Of a stretch of DNA of 64,000 nucleotides, positions 1 through 64,000 are shown piece by piece. Under the pieces are notes generated by a model. It had not been told where the DNA came from and did no database searches. It was given only the letters and a program-made list of their open reading frames with translations. The translations under genes were made by a program, and so were the position numbers. The DNA is from Anaerolinea sp. Its GTDB lineage: Bacteria; Chloroflexota; Anaerolineae; Anaerolineales; Villigracilaceae. Location: positions 124,001-188,000 of the forward strand of contig DYID01000002.1 in NCBI GenBank assembly GCA_020723805.1. The letters are read 5' to 3'. How positions within the stretch are numbered: the stretch's first letter is position 1; every line of letters begins with the position of its first letter.

Positions 1-1
1 C

Positions 2-265
2 GAAGCCCCCGAAGGCGTGGCAATCGAACTCCTGACCCAGCCAGACGGAACACTGCTCCTCCACCTGCTCAACTACAAACTGGACGCCCCCGTCCCCGAA
101 GCCAAAATCCGCCTGCGCCTGCCCGTTGGCAAACGCGTGACTCGCGCCAGCCTGCTCACCTACCCCGCCGAAAGCGAAATCGAAAGCCCTTTCACCCAAA
201 CCGGCGTCACCCTCAAAGCCACCCTCCCCGCCTTCGAGCAATACGCCTTCCTCATTCTCGAATAA
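2..265 (+). CDS. C-terminal fragment of a probable glycosidase-type protein
   Basis: The reading frame is open from the left edge of the window, so only the last 87 residues are visible. They form a beta-rich tail with the pattern LLLHLLNY followed by alternating hydrophobic residues (IRLRLPVG, VTLKATLPAF) and a final FLILE. This style of terminal beta-sandwich is common at the C-terminus of beta-galactosidase-like and fucosidase-like enzymes, but no catalytic part is present to confirm it. It lies 129 bases ahead of the sugar-acid genes and on the same strand, which fits a carbohydrate role. The family assignment is inference. Confidence 0.5.
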   Translation, partial: EAPEGVAIELLTQPDGTLLLHLLNYKLDAPVPEAKIRLRLPVGKRVTRASLLTYPAESEIESPFTQTGVTLKATLPAFEQYAFLILE

Positions 266-394
266 CCAACCATCAATTACCAATTACCAATCACCAATTA
301 CCAATCACCAATTACCAACCACCAATTACCAATCTCCAACCACTGCTTACCACTCACTGATAACTGCCCACTGATGACTGATAACTGCTCACTG
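266..394 (+). repeat. degenerate tandem repeat, family A (CCAATTACCAAT units)
   Basis: This gap is made almost entirely of tandem imperfect copies of ACCAATTACC / ACCAATCACC, followed by CACTGATAACTGC units that run up to the uxaE start. Related blocks occur at 487-532, 1640-1692 and 2728-2800. It has no coding capacity beyond the next gene's short N-terminus and no clear promoter. Confidence 0.85.
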
Positions 395-1603
395 ATGCCC
401 TCTCCCCTCTCCCTCTCCCCCTCCTTCGGCTTCGGCGACCGCCTCGGTCTTGCCACGCCGGGTCACATCGCCGCCCTGCGCGCCGCAATTACCACTTACC
501 AATTACCACTTACCAATCACCAATTACCCCTCTCCCCCATCTTCGCCCAGCAATCCGTCCGCGAGAACAGCCGCACGGGACGCACCCCCCAGCAGGTGAT
601 GGATGACGCCAGACGCGCCGTCGAAGCCGCAAAATGGGATTTGCCCTGGGGCGCGGACGCCGACCACCTGAAAAGCGTGGACGACCTGCCGTCCTTCGTC
701 GCCGCAGGCTACACCTTCTTCACCGTTGACCCTGGCGCACATGTGGACAACGCCGCCGACGGCGCCCCGCTGCCTGTCTTGCAGGAAAAGGCGCGGGGCG
801 TGGACTGGGACGAACTCTCAGCGTTGTATCTTTCTGGGACGGGCGAACAGGCTTGGGGGCGGTTCGATGCGGAGACTCTCCTGCGGGCGGTGGTCAAATA
901 TGGGCGGGCAATCCGTCACAGCGTGGAGATGTTCCGTCATCTTTCCGAAATGAAAGCGGATTTCGATTTTGAAATCTCCGTGGACGAAACCGACTCGCCC
1001 ACCACCCCGCTCGAACACTACTTCATCGCCAGCGAACTGACGCGGGCGGGCGTGCGCTTCACCAGCCTTGCTCCGCGCTTCATCGGGCGCTGGGAAAAGG
1101 GCGTGGATTACCTCGGCGATTTGTCCGCGCTGGATGCGGAAATGCAAAAACACGCCGCCGTAGTGTGTCACTTTGGCGCGTACAAACTCAGCCTGCATTC
1201 GGGTTCGGATAAATTCAGCGTTTACCCCCTGCTGGCGAAGCATTTCGCGGGGCGCTTTCACGTCAAAACGGCGGGGACGAGTTACCTCGAAGCCCTGCGC
1301 GTGCTGGCGGCGCGCGAACCTGACCTGTTCCGCCGCATTTGGGCGCTGGCGCGTGAACGCTACGCCGCCGACCGCGCCACCTACCACGTCTCGGCGGAGT
1401 TGGAAAAAGTGACCGCCGCCGACCTGCCAGCCCTGCTGGATGACTTCCACGCCCGCGAGATTCTCCACGTCACCTTTGGCTCCGTCCTCGCCCGCTTCGG
1501 CGCGGACCTCAAGCCTGCCCTCGTCAAACACACCGACTCCTACGCCCAGGCCCTGCAAACCCACTTCATCAAACATCTGCGGCTGTTGAATGCAGAAGGA
1601 TGA
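374..1603 (+). CDS. uxaE: tagaturonate/fructuronate epimerase, UxaE family
   Basis: Interconverts D-tagaturonate and D-fructuronate in hexuronate catabolism (cytoplasmic, metal-dependent, as known for the Thermotoga enzyme). Family hallmarks visible are FGFGDRLGLATPGH near residue 19, IFAQQSVRENSRTGRT near 55, a GADADHLK segment, FEISVDETDSPTTPLEH near 200, YKLSLHSGSDKFSVYP near 272 and FHVKTAGTSYLEAL. The ORF is 409 codons. The first residues are encoded by family A-like repeat, so ATG at 395 (seven codons later) may be the real start. The N-terminus looks shorter than in family members I know. A repeat-derived stretch (TTYQLPLTNHQLPL, residues about 40-53) interrupts the region between the first two motifs. 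Function is confident, integrity less so. Confidence 0.85.
   Translation: MTDNCSLMPSPLSLSPSFGFGDRLGLATPGHIAALRAAITTYQLPLTNHQLPLSPIFAQQSVRENSRTGRTPQQVMDDARRAVEAAKWDLPWGADADHLKSVDDLPSFVAAGYTFFTVDPGAHVDNAADGAPLPVLQEKARGVDWDELSALYLSGTGEQAWGRFDAETLLRAVVKYGRAIRHSVEMFRHLSEMKADFDFEISVDETDSPTTPLEHYFIASELTRAGVRFTSLAPRFIGRWEKGVDYLGDLSALDAEMQKHAAVVCHFGAYKLSLHSGSDKFSVYPLLAKHFAGRFHVKTAGTSYLEALRVLAAREPDLFRRIWALARERYAADRATYHVSAELEKVTAADLPALLDDFHAREILHVTFGSVLARFGADLKPALVKHTDSYAQALQTHFIKHLRLLNAEG
487..532 (+). repeat. family A repeat lying in frame inside uxaE
   Basis: ACCACTTACCAATTACC-type units identical in style to the intergenic blocks continue the uxaE frame without a stop and encode YQLPLTNHQLPL, just before the conserved IFAQQSVREN motif. 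The length kept the frame open. Confidence 0.8.
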
Positions 1604-1693
1604 ATGATGAATGATGAAGGATGAATGCGGAATGATGAATTCCCAATCTCCAATTCCCAATTACCAACCACCAACTACCAACCCCCAATCGCC
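1604..1693 (+). repeat. GATGAAT tandem units followed by family A repeat
   Basis: After the uxaE stop come repeated GATGAAT units, then CCAATTCCCAATTACC-type family A units that stop immediately before ATG 1694. Because the repeat is open in frame, an upstream ATG at 1625 could add 23 low-complexity residues to the next protein. Confidence 0.75.
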
Positions 1694-2731
1694 ATGCTCC
1701 TCCAAAACTACCGCCCCATCCCCCAACTCGTCACCAAAACCACGCGCATCGAAGTGCCGCGCTTCCCCGTCATAGACGCGCACAATCACCTCGCCGCGCC
1801 CTACGGCGGCGCATGGGACGAAAAACCGCTGTCGGAATTGCTGGCAGTGTTAGACGAAGCCCGCGTGCAAAAGTTCGTAGATTTGGACGGCGGCTGGGGC
1901 GAAGCCCTGCTGCAAAAGCACCTCGACCGGTTCAAAGCCAAAGCCCCAGAGCGCTTCCAGATTTTCGGCGGCGTGGATTGGGCGCAGTGGCAAACCCTCG
2001 GCGCAAACTTCCCCGAATGGGCGGCGAAGCGGCTCGAAGTCCAGAAATCGTGGGGCGCGCAAGGGCTGAAGATTTGGAAACCCTTCGGGCTGAAAGTCCG
2101 CGATGAAAAGGATGAACTGGTCAAAATAGACGACCCGCGCCTCGACCCGCTCTGGCAGACCGCCGCCACGCTGGGTTTGCCCGTCATGATTCACATTGCC
2201 GACCCGGTGGCGTTTTTCACCCCGCTGGATGAGCGCAACGAGCGCTGGGACGAACTGAGCGCCCACCCCGAAGCGCACTTCCCCAGCCCGCCCTACCCGT
2301 CCTTCCACGAACTCATCGAAGCCTTTGCCCGCCTCGTCCTGCGTCACCCGCAGCCCGTCTTCATCGGCGCGCACGTGGGCTGTTACGCCGAAAACCTGGG
2401 CTGGGTGTCGAACCTGCTCCAGCGCGCTCCGAACTTCTATGTGGATATTTCCGCCCGCATCCCCGAACTGGGCAGACAACCCTACACCGCCCGCCGTTTC
2501 TTCCTCGAGCATCAAGACCGCATCCTGTTCGGCACCGACCATCCTGCTAACGCCGAAACCTACCGCGCTCACTACCGCTTCCTCGAAAGCGATGACGAAT
2601 ACTTCGCCTACGACGCCGACCCCGAAGCCATCCCCGGGCAGGGACGCTGGCGCATCTACGGCTTGTATCTACCGGAGGATGTGCTGGAAAAAGTGTATTG
2701 GAAAAATGCGGAGAAGGTTTATCAATGGTAA
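1694..2731 (+). CDS. amidohydrolase family 2 (TIM-barrel) enzyme
   Basis: A 345-residue metal-dependent hydrolase or decarboxylase-like protein of the amidohydrolase_2 family. Visible markers are DAHNHLA near residue 28 (first metal-binding histidines), GLKIWKPFG, PVMIHIADP, FIGAHVG, and FGTDHPAN near residue 278 carrying the late catalytic Asp. The substrate cannot be read from sequence; lactonases and related sugar-acid hydrolases share this fold. The gene lies between uxaE and an SIS isomerase, suggesting a step in the same carbohydrate pathway. ATG 1694 is preferred because the 23 codons upstream are repeat-derived (QLPTTNYQPP). Membership in the superfamily is confident, substrate unknown. 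Confidence 0.8.
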   Translation: MLLQNYRPIPQLVTKTTRIEVPRFPVIDAHNHLAAPYGGAWDEKPLSELLAVLDEARVQKFVDLDGGWGEALLQKHLDRFKAKAPERFQIFGGVDWAQWQTLGANFPEWAAKRLEVQKSWGAQGLKIWKPFGLKVRDEKDELVKIDDPRLDPLWQTAATLGLPVMIHIADPVAFFTPLDERNERWDELSAHPEAHFPSPPYPSFHELIEAFARLVLRHPQPVFIGAHVGCYAENLGWVSNLLQRAPNFYVDISARIPELGRQPYTARRFFLEHQDRILFGTDHPANAETYRAHYRFLESDDEYFAYDADPEAIPGQGRWRIYGLYLPEDVLEKVYWKNAEKVYQW

Positions 2732-2800
2732 TTGGTGTCTGGTAATTCCCAATTCCCAATTCCCAATTACCAATTACCAATTACCAATCACCACCTGCTG
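2728..2800 (+). repeat. family A repeat with inverted units (possible hairpin)
   Basis: GGTAATTGG and GGTAATT at the start are inverted relative to the following CCAATTCCC / CCAATTACC units, so the transcript can fold into a hairpin between the amidohydrolase stop and the next gene. No U-tract follows. Confidence 0.7.
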
Positions 2801-2811
2801 GAACTTAAAAC

Positions 2812-3816
2812 ATGAATCACACCTACACCGAAATCAAATCCCAACCCGAAGCCTGGGCGCAAGCCATTGAGCGGACTCGCGCCGCTGCTTTGCCCAACCC
2901 CGCCGATTACGAGCAGGTCATCTTCACCGGCTGCGGCTCAACCTACTATCTCTCCCTCGCCGCCGCCGCGCTCTATCAGGAACTGACCGGGCGCTCCGCC
3001 CGCGCCGTCCCTGGCGGGGAATTGCTGCTCAACCCGCAAACAGCCCTTGCGCCCGGCAAGACCCTGCTGGTCGCCGTCAGCCGTTCTGGCACCACCACCG
3101 AAACCGTCCGCGCTGCCGAACAATTCAAGCGCGAAGGTCGCGGCGATGTGCTGGTCATCAGCAATTACGATGAAGTCCTTTCAACGTATGGCGATATTAA
3201 CATCACTATACCGAAGGGACAGGAAGAATCGGTTGCCCAAACGCGCTCCTTCGCCTCCATGTATGTTGCCGCCGCCGCCTTTTGCGCCCGCGCCGCCGGA
3301 CGCGCCGACCTGCTCACAGCGTTGGAAAAACTTCCCGAAGCCGGGAACAGGCTCATGGTCCAGTATGAAGCGCAAGCCCAGGCTCTCGGCGAAGACCTCC
3401 GCCTCGACCGCATCTACTTTCTCGGCAGCGGCATCCGCTACGGGCTGGCGTGCGAAGTCAATCTCAAAATGAAAGAGATGACCCTCACCCACAGCGAGCC
3501 GTTCCACTTCCTCGAGTTTCGGCACGGACCGATGAGCATGGTCACGCCGAATACTCTGCTGGTGGGCTTGCTTTCGGAGAAAAATTTCAGCCACGAGCAA
3601 GCCGTTCTCGATGAGATGCAGTCAAAGGGCGGGCAGGTGTTTTCGCTGGCGGAGAGCGGGGCGCAGGTCAATTTTGAAAGCGGCATCCCCGAACCTGCGC
3701 GCGCCGTCCTCTACCTGCCCATTTTGCAACTGATGGCATACTACCGCGCCCTCGCCAAAGGGCTGAACCCCGACAGCCCCCACAACCTGACCGCCGTCAT
3801 CAAACTCGACCTGTAA
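2812..3816 (+). CDS. SIS-domain sugar isomerase (AgaS/GlmS-isomerase-like)
   Basis: A 334-residue cytoplasmic protein with two sugar isomerase (SIS) domains. The first contains FTGCGSTYYLSLAAAALYQ near residue 40, a PGGELLLNP segment and SRSGTTTETVRA near residue 90, the phosphosugar-binding Ser/Thr loop. The second contains FLGSGIRYGLACEVNLKMKEM and SEPFHFLEFRHGPMSM, as in the isomerase half of glucosamine-6-phosphate synthase and in AgaS, which deaminates galactosamine-6-phosphate to tagatose-6-phosphate. The next genes encode a LacD-type aldolase and two PfkB kinases, so an AgaS-like role feeding tagatose-6-phosphate is attractive, but the substrate is inferred from context. Confidence 0.85.
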   Translation: MNHTYTEIKSQPEAWAQAIERTRAAALPNPADYEQVIFTGCGSTYYLSLAAAALYQELTGRSARAVPGGELLLNPQTALAPGKTLLVAVSRSGTTTETVRAAEQFKREGRGDVLVISNYDEVLSTYGDINITIPKGQEESVAQTRSFASMYVAAAAFCARAAGRADLLTALEKLPEAGNRLMVQYEAQAQALGEDLRLDRIYFLGSGIRYGLACEVNLKMKEMTLTHSEPFHFLEFRHGPMSMVTPNTLLVGLLSEKNFSHEQAVLDEMQSKGGQVFSLAESGAQVNFESGIPEPARAVLYLPILQLMAYYRALAKGLNPDSPHNLTAVIKLDL

Positions 3817-3831
3817 CCTGGAACCTGGAAC

Positions 3832-4773
3832 ATGAAAATTTCTATCGGAAAACTGCGCGGATTGCAACAAATCGCCTCGCCGCGCGGCACCTTCACTGCC
3901 CTTGCCCTCGACCATCGCCAGAATCTCCGCAAAGCCAACCCCGCTTTTGTGGAGGACGCCGAACTCAGCCGCTTCAAACTGGACGTCACCGCCGCGCTTG
4001 CCCCCTACGGGACGGCTGTTTTGCTCGACCCGGAAGTCTCCGCCGCCCAGGCAGTGGCGCAGGGAGTTGTCCCCAAGGAAGTTGGTCTCGTCGTCGCCGT
4101 TGAGTCAACCGGCTACACCGGCGATGCCACCGCCCGCAAAGCGCAGCTCATCCCCGGCTGGAGTGTGGAAAAAGCCAAACGCATGGGCGCATCTGCCATC
4201 AAACTGCTGGTCTACTACCACCCCGATTCGCCCACCGCCAGAGAGACTGAAGACTTCACCGCACAAGTCGCCGAAGATTGCCGCAAGCATGACCTTGCCC
4301 TCATGCTCGAACCGCTCTCCTACTCGCTCACCGAAGGAAAACTCACCTCCGCCGAAAAGCGTTATGTGGTGGTGGAAAGCGCCAAACGGCTCGTGCCCCT
4401 CGGCGCGGATATTCTCAAAGCCGAGTTTCCGCTGGACGTGAGCGAAACCGACCCAAGCCTGTGGCGCGAAGCCTGCGAAGAAATCTCCGCCGCCTGCCCC
4501 GCCCCCTGGATTTTGCTCTCCGCCGCGGTGGACTACGAAACCTTCCTTCAGCAAGTCATCACTGCCTGCAGCGCGGGCGCCAGCGGCATTGCCGTTGGTC
4601 GCGCCGTGTGGAAGGAAGCCGTGACGATGAAACCCGAAGAACGTCAAACCTTTTTGCGCGATACCGCCCTCGAGCGCCTCTCGCGCCTGACCTCGCTCTG
4701 CAACGCCCTCGCCAAACCCTTCACCGACTTCTACGCCGCCGAAGCCCCCTTCGACTGGTACAAAACCTATTGA
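3832..4773 (+). CDS. lacD: class I tagatose-1,6-bisphosphate aldolase (LacD type)
   Basis: Cleaves tagatose-1,6-bisphosphate to dihydroxyacetone phosphate and glyceraldehyde-3-phosphate (known for LacD). The 313-residue protein starts KISIGKLRGLQQIASPRG and carries ALDHRQNLRK near residue 24, LLDPEVS, IKLLVYYHPD near residue 120 with the Lys region, and DILKAEFPLD near residue 195, where the Schiff-base Lys of the family sits. Length and motif order match LacD. It follows the SIS isomerase by 15 bases and precedes two sugar kinases, giving a compact tagatose-6-phosphate route. Related class I aldolases with other ketose-bisphosphate preference remain possible. Confidence 0.88.
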   Translation: MKISIGKLRGLQQIASPRGTFTALALDHRQNLRKANPAFVEDAELSRFKLDVTAALAPYGTAVLLDPEVSAAQAVAQGVVPKEVGLVVAVESTGYTGDATARKAQLIPGWSVEKAKRMGASAIKLLVYYHPDSPTARETEDFTAQVAEDCRKHDLALMLEPLSYSLTEGKLTSAEKRYVVVESAKRLVPLGADILKAEFPLDVSETDPSLWREACEEISAACPAPWILLSAAVDYETFLQQVITACSAGASGIAVGRAVWKEAVTMKPEERQTFLRDTALERLSRLTSLCNALAKPFTDFYAAEAPFDWYKTY

Positions 4774-4780
4774 CCTTCGA

Positions 4781-4846
4781 CTCCCCAGCTATCCGACTAT
4801 CAGGCTACCCGACTATCAGACTATCAAACTATGAGACTATCAAACT
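4781..4846 (+). repeat. family B repeat (ACTATCAGACTATGAG units)
   Basis: Tandem imperfect copies of GACTATCAGACTATCAAACTATGA fill the gap up to the ATG of the PfkB gene. Reverse-complement copies occur at 18767-18825 and 19432-19463, likewise immediately before start codons. Confidence 0.8.
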
Positions 4847-5761
4847 ATGAGACCATTTGACTTATTGGTTGCTGGCGAAATCAACCCCGACCTGATCCTT
4901 TCGGGTAATGTCGTCCCTGAATTCGGTCAGGTCGAGAAACTTGTCAATTCGGCGGCGTTGACCGTCGGCTCCTCCTCCGCCATCTTTGCCTGCGGCGCGG
5001 CGCGGCTGGGGCTCAAGGTTGCCTTCATTGGCGTGTGCGGCGCTGACGTTTTTGGGCGCTTCATGCTGGATGAAATGTCAAAGCGCGGCGTGGACGTGAG
5101 CAACGTCATCCTCCGCGAGGACGGGCAGACGGGACTCAGCGTGATTCTCAATCGGCATGCCGACCGCGCGATTCTGACTCACCCTGGGCTGATTGCCGAA
5201 CTACAGGCTGCGGACATCCCCGATAGTTTGCTGGCGCAGGCGCATCACCTGCATGTGGCGAGTTACTTCTTGCAGACCAAACTCCAGCCCGATTTGCCCG
5301 CATTGTTCAATCGCGCTCACGTGCTTGGCTTAACCACCTCGCTGGATACGAATTATGACCCCTCTGAAAAATGGGAAGGTTTCGATGACCTGCTTGCCGT
5401 GACGAATGTCTTCCTACCCAACGAAGCCGAAGCGAAGTCGCTCACAGCGGCGGCAACTGCCGAAGAAGCGGCGGACAGGCTCCAGGTCAAGGTGGAAGCG
5501 GCGGCGATTAAGTTAGGCAAGGCTGGGGCGTTGGGAATCTCGCGGGGGCGGAAAATCCGCGTGGACAGCATTCCTGTCAACGTGATGGATACGGTTGGCG
5601 CGGGCGACTCCTTCGATGCGGGTTTCCTCTACGGCTATCTCAACGGCTGGGAGATGGAAAAATCGCTGCGGCTGGCGTGCGTGTGCGGGGCGCTTTCCAC
5701 GCGGGCGGCGGGCGGCACGGCGGCGCAGCCCTCGCTGGATGAAGCGTTGAAGTTCCTATGA
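4847..5761 (+). CDS. PfkB/ribokinase-family carbohydrate kinase
   Basis: ATP-dependent sugar kinase of 304 residues. It opens FDLLVAGEINPDLIL, has the glycine-rich substrate region (SSSAIFACGAARLG) near residue 42, SLDTNYDP and VFLPNEAEA segments, and the C-terminal signature DTVGAGDSFDAGFLYG near residue 244 with the catalytic Asp in GAGDSF. The stop overlaps the start of the next kinase by four bases (ATGA), so the two are translationally coupled. The substrate is not evident; ribokinase-like members phosphorylate ketoses, aldoses and nucleosides. Context suggests a hexose or keto-sugar-acid kinase such as KDG kinase, but this is inference. Confidence 0.85.
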   Translation: MRPFDLLVAGEINPDLILSGNVVPEFGQVEKLVNSAALTVGSSSAIFACGAARLGLKVAFIGVCGADVFGRFMLDEMSKRGVDVSNVILREDGQTGLSVILNRHADRAILTHPGLIAELQAADIPDSLLAQAHHLHVASYFLQTKLQPDLPALFNRAHVLGLTTSLDTNYDPSEKWEGFDDLLAVTNVFLPNEAEAKSLTAAATAEEAADRLQVKVEAAAIKLGKAGALGISRGRKIRVDSIPVNVMDTVGAGDSFDAGFLYGYLNGWEMEKSLRLACVCGALSTRAAGGTAAQPSLDEALKFL

Positions 5762-6687
5762 TTCTGTGCGTCACCCCCAACCCCGCCATTGACCGCACCC
5801 TGCACGTGGACGCGCTGCGTTTGGGCGAAGTTCACCGCGCCAAAGAAACGCTGACAGCGGCGGGCGGCAAAGGTCTCAACGTGGCACGGACAATTCGCGC
5901 GCTGGGCGGCTCGTCGTTTTGCATGGGGCTGGTTGGCGGGCACACTGGCAGCCTGCTAGCAGAACTGGCGGAGCGCGAAGGCTTGCCCGCGCACTGGACG
6001 CGGGTAAAAAACGAAACCCGCACCTGCGTCATTTTGGTGGAACAGGGCAGAGACGCCACCGTCATCAACGAGCGCGGCGCGGACGTGAGCGCAGACGAAT
6101 GCCAGACCTTTTTGCGCGATGTGTGGACACAAGCGGAACCTGCTCAACTGGTTTGCCTCAGCGGCAGCCTGCCGCCTGGTTTTGCTTTGGACGATTTTTC
6201 CCTGCTGCTGCGCGGACTGGTCGAGCGGCAAAAATCCGTTTGGGTGGATACGAGCGGCGCGGCGCTACAAGCGGCGCTGAATGTGCGCGGCGTGAACATC
6301 AAGGTCAATGCCGCCGAGTTGGGCGAAGCGCTGGGATTGGAAATTTTGAACGCAGAGCAGGCGGCAAATGCGGGTAAGCGGTTACTGGAAAACGGCATTT
6401 CCTCTGTTGCGGTGACGCTTGGCAGAGACGGCGCGGTATTGGTTACAGAGTCTAGTGCGTGGTGTGCGCGTCCGCCCGCGATTGAAGTCGTCAGCAGTGT
6501 GGGCAGCGGCGATGCCTTTTTGGGCGGTCTGGTTTTCGCGCTCGAAGCGGGAAATCCGCCTGAAGTTGCGCTGCGCTATGGCGTTGCGGCAGGCGCGGCA
6601 AACGCGCTGCATGTTGGAGGGGGAGTGATCAGGCAGGAAGAAGTTGGGGAATTTTTCCATCGCCTTCCCAAGTCGCTCGCGCTTTGA
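5758..6687 (+). CDS. 1-phosphofructokinase / tagatose-6-phosphate kinase (LacC/FruK family)
   Basis: A 309-residue PfkB kinase of the hexose-phosphate subgroup: it begins ILCVTPNPAIDRTLHVD and has GGKGLNVARTIRALGG near residue 38, LSGSLPPGF near residue 138, VKVNAAELGEALG near 181, and SVGSGDAFLGGLVFALE near 244. The GSGD loop holds the catalytic Asp. These features separate LacC/FruK/PfkB2 enzymes from ribokinases. With the SIS isomerase and LacD aldolase encoded upstream, tagatose-6-phosphate is the most economical substrate; fructose-1-phosphate or fructose-6-phosphate are alternatives. It is the last gene of the run. Confidence 0.85.
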   Translation: MILCVTPNPAIDRTLHVDALRLGEVHRAKETLTAAGGKGLNVARTIRALGGSSFCMGLVGGHTGSLLAELAEREGLPAHWTRVKNETRTCVILVEQGRDATVINERGADVSADECQTFLRDVWTQAEPAQLVCLSGSLPPGFALDDFSLLLRGLVERQKSVWVDTSGAALQAALNVRGVNIKVNAAELGEALGLEILNAEQAANAGKRLLENGISSVAVTLGRDGAVLVTESSAWCARPPAIEVVSSVGSGDAFLGGLVFALEAGNPPEVALRYGVAAGAANALHVGGGVIRQEEVGEFFHRLPKSLAL

Positions 6688-6712
6688 TTGGATGACAAAG
6701 ACCCTTTATCAT
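6684..6712 (+). promoter_or_regulatory. likely sigma-70 promoter for the ABC transporter operon
   Basis: TTGATT at 6684-6689 and TATCAT at 6707-6712 are separated by 17 bases. They overlap the 3' end of the preceding kinase gene and would start transcription near 6719, leaving a leader of about 195 bases. Confidence 0.5.
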
Positions 6713-6718
6713 GTTCAT

Positions 6719-6904
6719 CACCCTTGACGAACCGCCAACGGCGGGAGTATAGTCACGCAGATTATGGACGGTCTGCTCTCGCTCGACCCTGATCATAGTA
6801 CCGCTCGAACTCCCAGCCAGTTGGAAACGCTGAGGCAAGTGTAGCCTGCCTCACACAGGTCACCTCCTGCCCCGCGTTCCAATTGACGCGGGGTATTTTA
6901 TTTC
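6719..6904 (+). ncRNA. structured 5' leader with terminal attenuator, class unknown
   Basis: Several nested pairings are visible: CCGCC/GGCGG at 6732-6744, GGGAGT (6743-6748) with ACTCCC (6809-6814) enclosing GCAGA/TCTGC (6757-6776), and TGAGGCA/TGCCTCA (6831-6853). The leader ends in a terminator hairpin directly before the ribosome binding site. This is the arrangement of a riboswitch or attenuator. I could not match it to the TPP, cobalamin, FMN, guanidine-I, Moco or fluoride consensus. Confidence 0.5.
6870..6903 (+). terminator. leader terminator upstream of the ABC permease
   Basis: CCCCGCGT (6870-6877) pairs with ACGCGGGG (6886-6893) and is followed by TATTTTATTT. The ribosome binding site GGAGGTGAT starts at 6905, so a terminated transcript would stop before translation can begin. 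Confidence 0.7.
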
Positions 6905-6913
6905 GGAGGTGAT

Positions 6914-8635
6914 ATGGGATTGCTTCAAAACACCCTGCCGCCCAGAGAACGCCTCGAGCGTTCGTTCACCTGGGGTGACGCCATCGTCATCCTGTTCCTC
7001 GCCGCGCTCGTCTATGGAGGCGCGCGGCTGGCATTCAACGCGCCCGCCGTCATCGAAGGTCCGCAGATTTCGCTGGAGCCGTCCACCCTGCCGTGGTACA
7101 CCCTGCTCTCAGTGGGACGGATGCTCGCGGCGTACCTCCTCTCGCTGGTATTTACGCTCATTTACGGACGAATGGCGGCATACAACCGCCGCGCCGAATC
7201 CATCCTCATGCCTCTGCTCGACGTGCTGCAGAGCGTTCCGATTCTTTCCTTCCTGCCGGTCGTCCTGCTCGGCTTGAGCGCCATCCTGCCGCAGCGCACC
7301 GCCGCCGAACTCGCCTCCATCGTGCTGATTTTTACCAGCCAGGCATGGAACATGACCTTCGGCTGGTATCAATCGCTTGCCACCCTTCCCAAAGAACTGC
7401 GCGAGGCGAGCGCCATCTTCCGCCTCAACACCTGGCTGCGCTTCAAACGGCTGGAACTTCCCTTCGGCATGATCGGGTTGATTTGGAACAGCATCATGTC
7501 GTGGGCGGGCGGCTGGTTCTTCCTCATGGCGGCGGAAATTTTCACGGTCGGCTCGAAAGACTTTCGTCTGCCCGGGCTGGGCGCCTACCTTCACGAAGCC
7601 GCCAACCAGAGCGACTTCCGCTCGATTGCCTACGGCTTGACCGCCCTCGTCCTGACCATCGTCGCGCTCGATCAGTTCGTTTGGCGTCCCCTGCTGGCGT
7701 GGGCAGACCGCTTCAAAGTCGAAATGGTCGAAAGCGGCGAGCCGCCGACCTCGTGGTTCTACGATTTGATTCACACCTCGAGGTTATTTCTCTGGGTAAA
7801 TTCCATCTTCGGGAATCTGACGGAACGCTTCGACCGCTGGATGATTCGCCGTGCGCCGATGAAAGCGGACTGGGAGGACGGCGCTTCAAACCTGGACTGG
7901 AGGCTGGTTGCCTTCTATGGGCTGATCGGCATCTTCATCCTTTACGGCGGCTACCGCGCCGCGGAGATGTTGGTTGCCGTTCCCGCCTCGCAGTGGGGAC
8001 AGATTGGCGTGGGCGTGCTGGCGACCTTCCTGCGCGTGAGCGTTTCGCTGGTCATCGCCCTCTTGTGGACGATTCCCGTCGGCGTCGCCATCGGCACGAA
8101 CCGCCGCGTCGCCGCCGTGCTTCAGCCCATCGTTCAGGTCACTGCCGCGGTGCCAGCCACCGCCGTCTTTCCCATCATCCTGCTCTTCTTCATCAACATG
8201 GCGGGCGGGTTGGACATCGCCGCCATCTTCCTGATGCTGATGGGCACGCAGTGGTATCTGCTGTTCAACGTCATTGCGGGCGCCAGCGCCATTCCGCAGG
8301 ACTTGAAGTACACCTCGGCGTTGCTGGGGCTTTCGCGCTGGGAACGATGGCGCACGTTGATTTTGCCCGCGCTGTTTCCGTACATCATCACAGGCTCCAT
8401 CACCGCCAGCGGCGGCGCATGGAACGCCAGCATCGTGGCGGAGTACGTCCACTTCGGCGGGCGGACGCTGTTCGCGGCGGGCATCGGTTCGTTGATTTCG
8501 CAAGCCACCGCCAGCGGCGATTATCCCTTACTGCTCGCCTCCACGTTGAGCATGATTCTGGCGGTGGTGCTTGTCAACCGCCTGTTCTGGCGGCGGCTGT
8601 ATAAAACTGCGGAAGAAAAATATCGCATGGAATAA
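6914..8635 (+). CDS. ABC transporter permease, two fused NitT/TauT-type domains
   Basis: Inner-membrane permease of 573 residues built from two BPD_transp_1 units in tandem. Each half has about six membrane segments and the EAA-type cytoplasmic loop: LREASAIFRLNTW...LELPFGMIG near residues 158-185 and LKYTSALLGLSRWERW...ILPALFPYIITG near 464-492. Fused double permeases of this type pair with an ATPase carrying a C-terminal AAA-associated domain, exactly the next gene. A strong GGAGGTGAT precedes the ATG. No substrate-binding protein is encoded nearby. The family covers nitrate, sulfonate, taurine and bicarbonate, but no substrate can be assigned here. Confidence 0.88.
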   Translation: MGLLQNTLPPRERLERSFTWGDAIVILFLAALVYGGARLAFNAPAVIEGPQISLEPSTLPWYTLLSVGRMLAAYLLSLVFTLIYGRMAAYNRRAESILMPLLDVLQSVPILSFLPVVLLGLSAILPQRTAAELASIVLIFTSQAWNMTFGWYQSLATLPKELREASAIFRLNTWLRFKRLELPFGMIGLIWNSIMSWAGGWFFLMAAEIFTVGSKDFRLPGLGAYLHEAANQSDFRSIAYGLTALVLTIVALDQFVWRPLLAWADRFKVEMVESGEPPTSWFYDLIHTSRLFLWVNSIFGNLTERFDRWMIRRAPMKADWEDGASNLDWRLVAFYGLIGIFILYGGYRAAEMLVAVPASQWGQIGVGVLATFLRVSVSLVIALLWTIPVGVAIGTNRRVAAVLQPIVQVTAAVPATAVFPIILLFFINMAGGLDIAAIFLMLMGTQWYLLFNVIAGASAIPQDLKYTSALLGLSRWERWRTLILPALFPYIITGSITASGGAWNASIVAEYVHFGGRTLFAAGIGSLISQATASGDYPLLLASTLSMILAVVLVNRLFWRRLYKTAEEKYRME

Positions 8636-8637
8636 AT

Positions 8638-8690
8638 ACCCTCACCCCCGTCCCCTCTCCCATATCGGGAGAGGGGAGAAGCACGGAGTA
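8638..8690 (+). repeat. REP-like palindrome between permease and ATPase genes
   Basis: CCCCTCTCCC ATATC GGGAGAGGGG forms a 10-bp stem, preceded by CCCTCACCCCCG. Relatives lie at 19467-19515 and 19590-19640. The stem could protect or separate the permease part of the mRNA. Confidence 0.75.
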
Positions 8691-8694
8691 CCTA

Positions 8695-10017
8695 ATGGCA
8701 ACCAACCTCACCAACACCCCTCTGCTCAAACTGCGCCATGTCCAGCAAATCTACGCCAGCGGATCGAAGCGCTTCACCGCCGTGCAGGATGTCAACCTGA
8801 CCATCTTCGAGGGCGAATTCGTCGCCCTGCTCGGACCCTCAGGCTGCGGCAAAAGCACTTTACTGCGTATCATCACGGGATTGCAAAAACCCTCCGAAGG
8901 CAACGTGTTATACCGCGACCAGCCCCTGCATGGCGTCAACCCGCACGCGACCATCGTCTTCCAGACCTTCGCCCTGTTCCCCTGGCTGACCGTCTTCGAG
9001 AACGTGGACCTGGCGCTCAAAGCCCGCAACATCCCGGCGGAGGTCCGCACGCCGCGCGCTATTGACCTGATTGACCGCGTCGGCTTGGACGGCTTCGAGA
9101 CCGCCTATCCGCGTGAACTTTCGGGCGGGATGCGTCAAAAGGTGGGCTTCGCGCGCGCCATGGCGGTCGAACCCGAACTGCTCTGCCTCGATGAGCCGTT
9201 CTCCGCGCTGGATGTGCTTTCCGCCGAATCCCTGCGCGGCGAGTTGATGGAACTGTGGACGAGCGGCAGCATTCCCACCAAAGCAATTCTCATGGTCAGC
9301 CACAACATCGAGGAAGCCGTCTTCATGGCAGACCGCATCGTCGTCATGGACAAGGAGCCGGGGCGCATCATCGCGGAGGTGAAAGTGGAACTGCCGCACC
9401 CGCGTCAGCGCAAGTCGGATGAATTCCAAAAGGTGGTGGATGAGGTCTATGGAATGCTGGCAGGTCAAACGGAGTCCGAAGCGGTCGAGTTGGGAAGCGC
9501 GCCCGGCGAGCAGGGTCACACCCGCGCCCTGCCTCAAATCGCCATCTCCGATCTGGCTGGTTTGCTCGAATATCTCGCGGAACTTCCCACCGACCGGCAG
9601 GACATCTACCGCCTGCCCGAAGAATTGAACGTGGACCCCAACCACATCTTCAGCCTGACCGAAGCGGCGGAGATTTTGGGATTCGCCTACGTCGAAAAAG
9701 GCGACATCATCCTGACCTCGCTCGGTGAGACCTTTGCCGAAGCCAGCATTCAGGCGCGCAAGGAAATCTTCGCCACGCGCATCCGCCGCCTGCCGCTCTT
9801 CCGCTGGTTAACCACCCTGCTGTCTCATTCCGAAAACCGCGCCCTCGACTGGGACGTGATTCAAACCGCGCTGGAACTGGAATTCCCCAAAGAGGAAGCC
9901 GAGAAACAACTTGACACCCTCATCAACTGGGGACGCTATGCCGAACTGCTCTCCTACAACGACGACAGGGAACTGGTTTATCTTGAGACGCCGGTTTCGC
10001 AGAGCACACCATCATAA
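8695..10017 (+). CDS. ABC transporter ATP-binding protein with C-terminal AAA-associated domain
   Basis: The first 260 residues are a NitT/TauT-type ATPase: Walker A GPSGCGKST near residue 47, Q-loop VFQTFALFPWLTV near 86, signature LSGGMRQKVGFARAMA near 142 and Walker B LLCLDEPFSALD near 160. Residues about 280-430 form the AAA_assoc_C domain found on a subset of these ATPases (IAISDLAGLLEYLAELP, LTEAAEILGFA, FPKEEAEKQLDTLINWGRYAELLSY), thought to have a regulatory role. It is encoded downstream of the fused permease and is the obvious energising subunit. Substrate unknown. Confidence 0.9.
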   Translation: MATNLTNTPLLKLRHVQQIYASGSKRFTAVQDVNLTIFEGEFVALLGPSGCGKSTLLRIITGLQKPSEGNVLYRDQPLHGVNPHATIVFQTFALFPWLTVFENVDLALKARNIPAEVRTPRAIDLIDRVGLDGFETAYPRELSGGMRQKVGFARAMAVEPELLCLDEPFSALDVLSAESLRGELMELWTSGSIPTKAILMVSHNIEEAVFMADRIVVMDKEPGRIIAEVKVELPHPRQRKSDEFQKVVDEVYGMLAGQTESEAVELGSAPGEQGHTRALPQIAISDLAGLLEYLAELPTDRQDIYRLPEELNVDPNHIFSLTEAAEILGFAYVEKGDIILTSLGETFAEASIQARKEIFATRIRRLPLFRWLTTLLSHSENRALDWDVIQTALELEFPKEEAEKQLDTLINWGRYAELLSYNDDRELVYLETPVSQSTPS

Positions 10018-10040
10018 ATGTCTGTCGGTTTAAGTTGCGG

Positions 10041-10049
10041 TGATATAAT
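10041..10049 (+). promoter_or_regulatory. extended -10 promoter of the MFS/fluoride leader
   Basis: TGATATAAT, a perfect TATAAT with TGN extension, lies 24 bases after the ABC ATPase stop. The -35 is weak. Transcription from about 10056 would produce a leader containing a hairpin repeat and then the fluoride aptamer. Confidence 0.6.
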
Positions 10050-10070
10050 TTGTTGTAAATTTGAAATAAG

Positions 10071-10126
10071 TGGATGGACGTTACACCTGCCCTGGCGGGC
10101 GGTGCCAGGGGAGAACGTCCATCTAC
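10071..10126 (+). repeat. family E hairpin repeat with nested inner hairpin
   Basis: GATGGACGTT (10073-10082) pairs with AACGTCCATC (10114-10123), enclosing CCCTGGC/GCCAGGG (10090-10110). The outer stem matches the simpler copies at 12917-12938 and 26769-26786. The nested form matches 16638-16681. Confidence 0.75.
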
Positions 10127-10217
10127 GCGGCGTGCAAGAGACGCTCTCTAGCGCCGGGCAATGTGCTTTATCCTTATCCCGAACTGACGTTTTTTACAAC
10201 CCAATATTCACAGGCGC

Positions 10218-10315
10218 ATGGATGATGAGGCTCGTCCGTGTGAACGACAAAAGCCTTTGCCGAATTTTCGACTGATAGCCTCTACCATCATCCCGCTGGT
10301 AGAGGCTTTTCTCTT
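10218..10315 (+). ncRNA. fluoride riboswitch (crcB motif) with overlapping terminator
   Basis: The aptamer reads GGATGATGAGGCTCGTCC, then an AACG-led variable stem, then CTGATAGCCTCTACC (10272-10286). This matches the fluoride riboswitch core known from Thermotoga (GATGAGGC...CTGATGGCCTCTAC). GAGGCT (10227-10232) can form the pseudoknot with AGCCTC (10278-10283). The same GCCTCTACC is the 5' arm of a terminator (GGTAGAGGC at 10298-10306, then TTTTCTCTT), so fluoride binding would block termination. It stands directly before the MFS gene. Confidence 0.9.
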
Positions 10316-10346
10316 GTCGCCAGCCAATTTACAGGAGAATATCATC

Positions 10347-11534
10347 ATGGAAAACACATCACAAGCAACTCACAGCATTTCCGCAAAAAACGCCCTGCGC
10401 TTCGTCGTCCTCGTTGGCATCGTTAGTTTGTTTGCCGATATGACCTACGAAGGCGCGCGCGCCATTAACGGTCCGTTTCTGGCGATTCTCGGCGCGAGCG
10501 GCGCGGTGGTCGGCGTCGTTTCGGGGCTGGGGGAATTGATCGGCTTTTCCATCCGCCTCGTCTCAGGCTATTTCAGCGACAAGACCAAAAGTTACTGGGC
10601 AATCACGTTCTTCGGTTACGCGGTCAATCTCATCGCCGTGCCGCTGCTGGCATTGGCGGGTAACTGGCAGATTGCCGCGGCGTTGATGGTCATCGAACGC
10701 ATCGGCAAGGGCATCCGCGTCCCGCCGCGCGACGCGATGCTCTCCTACGCCACGCATCAGATGGGACGCGGCTGGGGCTTCGGTCTGCATGAGGCGCTGG
10801 ATCAACTCGGCGCGATTACAGGTCCGCTGATTGTTGCGGCGGTCCTCTATCTCCGCGACGGCTACAAAACGGGATACGCCCTGCTGCTTGTCCCCGCGCT
10901 GCTTGCGTTGAGCGTACTGACCGCGGCGCGCTTCCTCTATCCGCGCCCGCAGGATTTGGAAATCAGCCAGACGAAATTAAAGTTTCAGGGATTTTCTAAA
11001 GCGTTCTGGTTGTATGTGCTTGCCGCGGCGTTCATCGCGGCGGGCTTTGCCGATTTTCCGCTCATCGCCTATCACTTCCAAAAAGCCTCCGTTGCCAGCG
11101 AAACGATGATCCCGATTCTGTATGCCGTTGCGATGGGCGTGGATGCGCTCGCCGCCCTCGCCTTTGGGCGGCTCTTCGACCGCCTCGGTCTGACGACCAT
11201 GATGCTGGTCGCGTTTCTCTCGGCTTTTTTCGCCCCTTTGGTTTTCTTCGGCAATTTCCCGCTGGCGATGCTGGGGATGGCATTCTGGGGCATCGGCATG
11301 GGCGCACAGGAATCCATCATGCGCGCGGCAATCGGCGGGATGATTGCACCAGAACAGCGCGGCACCGCCTACGGACTCTTCAACATGGTCTATGGCTTTG
11401 CCTGGTTCCTGGGCAGTCTGTTGATTGGCGTCTTGTACGATGTGTCCATTTCGTGGCTGGTCGCGTTTTCGGTGACGGCGCAACTTGCCTCCATTCCCAT
11501 TTTCTATTCCCTCCGAAAACGTCCCGAAGGTTGA
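10347..11534 (+). CDS. MFS transporter under fluoride riboswitch control
   Basis: A 395-residue membrane protein with about 12 hydrophobic segments and the typical inter-helix loop GYFSDKTKSYW near residue 75 after TM2. It opens NALRFVVLVGIVSLFADMTYEGARAINGPFL. ATG 10347 is chosen because AGGAGA lies 9 bases upstream and all earlier codons overlap the fluoride riboswitch terminator. Control by the riboswitch suggests export of fluoride, protons or a damaged metabolite, but MFS proteins are not established fluoride exporters. The last residues (RPEG, then stop) are encoded by a family C repeat arm, so the natural C-terminus has been altered or was set by the repeat. Confidence 0.85.
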   Translation: MENTSQATHSISAKNALRFVVLVGIVSLFADMTYEGARAINGPFLAILGASGAVVGVVSGLGELIGFSIRLVSGYFSDKTKSYWAITFFGYAVNLIAVPLLALAGNWQIAAALMVIERIGKGIRVPPRDAMLSYATHQMGRGWGFGLHEALDQLGAITGPLIVAAVLYLRDGYKTGYALLLVPALLALSVLTAARFLYPRPQDLEISQTKLKFQGFSKAFWLYVLAAAFIAAGFADFPLIAYHFQKASVASETMIPILYAVAMGVDALAALAFGRLFDRLGLTTMMLVAFLSAFFAPLVFFGNFPLAMLGMAFWGIGMGAQESIMRAAIGGMIAPEQRGTAYGLFNMVYGFAWFLGSLLIGVLYDVSISWLVAFSVTAQLASIPIFYSLRKRPEG

Positions 11535-11547
11535 GAACCTTCGGGAC
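11520..11547 (+). repeat. family C hairpin overlapping the MFS stop codon
   Basis: GTCCCGAAGGTT (11521-11532) and AACCTTCGGGAC (11536-11547) form a 12-bp stem with a 3-base loop. The MFS stop TGA (11532-11534) lies at the tip. Longer relatives occur at 23789, 53941 and 60859. Confidence 0.8.
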
Positions 11548-11577
11548 AGTGCGCAATATCTAAGCGCCCATCCGAAA

Positions 11578-11608
11578 TTGTAGAGCAAGTCTCAGACTTG
11601 CTCTACAA
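11578..11608. terminator. perfect 14-bp hairpin between convergent genes
   Basis: TTGTAGAGCAAGTC and its exact complement GACTTGCTCTACAA are separated by TCA. The hairpin sits between the convergent MFS and DUF190-CBS genes and could end transcription from both sides, though there is no long U-tract. The core CAAGTCT/AGACTTG also occurs in the hairpin at 13358-13384. Confidence 0.55.
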
Positions 11609-11620
11609 CGCCGACCATCC

Positions 11621-12886
11621 TCATGCCTGGTGCATCACGGCTTTGAATAACACCTGCCTGTCCACCAGACCGATGGCTTTGCCGTCTGCATCCACGACCA
11701 CCATCCACTTGCGCTTTTGGGAGAGCATGAGGTGAGCGGCGTCGGTGAGGGAGGTGTCGGGCGGGGCGCTCAGGACTTCGGGCGACATGAGTTGCGCGGC
11801 GGTGACGTTTTCAGCGGGGACGGCGCGTTTGCCGCGCAATGCCTGCATGACGCCGCGCTGTGAGGCGGGCTGGACTCTCGTCACCGCGTCCGCGTCGCTG
11901 ATCAGACCGAGGGGCTGACCCGCCTCGTTGACCACGATCAGGCGGCGGGTGCCTGCCTCGAGGAAGCGGGCGACCACGTCTGCAAGCGGGGCGTCTTCCT
12001 CGATGGTGGGAATCTCGCGGACCATGATGTCGCCCAACGTCCGCGCCGCGCCGTGGGGAGCCTTTGCGGCGCGCTTCTTCGCTTCTTCACTGACGACCTG
12101 CTTCAACACATCCACGCGCGAGAGAACGCCGATGAGTTTTCCCTGTTCGTCGAGGACGGGCAGGCGTTTGATGCCGTGCTCCGCCATGCGCGCCGCGGCG
12201 AGGCTCAACGGTTCATCCCCGCGCACGGTGACGGCGGGCGAGGTCATCACGTCCGCCACTTTGAGCGGGCTGGCGCGCAGACTCTTCAACTCGGCTTGCA
12301 GGGTCTTTTCGTCGAGACGCTCGGCGATGGAGAGATGTTGTTCCAGTCCCGCGCGTTCGAGCAGGTCTTCGTCGGTCAGGATGCCCACCACTTCGCCGTT
12401 TTTGTTCAGCACGGGCAATGCCTTGAGCAGATGCTTGAGCATGGTCTCCCAGGCTTCGGCGATGGGCGTCGTGTCTTTCAGGGTGACCACCTTGCGGGTC
12501 ATCACGTCCGCGACGCGTTTGTCGGCGGGAAGCGGGTTGAGATAGCGGTGGGTGTACTTGACCACTTCCACGTCGTCGAGGGTAATCAAGCCTTCGCCCA
12601 CCATTGGGGCAATGACCTTGAGAGCGGCATTGATTTTTTCTTCGGTGTCAATGACTTGAATGACGAGGGGCAAGTCCACCGAAAGGGTCAGGATGGAGGC
12701 GGTGCGGATGACGGAATGCGCCCCAAAGCCGGCGAGTCCGCGCGTGACGGTCGCGCCCGCCAGCCCCTGAGTCCGAAGCGTCTCCAGCAGGGCGGCATAG
12801 AGGGCTTTGCCGCGCCACCTGTCGCTTTCGCCGATGTAGATGGTCAGCCGTTTGGCTTTTTTGCCAGTGAGTTGTTTGGGTGACAT
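11621..12886 (-). CDS. DUF190 protein with four CBS motifs
   Basis: A 421-residue cytoplasmic protein. Residues about 8-105 are a DUF190 domain (RLTIYIGESDRWRGKALYAA, GLAGFGAH, LPLVIQVIDTEEKI), a PII-like fold that commonly accompanies CrcB. Four CBS motifs follow, each starting with a variant of VADVMTR and ending near GILTDEDLL, GVLSRVDVL, GLISDADAV and GLVDRQVLF. CBS pairs bind adenine nucleotides, so the protein may sense energy state or ligand and modulate the channel. ATG 12886 is the natural start; upstream codons overlap a hairpin repeat. It lies 64 bases after crcB on the same strand, at the end of the fluoride operon. Confidence 0.88.
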   Translation of the reverse strand: MSPKQLTGKKAKRLTIYIGESDRWRGKALYAALLETLRTQGLAGATVTRGLAGFGAHSVIRTASILTLSVDLPLVIQVIDTEEKINAALKVIAPMVGEGLITLDDVEVVKYTHRYLNPLPADKRVADVMTRKVVTLKDTTPIAEAWETMLKHLLKALPVLNKNGEVVGILTDEDLLERAGLEQHLSIAERLDEKTLQAELKSLRASPLKVADVMTSPAVTVRGDEPLSLAAARMAEHGIKRLPVLDEQGKLIGVLSRVDVLKQVVSEEAKKRAAKAPHGAARTLGDIMVREIPTIEEDAPLADVVARFLEAGTRRLIVVNEAGQPLGLISDADAVTRVQPASQRGVMQALRGKRAVPAENVTAAQLMSPEVLSAPPDTSLTDAAHLMLSQKRKWMVVVDADGKAIGLVDRQVLFKAVMHQA

Positions 12887-12916
12887 GGATTCGTCTCCGA
12901 AAATATTGGACGCGTA

Positions 12917-12938
12917 GTCGGCGTTCTCTAACGCCGAC
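12917..12938. repeat. family E hairpin between crcB and DUF190-CBS
   Basis: GTCGGCGTT CTCT AACGCCGAC is a perfect 9-bp stem with a CTCT loop. Position between two cotranscribed genes suggests an mRNA processing or stability role. Confidence 0.7.
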
Positions 12939-12950
12939 AGTACGCGACGC

Positions 12951-13325
12951 TCAAATGGCTCTTGCCAGGACAATGCCCAGAAAAACCGCCACTCCGCCCA
13001 GGAAAGCGCTTCCAAAAAGATTGAGCAAGCCAGGCAGCCATTGGTTGTCGAGAATGAGACTCAGGCTCTCGAAAGTATACGATGAAAAGGTGGTGTACGA
13101 GCCGAGAAAGCCGATGGCGAAGAAGATGCGCCAGCGCGGGTCGAGCAGCAGGCGGTCCACGGCGAGAGTCATGAAGAAGCCGAGGATGAAACTGCCCGTG
13201 AGATTGATGATGAGGTTGCCGTAGGGGAAGGATGTCCCCAGGCGGTTTGCCGCCCAGAGTCCGACCCAGTAGCGCAGGTTGGCGCCCAAAATCGCGCCGA
13301 GGGAAATCAATAAAAACGTCTCCAT
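12951..13325 (-). CDS. crcB: fluoride ion channel CrcB/Fluc
   Basis: A 124-residue, four-helix membrane protein that works as a dual-topology dimer to let fluoride leave the cell (known for Fluc). Visible hallmarks are LGAILGANLRYWVGL near residue 10, FPYGNLIINLTGSFILGFF near 33 with the pore Asn, and FLGSYTTFSSYTFES near 70 with the conserved GxxTTFSTF-like phenylalanine box. ATG 13325 gives the usual family length and has AGGTGA upstream. Its place in one minus-strand run behind a fluoride riboswitch, with MutS-like genes before and DUF190-CBS after it, strongly supports the call. Confidence 0.95.
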   Translation of the reverse strand: METFLLISLGAILGANLRYWVGLWAANRLGTSFPYGNLIINLTGSFILGFFMTLAVDRLLLDPRWRIFFAIGFLGSYTTFSSYTFESLSLILDNQWLPGLLNLFGSAFLGGVAVFLGIVLARAI

Positions 13326-13573
13326 GTTTTTGGATAAAGTCACCTTTCGGAAGTAATGTAACGCAAGTCTAAGACTTGTGTTACCTGCCACCTTTCGGAA
13401 GCGGGTTGAGAGGGAAGAGCGGTAATGGGTGAGGAGATTCTTCATGCGGTTTCAAAATCAGCCAGCGGAGTTGAAACCCCTGCTCAGCGCATGGAAGTTC
13501 TGCAGACTGGTGCGCCGAGTCGGTTTCAACCGACTTACACGAACTGAGGCGGGGATTCATCCCCCGCCGAATC
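13326..13573. other. intergenic region with three hairpins, no gene seen
   Basis: Contains GTAACGCAAGTC/GACTTGTGTTAC (13358-13384) flanked by the direct repeat CACCTTTCGGAAG (13341-13353 and 13390-13402), then AGTCGGTT/AACCGACT (13518-13535) and a GGCGGGGAT/ATCCCCCGCC hairpin (13549-13568). No ORF with coding character was recognised. The hairpins may partly terminate or process the mutS-like to crcB transcript. Confidence 0.6.
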
Positions 13574-15073
13574 TCATTGCTGCCCGCCGAAAATCTTATG
13601 ATACGCGTCTGCGCCGAAACTGGTTTGGAGGGGCGGGGCTTCGATCAATTTGTAGGTGCGGCGTCCCTTCTCTTTGCGGTCGGCGCGCAGGAAGAGGGCG
13701 TTGGGCATATCCTTGTCGTGGAAGCCGCGTGCCAGTTCGTAGAGATGCGTGACGAAGAAGACCTTGACCTTCTTCTCCAGCAAGGCGCTGACGATCTGCC
13801 GCGCAATCTCCGAGCCTTCGCGTTCGTTGGTGGCGGCGAAGGATTCGTTGAACAGCACAATTGAGTTGGGCGTGAGGTGATCCACGATTTGGCTCATCCT
13901 GCCGAGTTCCTCGTCGAATTTGCCGCTGGTCATTGTACTGTCTTCTTCGCGTTTGTAGTGCGTGAACAGCCCCGTACCGAGGTTGGCGCGGAACGCCTCG
14001 GCGGGGACGAACATGCCGCACTGCATCATCAACTGCGCGATGCCGATGCTGCGCAGGAAAACGGATTTGCCGCCCTGGTTGGCGCCCGTGATGATGACGA
14101 GGTCTTTGCCGTCGGCGGTTACGTCGTTGCCGACGACTTTTTTCTTCATGGTCAATGCCAGCGCGGGATCGTATAAACCCCTAAACGAAAGTTGTCTTTC
14201 ACTGGCAGGCGCGGGGTCGGGAAAGGCAATGGGTTCTCCCAATTGCGCCAGCCGCTCGGCGAGATTCAAACAACCAACGTAAAAAGCCAGTTCGGTTCGT
14301 AAGGCGTTGAAGAACCCGTCAATGTGATCGGCGGACTGCCCCGCCGCGTCGGCGACGAGATTGAGCCCCTTGTTCCTCAACTCGCCCAGCGCCCGCGCGC
14401 CGGCGTCATCGCGGGGGGCAATGGTGTAGGAATACGTCGGCGATTTGCGGGAAAAGACGCGCTTCACCCAATTCTGGTCGTCGTGGTTGGTTTTGCGGAG
14501 GACGTAATTCGTTCCCTCGTTGCCGCTCCCCAGTTCGGCGCTGATGAGGATGCCGCGCTTGAACCTCAATCTCTTGAGGTGTTCCTCCACAACGGTGAAA
14601 TACTCCTCCGTCAATTCCTGCTGAATCATCGCAAAGAACCTGCGGAAGCCTTCGGACTCGAACTCCACAGCGTGTTCATCGGCGATGCGCTTCAACTTGC
14701 GGAGCAGGACGACGAACATCTCCAGCATTTCCACCGCGCCGCTCAAAACTCCGCTCGGATAGCGGCTGAAGATTCCCATCCAATGCCTGTGTTTTCGGTC
14801 GGTCGCTTCGATGGGCAGACTGTAAATTTCCCGCACAACTTCGGGATGCTGGAGGCTGTCCTTGAGAATAGCCTGCCGATAGCGAATCGCCTCGGGCGAA
14901 TCGAGACTGGAGAAGATGGCTTTCTTCGCCACATCGAACAGAAACTCATCCCCCTGCGCCATCACGTCGAACAGGACGTTCAATTCCAAATCTTCGGTCA
15001 ACGCCTTTTCGTTGAACGGGAGTTTGGGCGTCGGCGCAAAGTTGCGGTCGGGGTGCATGAGAAAAACGTTCAT
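13574..15073 (-). CDS. MutS-like ATPase, second of a pair
   Basis: A 499-residue protein with the MutS core/lever region and the C-terminal ABC-type ATPase domain, but without the N-terminal mismatch-binding domain of true MutS. Walker A is ITGANQGGKSVFLRS near residue 328. Walker B is SIVLFNESFAATN near 404, with Asn where MutS has the Asp of the DE pair. FFVTHLYELA near 445 corresponds to the switch His region. Its ATG overlaps the stop of the first MutS-like gene (ATGA), implying coupled, roughly equal synthesis and possibly a heterodimer. Such genes are reported in fluoride riboswitch regulons. The molecular role in fluoride stress is unknown. Confidence 0.85.
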   Translation of the reverse strand: MNVFLMHPDRNFAPTPKLPFNEKALTEDLELNVLFDVMAQGDEFLFDVAKKAIFSSLDSPEAIRYRQAILKDSLQHPEVVREIYSLPIEATDRKHRHWMGIFSRYPSGVLSGAVEMLEMFVVLLRKLKRIADEHAVEFESEGFRRFFAMIQQELTEEYFTVVEEHLKRLRFKRGILISAELGSGNEGTNYVLRKTNHDDQNWVKRVFSRKSPTYSYTIAPRDDAGARALGELRNKGLNLVADAAGQSADHIDGFFNALRTELAFYVGCLNLAERLAQLGEPIAFPDPAPASERQLSFRGLYDPALALTMKKKVVGNDVTADGKDLVIITGANQGGKSVFLRSIGIAQLMMQCGMFVPAEAFRANLGTGLFTHYKREEDSTMTSGKFDEELGRMSQIVDHLTPNSIVLFNESFAATNEREGSEIARQIVSALLEKKVKVFFVTHLYELARGFHDKDMPNALFLRADRKEKGRRTYKLIEAPPLQTSFGADAYHKIFGGQQ

Positions 15074-16596
15074 GAGGAGATGCGCTCCTTGATCTGCGCG
15101 TAGGTCAGGCGGTGTTTTTCGGCGAGCGAGAGCGCATACGCCAGACCGTCGGCGGGCTTGCGGACGATTCGGAACGTCCGCACGGCGGGATTTTCGGGGA
15201 CGACCGTGCTCACCATGCTGACGGTCTTTTCGCTCAGCGCCGATAACTCGTCAATGAACGTCACCCACACGCACAGCGCGTCCAGTTCCATGACCTTTGC
15301 CATGATCTCTTTGCTGAGGAAGACCGCGTCCTGCAAAGTGGTGGAGGCAAAAATCTCGTTCATGATCAGGATGCTGTCGGGCGTGGCGCGGGCGAGAATC
15401 TCATGGATGCGCGCCACATCGTCCTCCAGTTTGCCGCGCAGGTTGCGGATGTCCTCCTGACGCTCGAAGTGCGTGTACATCCAGTCGAACAGAAACAACC
15501 GCGCCTCCCGCCCCGGCACCGGACAGCCGAGACTGGCGAGATAGTGCAACTGACCGAAGGTGCGCGCAAAGGTGGTCTTGCCGCCCTGATTCGGACCCGA
15601 GACGACGATGATCCGTTCGGGACCGTTGAGAGAAAAATCGTTGCAGATGACGGGCTTGTCGGTGTACATCAGGGCGTGCGCCAAAGCGAGATCGAAGCCA
15701 TCATAGTCGTACACTTCGCGGCTCGCGCCAACCTGCGGATAACAGAATTTCAAGCCTTTGAGTTTGAGGTCGGCGATGAAGTCGAGATAAGCGGCGTAAA
15801 ATTGAATCTCGCGGTCGAAGACGCGCAGGGTCTCGTCCACGAATGGATTGTGCGCGGCACAAAACTGATCGAGCGCGGCGAAAGGCTTCGGGTAGAGCAG
15901 GGCGACGAATTCGAGAATCTTGCCTTCGATGTGATTCATGCCCGAACCTTTGTACAAGTCGGAGAGGTAACTCTTTGCCGCGCCCTGCTTGAACTTTTCG
16001 AAGGCTTGCAGCACCTCTACGCTGTAATCCGTCTCGCCCTCGTACTTGCGGACGCTGAATTTGCCCTCTTGAACAATGATGGAGTAGCGCACGCCCGCCA
16101 GTCCATGCTTGACCTTTTGCGCTTCTTTGTGCAGGGTTTGGAAGGCGTGCGAGCGGACGTATTCCCTCACATACTCGCGGAAGGACTGCAAGCCGCGCGA
16201 GTGCAACTCCGCTTCGTCCAGGGCGTGCGCCAGGCTGGTCACTGCCTCGCAATAGAGCAAAGCCGCTTCCAGAAACCAGCCCTGTTTGTGATGGTGAAAC
16301 TCCAGGTTTTCCACCATTCCCAGATAACGGCGCACCACCGTCATTTTCTCGGCGAAGGCGTTGACCAGCGTCATCACCGCCCGATTTTCCAAATCCCGAA
16401 AGACTTCGTGGCGGTAATCAATGGTCTCGACGCGGCGCAAAGGGTTGTGGAAGAACGGCTTCAGGTTGTAGTCCTTTTTGCGCGCCGTCACGGCTTCGAT
16501 GACCTGATCCAGATTCAGGTCGGGGAAGAAGTCGGGCTGTTCGGCTCTCTCGTTGGGAAGGGTGTCCTTGTCGAAAAGGATGCTGTGAAAGGTCAT
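15070..16596 (-). CDS. MutS-like ATPase, first of a pair, behind a fluoride riboswitch
   Basis: A 508-residue MutS-family ATPase lacking the mismatch-recognition domain. An N-terminal helical region is followed by Walker A VVSGPNQGGKTTFART near residue 333, an EDDVARIHEIL signature-like helix near 390, and Walker B SILIMNEIFASTT near 408 with Asn replacing the usual Asp. VWVTFIDELS follows, where MutS has TH. ATG 16596 is chosen because GCAGGACA stands upstream; an ATG at 16620 lacks a ribosome binding site. It is the first gene after the minus-strand fluoride riboswitch and overlaps its paralog by four bases. Homology to MutS2/COG1193-like proteins is clear, function in fluoride resistance unresolved. 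Confidence 0.85.
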   Translation of the reverse strand: MTFHSILFDKDTLPNERAEQPDFFPDLNLDQVIEAVTARKKDYNLKPFFHNPLRRVETIDYRHEVFRDLENRAVMTLVNAFAEKMTVVRRYLGMVENLEFHHHKQGWFLEAALLYCEAVTSLAHALDEAELHSRGLQSFREYVREYVRSHAFQTLHKEAQKVKHGLAGVRYSIIVQEGKFSVRKYEGETDYSVEVLQAFEKFKQGAAKSYLSDLYKGSGMNHIEGKILEFVALLYPKPFAALDQFCAAHNPFVDETLRVFDREIQFYAAYLDFIADLKLKGLKFCYPQVGASREVYDYDGFDLALAHALMYTDKPVICNDFSLNGPERIIVVSGPNQGGKTTFARTFGQLHYLASLGCPVPGREARLFLFDWMYTHFERQEDIRNLRGKLEDDVARIHEILARATPDSILIMNEIFASTTLQDAVFLSKEIMAKVMELDALCVWVTFIDELSALSEKTVSMVSTVVPENPAVRTFRIVRKPADGLAYALSLAEKHRLTYAQIKERISS

Positions 16597-16637
16597 GAGG
16601 GGATGTCCTGCTTTATTCATCGTAAACAATTTGCAGA

Positions 16638-16681
16638 CGGACGTAAGCCTGTCCTGGCGGACAGTCCAGGGAGAACGTCCG
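16638..16681. repeat. family E hairpin repeat with nested inner hairpin
   Basis: CGGACGT (16638-16644) pairs with ACGTCCG (16675-16681) around CTGTCC/GGACAG (16649-16664). It lies between the riboswitch terminator and the first MutS-like gene, and resembles the copy in the other fluoride leader at 10071-10126. Confidence 0.7.
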
Positions 16682-16702
16682 CTACGCGCTGCGCAAATTG
16701 GC

Positions 16703-16783
16703 AAACAAAAAGCCTCTACCGATGCTGTGAATTCGGTAGAGGCTATCAGTCGGGAGGACGGTTATGGCGAGCCTCATCGCCGA
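16703..16783 (-). ncRNA. fluoride riboswitch (crcB motif) with overlapping terminator
   Basis: On the minus strand the sequence reads GGCGATGAGGCTCGCC, AACCGTCCTCCCGA, then CTGATAGCCTCTACCG (16750-16735), almost identical to the known Thermotoga fluoride aptamer. GAGGCT can pair with AGCCTC as the pseudoknot. GCCTCTACCG is also the 5' arm of a terminator whose 3' arm CGGTAGAGGC (16721-16712) is followed by TTTTTGTTT. Fluoride binding should favour read-through into the MutS-like, crcB and DUF190-CBS genes. Confidence 0.93.
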
Positions 16784-16798
16784 TAAGATGATGAAATT

Positions 16799-16807
16799 AT
16801 TTTATCA
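16799..16807 (-). promoter_or_regulatory. extended -10 promoter of the fluoride operon
   Basis: TGATAAAAT on the minus strand (TGN plus TAAAAT) ends 16 bases before the first aptamer base, so transcription would start at or near the aptamer. No good -35 is visible. Confidence 0.55.
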
Positions 16808-16833
16808 CATCCAAAGGGTGTGGTTGGCGCGTT

Positions 16834-17583
16834 TCATTGTACGAAATTCACCCAATACGTCCCCACGGCAATGACGAGGATGATTCCCAGCGCGCGGCGG
16901 ACGTTTGCGCCCGAAAACCGCACCGCGCCGAGTTGGCTGCCAATCAGCGCGCCAATCAAACCGACAAGCAGCAGGGGAAATCCAAATTCGCCTAACGAGA
17001 ACGTGCCGTTTGTGATTCGTCCAATCAAGCCGCTGACCGAGTTAATGGCAATAAACGCGCCTGCCGAAGCGGCGGCTTGTTTGGAAGTCCCCCAGCCAGC
17101 CAGGATGATGAGCGGCGAGAGGAAGATTCCGCCGCCGATGCCGATCATGCCCGAAAGCAGACCGATGAGCGCGCCGCTCGTCAGCGCCGCCCAAAGCGGG
17201 ACGGGGCGCGGAGTCCAGTCCGATTTATCGGAGAGGACGGGGAAGAAGGTCATGCGCAGGGCGAGGTAGGTGAGAACGGCATAAAGGAGGTTAAAGTAGG
17301 TTTGCTCGGTCAGTTTGAAGGTCCCGCCAAGAAACGCCGCAGGAATGGATGTCAGCAAAAAGGGGATGAGCAACTTCGAGCGGAAATGTCCCGCGCGGAA
17401 ATAACTGAGGAAGGAAACGGTCGAGACAAGGATGTTCAACACCAGCGCCGTGCTCGACATGACGTTGGCGGGGATGCCGAAGAAACTCATCGAAAGCAGG
17501 TAACCCGATGCGCCGCCAAAGCCCGCGCTGGAATAGAGGACGGCAACAAGGAAAACAAGCGCGTAAAGAAGCGAATTAGGCAC
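16834..17583 (-). CDS. TauE/SafE-family anion permease
   Basis: A 249-residue membrane protein of about eight helices with the two characteristic repeats: SSAGFGGASGYLLSMSFFG near residue 18 and MIGIGGGIFLSPLIILAGW near 138, plus SAGAFIAINSVSGLIGR. The family moves sulfite, sulfonates, sulfoacetate or other anions. Translation starts at GTG 17583 and overlaps the MOT1-like gene by eight bases, so it belongs to the FmdE-MOT1 operon rather than to the fluoride operon, whose promoter begins 30 bases after its stop. An oxyanion role alongside the molybdate/sulfate permease is likely, substrate unproven. Confidence 0.85.
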   Translation of the reverse strand: MPNSLLYALVFLVAVLYSSAGFGGASGYLLSMSFFGIPANVMSSTALVLNILVSTVSFLSYFRAGHFRSKLLIPFLLTSIPAAFLGGTFKLTEQTYFNLLYAVLTYLALRMTFFPVLSDKSDWTPRPVPLWAALTSGALIGLLSGMIGIGGGIFLSPLIILAGWGTSKQAAASAGAFIAINSVSGLIGRITNGTFSLGEFGFPLLLVGLIGALIGSQLGAVRFSGANVRRALGIILVIAVGTYWVNFVQ

Positions 17584-18766
17584 GCCTGAATTGTATCATC
17601 CAACCCCAAAGATGATAAAACACCGCCGCGCTGACGAAGCCAATGGCGAGGTTGTTCGTCCAGAGCGTGAGGGCAAGAACGAGGATGGCGGTCAGCCAGT
17701 TGCGGGCGGTACGTTCCAGGTCGCGGGAGAGCAGGAAATGCTGCCAGCCGACATACGCCAGCAAAACGCCCAGCACAGGGAAGGGGACGAGGCGAAAGAC
17801 GTTCATCATCGTCTGCCCGCCAAAGACCGCTAAAAGCAGGAAAGCGATTCCCATCATCAGCGGGGCGCCGCCCGAACGCGCCCCGAGGCGGTAGTGCGCC
17901 GTCAGCCCGCCGCAGCCGTGACAGACGGGGATGCCGCCGATGAGCGAAGCGATCAGGTCGTTGAAGCCCATCGTCAGCATGAGTTTGCGCTCGGTGACGT
18001 GAGCCGCTTTCTCGTCGAAGTATTGACGCGCCGCGTCGGCAGTGGCGTAGATGGAGTTGCCCAGGCTGAGCGGAATCTGTGGCAGGGCAAGCAGGGTGAA
18101 TCCCAGCCAGAGTTCATCCCAAGTGGGGACGAGCGGAAGCAGGCGCGGCAGAGTGATGCGTAGGGTGAGGTCGGGCAGACCGAGGTAGAGGACGGCGGTG
18201 ACGATGCCGAAGCCGAAGACGCCGAGCGAGGCGTATTCTTTGCGATAGAGGATAAAGATGAGGAGCGCAATCAACGCGCCGATGGAAAGGATCAAATTCC
18301 AGGGGATGCTGATTTGGGCGACGGGCAGGGCGGTTTCCCAGCCTTTGGGGGTTTTGGTCACCAGCCCCCAAGCGGATTTGAAGAGCAGGTACGCCAGCCC
18401 AAGTTGGATGCCGCGCACGACGGGTTTGGGGAAGAGGCGGTGAACCCATTTGTCCACGCCGAGCGCGCCCATGCTCAAAAAGGCGACCGCGTTCCAGATG
18501 GCGCCGGTGATGATGACCGCAGGCGCCAGCCCCATTGCCAGGGCGAGCGCGGAGACAGACTTGAGCGGCTGGACGGGAATGGGCAGGCGATAGACCAGCG
18601 CGGTGACGATGTACGCCAGCCCGATGCCAAAGAAGGCGGCGGCGGCGTCCATGCCATTCAAGGAAATGAGCGCCAGCACGAGCGGAAGCATAACGCCCAG
18701 GTCTGCAAGGGAGCCGGAGAATTCGGCGAGGGTGAAGGTGAAGGGGTTGCCTTTAGTTAGTCTCAT
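17576..18766 (-). CDS. MOT1-like molybdate/sulfate permease
   Basis: A 396-residue, roughly ten-helix SulP-related transporter of the MFS_MOT1 group. Motifs include FTLAEFSGSLADLGVMLPLVLAL at the N-terminus, LPIPVQPLKSVSALALAMGL near residue 70 (PVQPLK is the MOT1 signature), LTLLALPQIPLSLGNSIYAT near 245 and GGIPVCHGCGGLTAHYRLGARS near 300. Plant and bacterial MOT1 proteins import molybdate with high affinity. ATG 18766 is chosen because the 51 codons upstream derive from family B repeat. It lies between FmdE and TauE genes, downstream of a probable Moco riboswitch, which fits molybdate (or tungstate) uptake. Confidence 0.88.
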   Translation of the reverse strand: MRLTKGNPFTFTLAEFSGSLADLGVMLPLVLALISLNGMDAAAAFFGIGLAYIVTALVYRLPIPVQPLKSVSALALAMGLAPAVIITGAIWNAVAFLSMGALGVDKWVHRLFPKPVVRGIQLGLAYLLFKSAWGLVTKTPKGWETALPVAQISIPWNLILSIGALIALLIFILYRKEYASLGVFGFGIVTAVLYLGLPDLTLRITLPRLLPLVPTWDELWLGFTLLALPQIPLSLGNSIYATADAARQYFDEKAAHVTERKLMLTMGFNDLIASLIGGIPVCHGCGGLTAHYRLGARSGGAPLMMGIAFLLLAVFGGQTMMNVFRLVPFPVLGVLLAYVGWQHFLLSRDLERTARNWLTAILVLALTLWTNNLAIGFVSAAVFYHLWGWMIQFRRA

Positions 18767-18825
18767 AGTCGGATAGTCTGATAGTCTCATAGTCGGATGG
18801 TCTCGTAGTCGGATGGTTGGCAGTT
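18767..18825 (-). repeat. family B repeat between FmdE and MOT1-like genes
   Basis: Imperfect ATAGTCGGATAGTCTGATAGTCTC units fill the whole gap and supply the ATG context of the downstream gene. They are the reverse complement of the block at 4781-4846. Confidence 0.8.
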
Positions 18826-19449
18826 TTATCGGTGGGCGTGGGCGGATAGGAGGTCGGGGAGGGCGAAATGGGCTTCGGTAATTTTTTGGTAGTAGCCGCC
18901 ATGAGCGCAGGTTTTGCACAGGGTCAAGCCGTTTTGTTTAACTTCTCGCTCGTTGATGATTTCTTCGCCGCACACGTCGCAGTTGACGCGCACGCCGGGG
19001 CGCGAGACGATGGCTTCGATGGGCGTGTTCAACGCGACGGGCGTGACGGTGAACATCTCGTCATCGGGCATGACCTGATAGGCTTGCATTTGGGCGAAGT
19101 AGTGACGAGGCTCATCGGGAGCGTAGGCATACGCCTTTTGACGCACGTCCAGCGCGGGGGCGACGCGCACGGCTTGACCCGTGAGCGTATCCACGAAGAC
19201 GGCGGCGGTCTTGCCGTAATCTTCCACGCGCAGAGTGCGATGCCCAACCGTGCAATCGGTGGCGGCGATGATGCCATCCGCAAAACAGCCGTCGGTCTCG
19301 ACGATGACCAGCAGGCGCTTTTTGGGCGGCGGGGAATCGAAGCCGAGGGTTTTCATGCCGAGCAGTCCCAGCCGCACACCGAGAATTTGGCGCGGGCAAA
19401 GGTGGGAGTGGTGGCGGGAGGATTTTTCGAGGTAGTCTGATAGTCTCAT
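18826..19449 (-). CDS. FmdE-family protein with C-terminal zinc finger
   Basis: A 207-residue protein of the FmdE family, named from molybdenum formylmethanofuran dehydrogenase operons and widespread in organisms without that enzyme. It shows SRHHSHLCPRQILGVRLGLLG near residue 10, VETDGCFADGIIAATDCTVG near 50 with conserved cysteines, and a TraR-like zinc finger CDVCGEEI...LCKTCAHGG near residues 155-181. The biochemical role is unknown; a link to molybdenum or tungsten metabolism is supported by the adjacent MOT1-like permease and the upstream riboswitch. ATG 19449 lies within family B repeat; upstream codons are low-complexity. Confidence 0.87.
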   Translation of the reverse strand: MRLSDYLEKSSRHHSHLCPRQILGVRLGLLGMKTLGFDSPPPKKRLLVIVETDGCFADGIIAATDCTVGHRTLRVEDYGKTAAVFVDTLTGQAVRVAPALDVRQKAYAYAPDEPRHYFAQMQAYQVMPDDEMFTVTPVALNTPIEAIVSRPGVRVNCDVCGEEIINEREVKQNGLTLCKTCAHGGYYQKITEAHFALPDLLSAHAHR

Positions 19450-19463
19450 AGTCGGTAGTCTCC
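19432..19463 (-). repeat. family B repeat at the FmdE start codon
   Basis: Contains GACTATGAGACTATCAGACTA units on the minus strand. The FmdE ATG and its first codons (MRLSDYLE) lie inside the repeat, comparable to MRLSDYP-like codons ahead of the MOT1-like gene. Confidence 0.75.
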
Positions 19464-19466
19464 TGC

Positions 19467-19515
19467 TTCCCTCACCCCTGCGCCCCTCTTCCAAACTTGG
19501 GAGAGGGGATGGGGG
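19467..19515. repeat. REP-like palindrome
   Basis: CCCTCACCCCTGCGCCCCTCTTCC AAAC TTGGGAGAGGGG-type element, related to those at 8638-8690 and 19590-19640. It lies between the leader terminator and the FmdE start. Confidence 0.7.
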
Positions 19516-19523
19516 TGTGGGTG

Positions 19524-19555
19524 TAAAAAAACGCCGTCTCGGAAAAGAGACGGCG
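19524..19555 (-). terminator. leader terminator upstream of FmdE
   Basis: On the minus strand CGCCGTCTC TTTTCC GAGACGGCG is followed by seven U residues. It lies 75 bases before the FmdE ATG and just after the probable Moco aptamer, so it is an attenuator rather than an end-of-gene terminator. Confidence 0.85.
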
Positions 19556-19569
19556 CAATACGAGCAGGC

Positions 19570-19755
19570 GGCGGGTCTCCTTTCCAAATTCTCCCCTCTC
19601 CCTCTGGGAGAGGGACAGGGTGAGGGCGGGGGGCAAAAGCGTTTCCGCTTTTACCTGGTAGGGCGAAATTAATTTCGCCTTACTGTCCTGCCGCCATGGC
19701 AGCGCGAAATGAATTTCGCGGTACGGTAGGCGGTCAGGCTTCGGAGAGATGACTT
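19570..19755 (-). ncRNA. probable molybdenum-cofactor (Moco) riboswitch
   Basis: The minus strand carries, in order, CTCTCCGAAGCCTGACCGCC, a hairpin arm, GGCAGGACAGTAAGGC, CTACCAGG, a stem AAAAGCG/CGCTTTT, GCCCCCC, and TTTGGAAAGGAGACC. This order parallels the E. coli moaA leader (ACCAGG, stem, CCTCCC, TCTGGAAAGG). A REP palindrome of about 40 bases (19590-19640) separates the CCCCCC and GGAAAGG blocks. A strong terminator follows, and the downstream genes encode FmdE and a MOT1-like molybdate permease. The assignment rests on remembered consensus and context. Confidence 0.6.
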
Positions 19756-19756
19756 T

Positions 19757-19765
19757 AGTGTAGCA
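19757..19765 (-). promoter_or_regulatory. extended -10 promoter of the FmdE operon
   Basis: TGCTACACT on the minus strand (TGN plus TACACT) places the start near 19750, at the first bases of the riboswitch. The -35 region is poor. Confidence 0.5.
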
Positions 19766-19860
19766 GAAAACGAGCAATTTGCAGAGTGATGGATGTCACC
19801 GGCGCAGTCACAAGGGCTGTCGGGGTTTTCCTGACGTGCGCGAGCATCGCATTTCTTCCC

Positions 19861-19869
19861 TGATACAAT
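19861..19869 (+). promoter_or_regulatory. extended -10 promoter of galK
   Basis: TGATACAAT lies 65 bases before the galK ATG and about 100 bases from the divergent FmdE promoter. Confidence 0.5.
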
Positions 19870-19933
19870 TACCGGCGCCCAGCCCTTTTGTGCGCTCCAG
19901 GGGTATTCCCGCTTGCCGACATTCATTACAAAC

Positions 19934-21109
19934 ATGAACCTCATTGACCGCATCTCCGCCATTTACCGCGAAACCTTCGGCTACGCTCCCGCGCACATCG
20001 CCCGCGCGCCGGGACGCGTGAACCTGCTCGGTGAACACGTGGACTACAACGACGGATTTGTCCTGCCTGCCGCGATTGACCGCGCCACCTATATCGCCTT
20101 CTCCCCGACGAATGCGCGTCATTCGACGCTCGTGGCTGTGGACTTCAACCAACGAGCCTCCTTCTCCCCCGATTCCGTTCCGACCAAAACCCAAGCCGAT
20201 TCCTCGCCCCTGCCCGACTGGGCGCACTACCCCGCCGGCGTGATGTGGGCGCTGATGGAGGAAGGGCTGCCCGTCCCATCCATGAACGCCGTTTTCGCCT
20301 CCGATGTGCCGCGCGGCGCGGGCTTGAGTTCATCCGCTTCGGTGGAGATGGCGTTCCTGCTTGCCTGGCAGACTTTGGGCGGCTGGACTCTGCCTCCCAT
20401 GCGGCGCGCCCTGCTTGGGCAAAAAGCCGAGAACCGCTATGTCGGCGTCAACTGCGGCATCATGGATCAGTTTGCCTCCGCCTGCGGCGTGGAGAACAAA
20501 CTGCTCCTGCTCGACTGCCGTTCGCTCGAATGGAAGACCCTCTCGCTGCCCCAGGATGTGTCCATTGTGATTGCCGATACCGCCGTGCGGCGCAAACTCA
20601 CATCGGGCGAATACAACCAACGCCGCGCCGCCTGTGAAGCAGCAGTACGCCTACTGCAACGAGATTTGCCGCACATCCGCGCGCTGAGAGATGTCAGCGT
20701 GGAGGAGTTCAATCGTCTGGCGGGCAAACTGCCGGCGGAGATCGAGAAGCGTGCGCGTCACGTGGTGGAGGAGATCGAGAGGACGAGGCAGGCTGAGGCG
20801 TTGTTGGAAGCGGGGAACGTCCGTGCGTTTGGCAGGTTGATGAACGAGTGTCATGTCAGCCTGCGCGATCTGTACGAAGTCTCATGTCCCGAATTGAATG
20901 CGATGGTGAGCATCGCTCAATCGCTGGAGGGATGTTATGGAGCGCGTCTCACGGGCGCGGGCTTCGGCGGCTGCACGGTGAATTTGGTGACAAGGGAAAA
21001 GGCGCATGAGTTTTCCCGCGCGCTCGCGGAGCGATACGAGGCGGAAACGAACCTGCACCCCGAAATCTACATCTCGCACGCTTCCAACGGCGCAGAGTTG
21101 CTCAAATAG
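19934..21109 (+). CDS. galK: galactokinase
   Basis: Phosphorylates galactose at C1 in the Leloir pathway; GHMP kinase superfamily, 391 residues. The galactokinase signature RAPGRVNLLGEHVDYNDG lies near residue 24, the ATP-binding GHMP motif PRGAGLSSSASVEMAF near 127, NCGIMDQFASACG near 172 and the third motif GAGFGGCTVNLV near 342. ATG 19934 places the family N-terminus (MNLIDRISAIYRETFGYAP) correctly; the seven earlier codons are not conserved. It appears monocistronic, with divergent FmdE on one side and a repeat-rich gap on the other. Other GHMP sugar kinases have different signatures, so the call is firm. Confidence 0.92.
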   Translation: MNLIDRISAIYRETFGYAPAHIARAPGRVNLLGEHVDYNDGFVLPAAIDRATYIAFSPTNARHSTLVAVDFNQRASFSPDSVPTKTQADSSPLPDWAHYPAGVMWALMEEGLPVPSMNAVFASDVPRGAGLSSSASVEMAFLLAWQTLGGWTLPPMRRALLGQKAENRYVGVNCGIMDQFASACGVENKLLLLDCRSLEWKTLSLPQDVSIVIADTAVRRKLTSGEYNQRRAACEAAVRLLQRDLPHIRALRDVSVEEFNRLAGKLPAEIEKRARHVVEEIERTRQAEALLEAGNVRAFGRLMNECHVSLRDLYEVSCPELNAMVSIAQSLEGCYGARLTGAGFGGCTVNLVTREKAHEFSRALAERYEAETNLHPEIYISHASNGAELLK

Positions 21110-21637
21110 TTTCGGCTCTTTGGGATGGGGACATCTTCTAACCACGGAGACCACAGAGAGACAATTGTGAAAATCTCCGTGTTCTCCATGCGTTCTGTGG
21201 TAAAGCAGTTTTTTACCCCACTTTTGCTGCCCTGCAACGGTAAGAGCCTCAACCCGGATTGAACAGATTAGGCGGATGGCGCGGATTTTTTTTTTTAAAC
21301 ATCAACGAAATCCGCTGAATCCGCGACATCCGCGCTGAAAATGAACGTTGCTCGAAATTCGTGCGGTAGAGAAACGGAGAAAAGCTTGATTCGCTGCTCT
21401 GCGCCAATCTTCGCGAATTTTGAACGAATTAGCGCAGAGCAGCGTGGATTAGTGAAATAAAATCAGGTACGGAATCCGCCTTCTGTTCCGGGCGCGACGC
21501 CATTCTCCAAAAGCCTTACACCCGAAGTGACGTTATTCAGAGACTTGAACGCAAGGTGTGTCTGGATATGAATCCATGTATCAGGAATTGAGCGGCGGCT
21601 GAGAGACGCGCCGCTCATTTCGTGTGCAATTTTTTCG
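21110..21637. other. repeat-rich intergenic region, no gene seen
   Basis: Holds a GAGACCACAGAGAGA-type element (21139-21200), a poly-T run with AATCCGCTGAATCCGCG units (21255-21340), GCTGCTCTGCGC/GCGCAGAGCAGC (21393-21443) and, close to the ATPase stop, GAGCGGCG/CGCCGCTC (21590-21616). The last could end the minus-strand operon although no U-tract follows. These are remnants of interspersed intergenic elements; no ORF is credible. Confidence 0.6.
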
Positions 21638-23749
21638 TTACTTTTGTTTCAGCAATCTTGCCGAATTTCCCATGATGCCAATATCGGGCAGAGATTGCGC
21701 GGCGGCGGCGAGCACGGGCGGGAGAAATCCCATTGCCGCCAGAGATAACCCCACAAGGTTGTAAAGAGTGGTGAACGCCAGGTTCATCTTGACGACATTC
21801 ATGGTGCGTTTGGCAATCTTCAAAACATCAGGGACTAAATTCCAATCTTCGCGCATGAGGGCGATGTGCGCCGCTTCGATGGCGACATCTGTGCCTGCCG
21901 TGCCCATGGCAATGCCCACGTCGGCTTGAGCCAGCGCGGGCGCGTCGTTCACGCCGTCGCCGATCATGACGACCGTGTGCCCCTTTGCCTGATATTCCTT
22001 GACCACATTGATCTTGTGCTCCGGCAGAAGATTGGCGCGGCAGGAGACGCCCAGTTTTTCTGCCAGTGCGGAGGCGGTTCTTTCGTTGTCGCCGGTCAAC
22101 AGTTCAATATGCCGAATGCCAAGCGAGCGAACCTCAGCCAGCGCATTTGGCACTTCGGGACGCAAGGTGTCTGCCGCCGCAAGAATACCCACCAATTCGT
22201 GATTCCGTTCCATGAACAAGAGCGTCTTGCCCTGTGCTTCCAATTCTGCGGCGATGGGTAGCGATGCGGCAGAGGGAACCATGCGCCGGTTGCCGATGCG
22301 AATCGTTTGATTGTTGATGATTGCCTGTACGCCCTGTCCGGGGATGGCTTCGAATTTTTCAGGCTCGACCAGAGCGGCGTTCTCCTCACGCGCAAGAACG
22401 CGCACTGCTTCCGCCAGCGGATGTTCGGAGTAGCGTTCGGCGGATGCGGCGAGACCGAGCAAATCAGTCCGCGATAACTCATTCAACGGAACTACATCCG
22501 TAATTTGCGGCTGACCGAGGGTGAGCGTGCCGGTTTTATCCACCAGCAGGACATCGGCGCGCGCAAGCGATTCAAGATACTTGCCGCCTTTGATGAGCAG
22601 TCCACGTTTGGCGCTGGCGCCCACCGAGGCGAGCATGGCAACCGGCGTTGCCAGCGCAAAGGAGCAGGAGCAGGCAACCAACAGGACGGCGGCGGTGGAT
22701 AATGGATTTCGGGTGAACAGGAAGGTCAGCCCCGCAATCCCAGCGACCACCGGCAGATACCATGCGCTGAATTGATCGGCGATTCGTTGGACATCGGCGC
22801 GGTGCGCTTCCGCCTCCTCCACCATTTTGATCACGCGCCCGAAGGTTGTATCTGCGCCAATCCGTTCCGCGCGGATGCGCAGACTGCCGAGTTTGGCGAT
22901 GGTGGCGGCAAATACATGCGTTCCGCTGGCGGCTTCGACGGGCATGGATTCGCCCGTGATGGCAGATTGATCAATGGTCGCCTGCCCGCTGATGACTTCG
23001 CCGTCCACCGCGATTCGTTCGCCGGGACGCACAATCACCGCCTCGCCTATGCGGACCTCCGAAACGGGCACCTCGACCTCAACCCCCTCGCGCTCCACGC
23101 GGGCGGTTTGCGGGGCGAGGGTGGTCAGTTCCTTCACGGCGCGGCGGGCGGATTCGGTGGTGAAGTTCTCCACGTAATCGCCGATGCGCATGAAGACAAC
23201 CACAAGCGCCGCCGTAACCCATTGACCCACCGCCAGCGCGGCAATAACGCCGACCGTCATCAGAGTATGTGAAATGACCTGTCGGTTCAATGTGGCGCGG
23301 ATGACGTTCCGAAAGACAGGGTAGCCGCCTGCAATGACGAACACAACTCCCAACGGAAAGGGAATCAGGTCATTGAGAAAATCGAACCAGCCCAAGCCTT
23401 CGCCGAAGATGACCACACTCAAAATGATGGCGAACACGCTGATCAGCAAGAGCGTCAATCGGCGGTTGAAATCTTGCGCTGAGCGGGTCGAAGCATCGCC
23501 CATCGAAACAGGATCAACTTTGGGTGAGTCCGAAGCCGGCACGTCATATCCCGCCCCCCGAACGGCGGCGCGGATGGCGAGCATATCCACCTGCGCGGGG
23601 TCGAGTCGCACGACGGCTTTTTCAGCGCCGAGAAAGACATTCACCGATTGCACGCCAGGCAGTTTTTCGATGGCGTGTTGGACGTGCTGAGTGCATTCGG
23701 CGCAGTCCATCCCTTTGATGGGAATTTCGAGGGTTTGTAAATCAGCCAT
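21638..23749 (-). CDS. P1B-type heavy-metal-transporting ATPase with CSC motif
   Basis: A 703-residue metal pump. An N-terminal HMA domain has GMDCAECTQHV near residue 13. The A-domain shows AITGESMPVE near 265, the transmembrane metal-site motif is CSC (ACSCSFALATPVA, near residue 360) instead of the usual CPC, the phosphorylation site DKTGTLT is near 401 and [10 protein letters not shown] near 596. Cadmium/zinc and copper pumps normally carry CPC, so specificity is uncertain. It follows a Met-rich protein, OmpR-type regulator and Met-rich sensor kinase on the same strand, after a 128-base gap containing a family C repeat. Context favours copper or silver, sequence alone does not decide. Confidence 0.88.
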   Translation of the reverse strand: MADLQTLEIPIKGMDCAECTQHVQHAIEKLPGVQSVNVFLGAEKAVVRLDPAQVDMLAIRAAVRGAGYDVPASDSPKVDPVSMGDASTRSAQDFNRRLTLLLISVFAIILSVVIFGEGLGWFDFLNDLIPFPLGVVFVIAGGYPVFRNVIRATLNRQVISHTLMTVGVIAALAVGQWVTAALVVVFMRIGDYVENFTTESARRAVKELTTLAPQTARVEREGVEVEVPVSEVRIGEAVIVRPGERIAVDGEVISGQATIDQSAITGESMPVEAASGTHVFAATIAKLGSLRIRAERIGADTTFGRVIKMVEEAEAHRADVQRIADQFSAWYLPVVAGIAGLTFLFTRNPLSTAAVLLVACSCSFALATPVAMLASVGASAKRGLLIKGGKYLESLARADVLLVDKTGTLTLGQPQITDVVPLNELSRTDLLGLAASAERYSEHPLAEAVRVLAREENAALVEPEKFEAIPGQGVQAIINNQTIRIGNRRMVPSAASLPIAAELEAQGKTLLFMERNHELVGILAAADTLRPEVPNALAEVRSLGIRHIELLTGDNERTASALAEKLGVSCRANLLPEHKINVVKEYQAKGHTVVMIGDGVNDAPALAQADVGIAMGTAGTDVAIEAAHIALMREDWNLVPDVLKIAKRTMNVVKMNLAFTTLYNLVGLSLAAMGFLPPVLAAAAQSLPDIGIMGNSARLLKQK

Positions 23750-23788
23750 TGGGGGAATCCTTTACGCCATAGCGCGAGCAATATTATC

Positions 23789-23856
23789 TGATGTTACGCA
23801 CCGTCCCGAAGGTTTTGGCTGGAAAATAGGTGCAATTTGCGAGAACCTTCGGGACG
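23789..23856. repeat. family C interspersed repeat, full copy
   Basis: Starts TGATGTTACGCACC, contains GTCCCGAAGGTT and, after a GGCTGGAAAATAGG spacer, AACCTTCGGGAC. It is nearly identical to 53941-54007. It lies between the sensor kinase and ATPase genes and may end or attenuate transcription between them. Confidence 0.85.
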
Positions 23857-23877
23857 TTTCGCCCCGAGTTATTATTT

Positions 23878-25008
23878 TTAGATTGGCAGGGTGAAATGAA
23901 ACGTGCTTCCCGTGCCCTCACCGTTCGACTCCACCCAAATTCTCCCTCCCTGCGCTTCGACGAGGGCGCGGGCAATCGTCAAGCCGATGCCGCTCCCGCC
24001 GCCCGCCTGTCGTGAGCGGGATTTGTCCACGCGGTAGAAACGGTCGAAGATGTGGGGGAGATGTTCGGGCGGAATTCCAATGCCTGTATCGCGGACGGAG
24101 ATTTGAATCTCATGGTTGATGCGTTTGGCAGAGATCGAGACTTTGCCGCCTTCCGGCGTATATTGAATTGCATTGCTGACGAGATTGGTCAACACCTGCA
24201 CCGTGCGGTCTTCGTCGGCGAGGAGGGGCGGAAGGTCGGGAGTCAGGTCGAGGTCCAGAGAGATGCGTTTGGATTGGGCGTGAAGCGCGAGTCGCTTGGT
24301 CACGGTCTGCACGAGGGAGGGAACGTCCAAGGGGCGAATATCCAATGGATAAGCGCCCGCTTCGACACGGCTGAGTTCCTGCAAATCATCCACAAGACGA
24401 TTGAGACGCTCCGCCTCAGCGTGAATTTGTTGAAAGGTGTCGTCCTCGGCAGGCAAGACGCCGTCCATCAATCCTTCCATCGAACCTTTGATGGCGGTGA
24501 GCGGCGTGCGCAGTTCATGGCTGACATCGCCGATGAGTCGGCGGCGCATGGTCTCGACTTGATTTAATTTTTCAGCCATCTCATTGAATCGCTGGGCGAG
24601 CTGCGCGAGCTCATCATTGCCTTTCACCTGCACGCGTTCGTCATAACGTCCCGCCGCAATACGTTGGGTAGCGTGCGACATTGCCAGCACAGGCGCGACA
24701 ACGCTTCTGCTGAATAAAAAACTCAATGCAAGCGCCGCTGTCATGGCGGCGAGCGTGGCATACATCAACGCTTCGTTGAAACTGGCGCGGAAGTCGGCAT
24801 ACAGTTGCGGCATCGAAGAGGTTCCGCCCATCATCTCGTTCATCATTTCGCTGCCCATCATTGACCCCATGCCCATCATGTGACGATTGAATGCCGACGG
24901 CAGGATAAACTGACTGGCGATGAACAGAACCGCTATGTCCACAACGATGATGACCAGGTACGAAAAAAATATTTTTGCGCCCAAACGGCTTCGCAAAGAT
25001 GCGTTCAT
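23878..25008 (-). CDS. sensor histidine kinase with Met-rich extracytoplasmic loop
   Basis: A 376-residue membrane kinase: TM1 (FFSYLVIIVVDIAVLFIASQF) near residue 15, an extracytoplasmic loop rich in methionine (HMMGMGSMMGSEMMNEMMGG, residues about 43-62), TM2 near 85, HAMP near 105-155, HisKA with GDVSHELRTPLTA near 163, then N, G1 (RDTGIGIPPEHLPHIFDRF) and G2 (GGGSGIGLTI) boxes. Methionine clusters of this kind bind Cu(I) or Ag(I) in other systems. Its ATG overlaps the regulator stop by four bases. Metal sensing is inferred from the loop and the neighbouring pump. Confidence 0.88.
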   Translation of the reverse strand: MNASLRSRLGAKIFFSYLVIIVVDIAVLFIASQFILPSAFNRHMMGMGSMMGSEMMNEMMGGTSSMPQLYADFRASFNEALMYATLAAMTAALALSFLFSRSVVAPVLAMSHATQRIAAGRYDERVQVKGNDELAQLAQRFNEMAEKLNQVETMRRRLIGDVSHELRTPLTAIKGSMEGLMDGVLPAEDDTFQQIHAEAERLNRLVDDLQELSRVEAGAYPLDIRPLDVPSLVQTVTKRLALHAQSKRISLDLDLTPDLPPLLADEDRTVQVLTNLVSNAIQYTPEGGKVSISAKRINHEIQISVRDTGIGIPPEHLPHIFDRFYRVDKSRSRQAGGGSGIGLTIARALVEAQGGRIWVESNGEGTGSTFHFTLPI

Positions 25009-25688
25009 AATGGTTCGTCCTCGAAACGATAGCCAACGCCGCGCACGGTGGCGATCAAATCGTCGCGTCCAAGTTTTTGCCGCACATGCCCAAGATGCAC
25101 ATCCACTACGCGTATCTCGCCAAAATATTCGCCGCCCCACACCTTTTCGAGCAGTTGTTCGCGCGTCAGGACGCGGCCGTGATTTTCAGCCAGGGCTTTG
25201 AGCAAATCGAATTCGATGGCTGTCAATTCGACGGGCTTTTCATCCACGCTGACTTTGCGTGCGTCCACGTCCATGCGGACGTGCTTGAACGACAGCACGC
25301 TTCTTTCCCCGCCCAAGCCTGCTCCTGTTTCGATGCGCCGCAACGCCGCCTTGACTCTTGCCACCAACTCGCGCGGACTGAACGGCTTGGTCACATAATC
25401 GTCCGCGCCGACGGTGAGCCCGACGATTTTGTCCGTCTCTTCGGTCTTTGCCGTCAACATGATCACGTACACGTCCGATTCACGGCGCAGGCGCGAGAGC
25501 AGTTCGATGCCGTCCATGCCGGGGAGCATGATGTCGAGAATGATCAGGTCCGGCTTGAACGCCCGCGCGGCTTTGAGCCCGGCATTCCCATCCGACGCCG
25601 TGAATACCTCGTATCCTTCGGGCTTGAGATACGCGCTGACCAGTTTGGTAATGGAAGGCTCGTCGTCAATGACCAGGATTTTCGCCAT
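25005..25688 (-). CDS. OmpR-family response regulator
   Basis: A 227-residue DNA-binding regulator. The receiver carries VIDDEPS near residue 6, phospho-acceptor Asp in LIILDIMLPG near 52, the switch Thr in MLTAK and the Lys in VTKPFSPREL near 104. The winged helix (residues about 130-225) contains LTAIEFDLLKALAENHGRVLTREQLL-like elements and ends VRGVGYRFEDEPL. It is encoded immediately before the Met-rich sensor kinase, with a four-base overlap. Two GAAGNNNNNGTAAAG boxes spaced 22 bp upstream of the first gene of the operon are a plausible binding site. Confidence 0.92.
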   Translation of the reverse strand: MAKILVIDDEPSITKLVSAYLKPEGYEVFTASDGNAGLKAARAFKPDLIILDIMLPGMDGIELLSRLRRESDVYVIMLTAKTEETDKIVGLTVGADDYVTKPFSPRELVARVKAALRRIETGAGLGGERSVLSFKHVRMDVDARKVSVDEKPVELTAIEFDLLKALAENHGRVLTREQLLEKVWGGEYFGEIRVVDVHLGHVRQKLGRDDLIATVRGVGYRFEDEPL

Positions 25689-25722
25689 GTTGTGATTTTA
25701 CCTGTAAAGGCATATAAAAAGG

Positions 25723-25759
25723 GTGCGTCGCACCTTTGCGTTTCAGCGGTGCGACGCAC
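25723..25759 (-). other. intercistronic hairpin between Met-rich protein and regulator genes
   Basis: GTGCGTCGCACC (25723-25734) and GGTGCGACGCAC (25748-25759) can form a 12-bp stem with a 13-base loop. It may stabilise the upstream Met-rich message or reduce read-through into the regulatory genes. Confidence 0.6.
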
Positions 25760-25776
25760 TGTATCGAGTGGGGCGA

Positions 25777-26640
25777 TTACTCGTATTCCGCCTCTTCAAT
25801 GAACGTTCCGTGCCAGGTGTGCAGGAAAACCTGTCCGCTGTAACCGTTGACGCTCAACATGCCGATAATCTTGCCGTCCTTCTCGAAATCGAGGGTGTAA
25901 TAACCGTAAAATTGGGTCGGGTGTCCGACGGTTGCGCCTGCAAAGTTCGCATCGAGATACTTTTGGGCGTACTCCATCGCCTGTTCGGGCGTGACGGTCA
26001 TCTCGGCAGTGACATCAGCAGGTGCCGCGCTGTTCCAGCCTTGCATCATACCGCCGCCCATCATGCCGTAGCCGCGTCCACCCACACCTGCACTTGCGCC
26101 AGGTGCAAGTGTCATATACTGGTGGTTGAGTCCGCTGTATTTCAGGTTCCACATCATGTTGGGACCGTGTTCGGGATAGGCAGTCTGCGAAACGGGGTCA
26201 ACGAGCAGTTCGAACGCGCCGATGCCCGTGCTGGCTTCCTTGACGATGACATAACCGCCGTTATCGAAGATCATGACCTCGGCGATTTCCAAGTCGGGGT
26301 TGTTGAGATTTGCCAGGTATTTTTCGGCGGCGGCTTTTGCCTGGTCAATGGTCAAGGTAGGGAGGTTGGCGTTGTTGTAGCCGTAGCCGCCCATCATGCC
26401 GGGTCCGCGACCGTTCATCATTCCGCCGTAGCCGCCCATCATGGCGGGTCCGCGTCCGTTCATCATCCCGCCATAGCCGTATTGCCCGGCAGGAGCATAA
26501 CCATTTACGTTATTCCAGCCGAACATCATCGAAGGACCGAAAAAACTTGCGCGGGCGTACATGCTCCCGGCGAAAAAGACGACTGCCGCTGCTGCGATCA
26601 CTGCAAGGACGATCAGGGTTGTGCTTAGAATTTTGTTCAT
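25777..26640 (-). CDS. secreted or membrane-anchored Met-rich PepSY-like protein
   Basis: A 287-residue protein with one N-terminal hydrophobic segment (ILSTTLIVLAVIAAAAVVFFAG) acting as signal or anchor. Residues about 45-90 are rich in Met, Gly and Tyr, with repeated GYGGMMNGRGPxMMGG units. Two PepSY-like units follow, each with a DQAKAAAEKYL or EQAMEYAQKYL helix and a GYYTLDFEKDG-type strand; a second Met cluster (GYGMMGGGMMQGW) lies between them. Methionine-rich envelope proteins often buffer copper or silver. It is the first gene of the operon with regulator, sensor and P-type ATPase. A broken partial copy lies at 41520-41842. Binding function is inferred. Confidence 0.75.
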   Translation of the reverse strand: MNKILSTTLIVLAVIAAAAVVFFAGSMYARASFFGPSMMFGWNNVNGYAPAGQYGYGGMMNGRGPAMMGGYGGMMNGRGPGMMGGYGYNNANLPTLTIDQAKAAAEKYLANLNNPDLEIAEVMIFDNGGYVIVKEASTGIGAFELLVDPVSQTAYPEHGPNMMWNLKYSGLNHQYMTLAPGASAGVGGRGYGMMGGGMMQGWNSAAPADVTAEMTVTPEQAMEYAQKYLDANFAGATVGHPTQFYGYYTLDFEKDGKIIGMLSVNGYSGQVFLHTWHGTFIEEAEYE

Positions 26641-26703
26641 TTCTGTGGTCTCCTTTCACACGTCTGTGTGTTGTTTTATGACCACAGTTTACTTTTGCAG
26701 ATT

Positions 26704-26740
26704 GAAGGCGTCGTAAAGCGAATTTGAAGATTTGGTAAAG
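26704..26740 (-). promoter_or_regulatory. two direct repeats GAAGNNNNNGTAAAG with 22-bp period
   Basis: GAAGGCGTCGTAAAG (26704-26718) and GAAGATTTGGTAAAG (26726-26740) are spaced by two helical turns, typical of tandem OmpR-family binding. They lie 64-100 bases upstream of the Met-rich gene start. The adjacent regulator gene is the obvious candidate binder. Confidence 0.5.
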
Positions 26741-26768
26741 ATTATTGGCTTATCTGCAAACGATGAAC

Positions 26769-26786
26769 GGACGTTAGAGAACGTCC
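26769..26786. repeat. family E hairpin repeat, minimal copy
   Basis: GGACGTT AGAG AACGTCC, a 7-bp stem, located just after the stop of the 360-residue hypothetical gene. It may serve as its 3' end structure. Confidence 0.7.
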
Positions 26787-26787
26787 T

Positions 26788-27870
26788 CTACTCATCATCC
26801 TCTTCCTCGTCATCCAAAAATTCCATCGGCGGGGTGAAAGGCGGTTCGTTGGGGTCGTAGCGTTTGGGCGTGGAAGGAGGCGGGATGTTGCGCGTCCAGC
26901 GGTGGCGGTCTTTCATGTATGCGATCATTTCCTGATGAAGTTCATCGTCCTCCCCCCAGCGTTCGAGCCGCTGAATGTTCTTCTTGACCCAGTCGGCGGG
27001 CTCGCCGGGTTGACCGTCGTCCTGGTCGAGAAAACTCCAATCCACGATCGCGGCGGCGGGTTTGGGCTGCGCGGGCGGCAAAGCGGACTCGAATAGATTC
27101 GCCAGTTTCTTATCAATCGTGGGGCGGTAGCGCGCGGCTCGTTCCTTTTGATTCTCATTGCGGACGCGCTGTACTTCATCCTTTGTCTTTGGCGCGGAAG
27201 GATCAATGAAATCCATCATGCGGTCATAGCGCGAGCCGTCGCCCGCAGGCGGAATCCACGGGATGCGGTGAGCATTGTCGCGCCACCAGACGACCTCCGC
27301 CAGCAGGCGCCGGGCTTTGTCATCGTTGAAGCGCGAGCATAATTCCCCCAGCGCTTCGGCGGCGTCGGCAAAGAAGCCCAGATCGGCATACTGCCAGCCG
27401 ATCCAATGCAGGGTTGCCTGTGGGTCTTTGGCTTTTTGGACGGCGTCGGCAAAAATCGCCCAGGCGTAATCGGTGCATTCCTCCTCGCCGAGACAATACG
27501 CGCCGAGCAGTTCCATCTTGCCGTCTTCGAGAATCGGGCGCACGTCCTCCGGTCCGCCGCGTTCCATCATGGCTTCGTATTTTCCGTCCCAGCGGCTCAT
27601 GAAGCGAAACGAAAGCGCCAGCCTGCGCCGCTGCTGCCAGGGGCGGTCGTCCCACTCGTCAATGTTTTGCTGAATGGCAACGCGGTTGTCGTAGATGCAC
27701 CACTCGTCGCAAAAGAGTTCGTACACCAGGTCGCTGGCTTCCTGGCAGTCGGGGAACAGCGCCAGCACATCGAAACATAACGCCGCCGCGTCGGCTTGCC
27801 CGCAATACCACTGACCGATGTCACGTGCGCGGGCGAGGGTTTGGTAAACGTAATCGGGGTAGATGGTCAT
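26788..27870 (-). CDS. hypothetical protein, TPR-like helical, acidic tail
   Basis: A 360-residue soluble protein not matched to a family I know. It is largely helical, with TPR-like pairs (YQTLARARDIGQWYCGQADA, AQATLHWIGWQYADLGFFADAAEALGELC), many tryptophans, a Pro-rich stretch near residue 270 and a strongly acidic C-terminus (DDEEEDDE). ATG 27870 is chosen because it overlaps the stop of a 42-codon upstream ORF (TGATG); an in-frame TTG at 27930 would add 20 residues and remove that arrangement. No export signal. The neighbourhood gives no functional hint. Confidence 0.65.
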   Translation of the reverse strand: MTIYPDYVYQTLARARDIGQWYCGQADAAALCFDVLALFPDCQEASDLVYELFCDEWCIYDNRVAIQQNIDEWDDRPWQQRRRLALSFRFMSRWDGKYEAMMERGGPEDVRPILEDGKMELLGAYCLGEEECTDYAWAIFADAVQKAKDPQATLHWIGWQYADLGFFADAAEALGELCSRFNDDKARRLLAEVVWWRDNAHRIPWIPPAGDGSRYDRMMDFIDPSAPKTKDEVQRVRNENQKERAARYRPTIDKKLANLFESALPPAQPKPAAAIVDWSFLDQDDGQPGEPADWVKKNIQRLERWGEDDELHQEMIAYMKDRHRWTRNIPPPSTPKRYDPNEPPFTPPMEFLDDEEEDDE

Positions 27871-27998
27871 CAGAATAAACTCGGTTGCGCGGGCAGGTTC
27901 GAGAATCCTGCGGATCTTTCCTTCAGCCAATCGGGCAGTTTCACAGGCGGTTCATTGAACGGATGCGGGAACGGCAATGCGCCGGGCGTTTGGGTCAT
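27870..27998 (-). CDS. small ORF translationally coupled to the downstream hypothetical gene
   Basis: ATG 27998 opens a 42-residue frame (MTQTPGALPFPHPFNEPPVK, then LPDWLKERSAGF to the end) that stops in TGATG, sharing its stop with the ATG of the 360-residue gene. AGGT lies about 10 bases upstream. The peptide is Pro-rich with an amphipathic LPDWLKE segment. The precise coupling and absence of a better upstream start for the partner support reality, but length leaves doubt. Confidence 0.45.
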   Translation of the reverse strand: MTQTPGALPFPHPFNEPPVKLPDWLKERSAGFSNLPAQPSLF

Positions 27999-28107
27999 CG
28001 CAATTTTACCTGTAAACCCCTTCAATTCTCATCTCCGACTTTGGGCGGAGGTTTGTTTTCTCGCATTGTCCGATGTCGTGGAATGACGGATAGTGCATCC
28101 TACCGAT

Positions 28108-28196
28108 ATGATTTCCTTGGCATTGCCGATGACCAGACCGCTGTCCGCGAGGGATTGGGGATGCGGTTGGCGCTCGAAGCCGATTACCAGAAATAA
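28108..28196 (+). pseudogene. remnant of a response-regulator receiver start
   Basis: ATGATTTC, CATTGCCGATGACCAG and CGCTGTCCGCGA correspond almost base for base to the start of the receiver gene at 42057. A one-base deletion after codon 3 shifts the frame and homology fades after about 85 bases. The non-coding sequence ahead (CTCCGACTTTGGGCGGAGG hairpin, CATTGTCCGATG, GGAATGACGGAT) also matches the region before 42057, showing a block duplication. Confidence 0.7.
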
Positions 28197-28313
28197 TTCA
28201 AAACCTGTAATGGGAGGCAAGTTTCCGAATCGAGAAAATTTCCGCCGCAGGGCGATCCTTCCCTCGCTCTTTCCGGCCGGAGGACTAATCCGGCTGGAAA
28301 CAGGAGCAGTTGG

Positions 28314-28384
28314 AAAATCGCTCTTTTTTCATACCGCGATGAGAGCAGGCAGGATTGAAAAACACTCCGCCTGCATGCTACGCT
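28314..28384 (+). promoter_or_regulatory. promoter of the first exoprotein unit with conserved upstream box
   Basis: AAAATCGCTCTTTTTTCATACC begins at 28314. TTGAAA (28355-28360) and TACGCT (28379-28384, preceded by TGC) are 18 bp apart. The same elements with identical spacing occur at 37105-37175 before the second exoprotein. The box may bind a dedicated regulator. Confidence 0.7.
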
Positions 28385-28424
28385 TCGTTTCAGAATAACG
28401 ATTCAAATAGAGAAACGAACAGAG

Positions 28425-28808
28425 ATGGAGAAACGGATCCTAATCGTTGTTTTGGGAAACTCCTTGCTGATGGATAGCGTGGCAAGTAATTTACGGGATG
28501 AACTGGCGTTAACCGTTATGCGGAAGGAGATTTCTTGCATAAACAGCAGGGAACGCTTGAAAGCCATCCAGCCTGATTTGATTATTTTCGAGCTGGATGC
28601 TCCGCGCCCGTGCACCATCTTGTCTCTGCTCAGCGAACAGCCATCTGTTCGTTTAATTGGAATTGACACAAATTGCAGTCGTGTTGTCGAAATTGTGAGC
28701 GCTCTCCATTTCATTGAAAGCCTGACGGAGTTCAACCAACTGATACAGCTCAATTTGACACAAAAGAAGGAGGCGGAAGAAGATGGGAAAAGTCGTGGTG
28801 AAGCGTGA
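28425..28808 (+). CDS. small pseudo-receiver-like protein
   Basis: A 127-residue cytoplasmic protein with the layout of a receiver domain: strand LIVVLGNSLLMD, helix, and LIIFELDAPRP near residue 52, where the phospho-acceptor Asp of a normal receiver is replaced by Glu. The acidic pair after strand 1 is absent (VLGN). No output domain. By eye it is less GC-rich than surrounding genes. It is the first gene after the conserved promoter, 128 bases ahead of the large secreted protein gene, and has no counterpart in the second unit. A phosphorylation-independent regulatory role is possible. Confidence 0.6.
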   Translation: MEKRILIVVLGNSLLMDSVASNLRDELALTVMRKEISCINSRERLKAIQPDLIIFELDAPRPCTILSLLSEQPSVRLIGIDTNCSRVVEIVSALHFIESLTEFNQLIQLNLTQKKEAEEDGKSRGEA

Positions 28809-28936
28809 AGATGAAATCCCACTTTCCCCTGGCTTGTCGAAGATCGTATCCACTCATCAGGACCGTCAACCATTCGTTTTCTTCCTCGGCAAGCCTTGAT
28901 CTGGAAGGTCCTGAAATCACGAATAGGAGAAATAAC

Positions 28937-31900
28937 ATGAAACGCTGGTTTGCCTTTCTAATTTTGTTTGCCATGTTGTGTGCAGTGGTGCCTGCGAATG
29001 CTCAAAACACGGATCCGTATGCATACCAGGTCACACGGCAGCAAGCCGTCCTGTTCGACCAACTCAAGCCGGTGGGGCGTGCAGAGTATTGGAACACCAG
29101 GGAAAATTTCATGGTGCAATTGAGTTTGCAGGACGGCTGGACGGTTACGGAGATACAGCTATACGCGGGCGAGGCGCTGCCTCCCACGAATAAGGCGGGT
29201 CAGCCCGTGATGGGAAAATTCAACTGTGTTCGTACGTATGCAAGCAGGAAACAACAGAACGTTTTGATTCAGTGCAATCTGGATGATGAAATGAATTTCA
29301 CCTGGGGAGGCAACCGCACAATCTATGTGGCTCTTCACGGTGAAATGACACAAATCGCTCCAGCAGGCACAGTTACAACGCTCCAGTCTCGTTCATTTTG
29401 GATGCTGCCGGTCAATGAAGCGGGAGTGCTTCAAAGTTATCTGAAATGGCCCAAAACCAAATGGGGCGGCTACTTTACCACCGTTTTGTACCACCCTCAG
29501 CGCGGTCACTTTATCGATTCGCCGGTGGCAGGCATTACCTATAGGACCCCAACCAACTGGGGAACCACCGACGCCAGCGGTGCTTTCGATTACTTCCCCG
29601 GCGAGCGTGTGGATCTGTGGCTGGGTCCGATTTTCCTGGGCAGCCCGATTGCCGATCAGAAGATTTCCCCGCTGGATATTTTCGCAGGCGCCGATCTGAA
29701 CGATGTCCGGGTTGTCAACATGGCTCGTCTATTACAGAGCATGGATGCCGATGGCGCACCGCAGGCGGGCATCAATATCACTTATGATGTCACTGCCTGC
29801 CTGAGTGCTGCCATGATGGAAATGGACATCAGCGAGGTGGACTTCAGCGATGGCTTCCTCGTGGATGAATTGATCAATACCACCATTGCCCAGTGTGCCG
29901 GCAACACCAATGTAAGCCTGGTCGCCGTTTCGGCAGAGGATGCCATCGCCAACCTGGATCGGTCCACCAATGGCAACATGTTCCGTAAGAACATTTCTCG
30001 AACGCCAAACCTGATCAGTTCCAAATCCAAGTTGGATATCATGGGTGTCTGGTTCCCAGCCCGCAAAGCGGATGGTTCGCCAACCGCCATCGAATACTAC
30101 GATGAGAATGGCAATTTAATCCGCACGGCGATGGATGCGAAACCTATCATTGTGACCTATACGGATAGTGTGCCGGAAACCGGTGCCGAGGATATCTTTG
30201 CCGCGATCTCGCGGGACGATGGTAAAACTTTCAAGCGCGTAAATCTCTCCCGTGCGGCAGATAAATCATCCTTTACCCTGGCAAATGGACAGCCATACTT
30301 TGGCGACGCTAAAAAACCAGTGGTACAGGTCAAAAACAACAATATCCTCGTAGCCTGGACAAGCAAATTCTGCAACAGCGGCAAACCTGCCTACACCATC
30401 AGCCTTGAAGATGACTATATCTATGACGATCCGTATTATCAGGAAGATATTTGGGGCGTGGGCGGTCCGCAGCGTTCTGTGGATTACACCGAGCAAGGTT
30501 TCCCTGAAGTGGGCGAGATTCCCTTCAGTTGTGTCTGGGTGGCGCGCGGCACCATTGTGACACAGGCAATGATCAACAGCGGCGGGTTTTGGGGCAATTA
30601 CCAGGTCGGCGATATCGTGTGGTTTAAGCCCGAACGCTTGACATCCGGGCGGCGTGATGCCAATCAGATTTTTGCCGGAGGCGCAGATGGAGCCGGCTTT
30701 GCCATCGTCTGGCAGGAAGATCCGGAAGGGCTCATGCCCGGCAGCGCAACTGGACCCGGCGAGGGCTGGAGCGGCGCCACTGCCAACCACAAAACGGATA
30801 TCTGGTACAGTTACATCACAATGGCGGATTTCAACAAGGTGGACTTGAACTTTGTAGAAGGTGGAGACCCTCTGCATGACGATTCAGAGATTGTGGGACG
30901 TCCTAAAGCGCTGGTGCCCATGTCCCTGCCTGTCCGCCTTTCTGACAATGATATCGTTTCAACAGATAACATGATGGTCGAACTGGATCCGGTTACCGGT
31001 TACCCGATTACAGACGCCAACGGCAACTGGATCAGAATCAACAACCCGGATGCCGATGGTGACGGCTCGGGCACCCATGCCTACGGCTATATGATTGACG
31101 GGTTGTGCGAAAGTTTCTACGAATTCGTCAATCAACAAGGTGTTTTGAAGAAAGCATGTGTGACTGCTGACCAACGTTTGCTGGACGGCGACACCGGCGC
31201 TTCGCGTCCCAACCTGAACCTGCAAACCTACACCCGGCCGGACGGCACCAAAAGCGCCTGGGCAATTGTTGCCTATGAAGAGACTAAAGGATTGGGCGCA
31301 GGCAATCCGGCGCATACGGGCGAAGGCAGTTACGGCGATGAATATACACCGGAAGAGGGAAAGAACGTCATCTACCATACCTTTGACTTCCGCAACCCCG
31401 ATAAAGTCAGCGCCGGGCACATTGTCAATTTGCCTGAGACGGATGAAAACGGCAATCCCATCTATGTAACCGACGAGAATGGGAACCTGATTCTCGATTT
31501 CCTCGGTAGACCGCAACTTGCATATGAAAATGCCCGCCGTCCGCGCTTTATCATGCAGAGCAAGAGCGCCATGGGACCATCACGGACGGTCATGGTCATC
31601 CTCTATAAGGAAGGTCAAGATGGACAGGGCCGCCCGTCTGACATCATGATGCGGCGTGTGGTTGTGCCTCTCACCGACCGAAGCGTGGATAATCCGTATC
31701 GCTTCTCGAATTTCGTGCCGGGCGCTCAGAACGTAAGTACGGTTACCCCCACTGTTGTCACCGAATCTAGCGGCGATCCTCTCTCCGACGATCCATGGGG
31801 GGCTGTCAAAGTGGTGCGCTGGCAGCAGACCCCGGCCGATTTGAGCCATCGTTCGTCCGCCAATCCCTATGAGGATGCCCGCGCTCACCGCGGCGATATC

Positions 31901-32617
31901 AATGGCGATTTCCTCGTCATCGGTTATACCTACACTCCTAACTGGGCTGCTTACCGCAACGGCAATGACAAATATGACTTCTATGTAAGGCGCTCTTATG
32001 ACGGCGGGCAGACCTGGACGACTGATCCCAATGGCTCTGGCGTTACCCACTGTAACACATTTACCGACCCGCTGACAAAGATAAAAACAGAAGTGTGCAA
32101 CTACTATGGACCAGGTCAGTTCGAACAGGCGCGCAATGTCTCCCGCCTGCCCAATAACAAGATGAGCGTCATCGAGCCTCGCATCGTCGGCACGCCGGGA
32201 ACCATTAAGAATCCGGATGGTTCACCCACGGGAAAACCTGAGGATATCAACAACCCGAATGTGTTCTACCTAAGTTACGGCACCGCCAACAATGTACCCA
32301 CCGACCTTGAAGATGAAGATGGCGAATATGCCACCCCGATGGATCTTTTCTACAGTTTCACCACCAACCTGGGTGAGAGCTACGTGGAGACGGCTTGGGA
32401 AGTCAATCCTGACAGTACTGGCAACCATGCCGGTGAAATCGTGTACCGCTGGGCTTCTCTGGCAATTGGCGATGCGCAACAAGGTGAAGCGCAACTGCGC
32501 ATGACGCCAGATGGCTCCCGTTTCTATGCAACCTGGCTGGAGGAAGGCAGCGAAGGCAGCGACATTCACTTCCGCCGCATCATGAGCCTGCTGTTCCCCA
32601 ACAATGTAGCCCCTTAG
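28937..32617 (+). CDS. large secreted protein with Asp-box (BNR) motifs, copy 1
   Basis: A 1226-residue exoprotein with a signal peptide (KRWFAFLILFAMLCAVVPANAQ) and ribosome binding site AGGAGA. Asp-box-like motifs SRDDGKTF near residue 415 and SYDGGQTWTT near 1020 suggest a beta-propeller of the sialidase fold. A central motif WQEDPEGLMPG, GPGEGWSGA near residue 595 is shared with the paralog at 37328, as are ARGT, VWFKPERLTSG and GQFEQARN. The first 300 residues (RQQAVLFDQLKPVGRAEYW onward) are not obviously present in the paralog. No sortase signal or terminal anchor was recognised. It resembles uncharacterised large surface proteins; enzymatic or binding role unknown. Confidence 0.8.
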   Translation: MKRWFAFLILFAMLCAVVPANAQNTDPYAYQVTRQQAVLFDQLKPVGRAEYWNTRENFMVQLSLQDGWTVTEIQLYAGEALPPTNKAGQPVMGKFNCVRTYASRKQQNVLIQCNLDDEMNFTWGGNRTIYVALHGEMTQIAPAGTVTTLQSRSFWMLPVNEAGVLQSYLKWPKTKWGGYFTTVLYHPQRGHFIDSPVAGITYRTPTNWGTTDASGAFDYFPGERVDLWLGPIFLGSPIADQKISPLDIFAGADLNDVRVVNMARLLQSMDADGAPQAGINITYDVTACLSAAMMEMDISEVDFSDGFLVDELINTTIAQCAGNTNVSLVAVSAEDAIANLDRSTNGNMFRKNISRTPNLISSKSKLDIMGVWFPARKADGSPTAIEYYDENGNLIRTAMDAKPIIVTYTDSVPETGAEDIFAAISRDDGKTFKRVNLSRAADKSSFTLANGQPYFGDAKKPVVQVKNNNILVAWTSKFCNSGKPAYTISLEDDYIYDDPYYQEDIWGVGGPQRSVDYTEQGFPEVGEIPFSCVWVARGTIVTQAMINSGGFWGNYQVGDIVWFKPERLTSGRRDANQIFAGGADGAGFAIVWQEDPEGLMPGSATGPGEGWSGATANHKTDIWYSYITMADFNKVDLNFVEGGDPLHDDSEIVGRPKALVPMSLPVRLSDNDIVSTDNMMVELDPVTGYPITDANGNWIRINNPDADGDGSGTHAYGYMIDGLCESFYEFVNQQGVLKKACVTADQRLLDGDTGASRPNLNLQTYTRPDGTKSAWAIVAYEETKGLGAGNPAHTGEGSYGDEYTPEEGKNVIYHTFDFRNPDKVSAGHIVNLPETDENGNPIYVTDENGNLILDFLGRPQLAYENARRPRFIMQSKSAMGPSRTVMVILYKEGQDGQGRPSDIMMRRVVVPLTDRSVDNPYRFSNFVPGAQNVSTVTPTVVTESSGDPLSDDPWGAVKVVRWQQTPADLSHRSSANPYEDARAHRGDINGDFLVIGYTYTPNWAAYRNGNDKYDFYVRRSYDGGQTWTTDPNGSGVTHCNTFTDPLTKIKTEVCNYYGPGQFEQARNVSRLPNNKMSVIEPRIVGTPGTIKNPDGSPTGKPEDINNPNVFYLSYGTANNVPTDLEDEDGEYATPMDLFYSFTTNLGESYVETAWEVNPDSTGNHAGEIVYRWASLAIGDAQQGEAQLRMTPDGSRFYATWLEEGSEGSDIHFRRIMSLLFPNNVAP

Positions 32618-32648
32618 CATTGATGAAAATAGTGACAGGTTGAACTGA

Positions 32649-32678
32649 CGCCGGAGGCACCTTACCTCCGGCGTTTTT
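32649..32678 (+). terminator. intrinsic terminator after exoprotein 1
   Basis: CGCCGGAGG CACCTTA CCTCCGGCG followed by TTTTTGTTT, 31 bases after the stop codon. Confidence 0.9.
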
Positions 32679-32689
32679 GTTTAAAGTCG

Positions 32690-33034
32690 CTTCCATCGTC
32701 CCCTTATAAACACAAGCATCCATGTGTTGTGTAACCGCTTGCGTTGGAATTCGTCTTGAAAACGAAATGGACGGCAACAAAAAATAAACGCTGGCGCCTT
32801 TTGCAAGCCCCAAAAAAGCCTTTGCATAGCACGTCAAGCCGGCGGTAGAGACCGTCGGGTACACTTCTGGAAAATCTTTGCACCAGAGCAAAGTACAGGA
32901 CAATCAAGATGCCTGCTTGTAAATATGGTAATAATGGCATACAATGAAATTTAAGATTAATGTCAAACATAAGGTTTTGGAGCAGGACAGTAAGCGAATC
33001 TCCTCAACTTACTTGGGACCCGGCGTTATTAACC
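32690..33034. other. intergenic region, nothing recognised
   Basis: About 345 bases without a convincing ORF. A minus-strand frame (32970-32704) encodes an unlikely composition and lacks a ribosome binding site. It contains the palindrome-like CACATGGATG/CATCCATGTG region near 32712. Confidence 0.5.
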
Positions 33035-33036
33035 AT

Positions 33037-33169
33037 ATTACGCGGTAGCGCAGCATTCTTACCCTGAGCTGGCAGGTTGAGCCTGTCGAAACCCTGTCGA
33101 AGGGTATCTCGTAATTTCGGGCGACATAAATGTCACCTTACGAGAAAACTGCGTAACATCAGTTATTAA
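33037..33169. repeat. family D interspersed element with nested insertion, copy 1
   Basis: Begins TTACGCGGTAGCGC and ends ACTGCGTAAC. Internally GCGACATAAATGTC is kept, but the first hairpin loop holds an extra element CCTGAGCTGGCAGGTTGAGC-type with CCTGTCGAAGGG. Compare 33171-33262, which lacks it, and 41327-41455, which has it at the same place. Confidence 0.8.
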
Positions 33170-33170
33170 T

Positions 33171-33262
33171 TGATGTTACGCGGTAGCGCGAGATTCATCT
33201 CGCGTTTTCAGGCGACATAAATGTCGCGCTACGAAGGAACTGCGTAAGGTGAGTTATTAATT
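33171..33262. repeat. family D interspersed element, simple copy
   Basis: TGATGTTACGCGGTAGCGCG at the left, hairpins GCGAGAT TC ATCTCGC and GCGACAT AA ATGTCGC inside, and CGCGCTACG...GCGTAAGG at the right, with GTAGCGCGA pairing to TCGCGCTAC across the whole element. It abuts the start region of the sensor kinase gene. Confidence 0.85.
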
Positions 33263-33312
33263 GAATGCACCCAGGCAGTATAAGGTTCATGCTATTGGGA
33301 GTAGCAAACAAA

Positions 33313-36306
33313 ATGAACGATCTGCTGAATTTCATCCTGTTGTTGATAAGCCAGTTTGCCGGCGGTACCGGGCAAATGGAGAACAACCTGGTTCGTTTCA
33401 GCATTCCGGCAATCACCTACGGTGCGCTCCTCTTGGTTGCTTGGTCCCGGCAGCGGGAATCCCATCCACAGCGTGAAAAATTGTTGGTGTGGGGATTTGG
33501 ATTGGGGGCAGCCAGCGCCACGATCATGTTCATCTTTGCGGCGGTGCAGATCCTGAATCTCATTGAAAGAGAAACGGCATACCCCATTCTGGTCCCTGTG
33601 GAGCGGGCGCTTTCCATTGCGTCGGTCGTGGTTGTTGCAGGGGCGTTTCTCCGCTACATTTTGGATGATGCACGTCTGGCGCGCACCTACATCCAGGTGG
33701 GGATAAGTATCGCGTTCATCAATCTGATGTTTGCCCTGTGGCAATGGCCCCTCCAGCTTGCCGTATTGAGAGAAGAACAATTTCACCGCTCCTGGATTTC
33801 TTGGCTCTTTCAGGCTTCTGCCTCTGTAATGATTGTCACAGCCATCATTTTGGTCAGAAGAAAAAGCGGCTGGCTTGCCAATGTGGTTACCGTTGCATTG
33901 ACTTTTTTCCTCCTGGGTGAACTCCTGTTCATTACAAATTATCTGACAGATAAAGTTTACAACCGCACCATTTGCCCCATCGGCAATCTCTTTTCCATTC
34001 TTGCCACCCCGCTTCTAGGATACGTTTACCTGCGCGAGATGTCCATCGAAAGAAAACAGGCGCAAAAAGCCCTCGATGACTACCGCCTTCATCTGGAAGA
34101 GCTTGTCTCCGAACGTACCGCCGAGTTGTCCTCCGTCAACGATCAACTTATTGATGAGATAGCCGAGCGCAAAAAGGCAGAAGAGGCGCTGACCCAACTC
34201 AGCCATCAATATGAGCTGATTTTGGAATCGGCAGGCGAAGGAATTTGCGGGATCAATGACCGCGGGCGGTTTGTTTTTGTCAACTCGGCGGCGGCGCGAA
34301 TGCTGGGATACGAGGCAAATGAACTGATCGGACAGCACTGCCGCATTCTCTGGCACAATAACGAAACGAAAGATGCCTTCCTTCCCGAAAGCGAGATACC
34401 CATATACAAAGGATATGCAAACGGCATTCCCAGCCGCGGCGACGATCAGGTCTTTTGGCGCAAGGACCACAGCGGGTTTCCAGCCTCCTACGTCAACACC
34501 CCCACTTATGAAAACCACATCCTGACAGGTTCGGTATTGGTTTTCAAGGACATCTCCGAACGCAAACAGGCAGAGATCGAAATTACGCGGCGCAACGCCA
34601 ATCTGGCAGCGCAGAACGCCATCGCATCAGCCCTCAGCCGCTCACTGGACCTCGAGATCATTCTGAACACTGCGCTGGAGGCGGTGCTCTCCATCGTCAA
34701 CATGGACGCGGGTCTTATTTTTCTCTGGGACTCTACAGCCGATGAACTCACCCTGCAATGTCACCACGGCTCGGTTCTGCAAAACCCACACGGCGCCTCT
34801 TTGCAAGAGTGGGATTGCTGTAAAATGATCTCCCGGGAGGCAATGAAAAATTTTGGGGTACTGGTCAAAGCCGTATCCGAATGCCCGGCTGCGGGCGAGT
34901 CATCCCTGATTGTGAGGGAAGGGCTGCAAACACTTGTCAGCATACCTCTCGTATCAAACAACAAGGCTCTGGGCGCATTAACTCTCGCATCCCGAAAGAC
35001 AGCCTCCATTCCCCAGCATGAATTGGAATTGCTGGGCATCATCGGTCAACAGATTGGCATGGCGGTGGAAAACGCCAACCTCTACCGTACAGCGGAGCGT
35101 GTGGCGGAAGAATTGACATTGCTCCATCAAATCAGTACGGTTTTGGCGTCCACGCTGAATTCCGAAAAGATCTACGAACAGATCGTAGTGCAGTCTGTCA
35201 AACTTCTAAACTGTGACCTGGTATGGATTCTGGATTGGGACCACGAAACCCAAAGCGTCAAGGTTCTCGCCAGTCATGGTATGACTGAAGCGGAAAACAA
35301 ACTTCTTAAGAACCGGCAGGAAACGGTGGACTACCTGCGCGAACTGATTGCCCGCCGTGAAGCGATTATGATCGGAGATGCCCAAACGGACGCCCGCATT
35401 CCCGATTTCTTGAAAAAGGCGCTTGATCTGCGGGCAATTTTTTGCGTTCCCATCCAAAGCATGGATGAATCCTTTGGGTTGCTCTTCCTGATGGATCGGC
35501 GGACTGCACAGCGCTGGCGCTACGAGCAAATTGTACTGGTCGAGGCGTTCGTCAACCGGGCAGCGGTGGCGTTGATGAACGCCCGCCTTCACAAACAACT
35601 CGAATGGGCAGCCGCATTGGAAGAACGTCAGCGCATTGCCGCCGATATGCATGACGGCTTGGGACAGACCGTCAGCCTGCTCGGCTTACAGATTGACAAT
35701 GCCATGGAATTGATTTCATCGGGGGCGGAGCAACAGGCGGTTACAGAATTGAAGATGACCCGCGAAACCGTCCGCCAGGTTGCTGTAGAAGTGCGACGCT
35801 CGATTGCCAGTTTACAGCGAACTCCGCAACCCCTCCGTTCCATCCAGGAATTGTTACTCGAATTGCCGGAGAAGACCCCCCGCGCAGATTCTCCCTCGAT
35901 CCAATTCGACTTCAAGCTCACCGACCCCTTGTTCCTGCCGCAGGAACAGGGAAACCAGGTCATGTTTGTCATGCAGGAAGCGCTTCTCAATGCCCAGCGG
36001 CATGCCCACGCCCGGCAAATTACCCTTACACTGGATGCCCAGGAACATGCCATTCGAATTTCTGTGGAAGATGACGGCGTAGGCTTCGAGCAGGGAGCAT
36101 GGTGGGAGACCAGCCAGAATCATTTTGGCTTGGGCATCATGCATTCCCGGGCGGCTCGCATTGGAGCAGATTTACAAATCGATTCCGTGCCAGGACACGG
36201 CACCCGCGTGACCCTCATCCTGCCGCAAGGCAATGGCAAATATTTTGACAGATTTTCCCACACGCCCCTTTCCCAAAATTCACTCAGACAAGGAATGCCG
36301 CAATGA
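33313..36306 (+). CDS. hybrid-input sensor histidine kinase (7TM-PAS-GAF-GAF-HisKA_3), NarL type
   Basis: A 997-residue kinase. Residues 1-250 hold about seven membrane helices. A coiled coil (EELVSERTAELSSVNDQL) leads to a PAS domain near 300-415 (GICGINDRGRFVFVNSAAARMLG), then two GAF domains near 440-585 and 600-755. The dimerisation/phospho-acceptor motif AADMHDGLGQTVSLLGLQ with His near residue 780 is of the HisKA_3 type, and the HATPase has EALLNAQRHAHA and DDGVGF...GLGIMHSRA. ATG 33313 has GGGAG upstream; earlier in-frame ATGs at 33265 and 33289 run into a repeat. The stop overlaps the regulator ATG. It is encoded between the two exoprotein genes. Confidence 0.88.
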   Translation: MNDLLNFILLLISQFAGGTGQMENNLVRFSIPAITYGALLLVAWSRQRESHPQREKLLVWGFGLGAASATIMFIFAAVQILNLIERETAYPILVPVERALSIASVVVVAGAFLRYILDDARLARTYIQVGISIAFINLMFALWQWPLQLAVLREEQFHRSWISWLFQASASVMIVTAIILVRRKSGWLANVVTVALTFFLLGELLFITNYLTDKVYNRTICPIGNLFSILATPLLGYVYLREMSIERKQAQKALDDYRLHLEELVSERTAELSSVNDQLIDEIAERKKAEEALTQLSHQYELILESAGEGICGINDRGRFVFVNSAAARMLGYEANELIGQHCRILWHNNETKDAFLPESEIPIYKGYANGIPSRGDDQVFWRKDHSGFPASYVNTPTYENHILTGSVLVFKDISERKQAEIEITRRNANLAAQNAIASALSRSLDLEIILNTALEAVLSIVNMDAGLIFLWDSTADELTLQCHHGSVLQNPHGASLQEWDCCKMISREAMKNFGVLVKAVSECPAAGESSLIVREGLQTLVSIPLVSNNKALGALTLASRKTASIPQHELELLGIIGQQIGMAVENANLYRTAERVAEELTLLHQISTVLASTLNSEKIYEQIVVQSVKLLNCDLVWILDWDHETQSVKVLASHGMTEAENKLLKNRQETVDYLRELIARREAIMIGDAQTDARIPDFLKKALDLRAIFCVPIQSMDESFGLLFLMDRRTAQRWRYEQIVLVEAFVNRAAVALMNARLHKQLEWAAALEERQRIAADMHDGLGQTVSLLGLQIDNAMELISSGAEQQAVTELKMTRETVRQVAVEVRRSIASLQRTPQPLRSIQELLLELPEKTPRADSPSIQFDFKLTDPLFLPQEQGNQVMFVMQEALLNAQRHAHARQITLTLDAQEHAIRISVEDDGVGFEQGAWWETSQNHFGLGIMHSRAARIGADLQIDSVPGHGTRVTLILPQGNGKYFDRFSHTPLSQNSLRQGMPQ

Positions 36307-36980
36307 GCAAGACTCGCGTACTGTTGGTGGACGATCACGCCTTATTCCGCGATGGGCTGGCTAGGATTCTCAACAGCCAGATAGATTTCGAGGTCGCCGG
36401 TGAAGCGAAGAACGGGCTGGAAGCCATTGCAGAAGCACAAAGACTCCAGCCGGACCTAATTCTGATGGATGTCGGCATGCCCGTCTGCGATGGACTGGAA
36501 GCCACGCAAAGAATCAAACAGGAATTCCCCAACGTGACAATCGTCATGCTGACCGTCAACGATGAAAGCGAAAAACTTTTTGAAGCCATACGCAATGGCG
36601 CCCAGGGATACCTCCTGAAGAGTATCCAGCGGGAGGAGATGCTTTCCCTCCTGCGAGGGGCAATGCATGGCGAGGCGGCAATCACCCCGTCCATGGCTGG
36701 ACGCATGCTCGAAGAATTCCGCCGCCTGGACCGCCATCCCTCGCTTGCACTGGATGAAAAACATCCCATTCTCACATCCCGCGAAAAAGAAGTGCTGGTG
36801 CTGGTCGCATCGGGCGCCTCCAACAAAGAGGTGGCAGAAAAACTCAATGTCAGCATCCATACCGTCAAAAGCCATATCCGCAAAATCCTGGATAAATTGC
36901 ACCTTACCAGCCGGCACGAAGCCGCTTCATTCGCCCAGCGGGAGGGATTGATCCCGCGCTCCAGAAAAGACGCAGTCTAA
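36303..36980 (+). CDS. NarL/FixJ-family response regulator
   Basis: A 225-residue regulator: receiver with LLVDDHALFRDGL near residue 8, phospho-acceptor Asp in LILMDVGMPV near 56, and LLKSIQREEML near 108; C-terminal LuxR-type helix-turn-helix LTSREKEVLVLVASGASNKEVA near 158, then HTVKSHIRKILDKLH. ATGA overlap with the kinase gene makes them a cognate pair. The conserved box upstream of both exoprotein promoters is a natural candidate target, which is inference. Confidence 0.92.
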   Translation: MSKTRVLLVDDHALFRDGLARILNSQIDFEVAGEAKNGLEAIAEAQRLQPDLILMDVGMPVCDGLEATQRIKQEFPNVTIVMLTVNDESEKLFEAIRNGAQGYLLKSIQREEMLSLLRGAMHGEAAITPSMAGRMLEEFRRLDRHPSLALDEKHPILTSREKEVLVLVASGASNKEVAEKLNVSIHTVKSHIRKILDKLHLTSRHEAASFAQREGLIPRSRKDAV

Positions 36981-37040
36981 AGATTTACCCTCTATCGAAT
37001 ACGGCATACAGCCGCCCGGCTGTTCAACTATATTTCCCCA

Positions 37041-37068
37041 AGAGCGATGAAACATCGCTCTTTTTTTG
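37041..37068 (+). terminator. intrinsic terminator after the sensor-regulator pair
   Basis: AGAGCGATG AAA CATCGCTCT followed by TTTTTTTG, a 9-bp stem 60 bases after the regulator stop. Confidence 0.92.
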
Positions 37069-37104
37069 TGCAGGATTAGCCCGTTTGCAATGATGGGCGG
37101 CGGC

Positions 37105-37175
37105 AAAATCGCTCTTTTTTCATACCACGACGGTGACGGGCAGGATTGAAAAGCATCCTGATGACATGCTACGCT
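37105..37175 (+). promoter_or_regulatory. promoter of exoprotein 2 with conserved upstream box
   Basis: AAAATCGCTCTTTTTTCATACC starts at 37105, TTGAAA is at 37146-37151 and TACGCT at 37170-37175 with TGC extension and 18-bp spacing. Distance from box to -35 is 41 bases, the same as at 28314. The leader to the ATG is about 145 bases. Confidence 0.7.
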
Positions 37176-37327
37176 TGATACAGCCCAGGCATCTCCCTGC
37201 CTCCGCTGCAATTGGAATCTTGCAGGGAATCGGTTTTCATAAACTCCCAACACGAGGAGGTGCATTCTGGACTGGAACCCATTTTCGCCCCATAACCCGA
37301 TTGTCATCCGGAAAAGGAGAGTACAAC

Positions 37328-40300
37328 ATGAAACAAAAAATCTTCAAGATATTCTGTGTGATGATCCTAATCGGCATTACCGCTACCACTGCCTTTGCCG
37401 ACGATGGACCCATTGTCAGAAAAAACATTTCCAGCACTCCAGACTACGACACAGAATATGTTTCCACACGCATGCTTCCTCTATACGTACCGGCGCAGAC
37501 CTCCGCCGGCGTGCTGGATACAGACGGCATCCCCTACTACAATGCCGATGGCGTGCTGGTAAAAACCCTCTACTACGCCCAGCCCTTGATCGAATCCTAT
37601 CAGGATGGTCCCGTTACATTCATTGACGATCCAGCCTATGAGGCTTTCCCCGGTCATGGCGCAAGAGATGCCTATGTGGCAGTCAGTCTCGATGACGGGT
37701 TGACTTGGAAGCGGACCAATATCTCGAACTCCGCCAAACGTTCCTCGATTCGCATCAACGGCAAACCCTATCCGGGCGACACGTTGCGGAACTTCCTGGC
37801 ATCCGACGGAAATAAGGTGCTCTTCGTATGGGCGAGCAAGTATTGCGGAAGCGGCAGCCCCGCCTATGCCATGACAGATACAGAACGATCAGCCTTGGCG
37901 ACCTACCTGGCAAGCACAGGCACGATCACAGACGCCGCCGCCTGTACCGATGGCGACCCGCTAACCCCCTGCCCCTACTTGGAAGATGCCTTTGGCGTGG
38001 CAGGGTCGCAGGGCGTGCAAAGCGCCGCTGACCTCGCGGAGGAAGGATACCCCCTCGTGGGCGATTACCCCTACTCCTGCCTTTGGGCGGCGCGCGGCGT
38101 GCTCCTGCCGCCAGCCGCTACCGGACGAACAACCAGCACTTTCGTCTGGTTCAATGCTGAACGCCTGACTTCCGGTGTCCGCAGTGCAGACCGCGCCGAA
38201 GCCGTGTGTGTCAAAGGCGCCGGGTGCGCTGTAATCTGGCAGGAAGACCCTGAAGGCGTGCGTCCCGGTGAAGGCGATGGACCCGGTGAAGGCTGGAGCG
38301 GCGCTGTCGCTCATCACCAGACCGACACCTGGTATTCTTTCATTGACTGGGACGACTTCGACCTTGTCAGCGGCGACGGCACATACGGCACTTTCTATGG
38401 CACTGATCTCACCACCTCCGGCGCCAGCCTCGCAGCGTATGTGGCGGCAAACCCCACCGGCAGCCCCAAAGCGGCTGTGCCCATGTCCATCCCCATGCGT
38501 GTGACCGACAACGCCATGTGCACCGCCAACGACAGCGACCCCTATTGTTACATTGACTTCAACGGAAACGGCACGCCCGATCTTTGCGCCAGCACGGTCA
38601 ACGTCACCATCGAAACTCCTGAAGGACCCACTCAGGATGTGGATATGTGCGTTGCCGAAGACGGACGCCTGATGCGCGGCAACACCGCCTCCACCCGCCC
38701 CCGCCTCAGCCTGCACGGATATTCGACAGCCGGTCCATTCGACCGTACCCAGCCCGACCGTTACCCCATCAACAGCGCCTGGGTGTCCTTCTCTTATGAA
38801 GAGAACAAAGGTCTTGGAGACATCTGCGATGACGGCGACTGCGACATTCTGACCGACGCCGACAAACGCGATATGGGCAAGAACATCTGGTATCACACCT
38901 TCGACATGTTCAAGCCCGAACTCGTCTCGCAGGGCATGATGCTCAACCAGCCTGCAACCTATCCCCAAGATTGGTCGGACCCAACCGGTTTGCTGGAGCA
39001 GGATACCTCCTTTGGCTATAACTTCTGGAAGTTCAAGGAAGACCCGATCTACAACACCTTGGCGGGTCTCACAACCACCACACTCTACCAGACGGAAATC
39101 GCCCGTCGTGCAAGTCAGGTGACACAGGACTGGTATGACGCGGGAGTAAACGGTACAGTTGCTTTCAATTTGTGGAAGCAGGGCATCATCCGCCGCGGCG
39201 GTCCCGCAGATGTGATGGGCAGGCGTTGGAAAATCCCGCCAGCCTGTCCGCTGGATGCCAATGGCAACGTCCTCGATGATGGAACCTGCTTCAACGCAAC
39301 TGTGGACAACCCCTACGATTACCATAACATGGTCTGTGAAAATGCCGATAATACGTCCGGCTGGGCGTATCGCACAGACCTCGGTCAACCGTCGAACCCG
39401 CGTTATGTGAAAGGCTTCTGTGCCGCGCCGGCGATTAACCTCTCAGGCACAACAATTCTCAGCGGCGATACCTGCACCGACGCCGCCTCCTGCCTCGACG
39501 CCTTCCCCTTCAATGATTACTTCGACGACCTCGCCATGGAACAGGGGACCGGCATCAGCAAAATTCTCACATGGACCATGCTCGGACCGAACTACGGCGA
39601 AGACCCCACCCCCGCAGACACCTCCCTCACCAGCCTCGATGATCCATCCTGGGAGAATCCCTATGACATGGCAAAGGGTCATCGCGGTTTCCTGGCAGGC
39701 GACATGGTCATGATCATGTATGCCTGGACCAACAACTGGGACGCCCTGACCGAAGGACATGACATCGTCAATCTCTATGCCCGGCGCTCCTTCGACGGTG
39801 GTCAAACCTGGACCACCCTGCCCGCCAACTTTACACATACCTCCCCGGCAGGGTACGCATACCTCGACCCAACACTGGGAACCACCTACCACGGCGACGG
39901 AACCTTCACTTGCGAGTTCATGGGACCCACCGGTGGAACGACCGAATACCCGGTCTGCAAGAGTTATGCCGCTGGAGAGTTCGAGCAGGCGCGAGACCTT
40001 TCCCAGCTTACAGGGTCATCCGTCACTGTTCTCGACCCGCGTTACGCCCCCACAACCCGCAGCATTACCACTGCATGGGTGACCACTGCCTCCCTGCCTG
40101 CGGGCTTTACCGCCCCCTGTGATGGCGTCACTGACTGTGCGTATGATGACACACGCGATCCTTCACACTTCCACATGGTCTTTGAAACCGGCATTACCAG
40201 TGCCTATGACGAAGGTGAGGCGGAGCCGCTCGACCTCTTCTACAGCCGCGCAGTGAACTGGGGCGATGACTATCTGGTGTGGCAGGAGGAGACAGATACC

Positions 40301-41086
40301 AGCCTCTGCCTGCCCGGCCTCATCACCGACAGTGCGGGCGTTTCGGGTCTCTTCTGCAATGAATTCGATGCACTGGAAGGAAGCCAGTTCTCCATCTCTT
40401 CCGAAGCGTCGCTGGTATCGAGCCCGGGCGGTCAATTCCTTTATGCAGGCTGGTTTCAGGAAGACTTCGATGTCCGCACGGGAGCAGAAATTGGCATTGA
40501 CGCCTGGTTCCGCCGAATTATGTACCTGGACGGTTATATTCCCGGTGACGACGGCGGAAGCGGTCCAGTGAACACCGCGCCCGGTCCCAAAATTCTGAAC
40601 CCCGCAAACGGCGCGACGTTCATTTTGGGCGTCCCCATTACATTCTCAGGCACCGCCACCGACGCAGAAGATGGCGATCTGACCACCAAATTGATTTGGA
40701 CATCCAACTTGGACGGGCAGATTGGCACAGGCGGTTCATTCACCCGGACCTTGAGCCTCGGCGCCCACACCATCACCGCCTCCGTCACCGACTCCGGCGG
40801 ACTCACCAGCAGCACTGCCATCAACGTCACGGTTGTGCAGCCTCCTTTCAATTTGAGCGTCACCACCAGAGTCGTCAAGACCAACAAATATGCCGACTTG
40901 ATTTGGAGCGGTCCCCTTTCCGTCAATGTGGACGTTTACCGGAACGGTCTGCTCATCGTCACAACGCCAAACGACGGCTCCTATACGGACAAGCCTCCCA
41001 AAACCACCACCTCAGCCGTTTACAAAGTCTGCCTGGCGGGAACAACGACCTGTTCCAATGCAGTAACCGCCGTTTGGACAAAGTAA
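37328..41086 (+). CDS. large secreted protein with Asp-box motifs and C-terminal Ig-like domains, copy 2
   Basis: A 1252-residue paralog of the protein at 28937, with signal peptide KQKIFKIFCVMILIGITATTAFA and GGAGAG upstream of ATG 37328. Asp-box motifs SLDDGLTWKRTN near residue 122 and SFDGGQTWTT near 820 flank the shared WQEDPEGVRPG, GPGEGWSGAVAHHQTD near 307. Unlike copy 1 it has many cysteines, perhaps disulphides, and adds two C-terminal domains: an Ig/PKD-like unit (ILNPANGATFILGVPITFSG, near 1095-1170) and an FN3-like unit (VDVYRNGLLIVTTPNDGSYT). These suggest surface attachment or polymer binding. Enzymatic role not evident. Confidence 0.8.
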   Translation: MKQKIFKIFCVMILIGITATTAFADDGPIVRKNISSTPDYDTEYVSTRMLPLYVPAQTSAGVLDTDGIPYYNADGVLVKTLYYAQPLIESYQDGPVTFIDDPAYEAFPGHGARDAYVAVSLDDGLTWKRTNISNSAKRSSIRINGKPYPGDTLRNFLASDGNKVLFVWASKYCGSGSPAYAMTDTERSALATYLASTGTITDAAACTDGDPLTPCPYLEDAFGVAGSQGVQSAADLAEEGYPLVGDYPYSCLWAARGVLLPPAATGRTTSTFVWFNAERLTSGVRSADRAEAVCVKGAGCAVIWQEDPEGVRPGEGDGPGEGWSGAVAHHQTDTWYSFIDWDDFDLVSGDGTYGTFYGTDLTTSGASLAAYVAANPTGSPKAAVPMSIPMRVTDNAMCTANDSDPYCYIDFNGNGTPDLCASTVNVTIETPEGPTQDVDMCVAEDGRLMRGNTASTRPRLSLHGYSTAGPFDRTQPDRYPINSAWVSFSYEENKGLGDICDDGDCDILTDADKRDMGKNIWYHTFDMFKPELVSQGMMLNQPATYPQDWSDPTGLLEQDTSFGYNFWKFKEDPIYNTLAGLTTTTLYQTEIARRASQVTQDWYDAGVNGTVAFNLWKQGIIRRGGPADVMGRRWKIPPACPLDANGNVLDDGTCFNATVDNPYDYHNMVCENADNTSGWAYRTDLGQPSNPRYVKGFCAAPAINLSGTTILSGDTCTDAASCLDAFPFNDYFDDLAMEQGTGISKILTWTMLGPNYGEDPTPADTSLTSLDDPSWENPYDMAKGHRGFLAGDMVMIMYAWTNNWDALTEGHDIVNLYARRSFDGGQTWTTLPANFTHTSPAGYAYLDPTLGTTYHGDGTFTCEFMGPTGGTTEYPVCKSYAAGEFEQARDLSQLTGSSVTVLDPRYAPTTRSITTAWVTTASLPAGFTAPCDGVTDCAYDDTRDPSHFHMVFETGITSAYDEGEAEPLDLFYSRAVNWGDDYLVWQEETDTSLCLPGLITDSAGVSGLFCNEFDALEGSQFSISSEASLVSSPGGQFLYAGWFQEDFDVRTGAEIGIDAWFRRIMYLDGYIPGDDGGSGPVNTAPGPKILNPANGATFILGVPITFSGTATDAEDGDLTTKLIWTSNLDGQIGTGGSFTRTLSLGAHTITASVTDSGGLTSSTAINVTVVQPPFNLSVTTRVVKTNKYADLIWSGPLSVNVDVYRNGLLIVTTPNDGSYTDKPPKTTTSAVYKVCLAGTTTCSNAVTAVWTK

Positions 41087-41224
41087 CTTTGAAAACGGAC
41101 AGCATCACGATGGCTGTTGCCCGCCAGGGCAACAGCCATCATTGATACTTCACGAAACGTGACTCACTTCAAATTGAATCGTTTGAACATTTAGTCTCAA
41201 GGTTCACAGATTTACCCGAACAAT

Positions 41225-41256
41225 AAGCCAGCCCGTTGTAAAAGGTTGGCTTTTTG
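41225..41256 (+). terminator. probable terminator after exoprotein 2
   Basis: AAGCCA-CC pairs with GG-TTGGCTT around CGTTGTAAAA and is followed by TTTTTGTT. A GCTGTTGCC/GGCAACAGC hairpin (about 41112-41137) without U-tract precedes it. Confidence 0.7.
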
Positions 41257-41326
41257 TTCGGCTTGACTCAGGGCAAATCAATCAAAATCCGTGAGAATCC
41301 GTGCAATCTGTGGCTACCTCATTAAC

Positions 41327-41455
41327 TGATGTTGCGCGGCAGCGCGAGATTCTTGCCTGAGCTGGCAGGTTGAGCCTGTCGAAACCCTGCCGAAGGGCAT
41401 CTCGCGTTTTCAGGCAACATAAGTGTCGCGCTACGAAGAAACTGCGTAAGGTGAG
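41327..41455. repeat. family D interspersed element with nested insertion, copy 3
   Basis: TGATGTTGCGCGGCAGCGCG...ACTGCGTAAGGTGAG, with the CCTGAGCTGGCAGGTTGAGC element inserted in the first hairpin loop, as in the copy at 33037. The element lies in the 3' read-through of the Met-rich pseudogene. Confidence 0.85.
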
Positions 41456-41519
41456 CAGTAAAAAAAGCAAGCGGCAGTCATTCTTGCAGGGCAAAGTGAC
41501 TGCCGCCTTTGTGCGAAGA

Positions 41520-41842
41520 TTACTCGTCTCCGCCTCTTCGATGAACGTTCCGTGCCAGGTGTGCAGGAAGACCTGTCCACTGTAACCGTTGACGCTCAAC
41601 ATGCCGATAACCTTACCGTCCTTCTCGAAATCGAGGGTGTAATAGCCGTAGAACTGGGTCGGGTGTCCGACGGTTGCGCCGGCAAAGTTCGCGTCGAGGT
41701 ACTTTTGGGCGTATTCTATCGCCTGTTCGGGCGTGACGGTCATCTCGGCGGTGACATCAAGACGTGCGGTATTGTTCCAGCCTTGCATCATGCCGTAGCC
41801 GCGCCCGCCCACACCTACACTTGCGCCAGGTGCAAGTGTCAT
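41520..41842 (-). pseudogene. truncated duplicate of the Met-rich PepSY-like gene
   Basis: From TLAPGASVGVGGRGYGMMQGW to HTWHGTFIEEAE the translation matches the C-terminal third of the protein at 25777-26640 with few changes. The N-terminal two thirds, including signal segment and Met repeats, are absent. At the original stop a small deletion changes GAATACGAGTAA to GAGACGAGTAA and shifts the frame past the stop into downstream repeats. No ribosome binding site or export signal remains. Confidence 0.8.
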
Positions 41843-42056
41843 GTTGTCTGGAAAGCCCTGTCCACTCCCAAAAAGTTCATAGAGGAACGCGCGCGCTGTC
41901 TGTACCGTCAGCTTGCCCACAATACCATTGACCAATGTCACGCGCGCCGGTGAGTGATAACCCTGCGTCTTTTCCCATCACCTCCACCGAAAGACGGAGG
42001 TTTGTTTTCTCCCATTGCCCGATGCCACGGAATGACGGATCGGGCATACTACGAAT

Positions 42057-42437
42057 ATGATTTCACTTGTCATTGCCGATGACCAGCCCGCTGTCCGCGA
42101 AGGCTTGCGGATGAGACTATCCATCGAAGCGGATATGCAAATTGTCGGCGAAGCGCAGAACGGCGTGGAAGCGCTCGAAGTGACCACACACCTGCACCCT
42201 AACATCGTCCTCATGGATTTGGAAATGCCCCACATGGACGGTCTCGCGGCAACGAGGGCGCTCCAGTCGCTTGCGCCGGAGTGCTGCGTCATCCTGCTGA
42301 CCATTCACGACGATGAAACGACGCGCAAGCGGGCGCGTGAAGTGGGCGCGGCGGGGTTTGTGTCCAAACACGCGGATGATTCGGTTTTGCTGGACGCCAT
42401 TCGCGCGCTGGCGGGTCGGTTGGAAAACAAGGATTGA
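42057..42437 (+). CDS. stand-alone receiver-domain protein (NarL-type)
   Basis: A 126-residue single receiver: SLVIADDQPAVREGLRMRL near residue 3, phospho-acceptor Asp in NIVLMDLEMPHMDG near 54, the switch Thr in LLTIHDD and Lys in FVSKHADD near 104. It stops where a LuxR-type output domain would begin in NarL proteins. It may be a CheY-like mediator or a truncated regulator. A CTCC...GGAGG hairpin and AT-rich sequence precede it, matching the degraded copy at 28031-28196. It is followed by a small YrdB gene nine bases later. Confidence 0.85.
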   Translation: MISLVIADDQPAVREGLRMRLSIEADMQIVGEAQNGVEALEVTTHLHPNIVLMDLEMPHMDGLAATRALQSLAPECCVILLTIHDDETTRKRAREVGAAGFVSKHADDSVLLDAIRALAGRLENKD

Positions 42438-42446
42438 AAGGCTGTC

Positions 42447-42803
42447 ATGTTGTCAACACTGAAATGGTTCAATGTCGGATTACGCGCCCTCATGGAATTA
42501 GGCATTATCATCGCGCTTGGGTATTGGGGATACAAGGCTGGTGAAAGCGCGAGCGCAAAGATATTGCTTGCCGTTGGCGCGCCGCTGTTGGGCTTTGGTT
42601 TTTGGGGTCTCGTTGATTTTCGCAAAGCAGGTTCGCTGGCGGAGCCTCTGCGATTGATCCAAGAACTGGTCATTTCAGGATTAGCCGCGCTGGCATGGTA
42701 TGCCGCGGGCGCGCAGGCATGGGGCTGGGCGCTGGGTGCGGCTTCGATTGTTCATCATGTATTGGTGTATCTGTTGGGAGAAACTTTATTGAACCGCAGG
42801 TAA
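42447..42803 (+). CDS. YrdB-family (DUF2568) small membrane protein
   Basis: A 118-residue protein with about four transmembrane helices: WFNVGLRALMELGIIIALGYWGY, ILLAVGAPLLGFGFWGLVDF, LIQELVISGLAALAWYAAG and SIVHHVLVYLLGE. The N-terminal NxGLRxxxELxxxxxxGYWG pattern is that of YrdB/DUF2568. Function unknown. A paralog is encoded at 57130-57468. It lies between a stand-alone receiver and a serine hydrolase gene, each separated by under ten bases, so cotranscription is likely. Confidence 0.85.
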   Translation: MLSTLKWFNVGLRALMELGIIIALGYWGYKAGESASAKILLAVGAPLLGFGFWGLVDFRKAGSLAEPLRLIQELVISGLAALAWYAAGAQAWGWALGAASIVHHVLVYLLGETLLNRR

Positions 42804-42808
42804 GAAAC

Positions 42809-43978
42809 ATGAAGACATTTCTCAACATTCTCCTGGCTTTTATCGCGCTGTTTGTATTGCTCTTTCTTCTCACATCTCTCGCGGCAGGACCCGATACAGC
42901 CTTCCGCATGGCGTATTACAACCTCACAGACATTGACGACTACAAACTGTTCCCCGCGCGGAAACTCATTGCCAGCAGCGCGCCTTTTCGTTTCGAGCAA
43001 AGCGATGACCCCTTGCGCGTTCCTGCGCCCATGGAAGGGGAGCCGCTTGACCAGATTCTCGAGAATCAGCGCACCGCCGCCTTCCTCATCATCAAGGATG
43101 ACACAATCTTGTACGAGCGTTACTTCGGCGGATACAGCGCCTCGACCCCCGTTCAGGTTTTTTCGGTGGCGAAATCATTGTTCTCCATCCTCGTCGGTCG
43201 CGCCGTGGACGATGGCTACTTTAGCGTGAACCAGCCCGTCACGGATTTTGTCCCCGAACTCGCGCCGCGCGGCTTCGACCGCGTGACCATCGAACACCTG
43301 CTTCAAATGGCATCGGGATCGAATTACAGACAGACGGGCTTCGATGAACTCAGTCCGTTCAGCCTGCACCCGCGCTTCGAGTATTCGCCGCGATTGGAAA
43401 AGGAAATTACAACCACACTCAAAATCATTGACGAACCAGGCACACAGTTTATCTACAAGTCTGGCGATACCGCGTTGTTGAGCCTTGTCCTCACGCGCGC
43501 TCTGAAAGACAAAACAATCACCGAATACATGCAGGAGGCGATCTGGACTCCGCTGGGCATGGAATTCGACGGCTACTACACCCTTGATCACGCCGGCGCG
43601 GATGCTCTCGAAAAGACCTGGTGCTGTCTCGCCCTGACCGCGCGTGATCTCGCCAAATTTGGGCGGCTCATGCTGGAGGACGGGAATTGGAACGGGACAC
43701 AAATCATTTCAAGCGCCTGGGTGAAAAAATCCATTCAGGTTGACTCGAACGATCCTCGTGACTTCGGCGAATTTGGATCCATTCCTGGCTTTCGCGGTTA
43801 TCAATATCAATGGTGGCTGGCTTCCCAGGACGAGGCGTATTATGGCAACGGGCATCTGGGTCAGTTCCTTTACGTCAACCCTGCGAAGCGCATCATCATC
43901 GTCCGTCTGGGGCGCGTTGGCGACGAGCCGCAGGATTGGCTGGGGCTGTTCAACGATCTTTCTCAAAACATTCATTGA
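42809..43978 (+). CDS. membrane-anchored serine hydrolase, beta-lactamase class C fold
   Basis: A 389-residue enzyme of the beta-lactamase/penicillin-binding protein-like family. An N-terminal hydrophobic segment (FLNILLAFIALFVLLFLLTSLA) anchors it outside the membrane. Nucleophile motif SVAKS (SxxK) lies near residue 120, YKSGD in place of the YxN motif near 216, and GHLGQ (HxG) near 348. Such proteins act as esterases, amidases or peptidases on cell-wall or small substrates; antibiotic resistance cannot be inferred. ATG 42809 is chosen for the anchor and the close junction to the preceding gene. Confidence 0.87.
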   Translation: MKTFLNILLAFIALFVLLFLLTSLAAGPDTAFRMAYYNLTDIDDYKLFPARKLIASSAPFRFEQSDDPLRVPAPMEGEPLDQILENQRTAAFLIIKDDTILYERYFGGYSASTPVQVFSVAKSLFSILVGRAVDDGYFSVNQPVTDFVPELAPRGFDRVTIEHLLQMASGSNYRQTGFDELSPFSLHPRFEYSPRLEKEITTTLKIIDEPGTQFIYKSGDTALLSLVLTRALKDKTITEYMQEAIWTPLGMEFDGYYTLDHAGADALEKTWCCLALTARDLAKFGRLMLEDGNWNGTQIISSAWVKKSIQVDSNDPRDFGEFGSIPGFRGYQYQWWLASQDEAYYGNGHLGQFLYVNPAKRIIIVRLGRVGDEPQDWLGLFNDLSQNIH

Positions 43979-43991
43979 AAGGAGTGTAACC

Positions 43992-44096
43992 ATGTACTCG
44001 ATGCTTATCATGTTGATCCTGCTCGTCGTTGCAGGCTGGCTCGACTCGCGCCTCGATTGGGAACAAATCCATCAAGAAAAGGAGAAGTCGTCATGA
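43992..44096 (+). CDS. 34-residue single-helix membrane protein, coupled to the next gene
   Basis: AAAGGAGTGTAACC places a strong ribosome binding site before ATG 43992. The peptide MYSMLIMLILLVVAGWLDSR is one membrane helix, followed by a charged tail (DWEQIHQEKEKSS). Its stop overlaps the next ATG as ATGA. The coupling and ribosome binding site support a real small gene, perhaps a regulator or partner of the following membrane protein. Confidence 0.6.
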   Translation: MYSMLIMLILLVVAGWLDSRLDWEQIHQEKEKSS

Positions 44097-44665
44097 TTAC
44101 TGGTCACTTTGGACTGGCGGCGGGTGTCAAGAAGATTGCGCCGCGTCTTCCGCTTTGGTCGCTGTTGCTCGCCACCTTTTGGCTGGACGTCATCTTTACC
44201 GTCCTCTCGATGTTTGGCTTGGAAAGTTTCGCGCCGATGAATCCCGCGAAACCTGTTTACGGAGAAGTCGTCATCCACGCGCCTTACACCCATTCGCTCG
44301 TCGGCGCGCTGTTGATTTCTGCGCTCACGGGATGGCTGGCAACCCTCCGCTGGAGGAAAGAAGGCGGGATGGTCGTCGGCGCGGTCGTGTTTTCGCACTG
44401 GATTCTCGACCTGCTTGTTCACCGCCCCGACCTGCCGCTTCTGCCTGGAAATTTGGGCAATCTCCCGCTTCTTGGCTTTGGACTGTGGGAATATCCCGTC
44501 CTCAGCGCAATCATCGAACTGGCTTTGGCGCTCGGCGGCGCATATTTCTACTATCGCAGCACGATGGAACTCAAGGGTGTCCAGCGAAGCCGCGCGCTGA
44601 CAGCCAGCATGGTCACAGGCGCGTTGCTCCTCCTGTTGTTCGTCCTCAACGTGAGCGGGCTATGA
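44093..44665 (+). CDS. multi-helix membrane protein, YdjM/DUF457-like putative metal-dependent hydrolase
   Basis: A 190-residue integral membrane protein with about five helices. Conserved polar residues sit in or near the membrane: ITGHFGLAAGVKK at the N-terminus, APYTHSLVG near residue 65 and FSHWILDLLVHRPDLPL near 102, a His/Asp pattern seen in membrane-bound metal-dependent hydrolases of the YdjM/DUF457 type. Catalytic activity is not shown for most members. Translation starts at ATG 44093, overlapping the 34-residue gene. Confidence 0.65.
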   Translation: MITGHFGLAAGVKKIAPRLPLWSLLLATFWLDVIFTVLSMFGLESFAPMNPAKPVYGEVVIHAPYTHSLVGALLISALTGWLATLRWRKEGGMVVGAVVFSHWILDLLVHRPDLPLLPGNLGNLPLLGFGLWEYPVLSAIIELALALGGAYFYYRSTMELKGVQRSRALTASMVTGALLLLLFVLNVSGL

Positions 44666-44862
44666 TTCCTCAACGGTGTGTGTTTGGAACGAGCCATCAG
44701 ATGGCTGGAATTCCGCCAAAAGTTCGAGGGCATTCCACTCCTTTCTTCCGATTTCAGCGGTTTTGCGGAGTGATATAACGAAACCACGGAAACAAAACCG
44801 TGCACACCGTCGTCGTCTCTGCACAAGCGAAACCCAATTTATCGGTGAAAGGAGTGTACGAA

Positions 44863-45324
44863 ATGAAACTCAAATTCTTTTCAAGTCTGGTTCTGATGAC
44901 AATGCTGTTTCTCGCCGCCTGTTCTCCCCCGGCAGGGACCGCTGAACCAGCCAACCCGCCCGCTTCCTCGCATGGCGGCGCGGTGGAAGATCAAGTCAGT
45001 TTGCTGGATGCCCTGCGCGCAGCGGGAGCGGAAGTCGAAATCGGCGAGGCGGTCGAGCAGCCGTTCTTCTCCGTGAAGGGACAGATCCTCAAAGTCAACG
45101 GCGCGGATGTGCAGGTCTTCGAGTACGAATCTGCCGAAGCCATGGAAGCCGATGCGGGACAGGTTGCGCCCGATGGCGGCTCGATTGGCACGAGCATGGT
45201 CTCATGGGTGCAAGCGCCGCACTTCTTCAAGGCAGGTCGTGTGCTTGTGCTCTATGTTGGCGAGGATGCCGCCGTTCTCGGTCTTTTGGAGGGCGCGTTG
45301 GGCGAACAGTTTGCTGGCAGATAA
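44863..45324 (+). CDS. putative lipoprotein, function unknown
   Basis: A 153-residue protein with a lipoprotein signal (MKLKFFSSLVLMTMLFLAAC, Cys at residue 20) and AAAGGAGTG upstream of ATG 44863. The mature part has SLLDALRAAGAEVEIGEAV, then a two-strand unit (FFSVKGQILKVNGADVQVFEY) and SMVSWVQAPHFFKAGRVLVLYVG, a small alpha/beta domain. Similar lipoproteins occur in Chloroflexota; I do not know their role. About 200 bases ahead show no convincing gene. Confidence 0.7.
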   Translation: MKLKFFSSLVLMTMLFLAACSPPAGTAEPANPPASSHGGAVEDQVSLLDALRAAGAEVEIGEAVEQPFFSVKGQILKVNGADVQVFEYESAEAMEADAGQVAPDGGSIGTSMVSWVQAPHFFKAGRVLVLYVGEDAAVLGLLEGALGEQFAGR

Positions 45325-45519
45325 AACGTCAGACGAAGGGAAAGCCCATTAAACGGTATCCCGCTCACCCTGAGTCCGAAGCGAAGATGTCCAGAGCAAA
45401 AACTCTGGGCATTTTCGTTTGGCGTCCCTCCGACTTTCGACGGAGATGAATCCCATCCATTGCCAGATGCGAAACGCGCGCTCCATCCCTATAATGGGGT
45501 CTGTAGAAGGAGTAATGCC
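45325..45519. other. intergenic leader with short hairpins
   Basis: Contains CCAGAG/CTCTGG around 45392 and a CTCCGACTTTCGACGGAG hairpin near 45430 that resembles those ahead of the receiver genes at 28031 and 41983. CCCTATAATGG near 45490 offers a TATAAT -10 for the following small gene. No ORF is credible. Confidence 0.5.
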
Positions 45520-45657
45520 ATGTCCTCTGAAAATTCAAGCGGTATGAAATTGATTCGCTTCTTCAGGCTTGTGGGCATTTTGGGCGGTGTGGTGTTTTTC
45601 GCCCGTGTGCTGGCGGCAATGGCGATCATCGGTGTCCTTCTCTACATTTTGACGTGA
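45520..45657 (+). CDS. 45-residue small membrane protein
   Basis: AGAAGGAG precedes ATG 45520. The product MSSENSSGMKLIRFFRLVG is followed by a single hydrophobic helix GVVFFARVLAAMAIIGVLLYIL. A TATAAT box lies about 25 bases upstream. Too short to assign to a family; the ribosome binding site and composition support it. Confidence 0.5.
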   Translation: MSSENSSGMKLIRFFRLVGILGGVVFFARVLAAMAIIGVLLYILT

Positions 45658-45670
45658 CAAGGAATTCTCA

Positions 45671-46498
45671 ATGAAGACTGAACTTCGCCCTTTGCTCGAT
45701 TTCGGTTTGCAAGAGTCGGTTGCCCTGCTGAATCATGGCTTCTCAGATTACGTTGTGCATATTCAACTCACCCTGCCGATGTTTCTCAACATGACGCGCA
45801 CCGAAAGCATTGATCTTGGCAGCAGCCGCGTCATCGTTTTGGATGACGAAGCGGCGGGCGTTGCGCTGATTGCCCGACGCGGCTGGACGAGCCGCCTTGC
45901 CGCCATGTCCATCGTTCCCGCTTCACGCGGACGGGGAGGCGGGCGCGCCGCCATGAGCCTTCTCCTCGCTGAAGCCGCGGCGCGCGGCGATCACAGCATG
46001 GTGCTGGAAGTCATCGAGAGCAATATTCCCGCTGTCCGCTTGTATGAGGCATGTGGCTTCATCACCGAGCGGCGGCTGGTTGGGTACGAAGGCGCATTCG
46101 CTCCAATGAACGAAGCCGCCGACTTGCAGGAAGTGGACATCCGCGAGGCGGCGCGGCTGGTCACTGCGCACGGATGGGATAACCTGCCCTGGCAGGTTTC
46201 GGGCGAATCGCTGTCATCGCTCAATCCGCCGAGTCAAGCCTGGAGGTTGGAGGATGCGTATCTTGTCCTCTCGAATCCGGCGGCGGAGCAGGTTGCGATT
46301 CGTTCGCTCATCGTCAGACCCGAGGCGCGTCGGCAGGGTCAAGCCGCGAGGCTGCTCAAAGCCGTCATCGCGAAATATCCAAACAAGAAATGGTTTGTCT
46401 CTGCGCTTTGCCCCGAGGAAATCGGCGGCGTGTTTGAGAAGTTCGGTTTTCAGCGTTCGTCTCTTTCACAACTGCAAATGCGAATCAATATCATGTAA
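45671..46498 (+). CDS. GNAT acetyltransferase with two domains
   Basis: A 275-residue protein. The first GNAT domain has AGVALIARRGWTSRLAAMSIV, the acetyl-CoA loop SRGRGGGRAAMSLLLAEA near residue 85 and NIPAVRLYEACGFI near 117. The second, more divergent one has VAIRSLIVRPEARRQGQAARLL near residue 215 (RxxGxA loop) and CPEEIGGVFEKFGFQ. Tandem GNATs acetylate small amines or antibiotics, but the acceptor is unknown. It is encoded ahead of the metallophosphoesterase and NUDIX genes in one compact run. Confidence 0.85.
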   Translation: MKTELRPLLDFGLQESVALLNHGFSDYVVHIQLTLPMFLNMTRTESIDLGSSRVIVLDDEAAGVALIARRGWTSRLAAMSIVPASRGRGGGRAAMSLLLAEAAARGDHSMVLEVIESNIPAVRLYEACGFITERRLVGYEGAFAPMNEAADLQEVDIREAARLVTAHGWDNLPWQVSGESLSSLNPPSQAWRLEDAYLVLSNPAAEQVAIRSLIVRPEARRQGQAARLLKAVIAKYPNKKWFVSALCPEEIGGVFEKFGFQRSSLSQLQMRINIM

Positions 46499-46528
46499 AT
46501 CATCCAAAAACCACAGGAGACATTCCCC

Positions 46529-47284
46529 ATGAAAATTGCTGTCCTATCCGACGTTCACGGAAATTGCTTTGCGCTCGAAACCGCGCTGGCAGACATGAAA
46601 AAAGCGGGCTTCGACGCCATCGTCTGCAACGGCGACATGATCCAGAGCGGACCCCAGCCGCACGAAACCGTCCAATTGCTGCGTGAGATGAATTGCCCCA
46701 TCGTGATGGGCAACTCCGACGCCTGGCTGTTGAGCGGGGTCGAGACCGACGCGCATCTCATCTCGGAGGAGCGCCGCAAGAAACTGAACCTTGTGCGCGA
46801 GTGGTCGCTGAGCAAACTGACCGAGCAAGACCGCGCCTTCATCAACTCGTTTCAACCGACCGTGAGCATGGATTTGGGACACGGCAGGAGCCTGCTCGCC
46901 TTTCACGGCTCGCCGACATCCTTCGACCAGTTCCTTCTGCCCTCCACGCCCGAAGATGAATTTCAGGAGATTCTCAAACCCTACGCGGAGCAAATTCTCA
47001 CAGGCGGGCACATGCACCTGCAATTCATCCGCCGCCTGCGCGACAGCCAAAACTTCTTCTTCAACCCCGGCAGTGTGGGCGTGGCATATAACCACGAGCA
47101 GACAAACCCGAACGGACTGCTCGACCCGTGGGCGGAATATGCCGTGCTGACCGTGGAAGGCGCTCAAGTCAGCCTGGAGTTTCGACGCATCCCGTTGGAC
47201 ATGGAAAAGATGGCAGACATCTATCGCAAAAGCGACCGTCCGTTTGCCGAGGCCGCGATGGAGCAATACACGCGTTACGGGTAA
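46529..47284 (+). CDS. calcineurin-like metallophosphoesterase (YfcE/MJ0936-like)
   Basis: A 251-residue phosphodiesterase with the five metal-ligand blocks in order: LSDVHGN near residue 6, CNGDMIQSGP near 34, MGNSDAWL near 60, AFHGSPTS near 126, and GGHMHLQF near 161 with FNPGSVG following. Members hydrolyse cyclic nucleotides or other phosphodiesters. ATG 46529 has GGAGA upstream. The stop is two bases before the NUDIX ATG. Substrate not assignable. Confidence 0.88.
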   Translation: MKIAVLSDVHGNCFALETALADMKKAGFDAIVCNGDMIQSGPQPHETVQLLREMNCPIVMGNSDAWLLSGVETDAHLISEERRKKLNLVREWSLSKLTEQDRAFINSFQPTVSMDLGHGRSLLAFHGSPTSFDQFLLPSTPEDEFQEILKPYAEQILTGGHMHLQFIRRLRDSQNFFFNPGSVGVAYNHEQTNPNGLLDPWAEYAVLTVEGAQVSLEFRRIPLDMEKMADIYRKSDRPFAEAAMEQYTRYG

Positions 47285-47286
47285 AA

Positions 47287-47742
47287 ATGCAAACGTTCAT
47301 CAAAGTCTATGGCTGGTTCATCCGACACACACAGGGAGAAGCGCAATTACTCGTCTTCACTGCTCCCGATGGCTCGCTCCGCTTCCCTGGTGGAACGGTG
47401 GACACCGACGAAGAATTATTGGATGGACTTCGGCGTGAACTGCGCGAAGAGACGGGCATTGGCGAGTTCAACGTTTTGCGCAAACTGGGCGTACATGCTT
47501 ATTACAAGCCCGACGTTCGGAAGCATGTCGAGCGGCACGATTTTCTGCTGGGCGCGGCAACCCCATTGCCAGATGAATTTTCCTGTACCGTTCAGAGCGA
47601 TGACAAAGACGACGGCATGGTCTTCGACTATCACTGGATGAGCCGCGCAGAAATCGGTCAACTGGATTGGGAATTCAAAGAGTATGTAAAGCCCGAATAT
47701 ATCCCTGAATTTTTTCATTCAACATATACGGGATCGAAATGA
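47287..47742 (+). CDS. NUDIX hydrolase
   Basis: A 151-residue protein with a complete Nudix box, GTVDTDEELLDGLRRELREE continuing TGI (residues about 38-60), the metal-binding catalytic motif for cleaving nucleoside diphosphate-linked compounds. It opens QTFIKVYGWFIRHTQGEAQLL. Acidic C-terminal part (DDKDDGMVFDYHWMS). It starts two bases after the metallophosphoesterase stop and overlaps the next gene by four bases. Substrate unknown. Confidence 0.88.
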   Translation: MQTFIKVYGWFIRHTQGEAQLLVFTAPDGSLRFPGGTVDTDEELLDGLRRELREETGIGEFNVLRKLGVHAYYKPDVRKHVERHDFLLGAATPLPDEFSCTVQSDDKDDGMVFDYHWMSRAEIGQLDWEFKEYVKPEYIPEFFHSTYTGSK

Positions 47743-48755
47743 AAAAATCAATTCGCCTGCTCTTGTGGATTTTCCTGACCGCATCCCTCGTCTCATGCGG
47801 ACGCGTGACTCCGCCTCTCTCTACGCCCGTGCTTGATTCAACAGCCCAAGCCTTTCGCTCCGCTGACGTGACCATTGACGCAGGCGCGGTCACGCTCGCA
47901 GGGACGCTGCTCACTCCGCTCGATGAGACGCCTGCTCCTGCCGTCATCCTCGTCCCCGGTTCGGGTGCGGCGACGCGCAACGGCAGTTGGAACATGTACC
48001 GAAGCATCGGCGAGTATCTCGCTGAACGCGGCTTTGCCGTTCTGCTCTACGACAAGCGCGGCGTCGGCGGTTCGACGGGCGACTGGGAATCCGAGACCTT
48101 CGACGAGCGCGCCCAGGACGTGGCGGCGATGATCGCATTTCTGCAAGCCCGCGCCGAGATTGACCCCGACCGCATCGGACTCATCGGTCACAGCCAGGGT
48201 GCGTACATCGCTCCGCTGGTGGCTGCGAAGTATTCGAACGATGTGAAGTTTGTCGTCCTGCTTGCGGGTTCGGGACAAAAAGTTTGGGATCAGATTCTTA
48301 CGAACGAACGCGCCGAGTCGCTGGGCAATGGGCTGAGCGAAGAGGAAGTAAACGAAAAAGTTGCCGACCTTGAAGGTCAACTTCGCTTCATCCAAAAGGT
48401 TCAAGCCCCATGCCGCTTCTTCAAAGCGCATTACCTGTGCTTCGTGTTGGATTACAACCCCGCGCCCGCGCTCCAAGCCCTGACCGTGCCAACCCTCGCC
48501 CTCTACGCTGAATTGGATACGCAAGTGCCGCCTGATGTGAACATCCCGCTGATCGAGTCTGCGTTGGAAACTGCCAGCAATGACGATTACATGATTCACA
48601 CCTTCGAGAAATCCAATCACTGGTTTGCGCCCGCCGAAATCGGCACAACCGCCGAAATGCGCGAACTCATGCAAAACCGTAATGGCTACGATCTTGTCCC
48701 TGGATTCTTGGAGATGATCGGGGACTGGATTGAACATGTCGTTGCGGACCCGTAG
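47739..48755 (+). CDS. alpha/beta hydrolase, predicted lipoprotein
   Basis: A 338-residue serine hydrolase. A lipoprotein signal (LLLWIFLTASLVSC, Cys at residue 20) places it outside the membrane. The fold is marked by AVILVPGSGAATRNGSW (oxyanion region) near 68, YDKRGVGGSTGDW near 105, nucleophile GHSQG near 150 and PTLALYAELDTQVPP near 253 with the acid residue; SNHWF near 290 supplies the His. It resembles secreted peptidase/esterase proteins of the same fold. The start overlaps the NUDIX stop (ATGA). Confidence 0.88.
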   Translation: MKKSIRLLLWIFLTASLVSCGRVTPPLSTPVLDSTAQAFRSADVTIDAGAVTLAGTLLTPLDETPAPAVILVPGSGAATRNGSWNMYRSIGEYLAERGFAVLLYDKRGVGGSTGDWESETFDERAQDVAAMIAFLQARAEIDPDRIGLIGHSQGAYIAPLVAAKYSNDVKFVVLLAGSGQKVWDQILTNERAESLGNGLSEEEVNEKVADLEGQLRFIQKVQAPCRFFKAHYLCFVLDYNPAPALQALTVPTLALYAELDTQVPPDVNIPLIESALETASNDDYMIHTFEKSNHWFAPAEIGTTAEMRELMQNRNGYDLVPGFLEMIGDWIEHVVADP

Positions 48756-48946
48756 GGCGAAACAATCTCCCTTTTGATGATGAGATTGCTTCGTGGCGCT
48801 GGGTCTCGATACACGCTTCGCTCTACTCGACCATCAGCACCACTCGCAATGACCCGAAAGGCAATCTATCTCTTCTTCGCCTATCGGTATCCGCTGTTTT
48901 TTGGAAAGTTGTTTTCGAGACTGTCGGAACAGTCAAATGAGAAACC
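48756..48946. repeat. intergenic BIME-like element (GAGATTGCTTCG/ACTCGCAATGACCC)
   Basis: ACAATCTCCC, TGAGATTGCTTCGTGGCGCTGG and CACTCGCAATGACCC form the broken inverted repeats typical of the TCATTGCGAG...GAAGCAATCTC element, also present at 58433-58475. No ORF seen. Confidence 0.6.
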
Positions 48947-49267
48947 ATGATCGCACGAATCTGGCACGGCATTACGCCCGCTTCAAAAGCCGATGAGTAC
49001 GTGGAATTCCTGAACAAGACATGGGTGAAGGATTATCAAGCCGTCGAGGGGAATCTCGGCGTGTATGTCCTGCGCCGCATCGAAGGCGGGCAGGCGCATT
49101 TCCTGACGCTCACGTTTTGGGATTCGGTGGAGGCGATCAAACGCTTCGCGGGCGAAGAGTACGAAAAAGCCCGTTATTACCCCGAAGACAAGGATTTCCT
49201 GTTGGAGTTCGAAGAGAAGGTGGCGCACTATGAGGTGATGGTCAGCGCGCCGAAAGTGGAATCTTGA
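48947..49267 (+). CDS. antibiotic biosynthesis monooxygenase (ABM)-like domain protein
   Basis: A 106-residue dimeric alpha-beta barrel candidate: MIARIWHGITPASKADEYVEFL at the start, the central GNLGVYVLRR strand, AHFLTLTFWDSVEAIKRFAGEE near residue 48 and AHYEVMVSAPK at the end, matching the ABM family layout. Members range from heme-degrading to quinone monooxygenases and many have no known activity. The gene converges with and overlaps by 26 bases the 3' end of the minus-strand kinase gene. Confidence 0.75.
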   Translation: MIARIWHGITPASKADEYVEFLNKTWVKDYQAVEGNLGVYVLRRIEGGQAHFLTLTFWDSVEAIKRFAGEEYEKARYYPEDKDFLLEFEEKVAHYEVMVSAPKVES

Positions 49268-50537
49268 CTTGAATGCGCGTGCCTGCGTTGGGCGCGCTCT
49301 CGATGGCAAATGTCCCGCCCGCTTTCTCCGCCCGCTCGCGCATCGTAATCATTCCAAGATGCCCAGGAAATTCCGCGCCTGTATCGAACCCTGTCCCATC
49401 ATCCGAAATCCTCAACATCAACTCGCTACTTTCCACATTCAACGAGACCTTCAACTGCTGCGCCCGCGCATGTTTGACGATGTTGTTCAGCGCCTCCTGC
49501 GTGATGCGATACAGGGACTCCTTCACATCCAGCGAGACATCGGGTTCATCCTGCGCTTCGAGCGTGACCTTGAGTTGGTGCCGCGCGCCCAAAGCGTTGA
49601 CCAACTTCCCCAGCGCGGCGACCAGTCCCTCGGTCTGGAGCGATTCGGGGCGCAACTCGAAGATCAGGGCGCGCATTTCGGCGAGTCCCGCCTCGGAGAG
49701 CGAGAGAATGTAATCCAGGGGCTGCGCCGCCTGAGTCGGATCGCGATCCAAAAGCGTCCGCGCGGTGCGCGCTCCCAGCACGATCCCATACAATGCCTGC
49801 GAAACGGAATCGTGCAACTCGCGCGCCAGTTTCTGCCGTTCCTCCAGCGCGGCGACATGATGCGCCTGCTCGTACAGCCGCGCGTTTTCGATGGCAACCG
49901 CGGCTTGATTGGCAAACGCCATCGCCAGTTCGACGCGAGAGGCGTTGTAATAATTCGCTTCGGGATGCGCCAGCGCAAGTACGCCAATGCTTTGACCGCG
50001 AAAGACGAGCGGCGCGTTCATCCATGAATTGAGCCCGTGTAAATTTTGCGCGGCGAGATTTTTTCTCATGTGCTGCGCCAGCGGAGTCTCGGCGTTCAGG
50101 TCTGGCACGAAGGCGGGTTCTTTCTTCGAAAGCATGGCGCGGGTATTGACATGTTCCCTCAAGGGAATGCGCGAACCTGGCTGTGGCATCCCCTCGCCGC
50201 GCACGGCAAGAATCAAAAGATCGTCCTCATCCACAATGCTGATGCTGGCGAGTTGATATTCCACCACTTCTCTCAGTTGGTCGAGAATGAGCCCAAGCAA
50301 TGGCTCCAGTTCAAGGGTGGTGGTGATGTTGTGCGAAACGCGCAGAAGAGTGGATAGTTCGCGCGTCCGTTCCTGCACACGCCGCTCGAGTTCCTGTTCG
50401 GTTTCCCTCAAAGCGGCATTTGCCGCGGCGAGTTCCGCATTCGTTTTCTGAAGTTCCTCACGCAGGCGGGCAAATTCCAAAGGCGATAAGCCTGGTTCTT
50501 CGTGCGGATAAGTGGGAGATGTCACATGACCCTTCAA
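49242..50537 (-). CDS. soluble GAF-domain sensor histidine kinase (NarL type)
   Basis: A 431-residue kinase without membrane helices. An N-terminal coiled coil (LREELQKTNAELAAANAALR) leads to a GAF domain near residues 75-225, HisKA_3 with LARELHDSVSQALYGIV near 240 and HATPase with ALNNIVKHARAQ and SDDGTGFD...LGMITMRERA. The first codon is TTG 50537; GTG at 50525 is an alternative, neither with a strong ribosome binding site. It follows its regulator gene by 32 bases on the same strand. The ligand of the GAF domain is unknown. Confidence 0.87.
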   Translation of the reverse strand: MKGHVTSPTYPHEEPGLSPLEFARLREELQKTNAELAAANAALRETEQELERRVQERTRELSTLLRVSHNITTTLELEPLLGLILDQLREVVEYQLASISIVDEDDLLILAVRGEGMPQPGSRIPLREHVNTRAMLSKKEPAFVPDLNAETPLAQHMRKNLAAQNLHGLNSWMNAPLVFRGQSIGVLALAHPEANYYNASRVELAMAFANQAAVAIENARLYEQAHHVAALEERQKLARELHDSVSQALYGIVLGARTARTLLDRDPTQAAQPLDYILSLSEAGLAEMRALIFELRPESLQTEGLVAALGKLVNALGARHQLKVTLEAQDEPDVSLDVKESLYRITQEALNNIVKHARAQQLKVSLNVESSELMLRISDDGTGFDTGAEFPGHLGMITMRERAEKAGGTFAIESAPNAGTRIQVKIPLSAR

Positions 50538-50569
50538 TTCACCATGCTGTCAAAACCCGCGGCAGGCGT

Positions 50570-51196
50570 TCAGGAGACCAATCCAATCTTCACGGCGTAC
50601 AATGCGGCTTGTGTGCGGCTCGATAACCCCAACTTCATCAGGATATTGCTCACGTGCGTCTTGACCGTCTTTTCGCCAATCACCAGTTCGCTGGCGATTT
50701 CCTTGTTCGAGCGACCCAATGCCAGCAGGCGCAGCACCTCCGTCTCGCGTTCGGTCAATTTTTCGGGGCTGTCGGGCGCCTTGATTTCGCGCACCAAGCG
50801 AGCCGCGGCTTGCGGCGAGAGTTGCACCTGTCCGTTGGCGGCGGCTTTGATGGCGCGGCACAGTTCATCGGCTTGGGTGTCCTTGAGCAGGTATCCAATC
50901 GCCCCCGCGCGCACCGCGCCCACTACTTTATCGTCCTCCAGCACGCTGGTCAGCGCAATGACCTCCACATCGGGAAATTCTTTGCGTACGTTTTGAATTG
51001 CCGTGATGCCATCCATCACGGGCATGACCAGGTCCATCAAGACGACCTGCGGATGCAATTTGCGGACTTGCTCGATCCCCTCCGCTCCGTTCGACGCCTC
51101 GCCCACGACCTCCAAATCTGGATCGAGCGAAAGAAACATGCGCAGCCCCTGACGGACTACGCTGTGATCGTCCACAAGTAAAATTCGGATGCTCAT
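50570..51196 (-). CDS. NarL/FixJ-family response regulator
   Basis: A 208-residue regulator with receiver motifs ILLVDDHSVVRQGLRMFL near residue 5, phospho-acceptor Asp in VVLMDLVMPVMDG near 54 and YLLKDTQADEL near 105. The LuxR helix-turn-helix LTERETEVLRLLALGRSNKEIA lies near 143, followed by KTVKTHVSNILMKLGL. ATG 51196 fits the family start; the long frame upstream is antisense to the MalT-like gene. It is encoded just ahead of its kinase and divergent from the MalT-like regulator, 108 bases apart. Confidence 0.9.
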   Translation of the reverse strand: MSIRILLVDDHSVVRQGLRMFLSLDPDLEVVGEASNGAEGIEQVRKLHPQVVLMDLVMPVMDGITAIQNVRKEFPDVEVIALTSVLEDDKVVGAVRAGAIGYLLKDTQADELCRAIKAAANGQVQLSPQAAARLVREIKAPDSPEKLTERETEVLRLLALGRSNKEIASELVIGEKTVKTHVSNILMKLGLSSRTQAALYAVKIGLVS

Positions 51197-51266
51197 GGTT
51201 GGATTATATGAAGGCTGGAATGGGAAGTCAATCTTTTGGTGTTTGCTCTCCATCCATGCTGATACG

Positions 51267-51295
51267 TTCACCTCTTCAAAATGCAATGATATACT
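51267..51295 (+). promoter_or_regulatory. promoter of the MalT-like gene, possibly leaderless
   Basis: TATACT (51290-51295) with TGA extension, and a weak TTCACC 17 bases upstream. The ATG at 51305 lies only about ten bases after the -10 box, and no Shine-Dalgarno sequence is present, consistent with a leaderless message. Confidence 0.45.
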
Positions 51296-51304
51296 TTCGC
51301 GCAC

Positions 51305-53980
51305 ATGCCTGTTCAAATTCTTGCTACAAAACTGCATCCGCCCACAGCGGGGAATTGGGTCCAGCGCGCATCGTTGCTCGAACGCTTGCAGGCAGGGCTG
51401 TGCGGCAAAGCGACCATCATCAGCGCGCCGCCAGGGTTTGGGAAGACCACCCTTTTGGCGGCGTGGATTGCATCTCATCCAGAGAATCGAGTCGCCTGGG
51501 TTGCGCTGGATGAAGACGACAACGACTCCGCCCGTTTCTTTGCCTACCTCGCCGCTTCGCTTCGGACCGTTGAGCCTGATTCCGTTTCGACGCTTGACTC
51601 CACGCTGGAGGCGGGTTCTGCCAACCCCCGCGAACTGACCGTTGCCCTGCTCCACGACCTGGCTGAATGTTCCAGCAAAAGCGTTGTCCTGGTTTTGGAT
51701 GACTACCACCACATCACCCAGCAACCCATCCACGACGCGGTCGCCTACCTGATTGACCATCTCCCCCGCAGCATTCATCTCGTCTTCATCAGCCGCGCCG
51801 ACCCGCCCCTGCCGCTCGGTCGTTGGCGGGCGCGCGGACAGTTGACCGAAATCCGCGCCGACGACTTGCGCTTCAGCGAAGCAGAAGCCGCGCAATTCCT
51901 GAATCAAACGATGGGGCTTTCGTTGAGCGCCGAAGACATCCGCACGCTCGAAGCCCGCACCGAAGGCTGGGTGGCGGGACTGCAACTCGCCGCGCTTTCC
52001 CTGCAAAAATCCGCCAACCCGCGCGAAGCCATCGCCGCCTTTGCGGGCAGTCACCGCTTCATCGCCGATTACCTGACCGATGAAGTGCTGGCGCGCCAGC
52101 CCGAAGCCCTGCGCGAATTTTTGCTGAAAACGTCCATCCTGGAACGCTTCAATGCCCCGCTGTGCAACGCCGTTTTGGATGTGAACCACGCCGAAGCGAC
52201 TCTCACGGAACTGGAACGCGCCAACCTGTTCCTCATTCCGCTCGATTCCGAATCGAACTGGCATCGCTACCATCATCTCTTTGCCGACCTGTTGCGGCGG
52301 CGATTGGCGCAAGCCCACCCCAACGAGATACCCGAACTTCACCGCCGCGCCGCCGAATGGTTCGAGCAGAACGGGCTCCCGCTTGAAGCCGTCCGTCATT
52401 GGGTGGCGGCGGATGCGCCTGAGCGCGTGGCGGCGCTGGTGGAACGCATCCTCAGCCAGACCTGGGGGCGGGCGGAAATTCACGGACTGGTCACACGGGT
52501 CGAAGCCTTGCCCGAAGACATCTTGGCGCAGCACCCCGCCCTGACCGCCTTCCTGGCGTGGACGTGGTTCTGGCTGGGCTACGACACCGCCCGCATCCTG
52601 CCCCTGCTGGAGCGCGCCGAAAGAAACCTGAAGGATGAGCCGCAAGCCAGCCATGCACGCGGACGTTTTCAGGTCATCCGCAGTTATTTCGCCCGCGCAG
52701 GCAGGAACGATTCGCCCGAAGCGTTAGCGCTCGCCGAGCAGGCGTTGACCCAACTTTCCGAAGATGATTTGCTCTGGCGCGGGTTTGCCCAACTCAACAT
52801 CGCCGCTTCGGCGCATTCGATGGGGCTGGGGCTTGCCAAAGCGGAGCAAGCCTACACCGAAACGATGCACCTGTGCCGCGCCGCAGGCGACCTGACCACC
52901 GCCTGGATCGCCGAATGCGCCCGCGTGCAGGTGGTGCGCGAGAGCGGTGACCTTCAGCGCGCCCTTACGTTGAACCGTCAATTGCTCGATGCGCTCGAAA
53001 GCCGCGGCGCGCCCGCCATGGTGCGCGCCTGGGCGCATGTCAATCAGGCGGGGTTGATGTACGAAGTCAATGACTTGAAATCGGCGTGGCGCGAAGCGAA
53101 CATCGCCCTGGAGTTGGAACAGCAGGCGGGCGGCGTGCCAGATGTCAGTTTGCGGCTGTACGATGTCCTTCCCAAACTGGAAGCCCTGAATGGCAATACC
53201 GCGTCTGCGCGCAAGATGGCGGACGACCTGATGGCATCCATGCAGCGCGGCGGAATCACCAACGCCATTGACCGCGCCCGCGGCTTGCATGCCGAGTTGA
53301 TGTTCAGACTCAAGGATTGGGCGGCGTTTGATTCGTATGCGCGGGCGTACCGTCCGCCCAAACAGCCGCTGTTCTTCCCCTATCGGCTGGAGACTCTGCT
53401 GCAAATCCGCTATCTGGCGCGGCAAAAAGCCTGGGCTGAGAGCCGCCGTCTGATGCAGGAACAGGTTCGGCTGGCGCGTGAAGCGGGCTATGTCGAATAC
53501 GAAATGGAACTGCACATCGTCGGCGCGTTGATGGAACAGGCGGCGGGCAATCCATCCAGCGCCATCAAGATGCTGGAACGCGCCCTGGAGATTGGCAAAG
53601 CGGGCGGTTATGTGCGTGCCTTTCTCGATGAAGGCGAAGAGATGCGCGCCCTGCTGACGCAGTTTCAAAAATCGCGCAGGGATGAATTTGCGGCGAACCT
53701 GCTGGCGGCGTTTGGCAAGCCCGTCCATATTGACCAGTCTTCCCTGATTGAGCCGCTCACCGAGCGCGAGATGGATGTGCTGAAACTGATTGCCGAAGGG
53801 TTTTCTAACCCTGAAATTGCGGAAAAACTGTATCTCTCGGTCGGCACGGTCAAGACGCACGTCAAGCACATTTACGGCAAACTGGGGGTGGATGACCGCG
53901 TGAACGCGGCGAGCAAGGCGCGCGAACTGGGGTTAATCGCTGATGTTACGCACCGTCCCGAAGGTTTGACTGGAAAATAG
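51305..53980 (+). CDS. MalT-like LuxR-family ATP-dependent transcriptional regulator (LAL)
   Basis: An 891-residue STAND-ATPase regulator. Walker A APPGFGKTTLLAAW lies near residue 40, Walker B VLVLDDYHHI near 130 and SRADPPLPLGRWRARGQL near 160. WAGL-type sensor and a TPR superhelix (residues about 400-790) form the inducer-binding part. The C-terminal LuxR helix-turn-helix is LTEREMDVLKLIAEGFSNPEIA near 819, then TVKTHVKHIYGKLGV. After ARELGLI the final 13 residues (ADVTHRPEGLTGK) are encoded by a family C repeat, so the original C-terminus was probably shorter or different. The inducer is unknown. Confidence 0.9.
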   Translation: MPVQILATKLHPPTAGNWVQRASLLERLQAGLCGKATIISAPPGFGKTTLLAAWIASHPENRVAWVALDEDDNDSARFFAYLAASLRTVEPDSVSTLDSTLEAGSANPRELTVALLHDLAECSSKSVVLVLDDYHHITQQPIHDAVAYLIDHLPRSIHLVFISRADPPLPLGRWRARGQLTEIRADDLRFSEAEAAQFLNQTMGLSLSAEDIRTLEARTEGWVAGLQLAALSLQKSANPREAIAAFAGSHRFIADYLTDEVLARQPEALREFLLKTSILERFNAPLCNAVLDVNHAEATLTELERANLFLIPLDSESNWHRYHHLFADLLRRRLAQAHPNEIPELHRRAAEWFEQNGLPLEAVRHWVAADAPERVAALVERILSQTWGRAEIHGLVTRVEALPEDILAQHPALTAFLAWTWFWLGYDTARILPLLERAERNLKDEPQASHARGRFQVIRSYFARAGRNDSPEALALAEQALTQLSEDDLLWRGFAQLNIAASAHSMGLGLAKAEQAYTETMHLCRAAGDLTTAWIAECARVQVVRESGDLQRALTLNRQLLDALESRGAPAMVRAWAHVNQAGLMYEVNDLKSAWREANIALELEQQAGGVPDVSLRLYDVLPKLEALNGNTASARKMADDLMASMQRGGITNAIDRARGLHAELMFRLKDWAAFDSYARAYRPPKQPLFFPYRLETLLQIRYLARQKAWAESRRLMQEQVRLAREAGYVEYEMELHIVGALMEQAAGNPSSAIKMLERALEIGKAGGYVRAFLDEGEEMRALLTQFQKSRRDEFAANLLAAFGKPVHIDQSSLIEPLTEREMDVLKLIAEGFSNPEIAEKLYLSVGTVKTHVKHIYGKLGVDDRVNAASKARELGLIADVTHRPEGLTGK

Positions 53981-54007
53981 GCTCAATTTACCAAAACCTT
54001 CGGGACG
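53941..54007. repeat. family C interspersed repeat overlapping the MalT-like 3' end
   Basis: TGATGTTACGCACCGTCCCG at the left, TGGAAAATAGG in the middle and AACCTTCGGGACG at the right, nearly identical to 23789-23856. The stop TAG of the upstream gene lies in the middle of the element. Confidence 0.88.
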
Positions 54008-54033
54008 TTCCGCGCAGGCGACCGTCAGTTTTT

Positions 54034-54774
54034 TTACTCGCTGGCTTCTTCCTTGTAACCGCGTAACAAGTACAAACCATACAACGCCATCAGCCCCGAA
54101 AGGACAACCTTCAGAATGGGGATGTAAAGGTCCACATTTCCCGCTTCCATGCCGCCTGTGGCGCTGAATTGCAAAAAGTCATTGAACGCGTGGAGCAGAA
54201 TCAGCGGCACGAGCGTGTTCGTGCGGATGCGTAACGCGCCGATGCCGATTGCCCCAAGAAACGACGCGACGATTTGCGCCAGCACGAAGATGGGATCGCG
54301 CCCGACCAACAGCGAATTGATGTGAATGACCCCAAACAGGGCGGCGGAAATCAAAACCGCCTTCATCACGCCCTGCGGTCTGAAGGCGCTGATCAGGATG
54401 CCGCGAAAGATGGCTTCTTCCTGAAAGCCAATCAAAAGGGTGACGATGAGGAGAACGACGGCTTTGGCGGCTGGCGAGGAAATCTGCGGTTGGAAAAAGA
54501 GAGTCGGTCCGACCAGCAGCGCCAGCGGCAGGAGATACAGGCGCATATTCTTCCATTCGGAAGGCGCGTTGAAGCCCGTCTCTTTCCACCAGCGCATCGC
54601 GCCGATGAGGATTGCCGCGACAATGGCGTTGAGCAAAAGGATGGGCAGGTCGAGCGAAAGGATGGGGACGCCTGCCAGATTGCTGAGCAGCAAGGCGCCC
54701 AGTACGATGGCTTCCAGCGCGAGCATGAGCAGGAAGGCGAAAAGCGCGGGACGTTGGGTGGCGAAATTCTTCAT
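54034..54774 (-). CDS. CPBP-family intramembrane metalloprotease
   Basis: A 246-residue, roughly eight-helix membrane protein of the CPBP/CAAX-protease type. The three active-site motifs are present: EEAIFRG near residue 118 (EExxxR), FGVIHINS near 147 (FxxxH) and HAFNDFL near 194 (HxxND/N). Bacterial members cleave membrane substrates or act in bacteriocin immunity and regulated proteolysis; the target is unknown. It is monocistronic, convergent with the MalT-like gene. Confidence 0.88.
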   Translation of the reverse strand: MKNFATQRPALFAFLLMLALEAIVLGALLLSNLAGVPILSLDLPILLLNAIVAAILIGAMRWWKETGFNAPSEWKNMRLYLLPLALLVGPTLFFQPQISSPAAKAVVLLIVTLLIGFQEEAIFRGILISAFRPQGVMKAVLISAALFGVIHINSLLVGRDPIFVLAQIVASFLGAIGIGALRIRTNTLVPLILLHAFNDFLQFSATGGMEAGNVDLYIPILKVVLSGLMALYGLYLLRGYKEEASE

Positions 54775-54905
54775 GGTGTGAACTTTATCCTTTGAGTTGA
54801 ATTTTGAAAAAGCCGACGGCTTTTATCCAGTTTTATTCTGTTGTCAACAGTCACGTTCTTATTGAAAACGCGCCATTACGGTAATATTTTATTTGCAGGG
54901 GATGG

Positions 54906-56756
54906 CTATTTTTTGCTCATGTTCGAGTCCTTTGGTCTGGTGAACTGCGCCGTAAGGGATGCCAGCGCGAACGCTCCCACCGCGCCCCACAAGCCGACCA
55001 ATCCCCGCGCCGAAGCGGGCAGACCAAACCCCAGCAGGGTGACGTCGGCGGTGATGATGACGCGATAGAACCAGAACAGCGAAACAAGGGTGAGCAGGGC
55101 GGTCAGGGCTGGAAGTATCGCCCGCCAGGAACGCATGGATTTGAATTTCAGCGCAAACATCACAACTTGAATCACCAGCCCCAACACGCCCAGCGCCAAA
55201 ACCGCCGCCAGCAGGGGATTGCCGCCTTGTAGAATTTCACGGTTTGCCCAGTACACCCATCGGGTGGGGAGAATGTCCTTGCTCGTCGTGACAAAATCCA
55301 ACCGCGAGAGAGTCTGCAGGCAGGTCGCATCGGGGTCTTGCGCTGGAGACTGAATGAAACTCGCCGCGAGTTGATTGGCGCAGTTGCTCTGGTCTTGCAC
55401 GGCGTGACCGAAATAGGGGAGTTGATAGAAATAACTGTTGGCGAGATTCGCCGCGGCGGCTTGGGTGAAGGCGGGCGACGTGACGGGATCATACTCACCC
55501 GCCAACACCAGCGCAGGGATGTCGCTCGTCACGGCTTGACTCTCGCTTGCATCCGCCACGCCCGCGCCCCACATTTCGCAAATGGCAGGCTCAGAGATGG
55601 ACGGCATGAAATTCGCCAGCGCGGGGTAGGAGCGGGCAATCTCTGTTTGCGCGGCGGGGTCGTTGAACGGATATTCTTCGCGGCATTCGGCGGAGTAATA
55701 CATGCCCTGCGCCCGTGAGAAAATGTTCTTGAACCCTTCCTGCGCCACAGGCTCGATGACGCTCACGTTGCCGCGATAAAGTTCTTCGATGATGAACGGC
55801 AAAAAGCGGATGGTGTTACGCTGATAGAGCGCGTTGAACACGCCGAGAATCAGGTCATCGCCCGTCAGCCGCAGCGTGACAGATTCATCAGTGACGGGAT
55901 GACGCACGTTCACCACCAGCGGCGCGGCGTTCATCCGTTCAATGACGGCGTAGAAGTGCGCTTCCAGTGCAGGGTAAGCCGTTCCGCACTCCACATCGGC
56001 GGCGCAGTTGGCAAAGAGCGTTTCCAGCGCCCGCGCCAGCGTCGGAACGTGCTGTTCGTAGGCATTCACTTCGGGCGCATAGACTGAATCCAAAACCACA
56101 CTGCGAATACCATCGGGGTACAACCGCATGGTCGTCAATACCAGCCGCGCCGCGTATGAAGCGCCGACCAGATTCCACTGCTCGTACCCAAGCAGAACGC
56201 GCAAATCTTCCAAATCCGCCGCGCTTTCGGCGCTGTTGTAGGCGGTCAGGTCAATGCCTTGCGCCAGCAAACGGTCACGGCAGGCGCGCGCCGCGTCCAC
56301 TTCGCGGGCAATCTCGATTTCACGCGCGTCCACCGCGCTGAAGTTGGCAAACGCCGCCATCTGTACTTCGGGACATTCCAGCGCAGGGTCGGCGTATTTG
56401 TTGCCGCGCTGTTCGACAAAGATGAAATCCCGCTCCTGCAAATGCGCCGAGTGGACGTAAAACGCCAGCGCGTCGAGCGAACTGCCGCCTGGTCCGCCGC
56501 TGGAGATGAACACCACGGGGTCGGGCTGTGGATGCGGATGCTGGCTGTGCAGCACCGCAAACGGCAGACGGATCATCCGCCCGTTGGGCTTGCTGCGGTT
56601 TTCTGGAACCCGAATCTCCCCGCAAGTGACCCGCGCCCCTGCGGGAATGGGCATGGGGCATTCGACAGGCGCAAAAGTCGGCGCGGACTGCGCGCGGACG
56701 GGGAGAGTGCCCAGCATCAGCGCGGCGAAAACTATGCAGATGACCATTCGTTTCAT
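54906..56756 (-). CDS. alpha/beta hydrolase with TAP-like C-terminal domain, membrane-anchored
   Basis: A 616-residue exported hydrolase related to tripeptidyl aminopeptidases and proline iminopeptidase. Signal peptide KRMVICIVFAALMLGTLPVRA. FISSGGPGGSSLDAL near residue 84 is the oxyanion HGGPG-like box, VGASYAARL near 199 holds the nucleophile Ser, LAGEYDPVTSP near 418 the Asp and YFGHAVQDQSN near 450 the His within the TAP C-terminal region. Beyond residue 500 three hydrophobic segments anchor the protein at the membrane. Function: release of short peptides or amino acids outside the cell, inferred from family. Confidence 0.88.
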   Translation of the reverse strand: MKRMVICIVFAALMLGTLPVRAQSAPTFAPVECPMPIPAGARVTCGEIRVPENRSKPNGRMIRLPFAVLHSQHPHPQPDPVVFISSGGPGGSSLDALAFYVHSAHLQERDFIFVEQRGNKYADPALECPEVQMAAFANFSAVDAREIEIAREVDAARACRDRLLAQGIDLTAYNSAESAADLEDLRVLLGYEQWNLVGASYAARLVLTTMRLYPDGIRSVVLDSVYAPEVNAYEQHVPTLARALETLFANCAADVECGTAYPALEAHFYAVIERMNAAPLVVNVRHPVTDESVTLRLTGDDLILGVFNALYQRNTIRFLPFIIEELYRGNVSVIEPVAQEGFKNIFSRAQGMYYSAECREEYPFNDPAAQTEIARSYPALANFMPSISEPAICEMWGAGVADASESQAVTSDIPALVLAGEYDPVTSPAFTQAAAANLANSYFYQLPYFGHAVQDQSNCANQLAASFIQSPAQDPDATCLQTLSRLDFVTTSKDILPTRWVYWANREILQGGNPLLAAVLALGVLGLVIQVVMFALKFKSMRSWRAILPALTALLTLVSLFWFYRVIITADVTLLGFGLPASARGLVGLWGAVGAFALASLTAQFTRPKDSNMSKK

Positions 56757-56801
56757 GTTTGTCTCCTTGCCGCCAGTTTAGAACAGGAGATGATTTTCTC
56801 C

Positions 56802-56866
56802 ATCTCCCGAAGGAGGGATTTCAGCGGAAGAGAAACCTACCCCCATAAATCCCTCCATTGGGAGAT
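56802..56866. promoter_or_regulatory. long imperfect inverted repeat between divergent genes
   Basis: ATCTCCCGAAGGAGGGATTT (56802-56821) pairs with AAATCCCTCCATTGGGAGAT (56847-56866) with two mismatches. It lies between the divergent peptidase and 70-residue genes and could be an operator or a hairpin in either leader. Confidence 0.55.
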
Positions 56867-56899
56867 GAACGAAACGCCCCACCCGAATAAGATGGGGAC

Positions 56900-57112
56900 A
56901 TGAACGAACACCGCCTTTACCGCATCCTCCTGCGCGGCAAACTGGACCTCGAACAGGCGTCCTGGTTCCCAGAATTGACCCACGCCCCCGCCGAAGACGG
57001 CAACACGCTCCTGACGGGCGAACTGCCCGACCAGGCGGCGCTGATGGGCATCCTGTTCCGCGCCCACAACCTGAACTTGCAAATCCTGTCGGTGGAAGCG
57101 CAGGTCAAGTGA
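56900..57112 (+). CDS. small conserved-looking cytoplasmic protein
   Basis: A 70-residue protein, HRLYRILLRGKLDLEQASWF followed by an acidic loop (APAEDGNTLLTGELPDQAAL) and LFRAHNLNLQILSVEAQ. The beta-alpha-beta character suggests a compact ferredoxin-like fold. I do not recognise a family. It leads a tight run with YrdB, SRPBCC and further small genes. Confidence 0.6.
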   Translation: MNEHRLYRILLRGKLDLEQASWFPELTHAPAEDGNTLLTGELPDQAALMGILFRAHNLNLQILSVEAQVK

Positions 57113-57129
57113 AAGAAAGGAAAAAACGC

Positions 57130-57468
57130 ATGGAAATTCTCAAATCCCTCAACCTCGGGCTTCGCTTTCTGCTCGAACTCTGTCTCCTCGTCATCTTCGG
57201 CTACTGGGGCTTCAAAACGGGCAGTAACGCCTTCTTGAAATTTCTGCTCGGTTTGGGCGCGCCCGTCCTGTTCGCCGTGACGTGGGGAACGTTCCTCGCG
57301 CCGAAATCATCCATGCGCCTGCATGAACCCTGGCTATTTCTGCTCGAACTCGCCCTCTTCGCGCTGGCAGGCTGGGCGCTGTCTAGCTCAGGCAAAGTCA
57401 GTCTCGCCGCCGCTTTTGCTGGCGTTTACATCCTCAACAAAATTCTGATGCTCGTCTGGAGACAATAA
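57130..57468 (+). CDS. YrdB-family (DUF2568) small membrane protein
   Basis: A 112-residue paralog of the protein at 42447, with about four helices: LNLGLRFLLELCLLVIFGYWGF, FLLGLGAPVLFAVTWGTFLAP, LFLLELALFALAGWALSS and AGVYILNKILMLVW. ATG 57130 has AAAGGAAA upstream; a start at 57109 would add KERKKR. Two bases separate it from the SRPBCC gene. Function unknown. Confidence 0.83.
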   Translation: MEILKSLNLGLRFLLELCLLVIFGYWGFKTGSNAFLKFLLGLGAPVLFAVTWGTFLAPKSSMRLHEPWLFLLELALFALAGWALSSSGKVSLAAAFAGVYILNKILMLVWRQ

Positions 57469-57470
57469 CC

Positions 57471-57902
57471 ATGAACATTAACCTAACCGCCCCCGCCGCT
57501 GCCCGCCGCGAGATTCTCATCCACGCGCCTGTCGAGAAAGTCTGGCAAATCCAATCTGACATCGAAAACTGGTCGGCATGGCAGCCCGACATCGCCTCCG
57601 CCAAACTGGACGGCGGCTTGAAAACAGGCGCCACCTTCCGCTGGAAGGCGCAGGGACTCAACATCACCTCGCGCCTGCACACCGTCGAGCCGCCGCACCG
57701 CCTCGGCTGGACGGGCGTCGCCCTCGGCATGAGCGCCATCCACAACTGGAGATTTGAAGCGCGCGGAGACGCCACCCTCGCCGTCACCGAAGAATCGCTT
57801 TCGGGCTGGCTCACCCGCCTGATGTTGTTCTTCGACCCGCGCTTCCTGGAAAAATCGCTTGAAGCCACGTTGCAGCGGTTGAAAGTTAAAGCAGAAGCAT
57901 AA
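57471..57902 (+). CDS. SRPBCC-fold (polyketide cyclase/START-like) protein
   Basis: A 143-residue ligand-binding-fold protein: REILIHAPVEKVWQIQSDIENW near residue 12, the classic SRPBCC entry, then FRWKAQGLNITSRLHTVEPP, RLGWTG and a long C-terminal helix LEKSLEATLQRLKVKAEA. Members bind or modify hydrophobic ligands. Substrate not identifiable. Cotranscribed with the YrdB gene. Confidence 0.85.
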   Translation: MNINLTAPAAARREILIHAPVEKVWQIQSDIENWSAWQPDIASAKLDGGLKTGATFRWKAQGLNITSRLHTVEPPHRLGWTGVALGMSAIHNWRFEARGDATLAVTEESLSGWLTRLMLFFDPRFLEKSLEATLQRLKVKAEA

Positions 57903-57943
57903 GCCAATCGCTTGAAATTTACTACTACAAAAAGGAGATTCTC

Positions 57944-58426
57944 ATGACCACTCGCACCTGGACTCTCGAACGCAACAGCAAGTACGGCGGCATTCAACGC
58001 CTCGGCGAGCGCGCGCCCCTGCCCAAAGACGCCGTCGTCTCCATCACGCACGGCAAAGGCTTGAGCCTCGGGCAGACCATCCTCAACAGCATGTATTCAG
58101 GCTGGTTCATCCTGCCGCGCCTGCCCAAAAACGAAAACCTGCTCTACGCCGAACTGCACGGCGACTTCAAAAGCGGTGAAAGCCTCACCATCACCGTCTG
58201 GCGCGGCAAAGCCATGACCCAATTCCGTGACCGCGGCGGTCACGGCTGGGCGGTCAAACTGCTTACCAACCTGGTCTTCGGCGGGGACGCCACGCTCTGG
58301 TTTCTCACCTACACCCCCAAAGACGGGCAAATCCCCAGCGCCGACGAAGCCCGCCGTCTCTCCGAACAACACGGCAAGATGATGACGCGCGGAAAATTCA
58401 TCCGCTCCGCCACCCGCCCTGCATAA
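57944..58426 (+). CDS. hypothetical protein, possible alpha-beta barrel
   Basis: A 160-residue soluble protein not recognised. It shows LGQTILNSMYSGWFILPRLP, LYAELHGDFKSGESLTITVWRG near residue 62 and AMTQFRDRGGHGWAVKLLTNL, a beta-alpha pattern resembling dimeric alpha-beta barrel monooxygenase-like proteins. AAAGGAGATT precedes ATG 57944. Same-strand neighbours encode SRPBCC and a CPBP-like protein. Confidence 0.6.
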   Translation: MTTRTWTLERNSKYGGIQRLGERAPLPKDAVVSITHGKGLSLGQTILNSMYSGWFILPRLPKNENLLYAELHGDFKSGESLTITVWRGKAMTQFRDRGGHGWAVKLLTNLVFGGDATLWFLTYTPKDGQIPSADEARRLSEQHGKMMTRGKFIRSATRPA

Positions 58427-58432
58427 TCTGTC

Positions 58433-58475
58433 ATTGCGAGACGCGGCAGCGTCGAAGCAATCTCATTTCAAAGGA
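58433..58475. repeat. TCATTGCGAG / GAAGCAATCTC interspersed element
   Basis: GTCATTGCGAGACGCGGCAG and CGTCGAAGCAATCTCA are the two arms of a common intergenic bacterial repeat. A broken version lies at 48756-48946. Confidence 0.75.
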
Positions 58476-58480
58476 TAATT

Positions 58481-59179
58481 ATGCACACCTTTGCCCCGTT
58501 CTTCATGGTCTTCGCCCGCTTCCTCTTCGCGCTGTTCTTTCAGGGACTGCTCGCCCTCGTCTTCCTCCTGCGCGGCGACCCGACTCCCATCCAATCCGCC
58601 GCCCCCTGGTGGACGGTGTACGGCTCGCTCGTGGATTTCGCCTGCTTGCTGACCATCGGCTTTTTCCTCCGCCGTGAGCGACTCCGCCTCTCCGCCCTGT
58701 TCGATTTCGACCGTTCCCTGTTGTGGAAAGACCTGCGCTTTGCCTTCCTGCTCCTCGTCCTGTTCCTCGTCCTCGGCTTTGGCGGCGGGATGGCGGCGGG
58801 CATGCTCATCTACGCTGGTCCGCCGCCCGCGCCCATGGGCGGACTTCCGCTGTGGGGCACGTTGTTCAGCCTGCTGGTCTTTCCCGTTTTGTGGGGCGTC
58901 ACCGAGCAGTTGACCTATCAAGGCTATGCCCTGCCGCGCCTGCAAGCGCTGACGGGCAAAACCTGGCTGGCAGTTCTCATCGTTGCGTTTGGCTGGGCTT
59001 TGCAACACACTGCGCTGCCCTTCCTCCCCGATTGGCAATTCATCCTCTACCGCTTCATCTCGACCCTGCCCTTTGCCGTCGTCATCCCCATTTACCTGAA
59101 GACCAAACGTCTCACCCCCTTCATGCTCGCCCACTGGGGCGTGGATATGCTCTCAGTGATGATGACCAGCGTCATGTAA
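58481..59179 (+). CDS. CPBP-family membrane protein with altered EExxR motif
   Basis: A 232-residue, roughly seven-helix protein of CPBP layout. The first motif reads TEQLTYQGY near residue 146, where catalytic members have EExxxRG, so the second Glu and the Arg are changed. WALQHTALPF near 172 keeps the FxxxH-type His, and LAHWGVDML near 211 corresponds to HxxxD/N. It may be an inactive member or bind metal differently. Encoded between two small-enzyme genes on the same strand. Confidence 0.75.
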   Translation: MHTFAPFFMVFARFLFALFFQGLLALVFLLRGDPTPIQSAAPWWTVYGSLVDFACLLTIGFFLRRERLRLSALFDFDRSLLWKDLRFAFLLLVLFLVLGFGGGMAAGMLIYAGPPPAPMGGLPLWGTLFSLLVFPVLWGVTEQLTYQGYALPRLQALTGKTWLAVLIVAFGWALQHTALPFLPDWQFILYRFISTLPFAVVIPIYLKTKRLTPFMLAHWGVDMLSVMMTSVM

Positions 59180-59218
59180 TCGCCGTCAGCAAGTACAATC
59201 GGCGCAGGAGTACCAACC

Positions 59219-59731
59219 ATGAGTCTTATCATCCGCCCCGAAACCCCCGCAGACATCCCCGCCATCTTCCACGTCCATCAACGCGCCTTTGGACGCGACA
59301 ACGAAGCCCGGCTGGTGAACAAACTGCGCGGCGAAAACGCCATCGTCCTCTCGCTGGTTGCCCAGGTGGACGAAGCCATCGTCGGGCACATTCTCTTTTC
59401 GCCCGTCACCATCCGCGATGGCGAGACCGAATGGCAGGCGCTTGGGCTGGGACCAGTGGCTGTCCTGCCAGAGTTTCAGAATCAGGGCATTGGCTCCAAA
59501 CTCATCCGCGCCGGGCTGGCGGAACTGAAGGCGCAGGGGCATGGCATCGTCATTGTGCTGGGACACGCTGAATACTATCCGCGCTTTGGATTCAAACCGT
59601 CCAAACCTTTGGGCATTCAGTGGGAAGTCAACGTGCCTGAAGAAGTATTTATGGTGGCGGAATTGAAGGAAGGCGCACTGCATGGCAGGACGGGCATTGT
59701 CCGTTATCATCCTTTGTTCGGCATGGTATAG
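59219..59731 (+). CDS. GNAT-family N-acetyltransferase
   Basis: A 170-residue acetyltransferase of the YhbS-like type: IRPETPADIPAIFHVHQRAFG near residue 6, the acetyl-CoA segment LGPVAVLPEFQNQGIGSKLI near 80 (QxxGxG loop) and IVIVLGHAEYYPRFGFKPS near 112. The HAEYYPRFGF pattern is typical of this subgroup. The acceptor substrate is unknown. Last gene of the run starting at 56900. Confidence 0.88.
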   Translation: MSLIIRPETPADIPAIFHVHQRAFGRDNEARLVNKLRGENAIVLSLVAQVDEAIVGHILFSPVTIRDGETEWQALGLGPVAVLPEFQNQGIGSKLIRAGLAELKAQGHGIVIVLGHAEYYPRFGFKPSKPLGIQWEVNVPEEVFMVAELKEGALHGRTGIVRYHPLFGMV

Positions 59732-59942
59732 TTCTTTCTTACATAGGGATATTGGACAAACAGCCGCCTTTGCACAAAGAACTCTTCCGCTCAAGGGAGA
59801 GTTCTTTCTTAAAGGGGCAGGGTGCGCGTGTCGTTGCTCACAATTTTGGAACATTTGCCCTCCTGTTTTCGTCACCCTGCCCATGTGAAAGTAAATTGAG
59901 TGACGAATGAGCGACCCTTCCTGTCGTTCAAAAGGAGAAACC
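59732..59942 (+). other. intergenic region with a hairpin and direct repeat
   Basis: AAAGAACTCT (59776-59785) pairs with AGAGTTCTTT (59798-59807), a 10-bp stem that may end the upstream run, although only TTTCTT follows. The string AGTTCTTTCTTA occurs twice (59729 and 59800). No gene seen; a ribosome binding site AAAGGAG lies ahead of ATG 59943. Confidence 0.5.
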
Positions 59943-60390
59943 ATGAATACTAAAACCCTATCATTTATCGTGTTGAGCATGATCCTGTTGTTCAACGCGT
60001 GTTCACCGCTGACCACCATCGTAAGTTCCTCCGGTGAACAACCGACGCCCATCGAATCGTACGACCAGCCATCCGCTGGCTACCAGCCCATCACCGTGGA
60101 TCAGGTCGAAGTCGGAGTCGGTTCGCCTATCCCCGCTGGGTGGTCCACCTACACCAGCGCCAGCCAGCAATGCGGATATGCGATCAGTTACCCGTCGGAA
60201 ATCCAAGTCTCTGAGCAAACCCCATACAGCCAGATCTTTGGCTTCGATCTGACCGATTCGGATGCGGGCGCACGAAACTTCGTTTATGTTTCCGTGATTA
60301 CCCCGGAAATCCAAAACAAGGTGAAGCAGGGTCTCTACGAACATGATGTTTACAATTATGACCCAATGGCAACAGAGATCCTGCAATCTG
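59943..60390 (+). pseudogene. 5' part of a lipoprotein gene, 3' end lost
   Basis: A lipoprotein signal (LSFIVLSMILLFNAC, Cys near residue 20) is followed by a plausible secreted domain (VGSPIPAGWSTYTSASQQCG, YAISYPSEIQVSEQ, NFVYVSVITPEIQNK). Past about 60390 the frame runs out of phase through sigma-factor sequence (ERISRRLLPRLAVVDRDQLRL) to a stop at 60455. The natural 3' part is missing. The signal and ribosome binding site are intact, so a truncated lipoprotein might still be made. Confidence 0.75.
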
Positions 60391-60822
60391 AACGGATTTC
60401 GCGGCGGCTCCTTCCGCGGCTGGCTGTTGTGGATCGTGACCAACTCCGCCTATGACATGTTACGGCGGTCGGGAAGACGCCCCACCCAGCCGTTGTTCCC
60501 CGAGGATGATGACGGTGAAGAAATGGAATCAGCGACCTGGCTTGCGGACCCGAACGCCTCAGTACAGGAAGCCGTCGAACGCGACGAAGAGAACCAGCGC
60601 CTGTATCAACTGCTGGACGAACTGCCCGAACCCTATCGCAGTGTGCTGACGCTGATTGACCTGCACGAACTGGATTATCAGGAAGCGGCGGAAGCGTTGA
60701 AGGTTCCCATCGGCACGATCAAGAGCCGCTTGGCGCGCGCCAGATTGCAAATGCAGGCGAAATTGCGCGAGGACCAATACGCCATTTTGCCTATCCTGCA
60801 AGGTGTAAGAGATGCGGTGTAA
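60390..60822 (+). pseudogene. 3' part of an ECF sigma factor gene, 5' end lost
   Basis: From FRGGSFRGWLLWIVTNSAYD onward the frame is that of an RpoE-type sigma factor: end of region 2 (DMLRRSGRR), an acidic linker (PEDDDGEE) and region 4 with [40 protein letters not shown]. The first 50-60 residues of region 2 (core-binding helix) are absent. The upstream in-frame codons overlap the lipoprotein gene in another phase. Junction near 60385-60392. Without region 2.1-2.2 it should not bind core polymerase. Confidence 0.8.
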
Positions 60823-60858
60823 AACCTTGTCAGAATTTTGACGCTCCTAATATAGAAA

Positions 60859-60920
60859 CGTCCCGAAGGCTGGGTTTTGTTTCGGAAATCCCCCGAGCAA
60901 AGCCTTTGGGACGGTACGCA
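60859..60920. repeat. family C interspersed repeat, divergent copy
   Basis: GTCCCGAAGGCT and AGCCTTTGGGAC flank a TTTTGTTTCGGAAATCCCCC spacer, ending GGTACGCA, the inverse of the TTACGCACC end in other copies. It lies just upstream of the copB-like gene. Confidence 0.75.
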
Positions 60921-60950
60921 CAACAATTTGCTTATCACAAAGAGGCAACG

Positions 60951-63074
60951 ATGAACACAACGGACCAACACAACATGCACGACCATTCCAAACATTCGAG
61001 CGAGCCCAAAATGGACCACTCGCAAAGCACGGGCATGGATCATTCAGCGCATCAGGGTCACGCCATGCCTGCCCAGGCGAAAGACCATTCCGCGCATAGG
61101 GGTCACGGCGTGGATCACACGGGACACGAGCAGATGTTCCGCGTGCGCTTCTGGTGGAGTCTGCTATTGAGCATTCCCGTTTTGCTCTACAGCGAAATGA
61201 TCCAGATGTGGCTGGGCTTCATGCCGCCCGCGTTCCCGTTCAGCGAGTGGATTCCCTTCGCCTTCTCGGTCGCCATCTTCGCTTATGGCGGCGTTCCCTT
61301 CATCCAAATGGCGATCCCCGAATTGCAGGATCGCAAGCCCGGCATGATGACCCTCATCTCGCTGGCGATCTCGGTTGCATTCGCCTACAGCGTCGCGGCG
61401 CAATTCATCGCCCTTGGCGAAGGTTTCTTCTGGGAACTCGTCACGCTGATTGACATCATGCTCCTCGGTCACTGGCTGGAGATGCGCTCGGTGCGGCAGG
61501 CGTCGGGCGCGCTCAACGAACTCGCCAAACTCATGCCCGATACGGCGGAGCGCATCCATCACGGCGACATGACCGAGACCGTTCCCGTCTCCGCGCTCAA
61601 ACGCGGCGACCTCGTCCTCGTCCGCCCTGGCGCGAGCATCCCTGCGGACGGCGAAGTGGTGGACGGTCATTCCAACGTCAACGAAGCGATGGTCACGGGC
61701 GAGTCGAAGCCTGTTCATAAAATGGCGGGCGCGAAAGTCATTGCTGGCACGATCAACGGCGACGGCAGTCTGCGCGTGCGCGTCACTGCCACAGGCAATG
61801 AGACCGCCCTCGCGGGCATCATGCGTCTCGTCGAACAGGCGCAACAGTCCAAGTCCAAAACGCAGGTTCTCGCCGATAAAGCCGCAGGCTGGCTATTTTA
61901 CATCGCCCTCGCCGCCGCGCTCATCACAGGCATTGCATGGACGATTGCCGAGTCGTTCAATCTCGATGTCCTCACGCGCGTCGTCACGGTTCTCGTCATC
62001 GCCTGTCCGCACGCGCTGGGTCTCGCCATTCCGCTCGTGGTCGCCATCACCACTGCGCTGGGCGCGCGCAACGGCATCCTCGTTCGTAACCGCCTCGCCC
62101 TTGAAGCGGCGCGCGAAATTGACGTGGTCATCTTCGACAAGACGGGAACTTTGACTCAAGGTCAATTCGGTGTGGTGGATATGGCGACAGCGGATGGCTG
62201 GGATTCCGACCGGGCGCTTGCCCTCGCCTCCGCGCTGGAATCTGATTCCGAACATCTCATCGCCCAAGCCATCCGCCGCTTCGCGCGGGACCGAAAATTG
62301 GTCATTCCGCCCATCAGCCGTTTCTCCGCCTTGAAAGGACGCGGCGTCCAAGCGGACTTCGACAATCGAACCTACTACGTCGGCGGACCGCGCCTGCTCG
62401 AAATGTTATCGCTTACTCCTGAAGGAAATATCAAAGTATTTACAGACGCGGCAAACAACAACGCGCAGACCGTCGTGTATCTGACAACAAAAGATAAAAT
62501 CATCGCCGCATTCTCCATTGCGGATGTCATCCGCCCCGAAAGCAAACGCGCCGTGGACGAATTGCACAAGATGGGAATCGAAGTCGCCATGCTCACGGGC
62601 GATAGCCAGGCAGTAGCGAAAGCGGTGGCGAATCAACTCGGCATCGAACGCGTCTTTGCCGAAGTGCTGCCCGAACACAAAGACCAGAAGGTCATGGAGT
62701 TGCAGAAATTGGGGAAGCGCGTGGCGATGGTCGGCGACGGCGTGAACGACGCGCCCGCCCTCACCCGCGCCGATGTCGGCATCGCCATCGGCGGCGGCAC
62801 GGACGTGGCAATCGAATCGGCGGGCATCGTCCTCGTTCACAGCAATCCCCTGGACGTGGTCAAGGTCTTCAAACTCAGCCGCGCCAGTTACCGCAAGATG
62901 ATCCAAAACCTGTGGTGGGCGGCGGGCTATAACATTGTCGCTATTCCGCTGGCGGCAGGCGTCCTGGCGAAATGGGGCATCCTGCTCTCGCCCGCCATTG
63001 GCGCGTTATTGATGTCGGTTAGCACCATCGTGGTTGCCCTCAATGCCCAGTTGCTGCGAAGAGCAAGCATTTAA
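60951..63074 (+). CDS. copB: CopB-type P1B-3 copper/silver-transporting ATPase
   Basis: A 707-residue metal pump. The first 65 residues are His- and Met-rich ([31 protein letters not shown]), a metal-binding tail replacing HMA domains, as in Cop[11 protein letters not shown] lies near residue 249, the transmembrane motif is CPH ([12 protein letters not shown], near 351), the P1B-3 hallmark, DKTGTLTQG near 396 and [10 protein letters not shown] near 594. The product probably exports Cu(II)/Cu(I) or silver. ATG 60951 is chosen; it follows GAGGCAACG and excludes repeat-derived codons. It stands alone, convergent by a four-base overlap with the next gene. Confidence 0.92.
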
Positions 63075-63988
63075 TGTGTGGTTTTTAGGATGGACGCCTC
63101 CCAGACGTTCATCCCCCCCAGCAAGCCGGTGACCGTGTCCATGCCGGAGGTGTGACCTGCCTGCATGGCGATGTCGGCGGCGGCGAGCAGACGCTCGTCA
63201 TTTTCGCCGCGTGAGATGACCTGCGCCAATTCCAGCAGGCGGCGGGAGACTTTGCCATGCGCAGCGTGGAGCAGGTAGGTGCGGCTGATGTCGTTCGTGC
63301 GGGAGGAGAGGGCAATCACGGCTTGCCCCAGTTTTGAGAGAAATTCCAGGCGTTCTTTTCGTTCCAGCGCTGTGCACCACAGCCCTGCCAGAAAGCCCGC
63401 CAGCAGGTCGTCGCCGCTGGGGGTGAGACCCGCGCCAAGACCAATCAGCGCAATCAGCGGCGGAGGCAGGGCGGCTGCGTCGAGGCGGCGGGCGGCAAGC
63501 GTCAGAGAGTGCAGGGAGGATGCGGCGATGCTGGAGACAGACGAGCGGCGTAAATTGGAATCTCGCGCTGCATTCAATACCTCCTCTGCGACGAGGTCTG
63601 CCTGCGTTTGAATCTGCCGCGCGTTGAGCGCCTGCCAGACGGTGCGCCAGGCGGCGGTCGTTTTCGGGTCGGTCAAGTCAGTTCGGAGGGCGGGCAGGTT
63701 ACAGGTCCAGCGGGAGGCGGGGCGCAGATCAATCTTCAGGGAGGCGAGATGCAGAAATCCGTCACGGCAGGAGGCGGGATCGGCAGGGTGAAGCGTCTCG
63801 AAGGAGAAGTCGGGGGGCGTGTCCACGCGAATCCCCTGCGGCAAATCCGTTTCGTCGGAAGTGACCAGCGTGAGCAAACCATCCCCCGCGTCCCAGCGCA
63901 AGTTTACGGCAGAGCGGAAGACGCTGTGGACAACGGCGTCGAACTCCGCCGGGACCGCTTCGCCGATGGTGAGGGCGGCGAGGTTCAT
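63071..63988 (-). CDS. AllH/DUF2877-family protein
   Basis: A 305-residue protein with the DUF2877 hallmarks [20 protein letters not shown] near residue 188 and [17 protein letters not shown] near 275. The family includes AllH (YlbF-type), a subunit linked to oxamate carbamoyltransferase in allantoin catabolism; most members are uncharacterised. The start ATG 63988 lies 13 bases from the window edge, so upstream partners (for example AllF/AllG-like genes) are not visible. Its stop overlaps the copB-like stop by four bases. Confidence 0.82.
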
Positions 63989-64000
63989 GTTTCCAGCGGT

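Follow-up and report, generated by a model that had tools for sequence, protein, structure and literature searches.

A sensor kinase cassette and two choice-of-anchor O exoproteins in an Anaerolinea genome: conserved gene order, matching leaders and a proposed joint role

Nearest described systems and layout of the locus

Several described systems resemble parts of the locus analysed here, which lies in a 64,000-nucleotide stretch of an Anaerolinea genome (hereafter the window). NarX/NarL-type two-component systems have in common with the window pair a HisKA_3 kinase and a GerE regulator. The exported proteins fall closest to the NCBIfam model NF040591, “choice-of-anchor O”; the name “choice-of-anchor” refers to variable C-terminal anchoring. 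In predicted structure, the sialidase-superfamily propellers come nearest; the GH33 sialidase fold is a six-bladed propeller whose catalytic set comprises an Arg triad, an Asp and a Tyr/Glu pair. Finally, the CikA pseudo-receiver and the FrzS receiver are comparable with a small protein of the locus; the hallmarks of receiver domains (PF00072) are an acidic pair and a phospho-Asp. The features are the following.

28314..28385, + strand: leader 1, 72 bp, 5' of exoprotein 1 and the small receiver gene before it
28425..28808, + strand: small protein, 127 aa, putative degenerate receiver, third component of the cassette
28937..32617, + strand: exoprotein 1, 1226 aa, ATG at 28937; NF040591, clade A
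29963..32614, + strand: core of exoprotein 1, conserved; predicted beta-propeller of the sialidase type, with large insertions
33265..36306, + strand: sensor histidine kinase, 1013 aa; PAS, GAF, GAF, HisKA_3, HATPase_c
36303..36980, + strand: NarL-type response regulator, 225 aa; Response_reg and GerE
37041..37065, + strand: hairpin AGAGCGAT/ATCGCTCT with a T-run after it, in the gap that separates the regulator from exoprotein 2
37105..37176, + strand: leader 2, a 72-bp element 5' of exoprotein 2, aligned with leader 1
37328..41086, + strand: exoprotein 2, 1252 aa, ATG at 37328; NF040591, clade B1
40541-41083, + strand: C-terminal Ig-like region of exoprotein 2, weak Big_7 match below cut-off

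Gene calls come from a longest-ORF script rather than a gene finder, and signal peptide assignments from a hydropathy rule. An earlier sequence-only reading had described two exoproteins of 1226 and 1252 aa on either side of a 7TM-PAS-GAF-GAF kinase and its NarL-type regulator, all on one strand, and both the ORFs and Pfam agree with this layout. The 127-aa ORF at 28425-28808 and the paired upstream elements did not figure in that reading.

The signalling cassette

The kinase carries a PAS domain, two GAF stretches, HisKA_3 and HATPase_c; a simple hydropathy scan places seven hydrophobic segments within residues 42-254 and an eighth, weak peak at 469-487. The regulator matches Response_reg (1.9e-29) and GerE (3.3e-18), so that a HisKA_3 and HATPase kinase stands with a receiver-GerE regulator, as in NarL-type pairs. 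Neither protein reaches the cut-offs of the NarX, NarQ and NarL models. The window system differs from the NarX/NarL type by the sensor part, with its seven hydrophobic segments, PAS and two GAF, and by the addition of a stand-alone gene for a predicted degenerate receiver and of exoprotein genes as neighbours.

The small 127-aa protein matches no Pfam family (0 at E<=10) and no NCBIfam model. Its structural model, built from four sequences (pLDDT 71), retrieves mostly receivers among the 50 structure matches listed, e.g. BaeR with a Z of 11.2 over 98 residues at 2.5 A; Foldseek alone returned nothing at E<=0.001. The model thus indicates a receiver fold. The CikA and FrzS receivers also match it (Z 9.6 and 9.8), but the window protein differs from them in being encoded by a stand-alone gene, between a regulator and its exported cargo, and in having no Pfam match. 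Read by eye, the family consensus replaces the acidic pair by G.S and keeps the Asp; the window protein lacks the acidic pair too and carries a Glu at the phospho-Asp position. In the set behind this consensus, the ORF counted as downstream for L024 is a script-chosen one of 76 aa. Homologs lie directly 5' of the exoprotein in L025, L024, L019, G062 and G230.

The order kinase, regulator, small protein, exoprotein recurs in L024 and L025, in G062, where the kinase is cut by the contig end, and in G230, where the exoprotein is cut; it is partial in G386 and divided between two contigs in G337. Several genomes of the class thus share a conserved cassette. Compared with the window, L025 shows 43% identity over 972 aa for the kinase, 52% for the regulator and 36.6% over 123 aa for the small protein; the L024 regulator reaches 64%, and G062 gives 53% for the available part of the kinase, 69% for the regulator and 43% for the small protein. 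The exoprotein of G062 also bears the N-terminal extension of clade A (37.5% over 317 aa). Among 396 class genomes, 7, counting the window's own, have a full-length sensor homolog (E 3.1e-59 or better); sensor and exoprotein share one contig in four of them, and in the other three the sensor is on a contig of at most 5.8 kb. This recurrence upholds the idea of a dedicated sensor. On the other hand, an obligatory tie between the exoprotein family and this kinase pair does not hold: most relatives are without this kinase, and a homolog of the sensor part (blast E<=1e-3) occurs in 2 of 76 family loci only, L024 and L025. In L019 it is on a different contig of the same genome, and other family loci have different signalling genes close by. 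Similar cassettes that go with other exported proteins also contain relatives of the small protein, and in G255 a related sensor is followed by a different CheY-like protein.

The exoprotein family, its predicted fold and its redox neighbours

Both exoproteins cover nearly the full length of NF040591, far above its cut-off of 125 bits (606.1 bits, E 9.5e-182 for exoprotein 1; 632.4 bits, E 1.1e-189 for exoprotein 2). By this profile match they are members of an already named family and not of a new one. The family is named but without an assigned function: the model description gives none, and the papers searched held nothing on it. The model also holds neither the A/B1 pair discussed below nor the kinase cassette and the leader, which are features of the window system. 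No Pfam family exceeds its cut-off in either exoprotein, BNR/Asp-box scoring 16.6 and 19.8 bits (cut-off 27). Exoprotein 1 has a long N-terminal extension with a signal peptide-like start, and it stops directly after the core; C-terminal tails vary among family members. For exoprotein 2, the Ig/FN3-like C-terminus announced by the sequence-only reading keeps its Ig part as a weak Big_7 match (E 4e-4, 21.3 bits, cut-off 24.1), whereas the Pfam search of this region listed no FN3 family. The same reading took the cysteines of one copy for a gain. The core of exoprotein 2 indeed has 24 against 6 in exoprotein 1, but their number varies widely within both clades (1-30 in A, 7-37 in B1), which leaves that claim unsupported. 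In an alignment of 63 sequences, 62 charged, polar, Trp or Tyr positions are conserved at 95% or more, 29 of them without exception.

The sequence-only reading had proposed to predict the structure of the core, and the AlphaFold2 model for exoprotein 1 (pLDDT 86.3, pTM 0.89) resembles a sialidase-type beta-propeller. The best VIA-align matches are sialidases, tied with lyases and close to other propellers: Neu2 gives a Z of 13.8 (304 residues, 6.3 A) and the rhamnose-glucuronate lyase 7esk 13.4 (357 residues, 4.0 A). Matches to superfamily members (Neu2, NanA, and the lyases PL24, PL25 and 7esk) span the whole window core, which at 884 residues is much larger than their chains of about 350-420. 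Foldseek superposition is poor (TMq 0.10-0.24 among the matches listed). A search for solved relatives by sequence gave no PDB match at E<=1.

The exoproteins could otherwise be partners of c-type cytochromes in respiration or extracellular electron transfer. Many Anaerolineae loci have the family gene together with an FG-GAP protein, cytochrome b, Rieske and 6-heme, 12-heme and 22-37-heme proteins, with Pfam run on one representative each and L019 being also covered. Moreover, eight family members have two CXXCH (L010, L011, L015, L063, L050, L052, L066, L076), and a protein with one CXXCH follows the family gene in L031, L033, L040 and L043 (with a PKD domain in L040, the one locus run against Pfam for it). 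Against this, neither window exoprotein contains CXXCH, the multiheme genes found in the host are on other contigs (C27, C5), and of 396 class genomes 59 have a homolog of the 12-heme protein (E<=0.001) and 13 the exoprotein family above its cut-off. We rejected a cytochrome operon in the window's system on the first two grounds, and the broader partnership seems to us unlikely, without being far-fetched.

Pairing of the exoproteins, their leaders and the origin of the island

In the tree, exoprotein 1 belongs to clade A (20 rows) and exoprotein 2 to clade B1 (11 rows), each with an SH-aLRT of 100. The “twins” of the sequence-only reading are related (31% identity over 1103 aligned columns, E 8e-113) but, by this phylogeny, they are members of two old and distinct clades. 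A clade-A gene adjoins 9 of the 11 B1 rows, across phyla, and 1 of the 54 other B rows (Fisher 1.7e-8, rows being treated as independent although L014/L015, L010/L011 and L013/L016 are close relatives in the tree). A precedes B1 on one strand, directly in 6 loci, and Desulfoprunum benzoelyticum DSM 28570 (L011) has such an adjacent pair; in L013 and L016 the genes between them differ from the window's kinase pair. A without B1 is frequent, only 8 of 20 A-bearing loci having a B1 row. Separately, neighbour genes of 110-1300 aa were sampled at random within a size limit, 132 out of 197 for the near set and 148 out of 296 for the far set, once near duplicates (L013, L054, L049, L018, L061, L051 and the window) had been set aside.

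The sequence-only reading took this arrangement for a surface system with two forms that a single sensor switches; such forms would be interchangeable, each being on when its counterpart is off. A single kinase and regulator between two paralogs, whose N- and C-terminal parts differ, would fit such a switch. However, old separate clades that recur as neighbours, as expected of partners, favour a working pair; besides, both exoproteins keep all 62 nearly invariant residues and the leaders of their units are alike. Switching thus appears improbable, and the data suggest that the two proteins act jointly outside the cell.

The leaders are 82% identical, and the 72-bp element has only two strong matches in the 3.69-Mb host genome, the next being at E 0.55. 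Both contain, read by eye, the promoter-like TTGAAA-N18-TACGCT. The hairpin occurs once in the host genome; its GAGCGAT stem was found at 5 distinct places in a set of 250 loci with some overlap between them, each time before this exoprotein family. In L019, L024, G062 and G230 the stem precedes either the exoprotein gene or that of the small protein. It is absent from L025 and G386, and other cassettes have different stems or none, so that a hairpin general to all cassettes was rejected. A leader limited to the exoprotein units and a hairpin limited to this family support a dedicated sensor, not a switch between forms. Two microRNA-family matches to Rfam in window 20000-46000, far under cut-offs, were taken as chance.

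We consider it probable that the locus is a sensor-controlled exoprotein island of two units, whose products A and B1 are complementary partners outside the cytoplasmic membrane. The membrane kinase would act through the NarL-type regulator on two transcription units with matching leaders, the first made of the small receiver and exoprotein 1, the second of exoprotein 2; the regulator would bind both leaders. As an old pair of the choice-of-anchor O family, A and B1 would probably act jointly, each as a beta-propeller of sialidase fold, on a polymer outside the cell or a surface ligand, perhaps through the same target or mutual contact, and they might be enzymes. The frequent association of relatives with c-type cytochromes makes a redox-linked role possible. 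Our guess for the small receiver is a phosphorylation-independent modulator of the regulator. More tentatively, and with rather less than even confidence, we propose that this undescribed three-protein cassette serves Anaerolineae as an exchangeable control module for large exported proteins. The hairpin or operator would be particular to each cargo lineage, the degenerate receiver, whose gene directly precedes that of the cargo, would gate the regulator or couple it to export, and the window version would drive a two-partner choice-of-anchor O complex via matched promoters. A named family without function thereby gains a testable context, in which a heterotypic pair stands together with a dedicated signal input and a candidate operator, and in which a link to cytochromes recurs. 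If the cassette holds up, it would offer a route to exported proteins under direct sensor control in this class, and a new setting for stand-alone degenerate receivers.

A plasmid origin was rejected, as tblastn of the exoprotein 2 core against 72,556 plasmid records gave no match at E<=1e-5. A clean insertion event was rejected too: the duplicated fragments on both flanks (25775-26115 with 41518-41842, 88%; 28046-28184 with 41995-42134, 83%) fit no single simple story. These fragments, the occurrence of the family in 1 genome out of 18 in the genus (the host being one of the 18) and the absence of the island at the syntenic place in G014 could mean that the kinase pair came beside the exoproteins merely by rearrangement of a variable island, which we hold to be quite improbable, since other genera have the same cassette in conserved order and the hairpin only there.

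The exoproteins and their family

The arrangement is real and partly explained: it is made of an uncharacterised known family, an ancient heterotypic pair and a dedicated three-part regulatory cassette. The sequence-only reading had correctly listed both exoproteins, the kinase and the regulator, all on the plus strand, and had overlooked a third component, a small protein. The order is small protein, exoprotein 1, kinase, regulator, exoprotein 2:

28425-28808, small protein, 127 aa, no Pfam or NCBIfam match
28937-32617, +, exoprotein 1, 1226 aa
33265-36306, +, kinase with PAS, two GAF stretches, HisKA_3 and HATPase_c (Pfam)
36303-36980, +, regulator with Response_reg and GerE (Pfam)
37328-41086, +, exoprotein 2, 1252 aa

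The hydropathy of the kinase displays seven segments (residues 42-254), plus one weak peak within the soluble part. The exoproteins, 31% identical over 1103 aligned columns, are both members of NCBIfam NF040591, choice-of-anchor O (E 9.5e-182 for exoprotein 1, 1.1e-189 for exoprotein 2). This family is named but uncharacterised, its name carries no functional information, and a literature search by family name and id yielded no description. Its distribution is patchy: it is matched in 3/61 genomes of relatives, own included (2/61 over cut-off), in one of 18 same-genus genomes—that of the window—and in 16/396 genomes of the class Anaerolineae (13/396 over cut-off). Scanning genome contigs gave 136 relatives, from which 76 distinct loci (L handles below; G handles are class genomes) were retained, including Anaerolineae, Desulfobulbaceae, methanotrophs, purple sulfur bacteria, Wenzhouxiangella and Clostridiales. 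Eight members (L050, L052, L066, L076, L010, L011, L015 and L063) contain two CXXCH motifs, in pairs that differ in position and spacing.

The model of the core (63 sequences, pLDDT 86.3, pTM 0.89) is almost entirely beta. In VIA-align its top rows score almost equally, at about Z 13-14, and their alignments extend across the core; among them are Neu2 (304 residues, 6.3 A) and rhamnose-glucuronate lyase (357 residues, 4.0 A). Foldseek superpositions are poor (TMq 0.10-0.24). We read the predicted core as a single sialidase-type propeller bearing large insertions; the Asp-box motifs claimed earlier do have matches, yet these lie under the Pfam cut-off. In the alignment, 62 positions with a charged or polar residue, Trp or Tyr are conserved at 95% or more, 29 of them without exception, and 43 further positions with other residues are equally conserved. 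Since all 62 are retained in both exoproteins, the alignment argues for a strongly constrained site in each.

Clades A and B1

In a maximum likelihood tree of 85 core sequences, built by a quick method and rooted at the midpoint (the program flags long branches for L064, L066, L074 and L082, and a possibly false join of L074), exoprotein 1 falls in clade A (20 rows, support 100), split from the remaining rows, and exoprotein 2 in subclade B1 (11 rows, support 100). Among the 18 clade-A rows uncut by contig ends, the N-terminal extension measures 328-453 aa in 15 and 141-158 in the other three. Nine of the 11 B1 rows share their locus with a clade-A gene (the window, L009, L010, L011, L013, L014, L015, L016 and L063), L014 being counted because its neighbouring 212-aa piece is identical to the clade-A protein of L015; of the other two, L012 has no such neighbour and L017 begins near a contig end. 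By contrast a clade-A neighbour is found for just 1/54 of the remaining B rows (L028, on the contig of L013), a Fisher p of 1.7e-8 with rows counted singly, close relatives included. The converse fails, 8/20 loci with a clade-A row also holding a B1 row. The two genes are directly adjacent in six loci (L009, L010, L011, L014, L015, L063); in L013 and L016 other genes intervene. Rather than the "twins" first described, the exoproteins thus form an old heterotypic pair. The tree row most similar to exoprotein 2 comes from a Desulfobulbus bin (78% over 534 columns), that of exoprotein 1 from Anaerolineaceae (66% over 728 columns). From these sequences we read the pair as having probably moved between phyla and re-assorted.

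Upstream of the clade-A genes of L009, L062 and L074 (Desulfobulbus and Desulfuromonas bins) lie LuxR-type regulators whose N-terminal part resembles, by eye, a degenerate receiver.

The regulatory cassette and the shared upstream element

L025 and L024 each carry a homolog of the small protein (36.6% over 123 aa and 27% over 85 aa, respectively) directly before the exoprotein gene, and in each it follows homologs of the kinase and regulator. The order kinase-regulator-small protein-exoprotein recurs in two genomes whose contigs end within the cassette: in G062 the kinase is truncated in this way, and the exoprotein, outside the tree rows, matches the clade-A extension; in G230 it is the exoprotein that is truncated. 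In G386 the kinase, regulator and small protein precede a secreted ORF that runs off the contig. In G337 the genes are split between two contigs, with kinase and regulator on a short one and small protein and exoprotein on the other. Full-length sensor homologs occur in 7/396 class genomes, own included: four (G000, G377, G394, G230) hold an exoprotein on the same contig, and the other three lie on contigs no longer than 5.8 kb, among them G255 with a different follower. On the evidence of these contigs the sensor is dedicated to the exoproteins, but the majority of family members have no such sensor.

The small protein is more widespread, with relatives in 40/396 class genomes, own included. 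We inspected 47 loci, 7 from exoprotein cassettes and 40 from other matches, leaving out the weakest matches and some second ones; the script found 43 matches in 41 loci and none in 6. A NarL-type regulator lies upstream on the same strand in 27/43. A downstream ORF is visible in 24 of these 27 and looks secreted in 18/24, against 34/165 control ORFs (Fisher 2.5e-7); removing the four exoprotein cassettes in this set leaves 14/20 (count from listing). For the 16 matches without upstream regulator, the window's included, an ORF is visible in 14 and looks secreted in 5/14. A model built from four sequences (pLDDT 71) has a receiver fold, close to BaeR (Z 11.2, 98 residues, 2.5 A); Foldseek alone gave nothing at E<=0.001. 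Assigned by eye, the family consensus has no acidic pair, and the window's protein carries Glu at the position of the consensus phospho-acceptor Asp. A limited literature search found no description of such a cassette.

Upstream of both exoprotein units lies a 72-bp element (28314-28385 and 37105-37176, 82% identity), found nowhere else in the 3.69-Mb host genome, where the next matches have E 0.55 or worse. Within the window, ATCGCTCTTTTTTCATACC is matched twice when up to 3 mismatches are allowed, versus 0.02 expected; GGCAGGATTGAAAANCA, a second part of the element, does not reach significance alone (2 found versus 0.8 expected). A hairpin, GAGCGAT-loop-ATCGCTC with a T-run, sits between regulator and cargo, with promoter-like hexamers, by eye, downstream. 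In its strict form the hairpin is present a single time in the host genome. A survey of 250 loci, some of them overlapping, finds the GAGCGAT hairpin at five distinct places (the window, L019/G337, L024/G377, G062, G230), each before the choice-of-anchor O family; it is absent from L025 and G386, and other cassettes have different stems or none. We take it to terminate transcription of the regulator gene, to serve as an operator, or to do both.

Neighbours elsewhere and the flanks of the island

Comparing 132 genes at most two positions from a family gene with 148 at least five away, counts that pool related loci, the near set has FG-GAP 12 times, BTAD 11, cytochrome b 8, Response_reg 7 and GerE 4, none of them among the 25 far families listed (a list reaching single-member families). 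PAS_9 (8 near versus 2 far) and GGDEF (6 versus 2) occur in both sets; cytochrome c7 shows the opposite trend (2 near versus 5 far genes), several far genes being members of the same long operons of cytochrome genes. Seven loci from Anaerolineae (L019, L020, L029, L032, L035, L051, L068) combine the family gene with genes for cytochrome b, a Rieske protein and large multiheme proteins; all except L019 also have an FG-GAP protein. This operon looks like a respiratory complex having an extracellular conduit. Its multiheme proteins carry 6, 12 and 22-24 hemes; homologs of the 12-heme protein occur in 59/396 class genomes, a wider spread than that of the family.

G014, of the same genus, has zero family matches; it is collinear with 41982-47260 at 84-89% DNA identity, and the 16-kb piece examined matches nothing of the exoprotein island, only a short receiver remnant at 28033-28184. 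Two fragments are duplicated on either side of the island, which suggests an insertion or a segmental duplication:

25775-26115 and 41518-41842, part of a Met/Gly-rich gene, 88%
28046-28184 and 41995-42134, 5' part of a receiver gene, truncated on the left, 83%

A 68-bp repeat is also present, in two copies immediately before the kinase gene (33106-33173 and 33197-33264) and one past exoprotein 2 (41399-41466).
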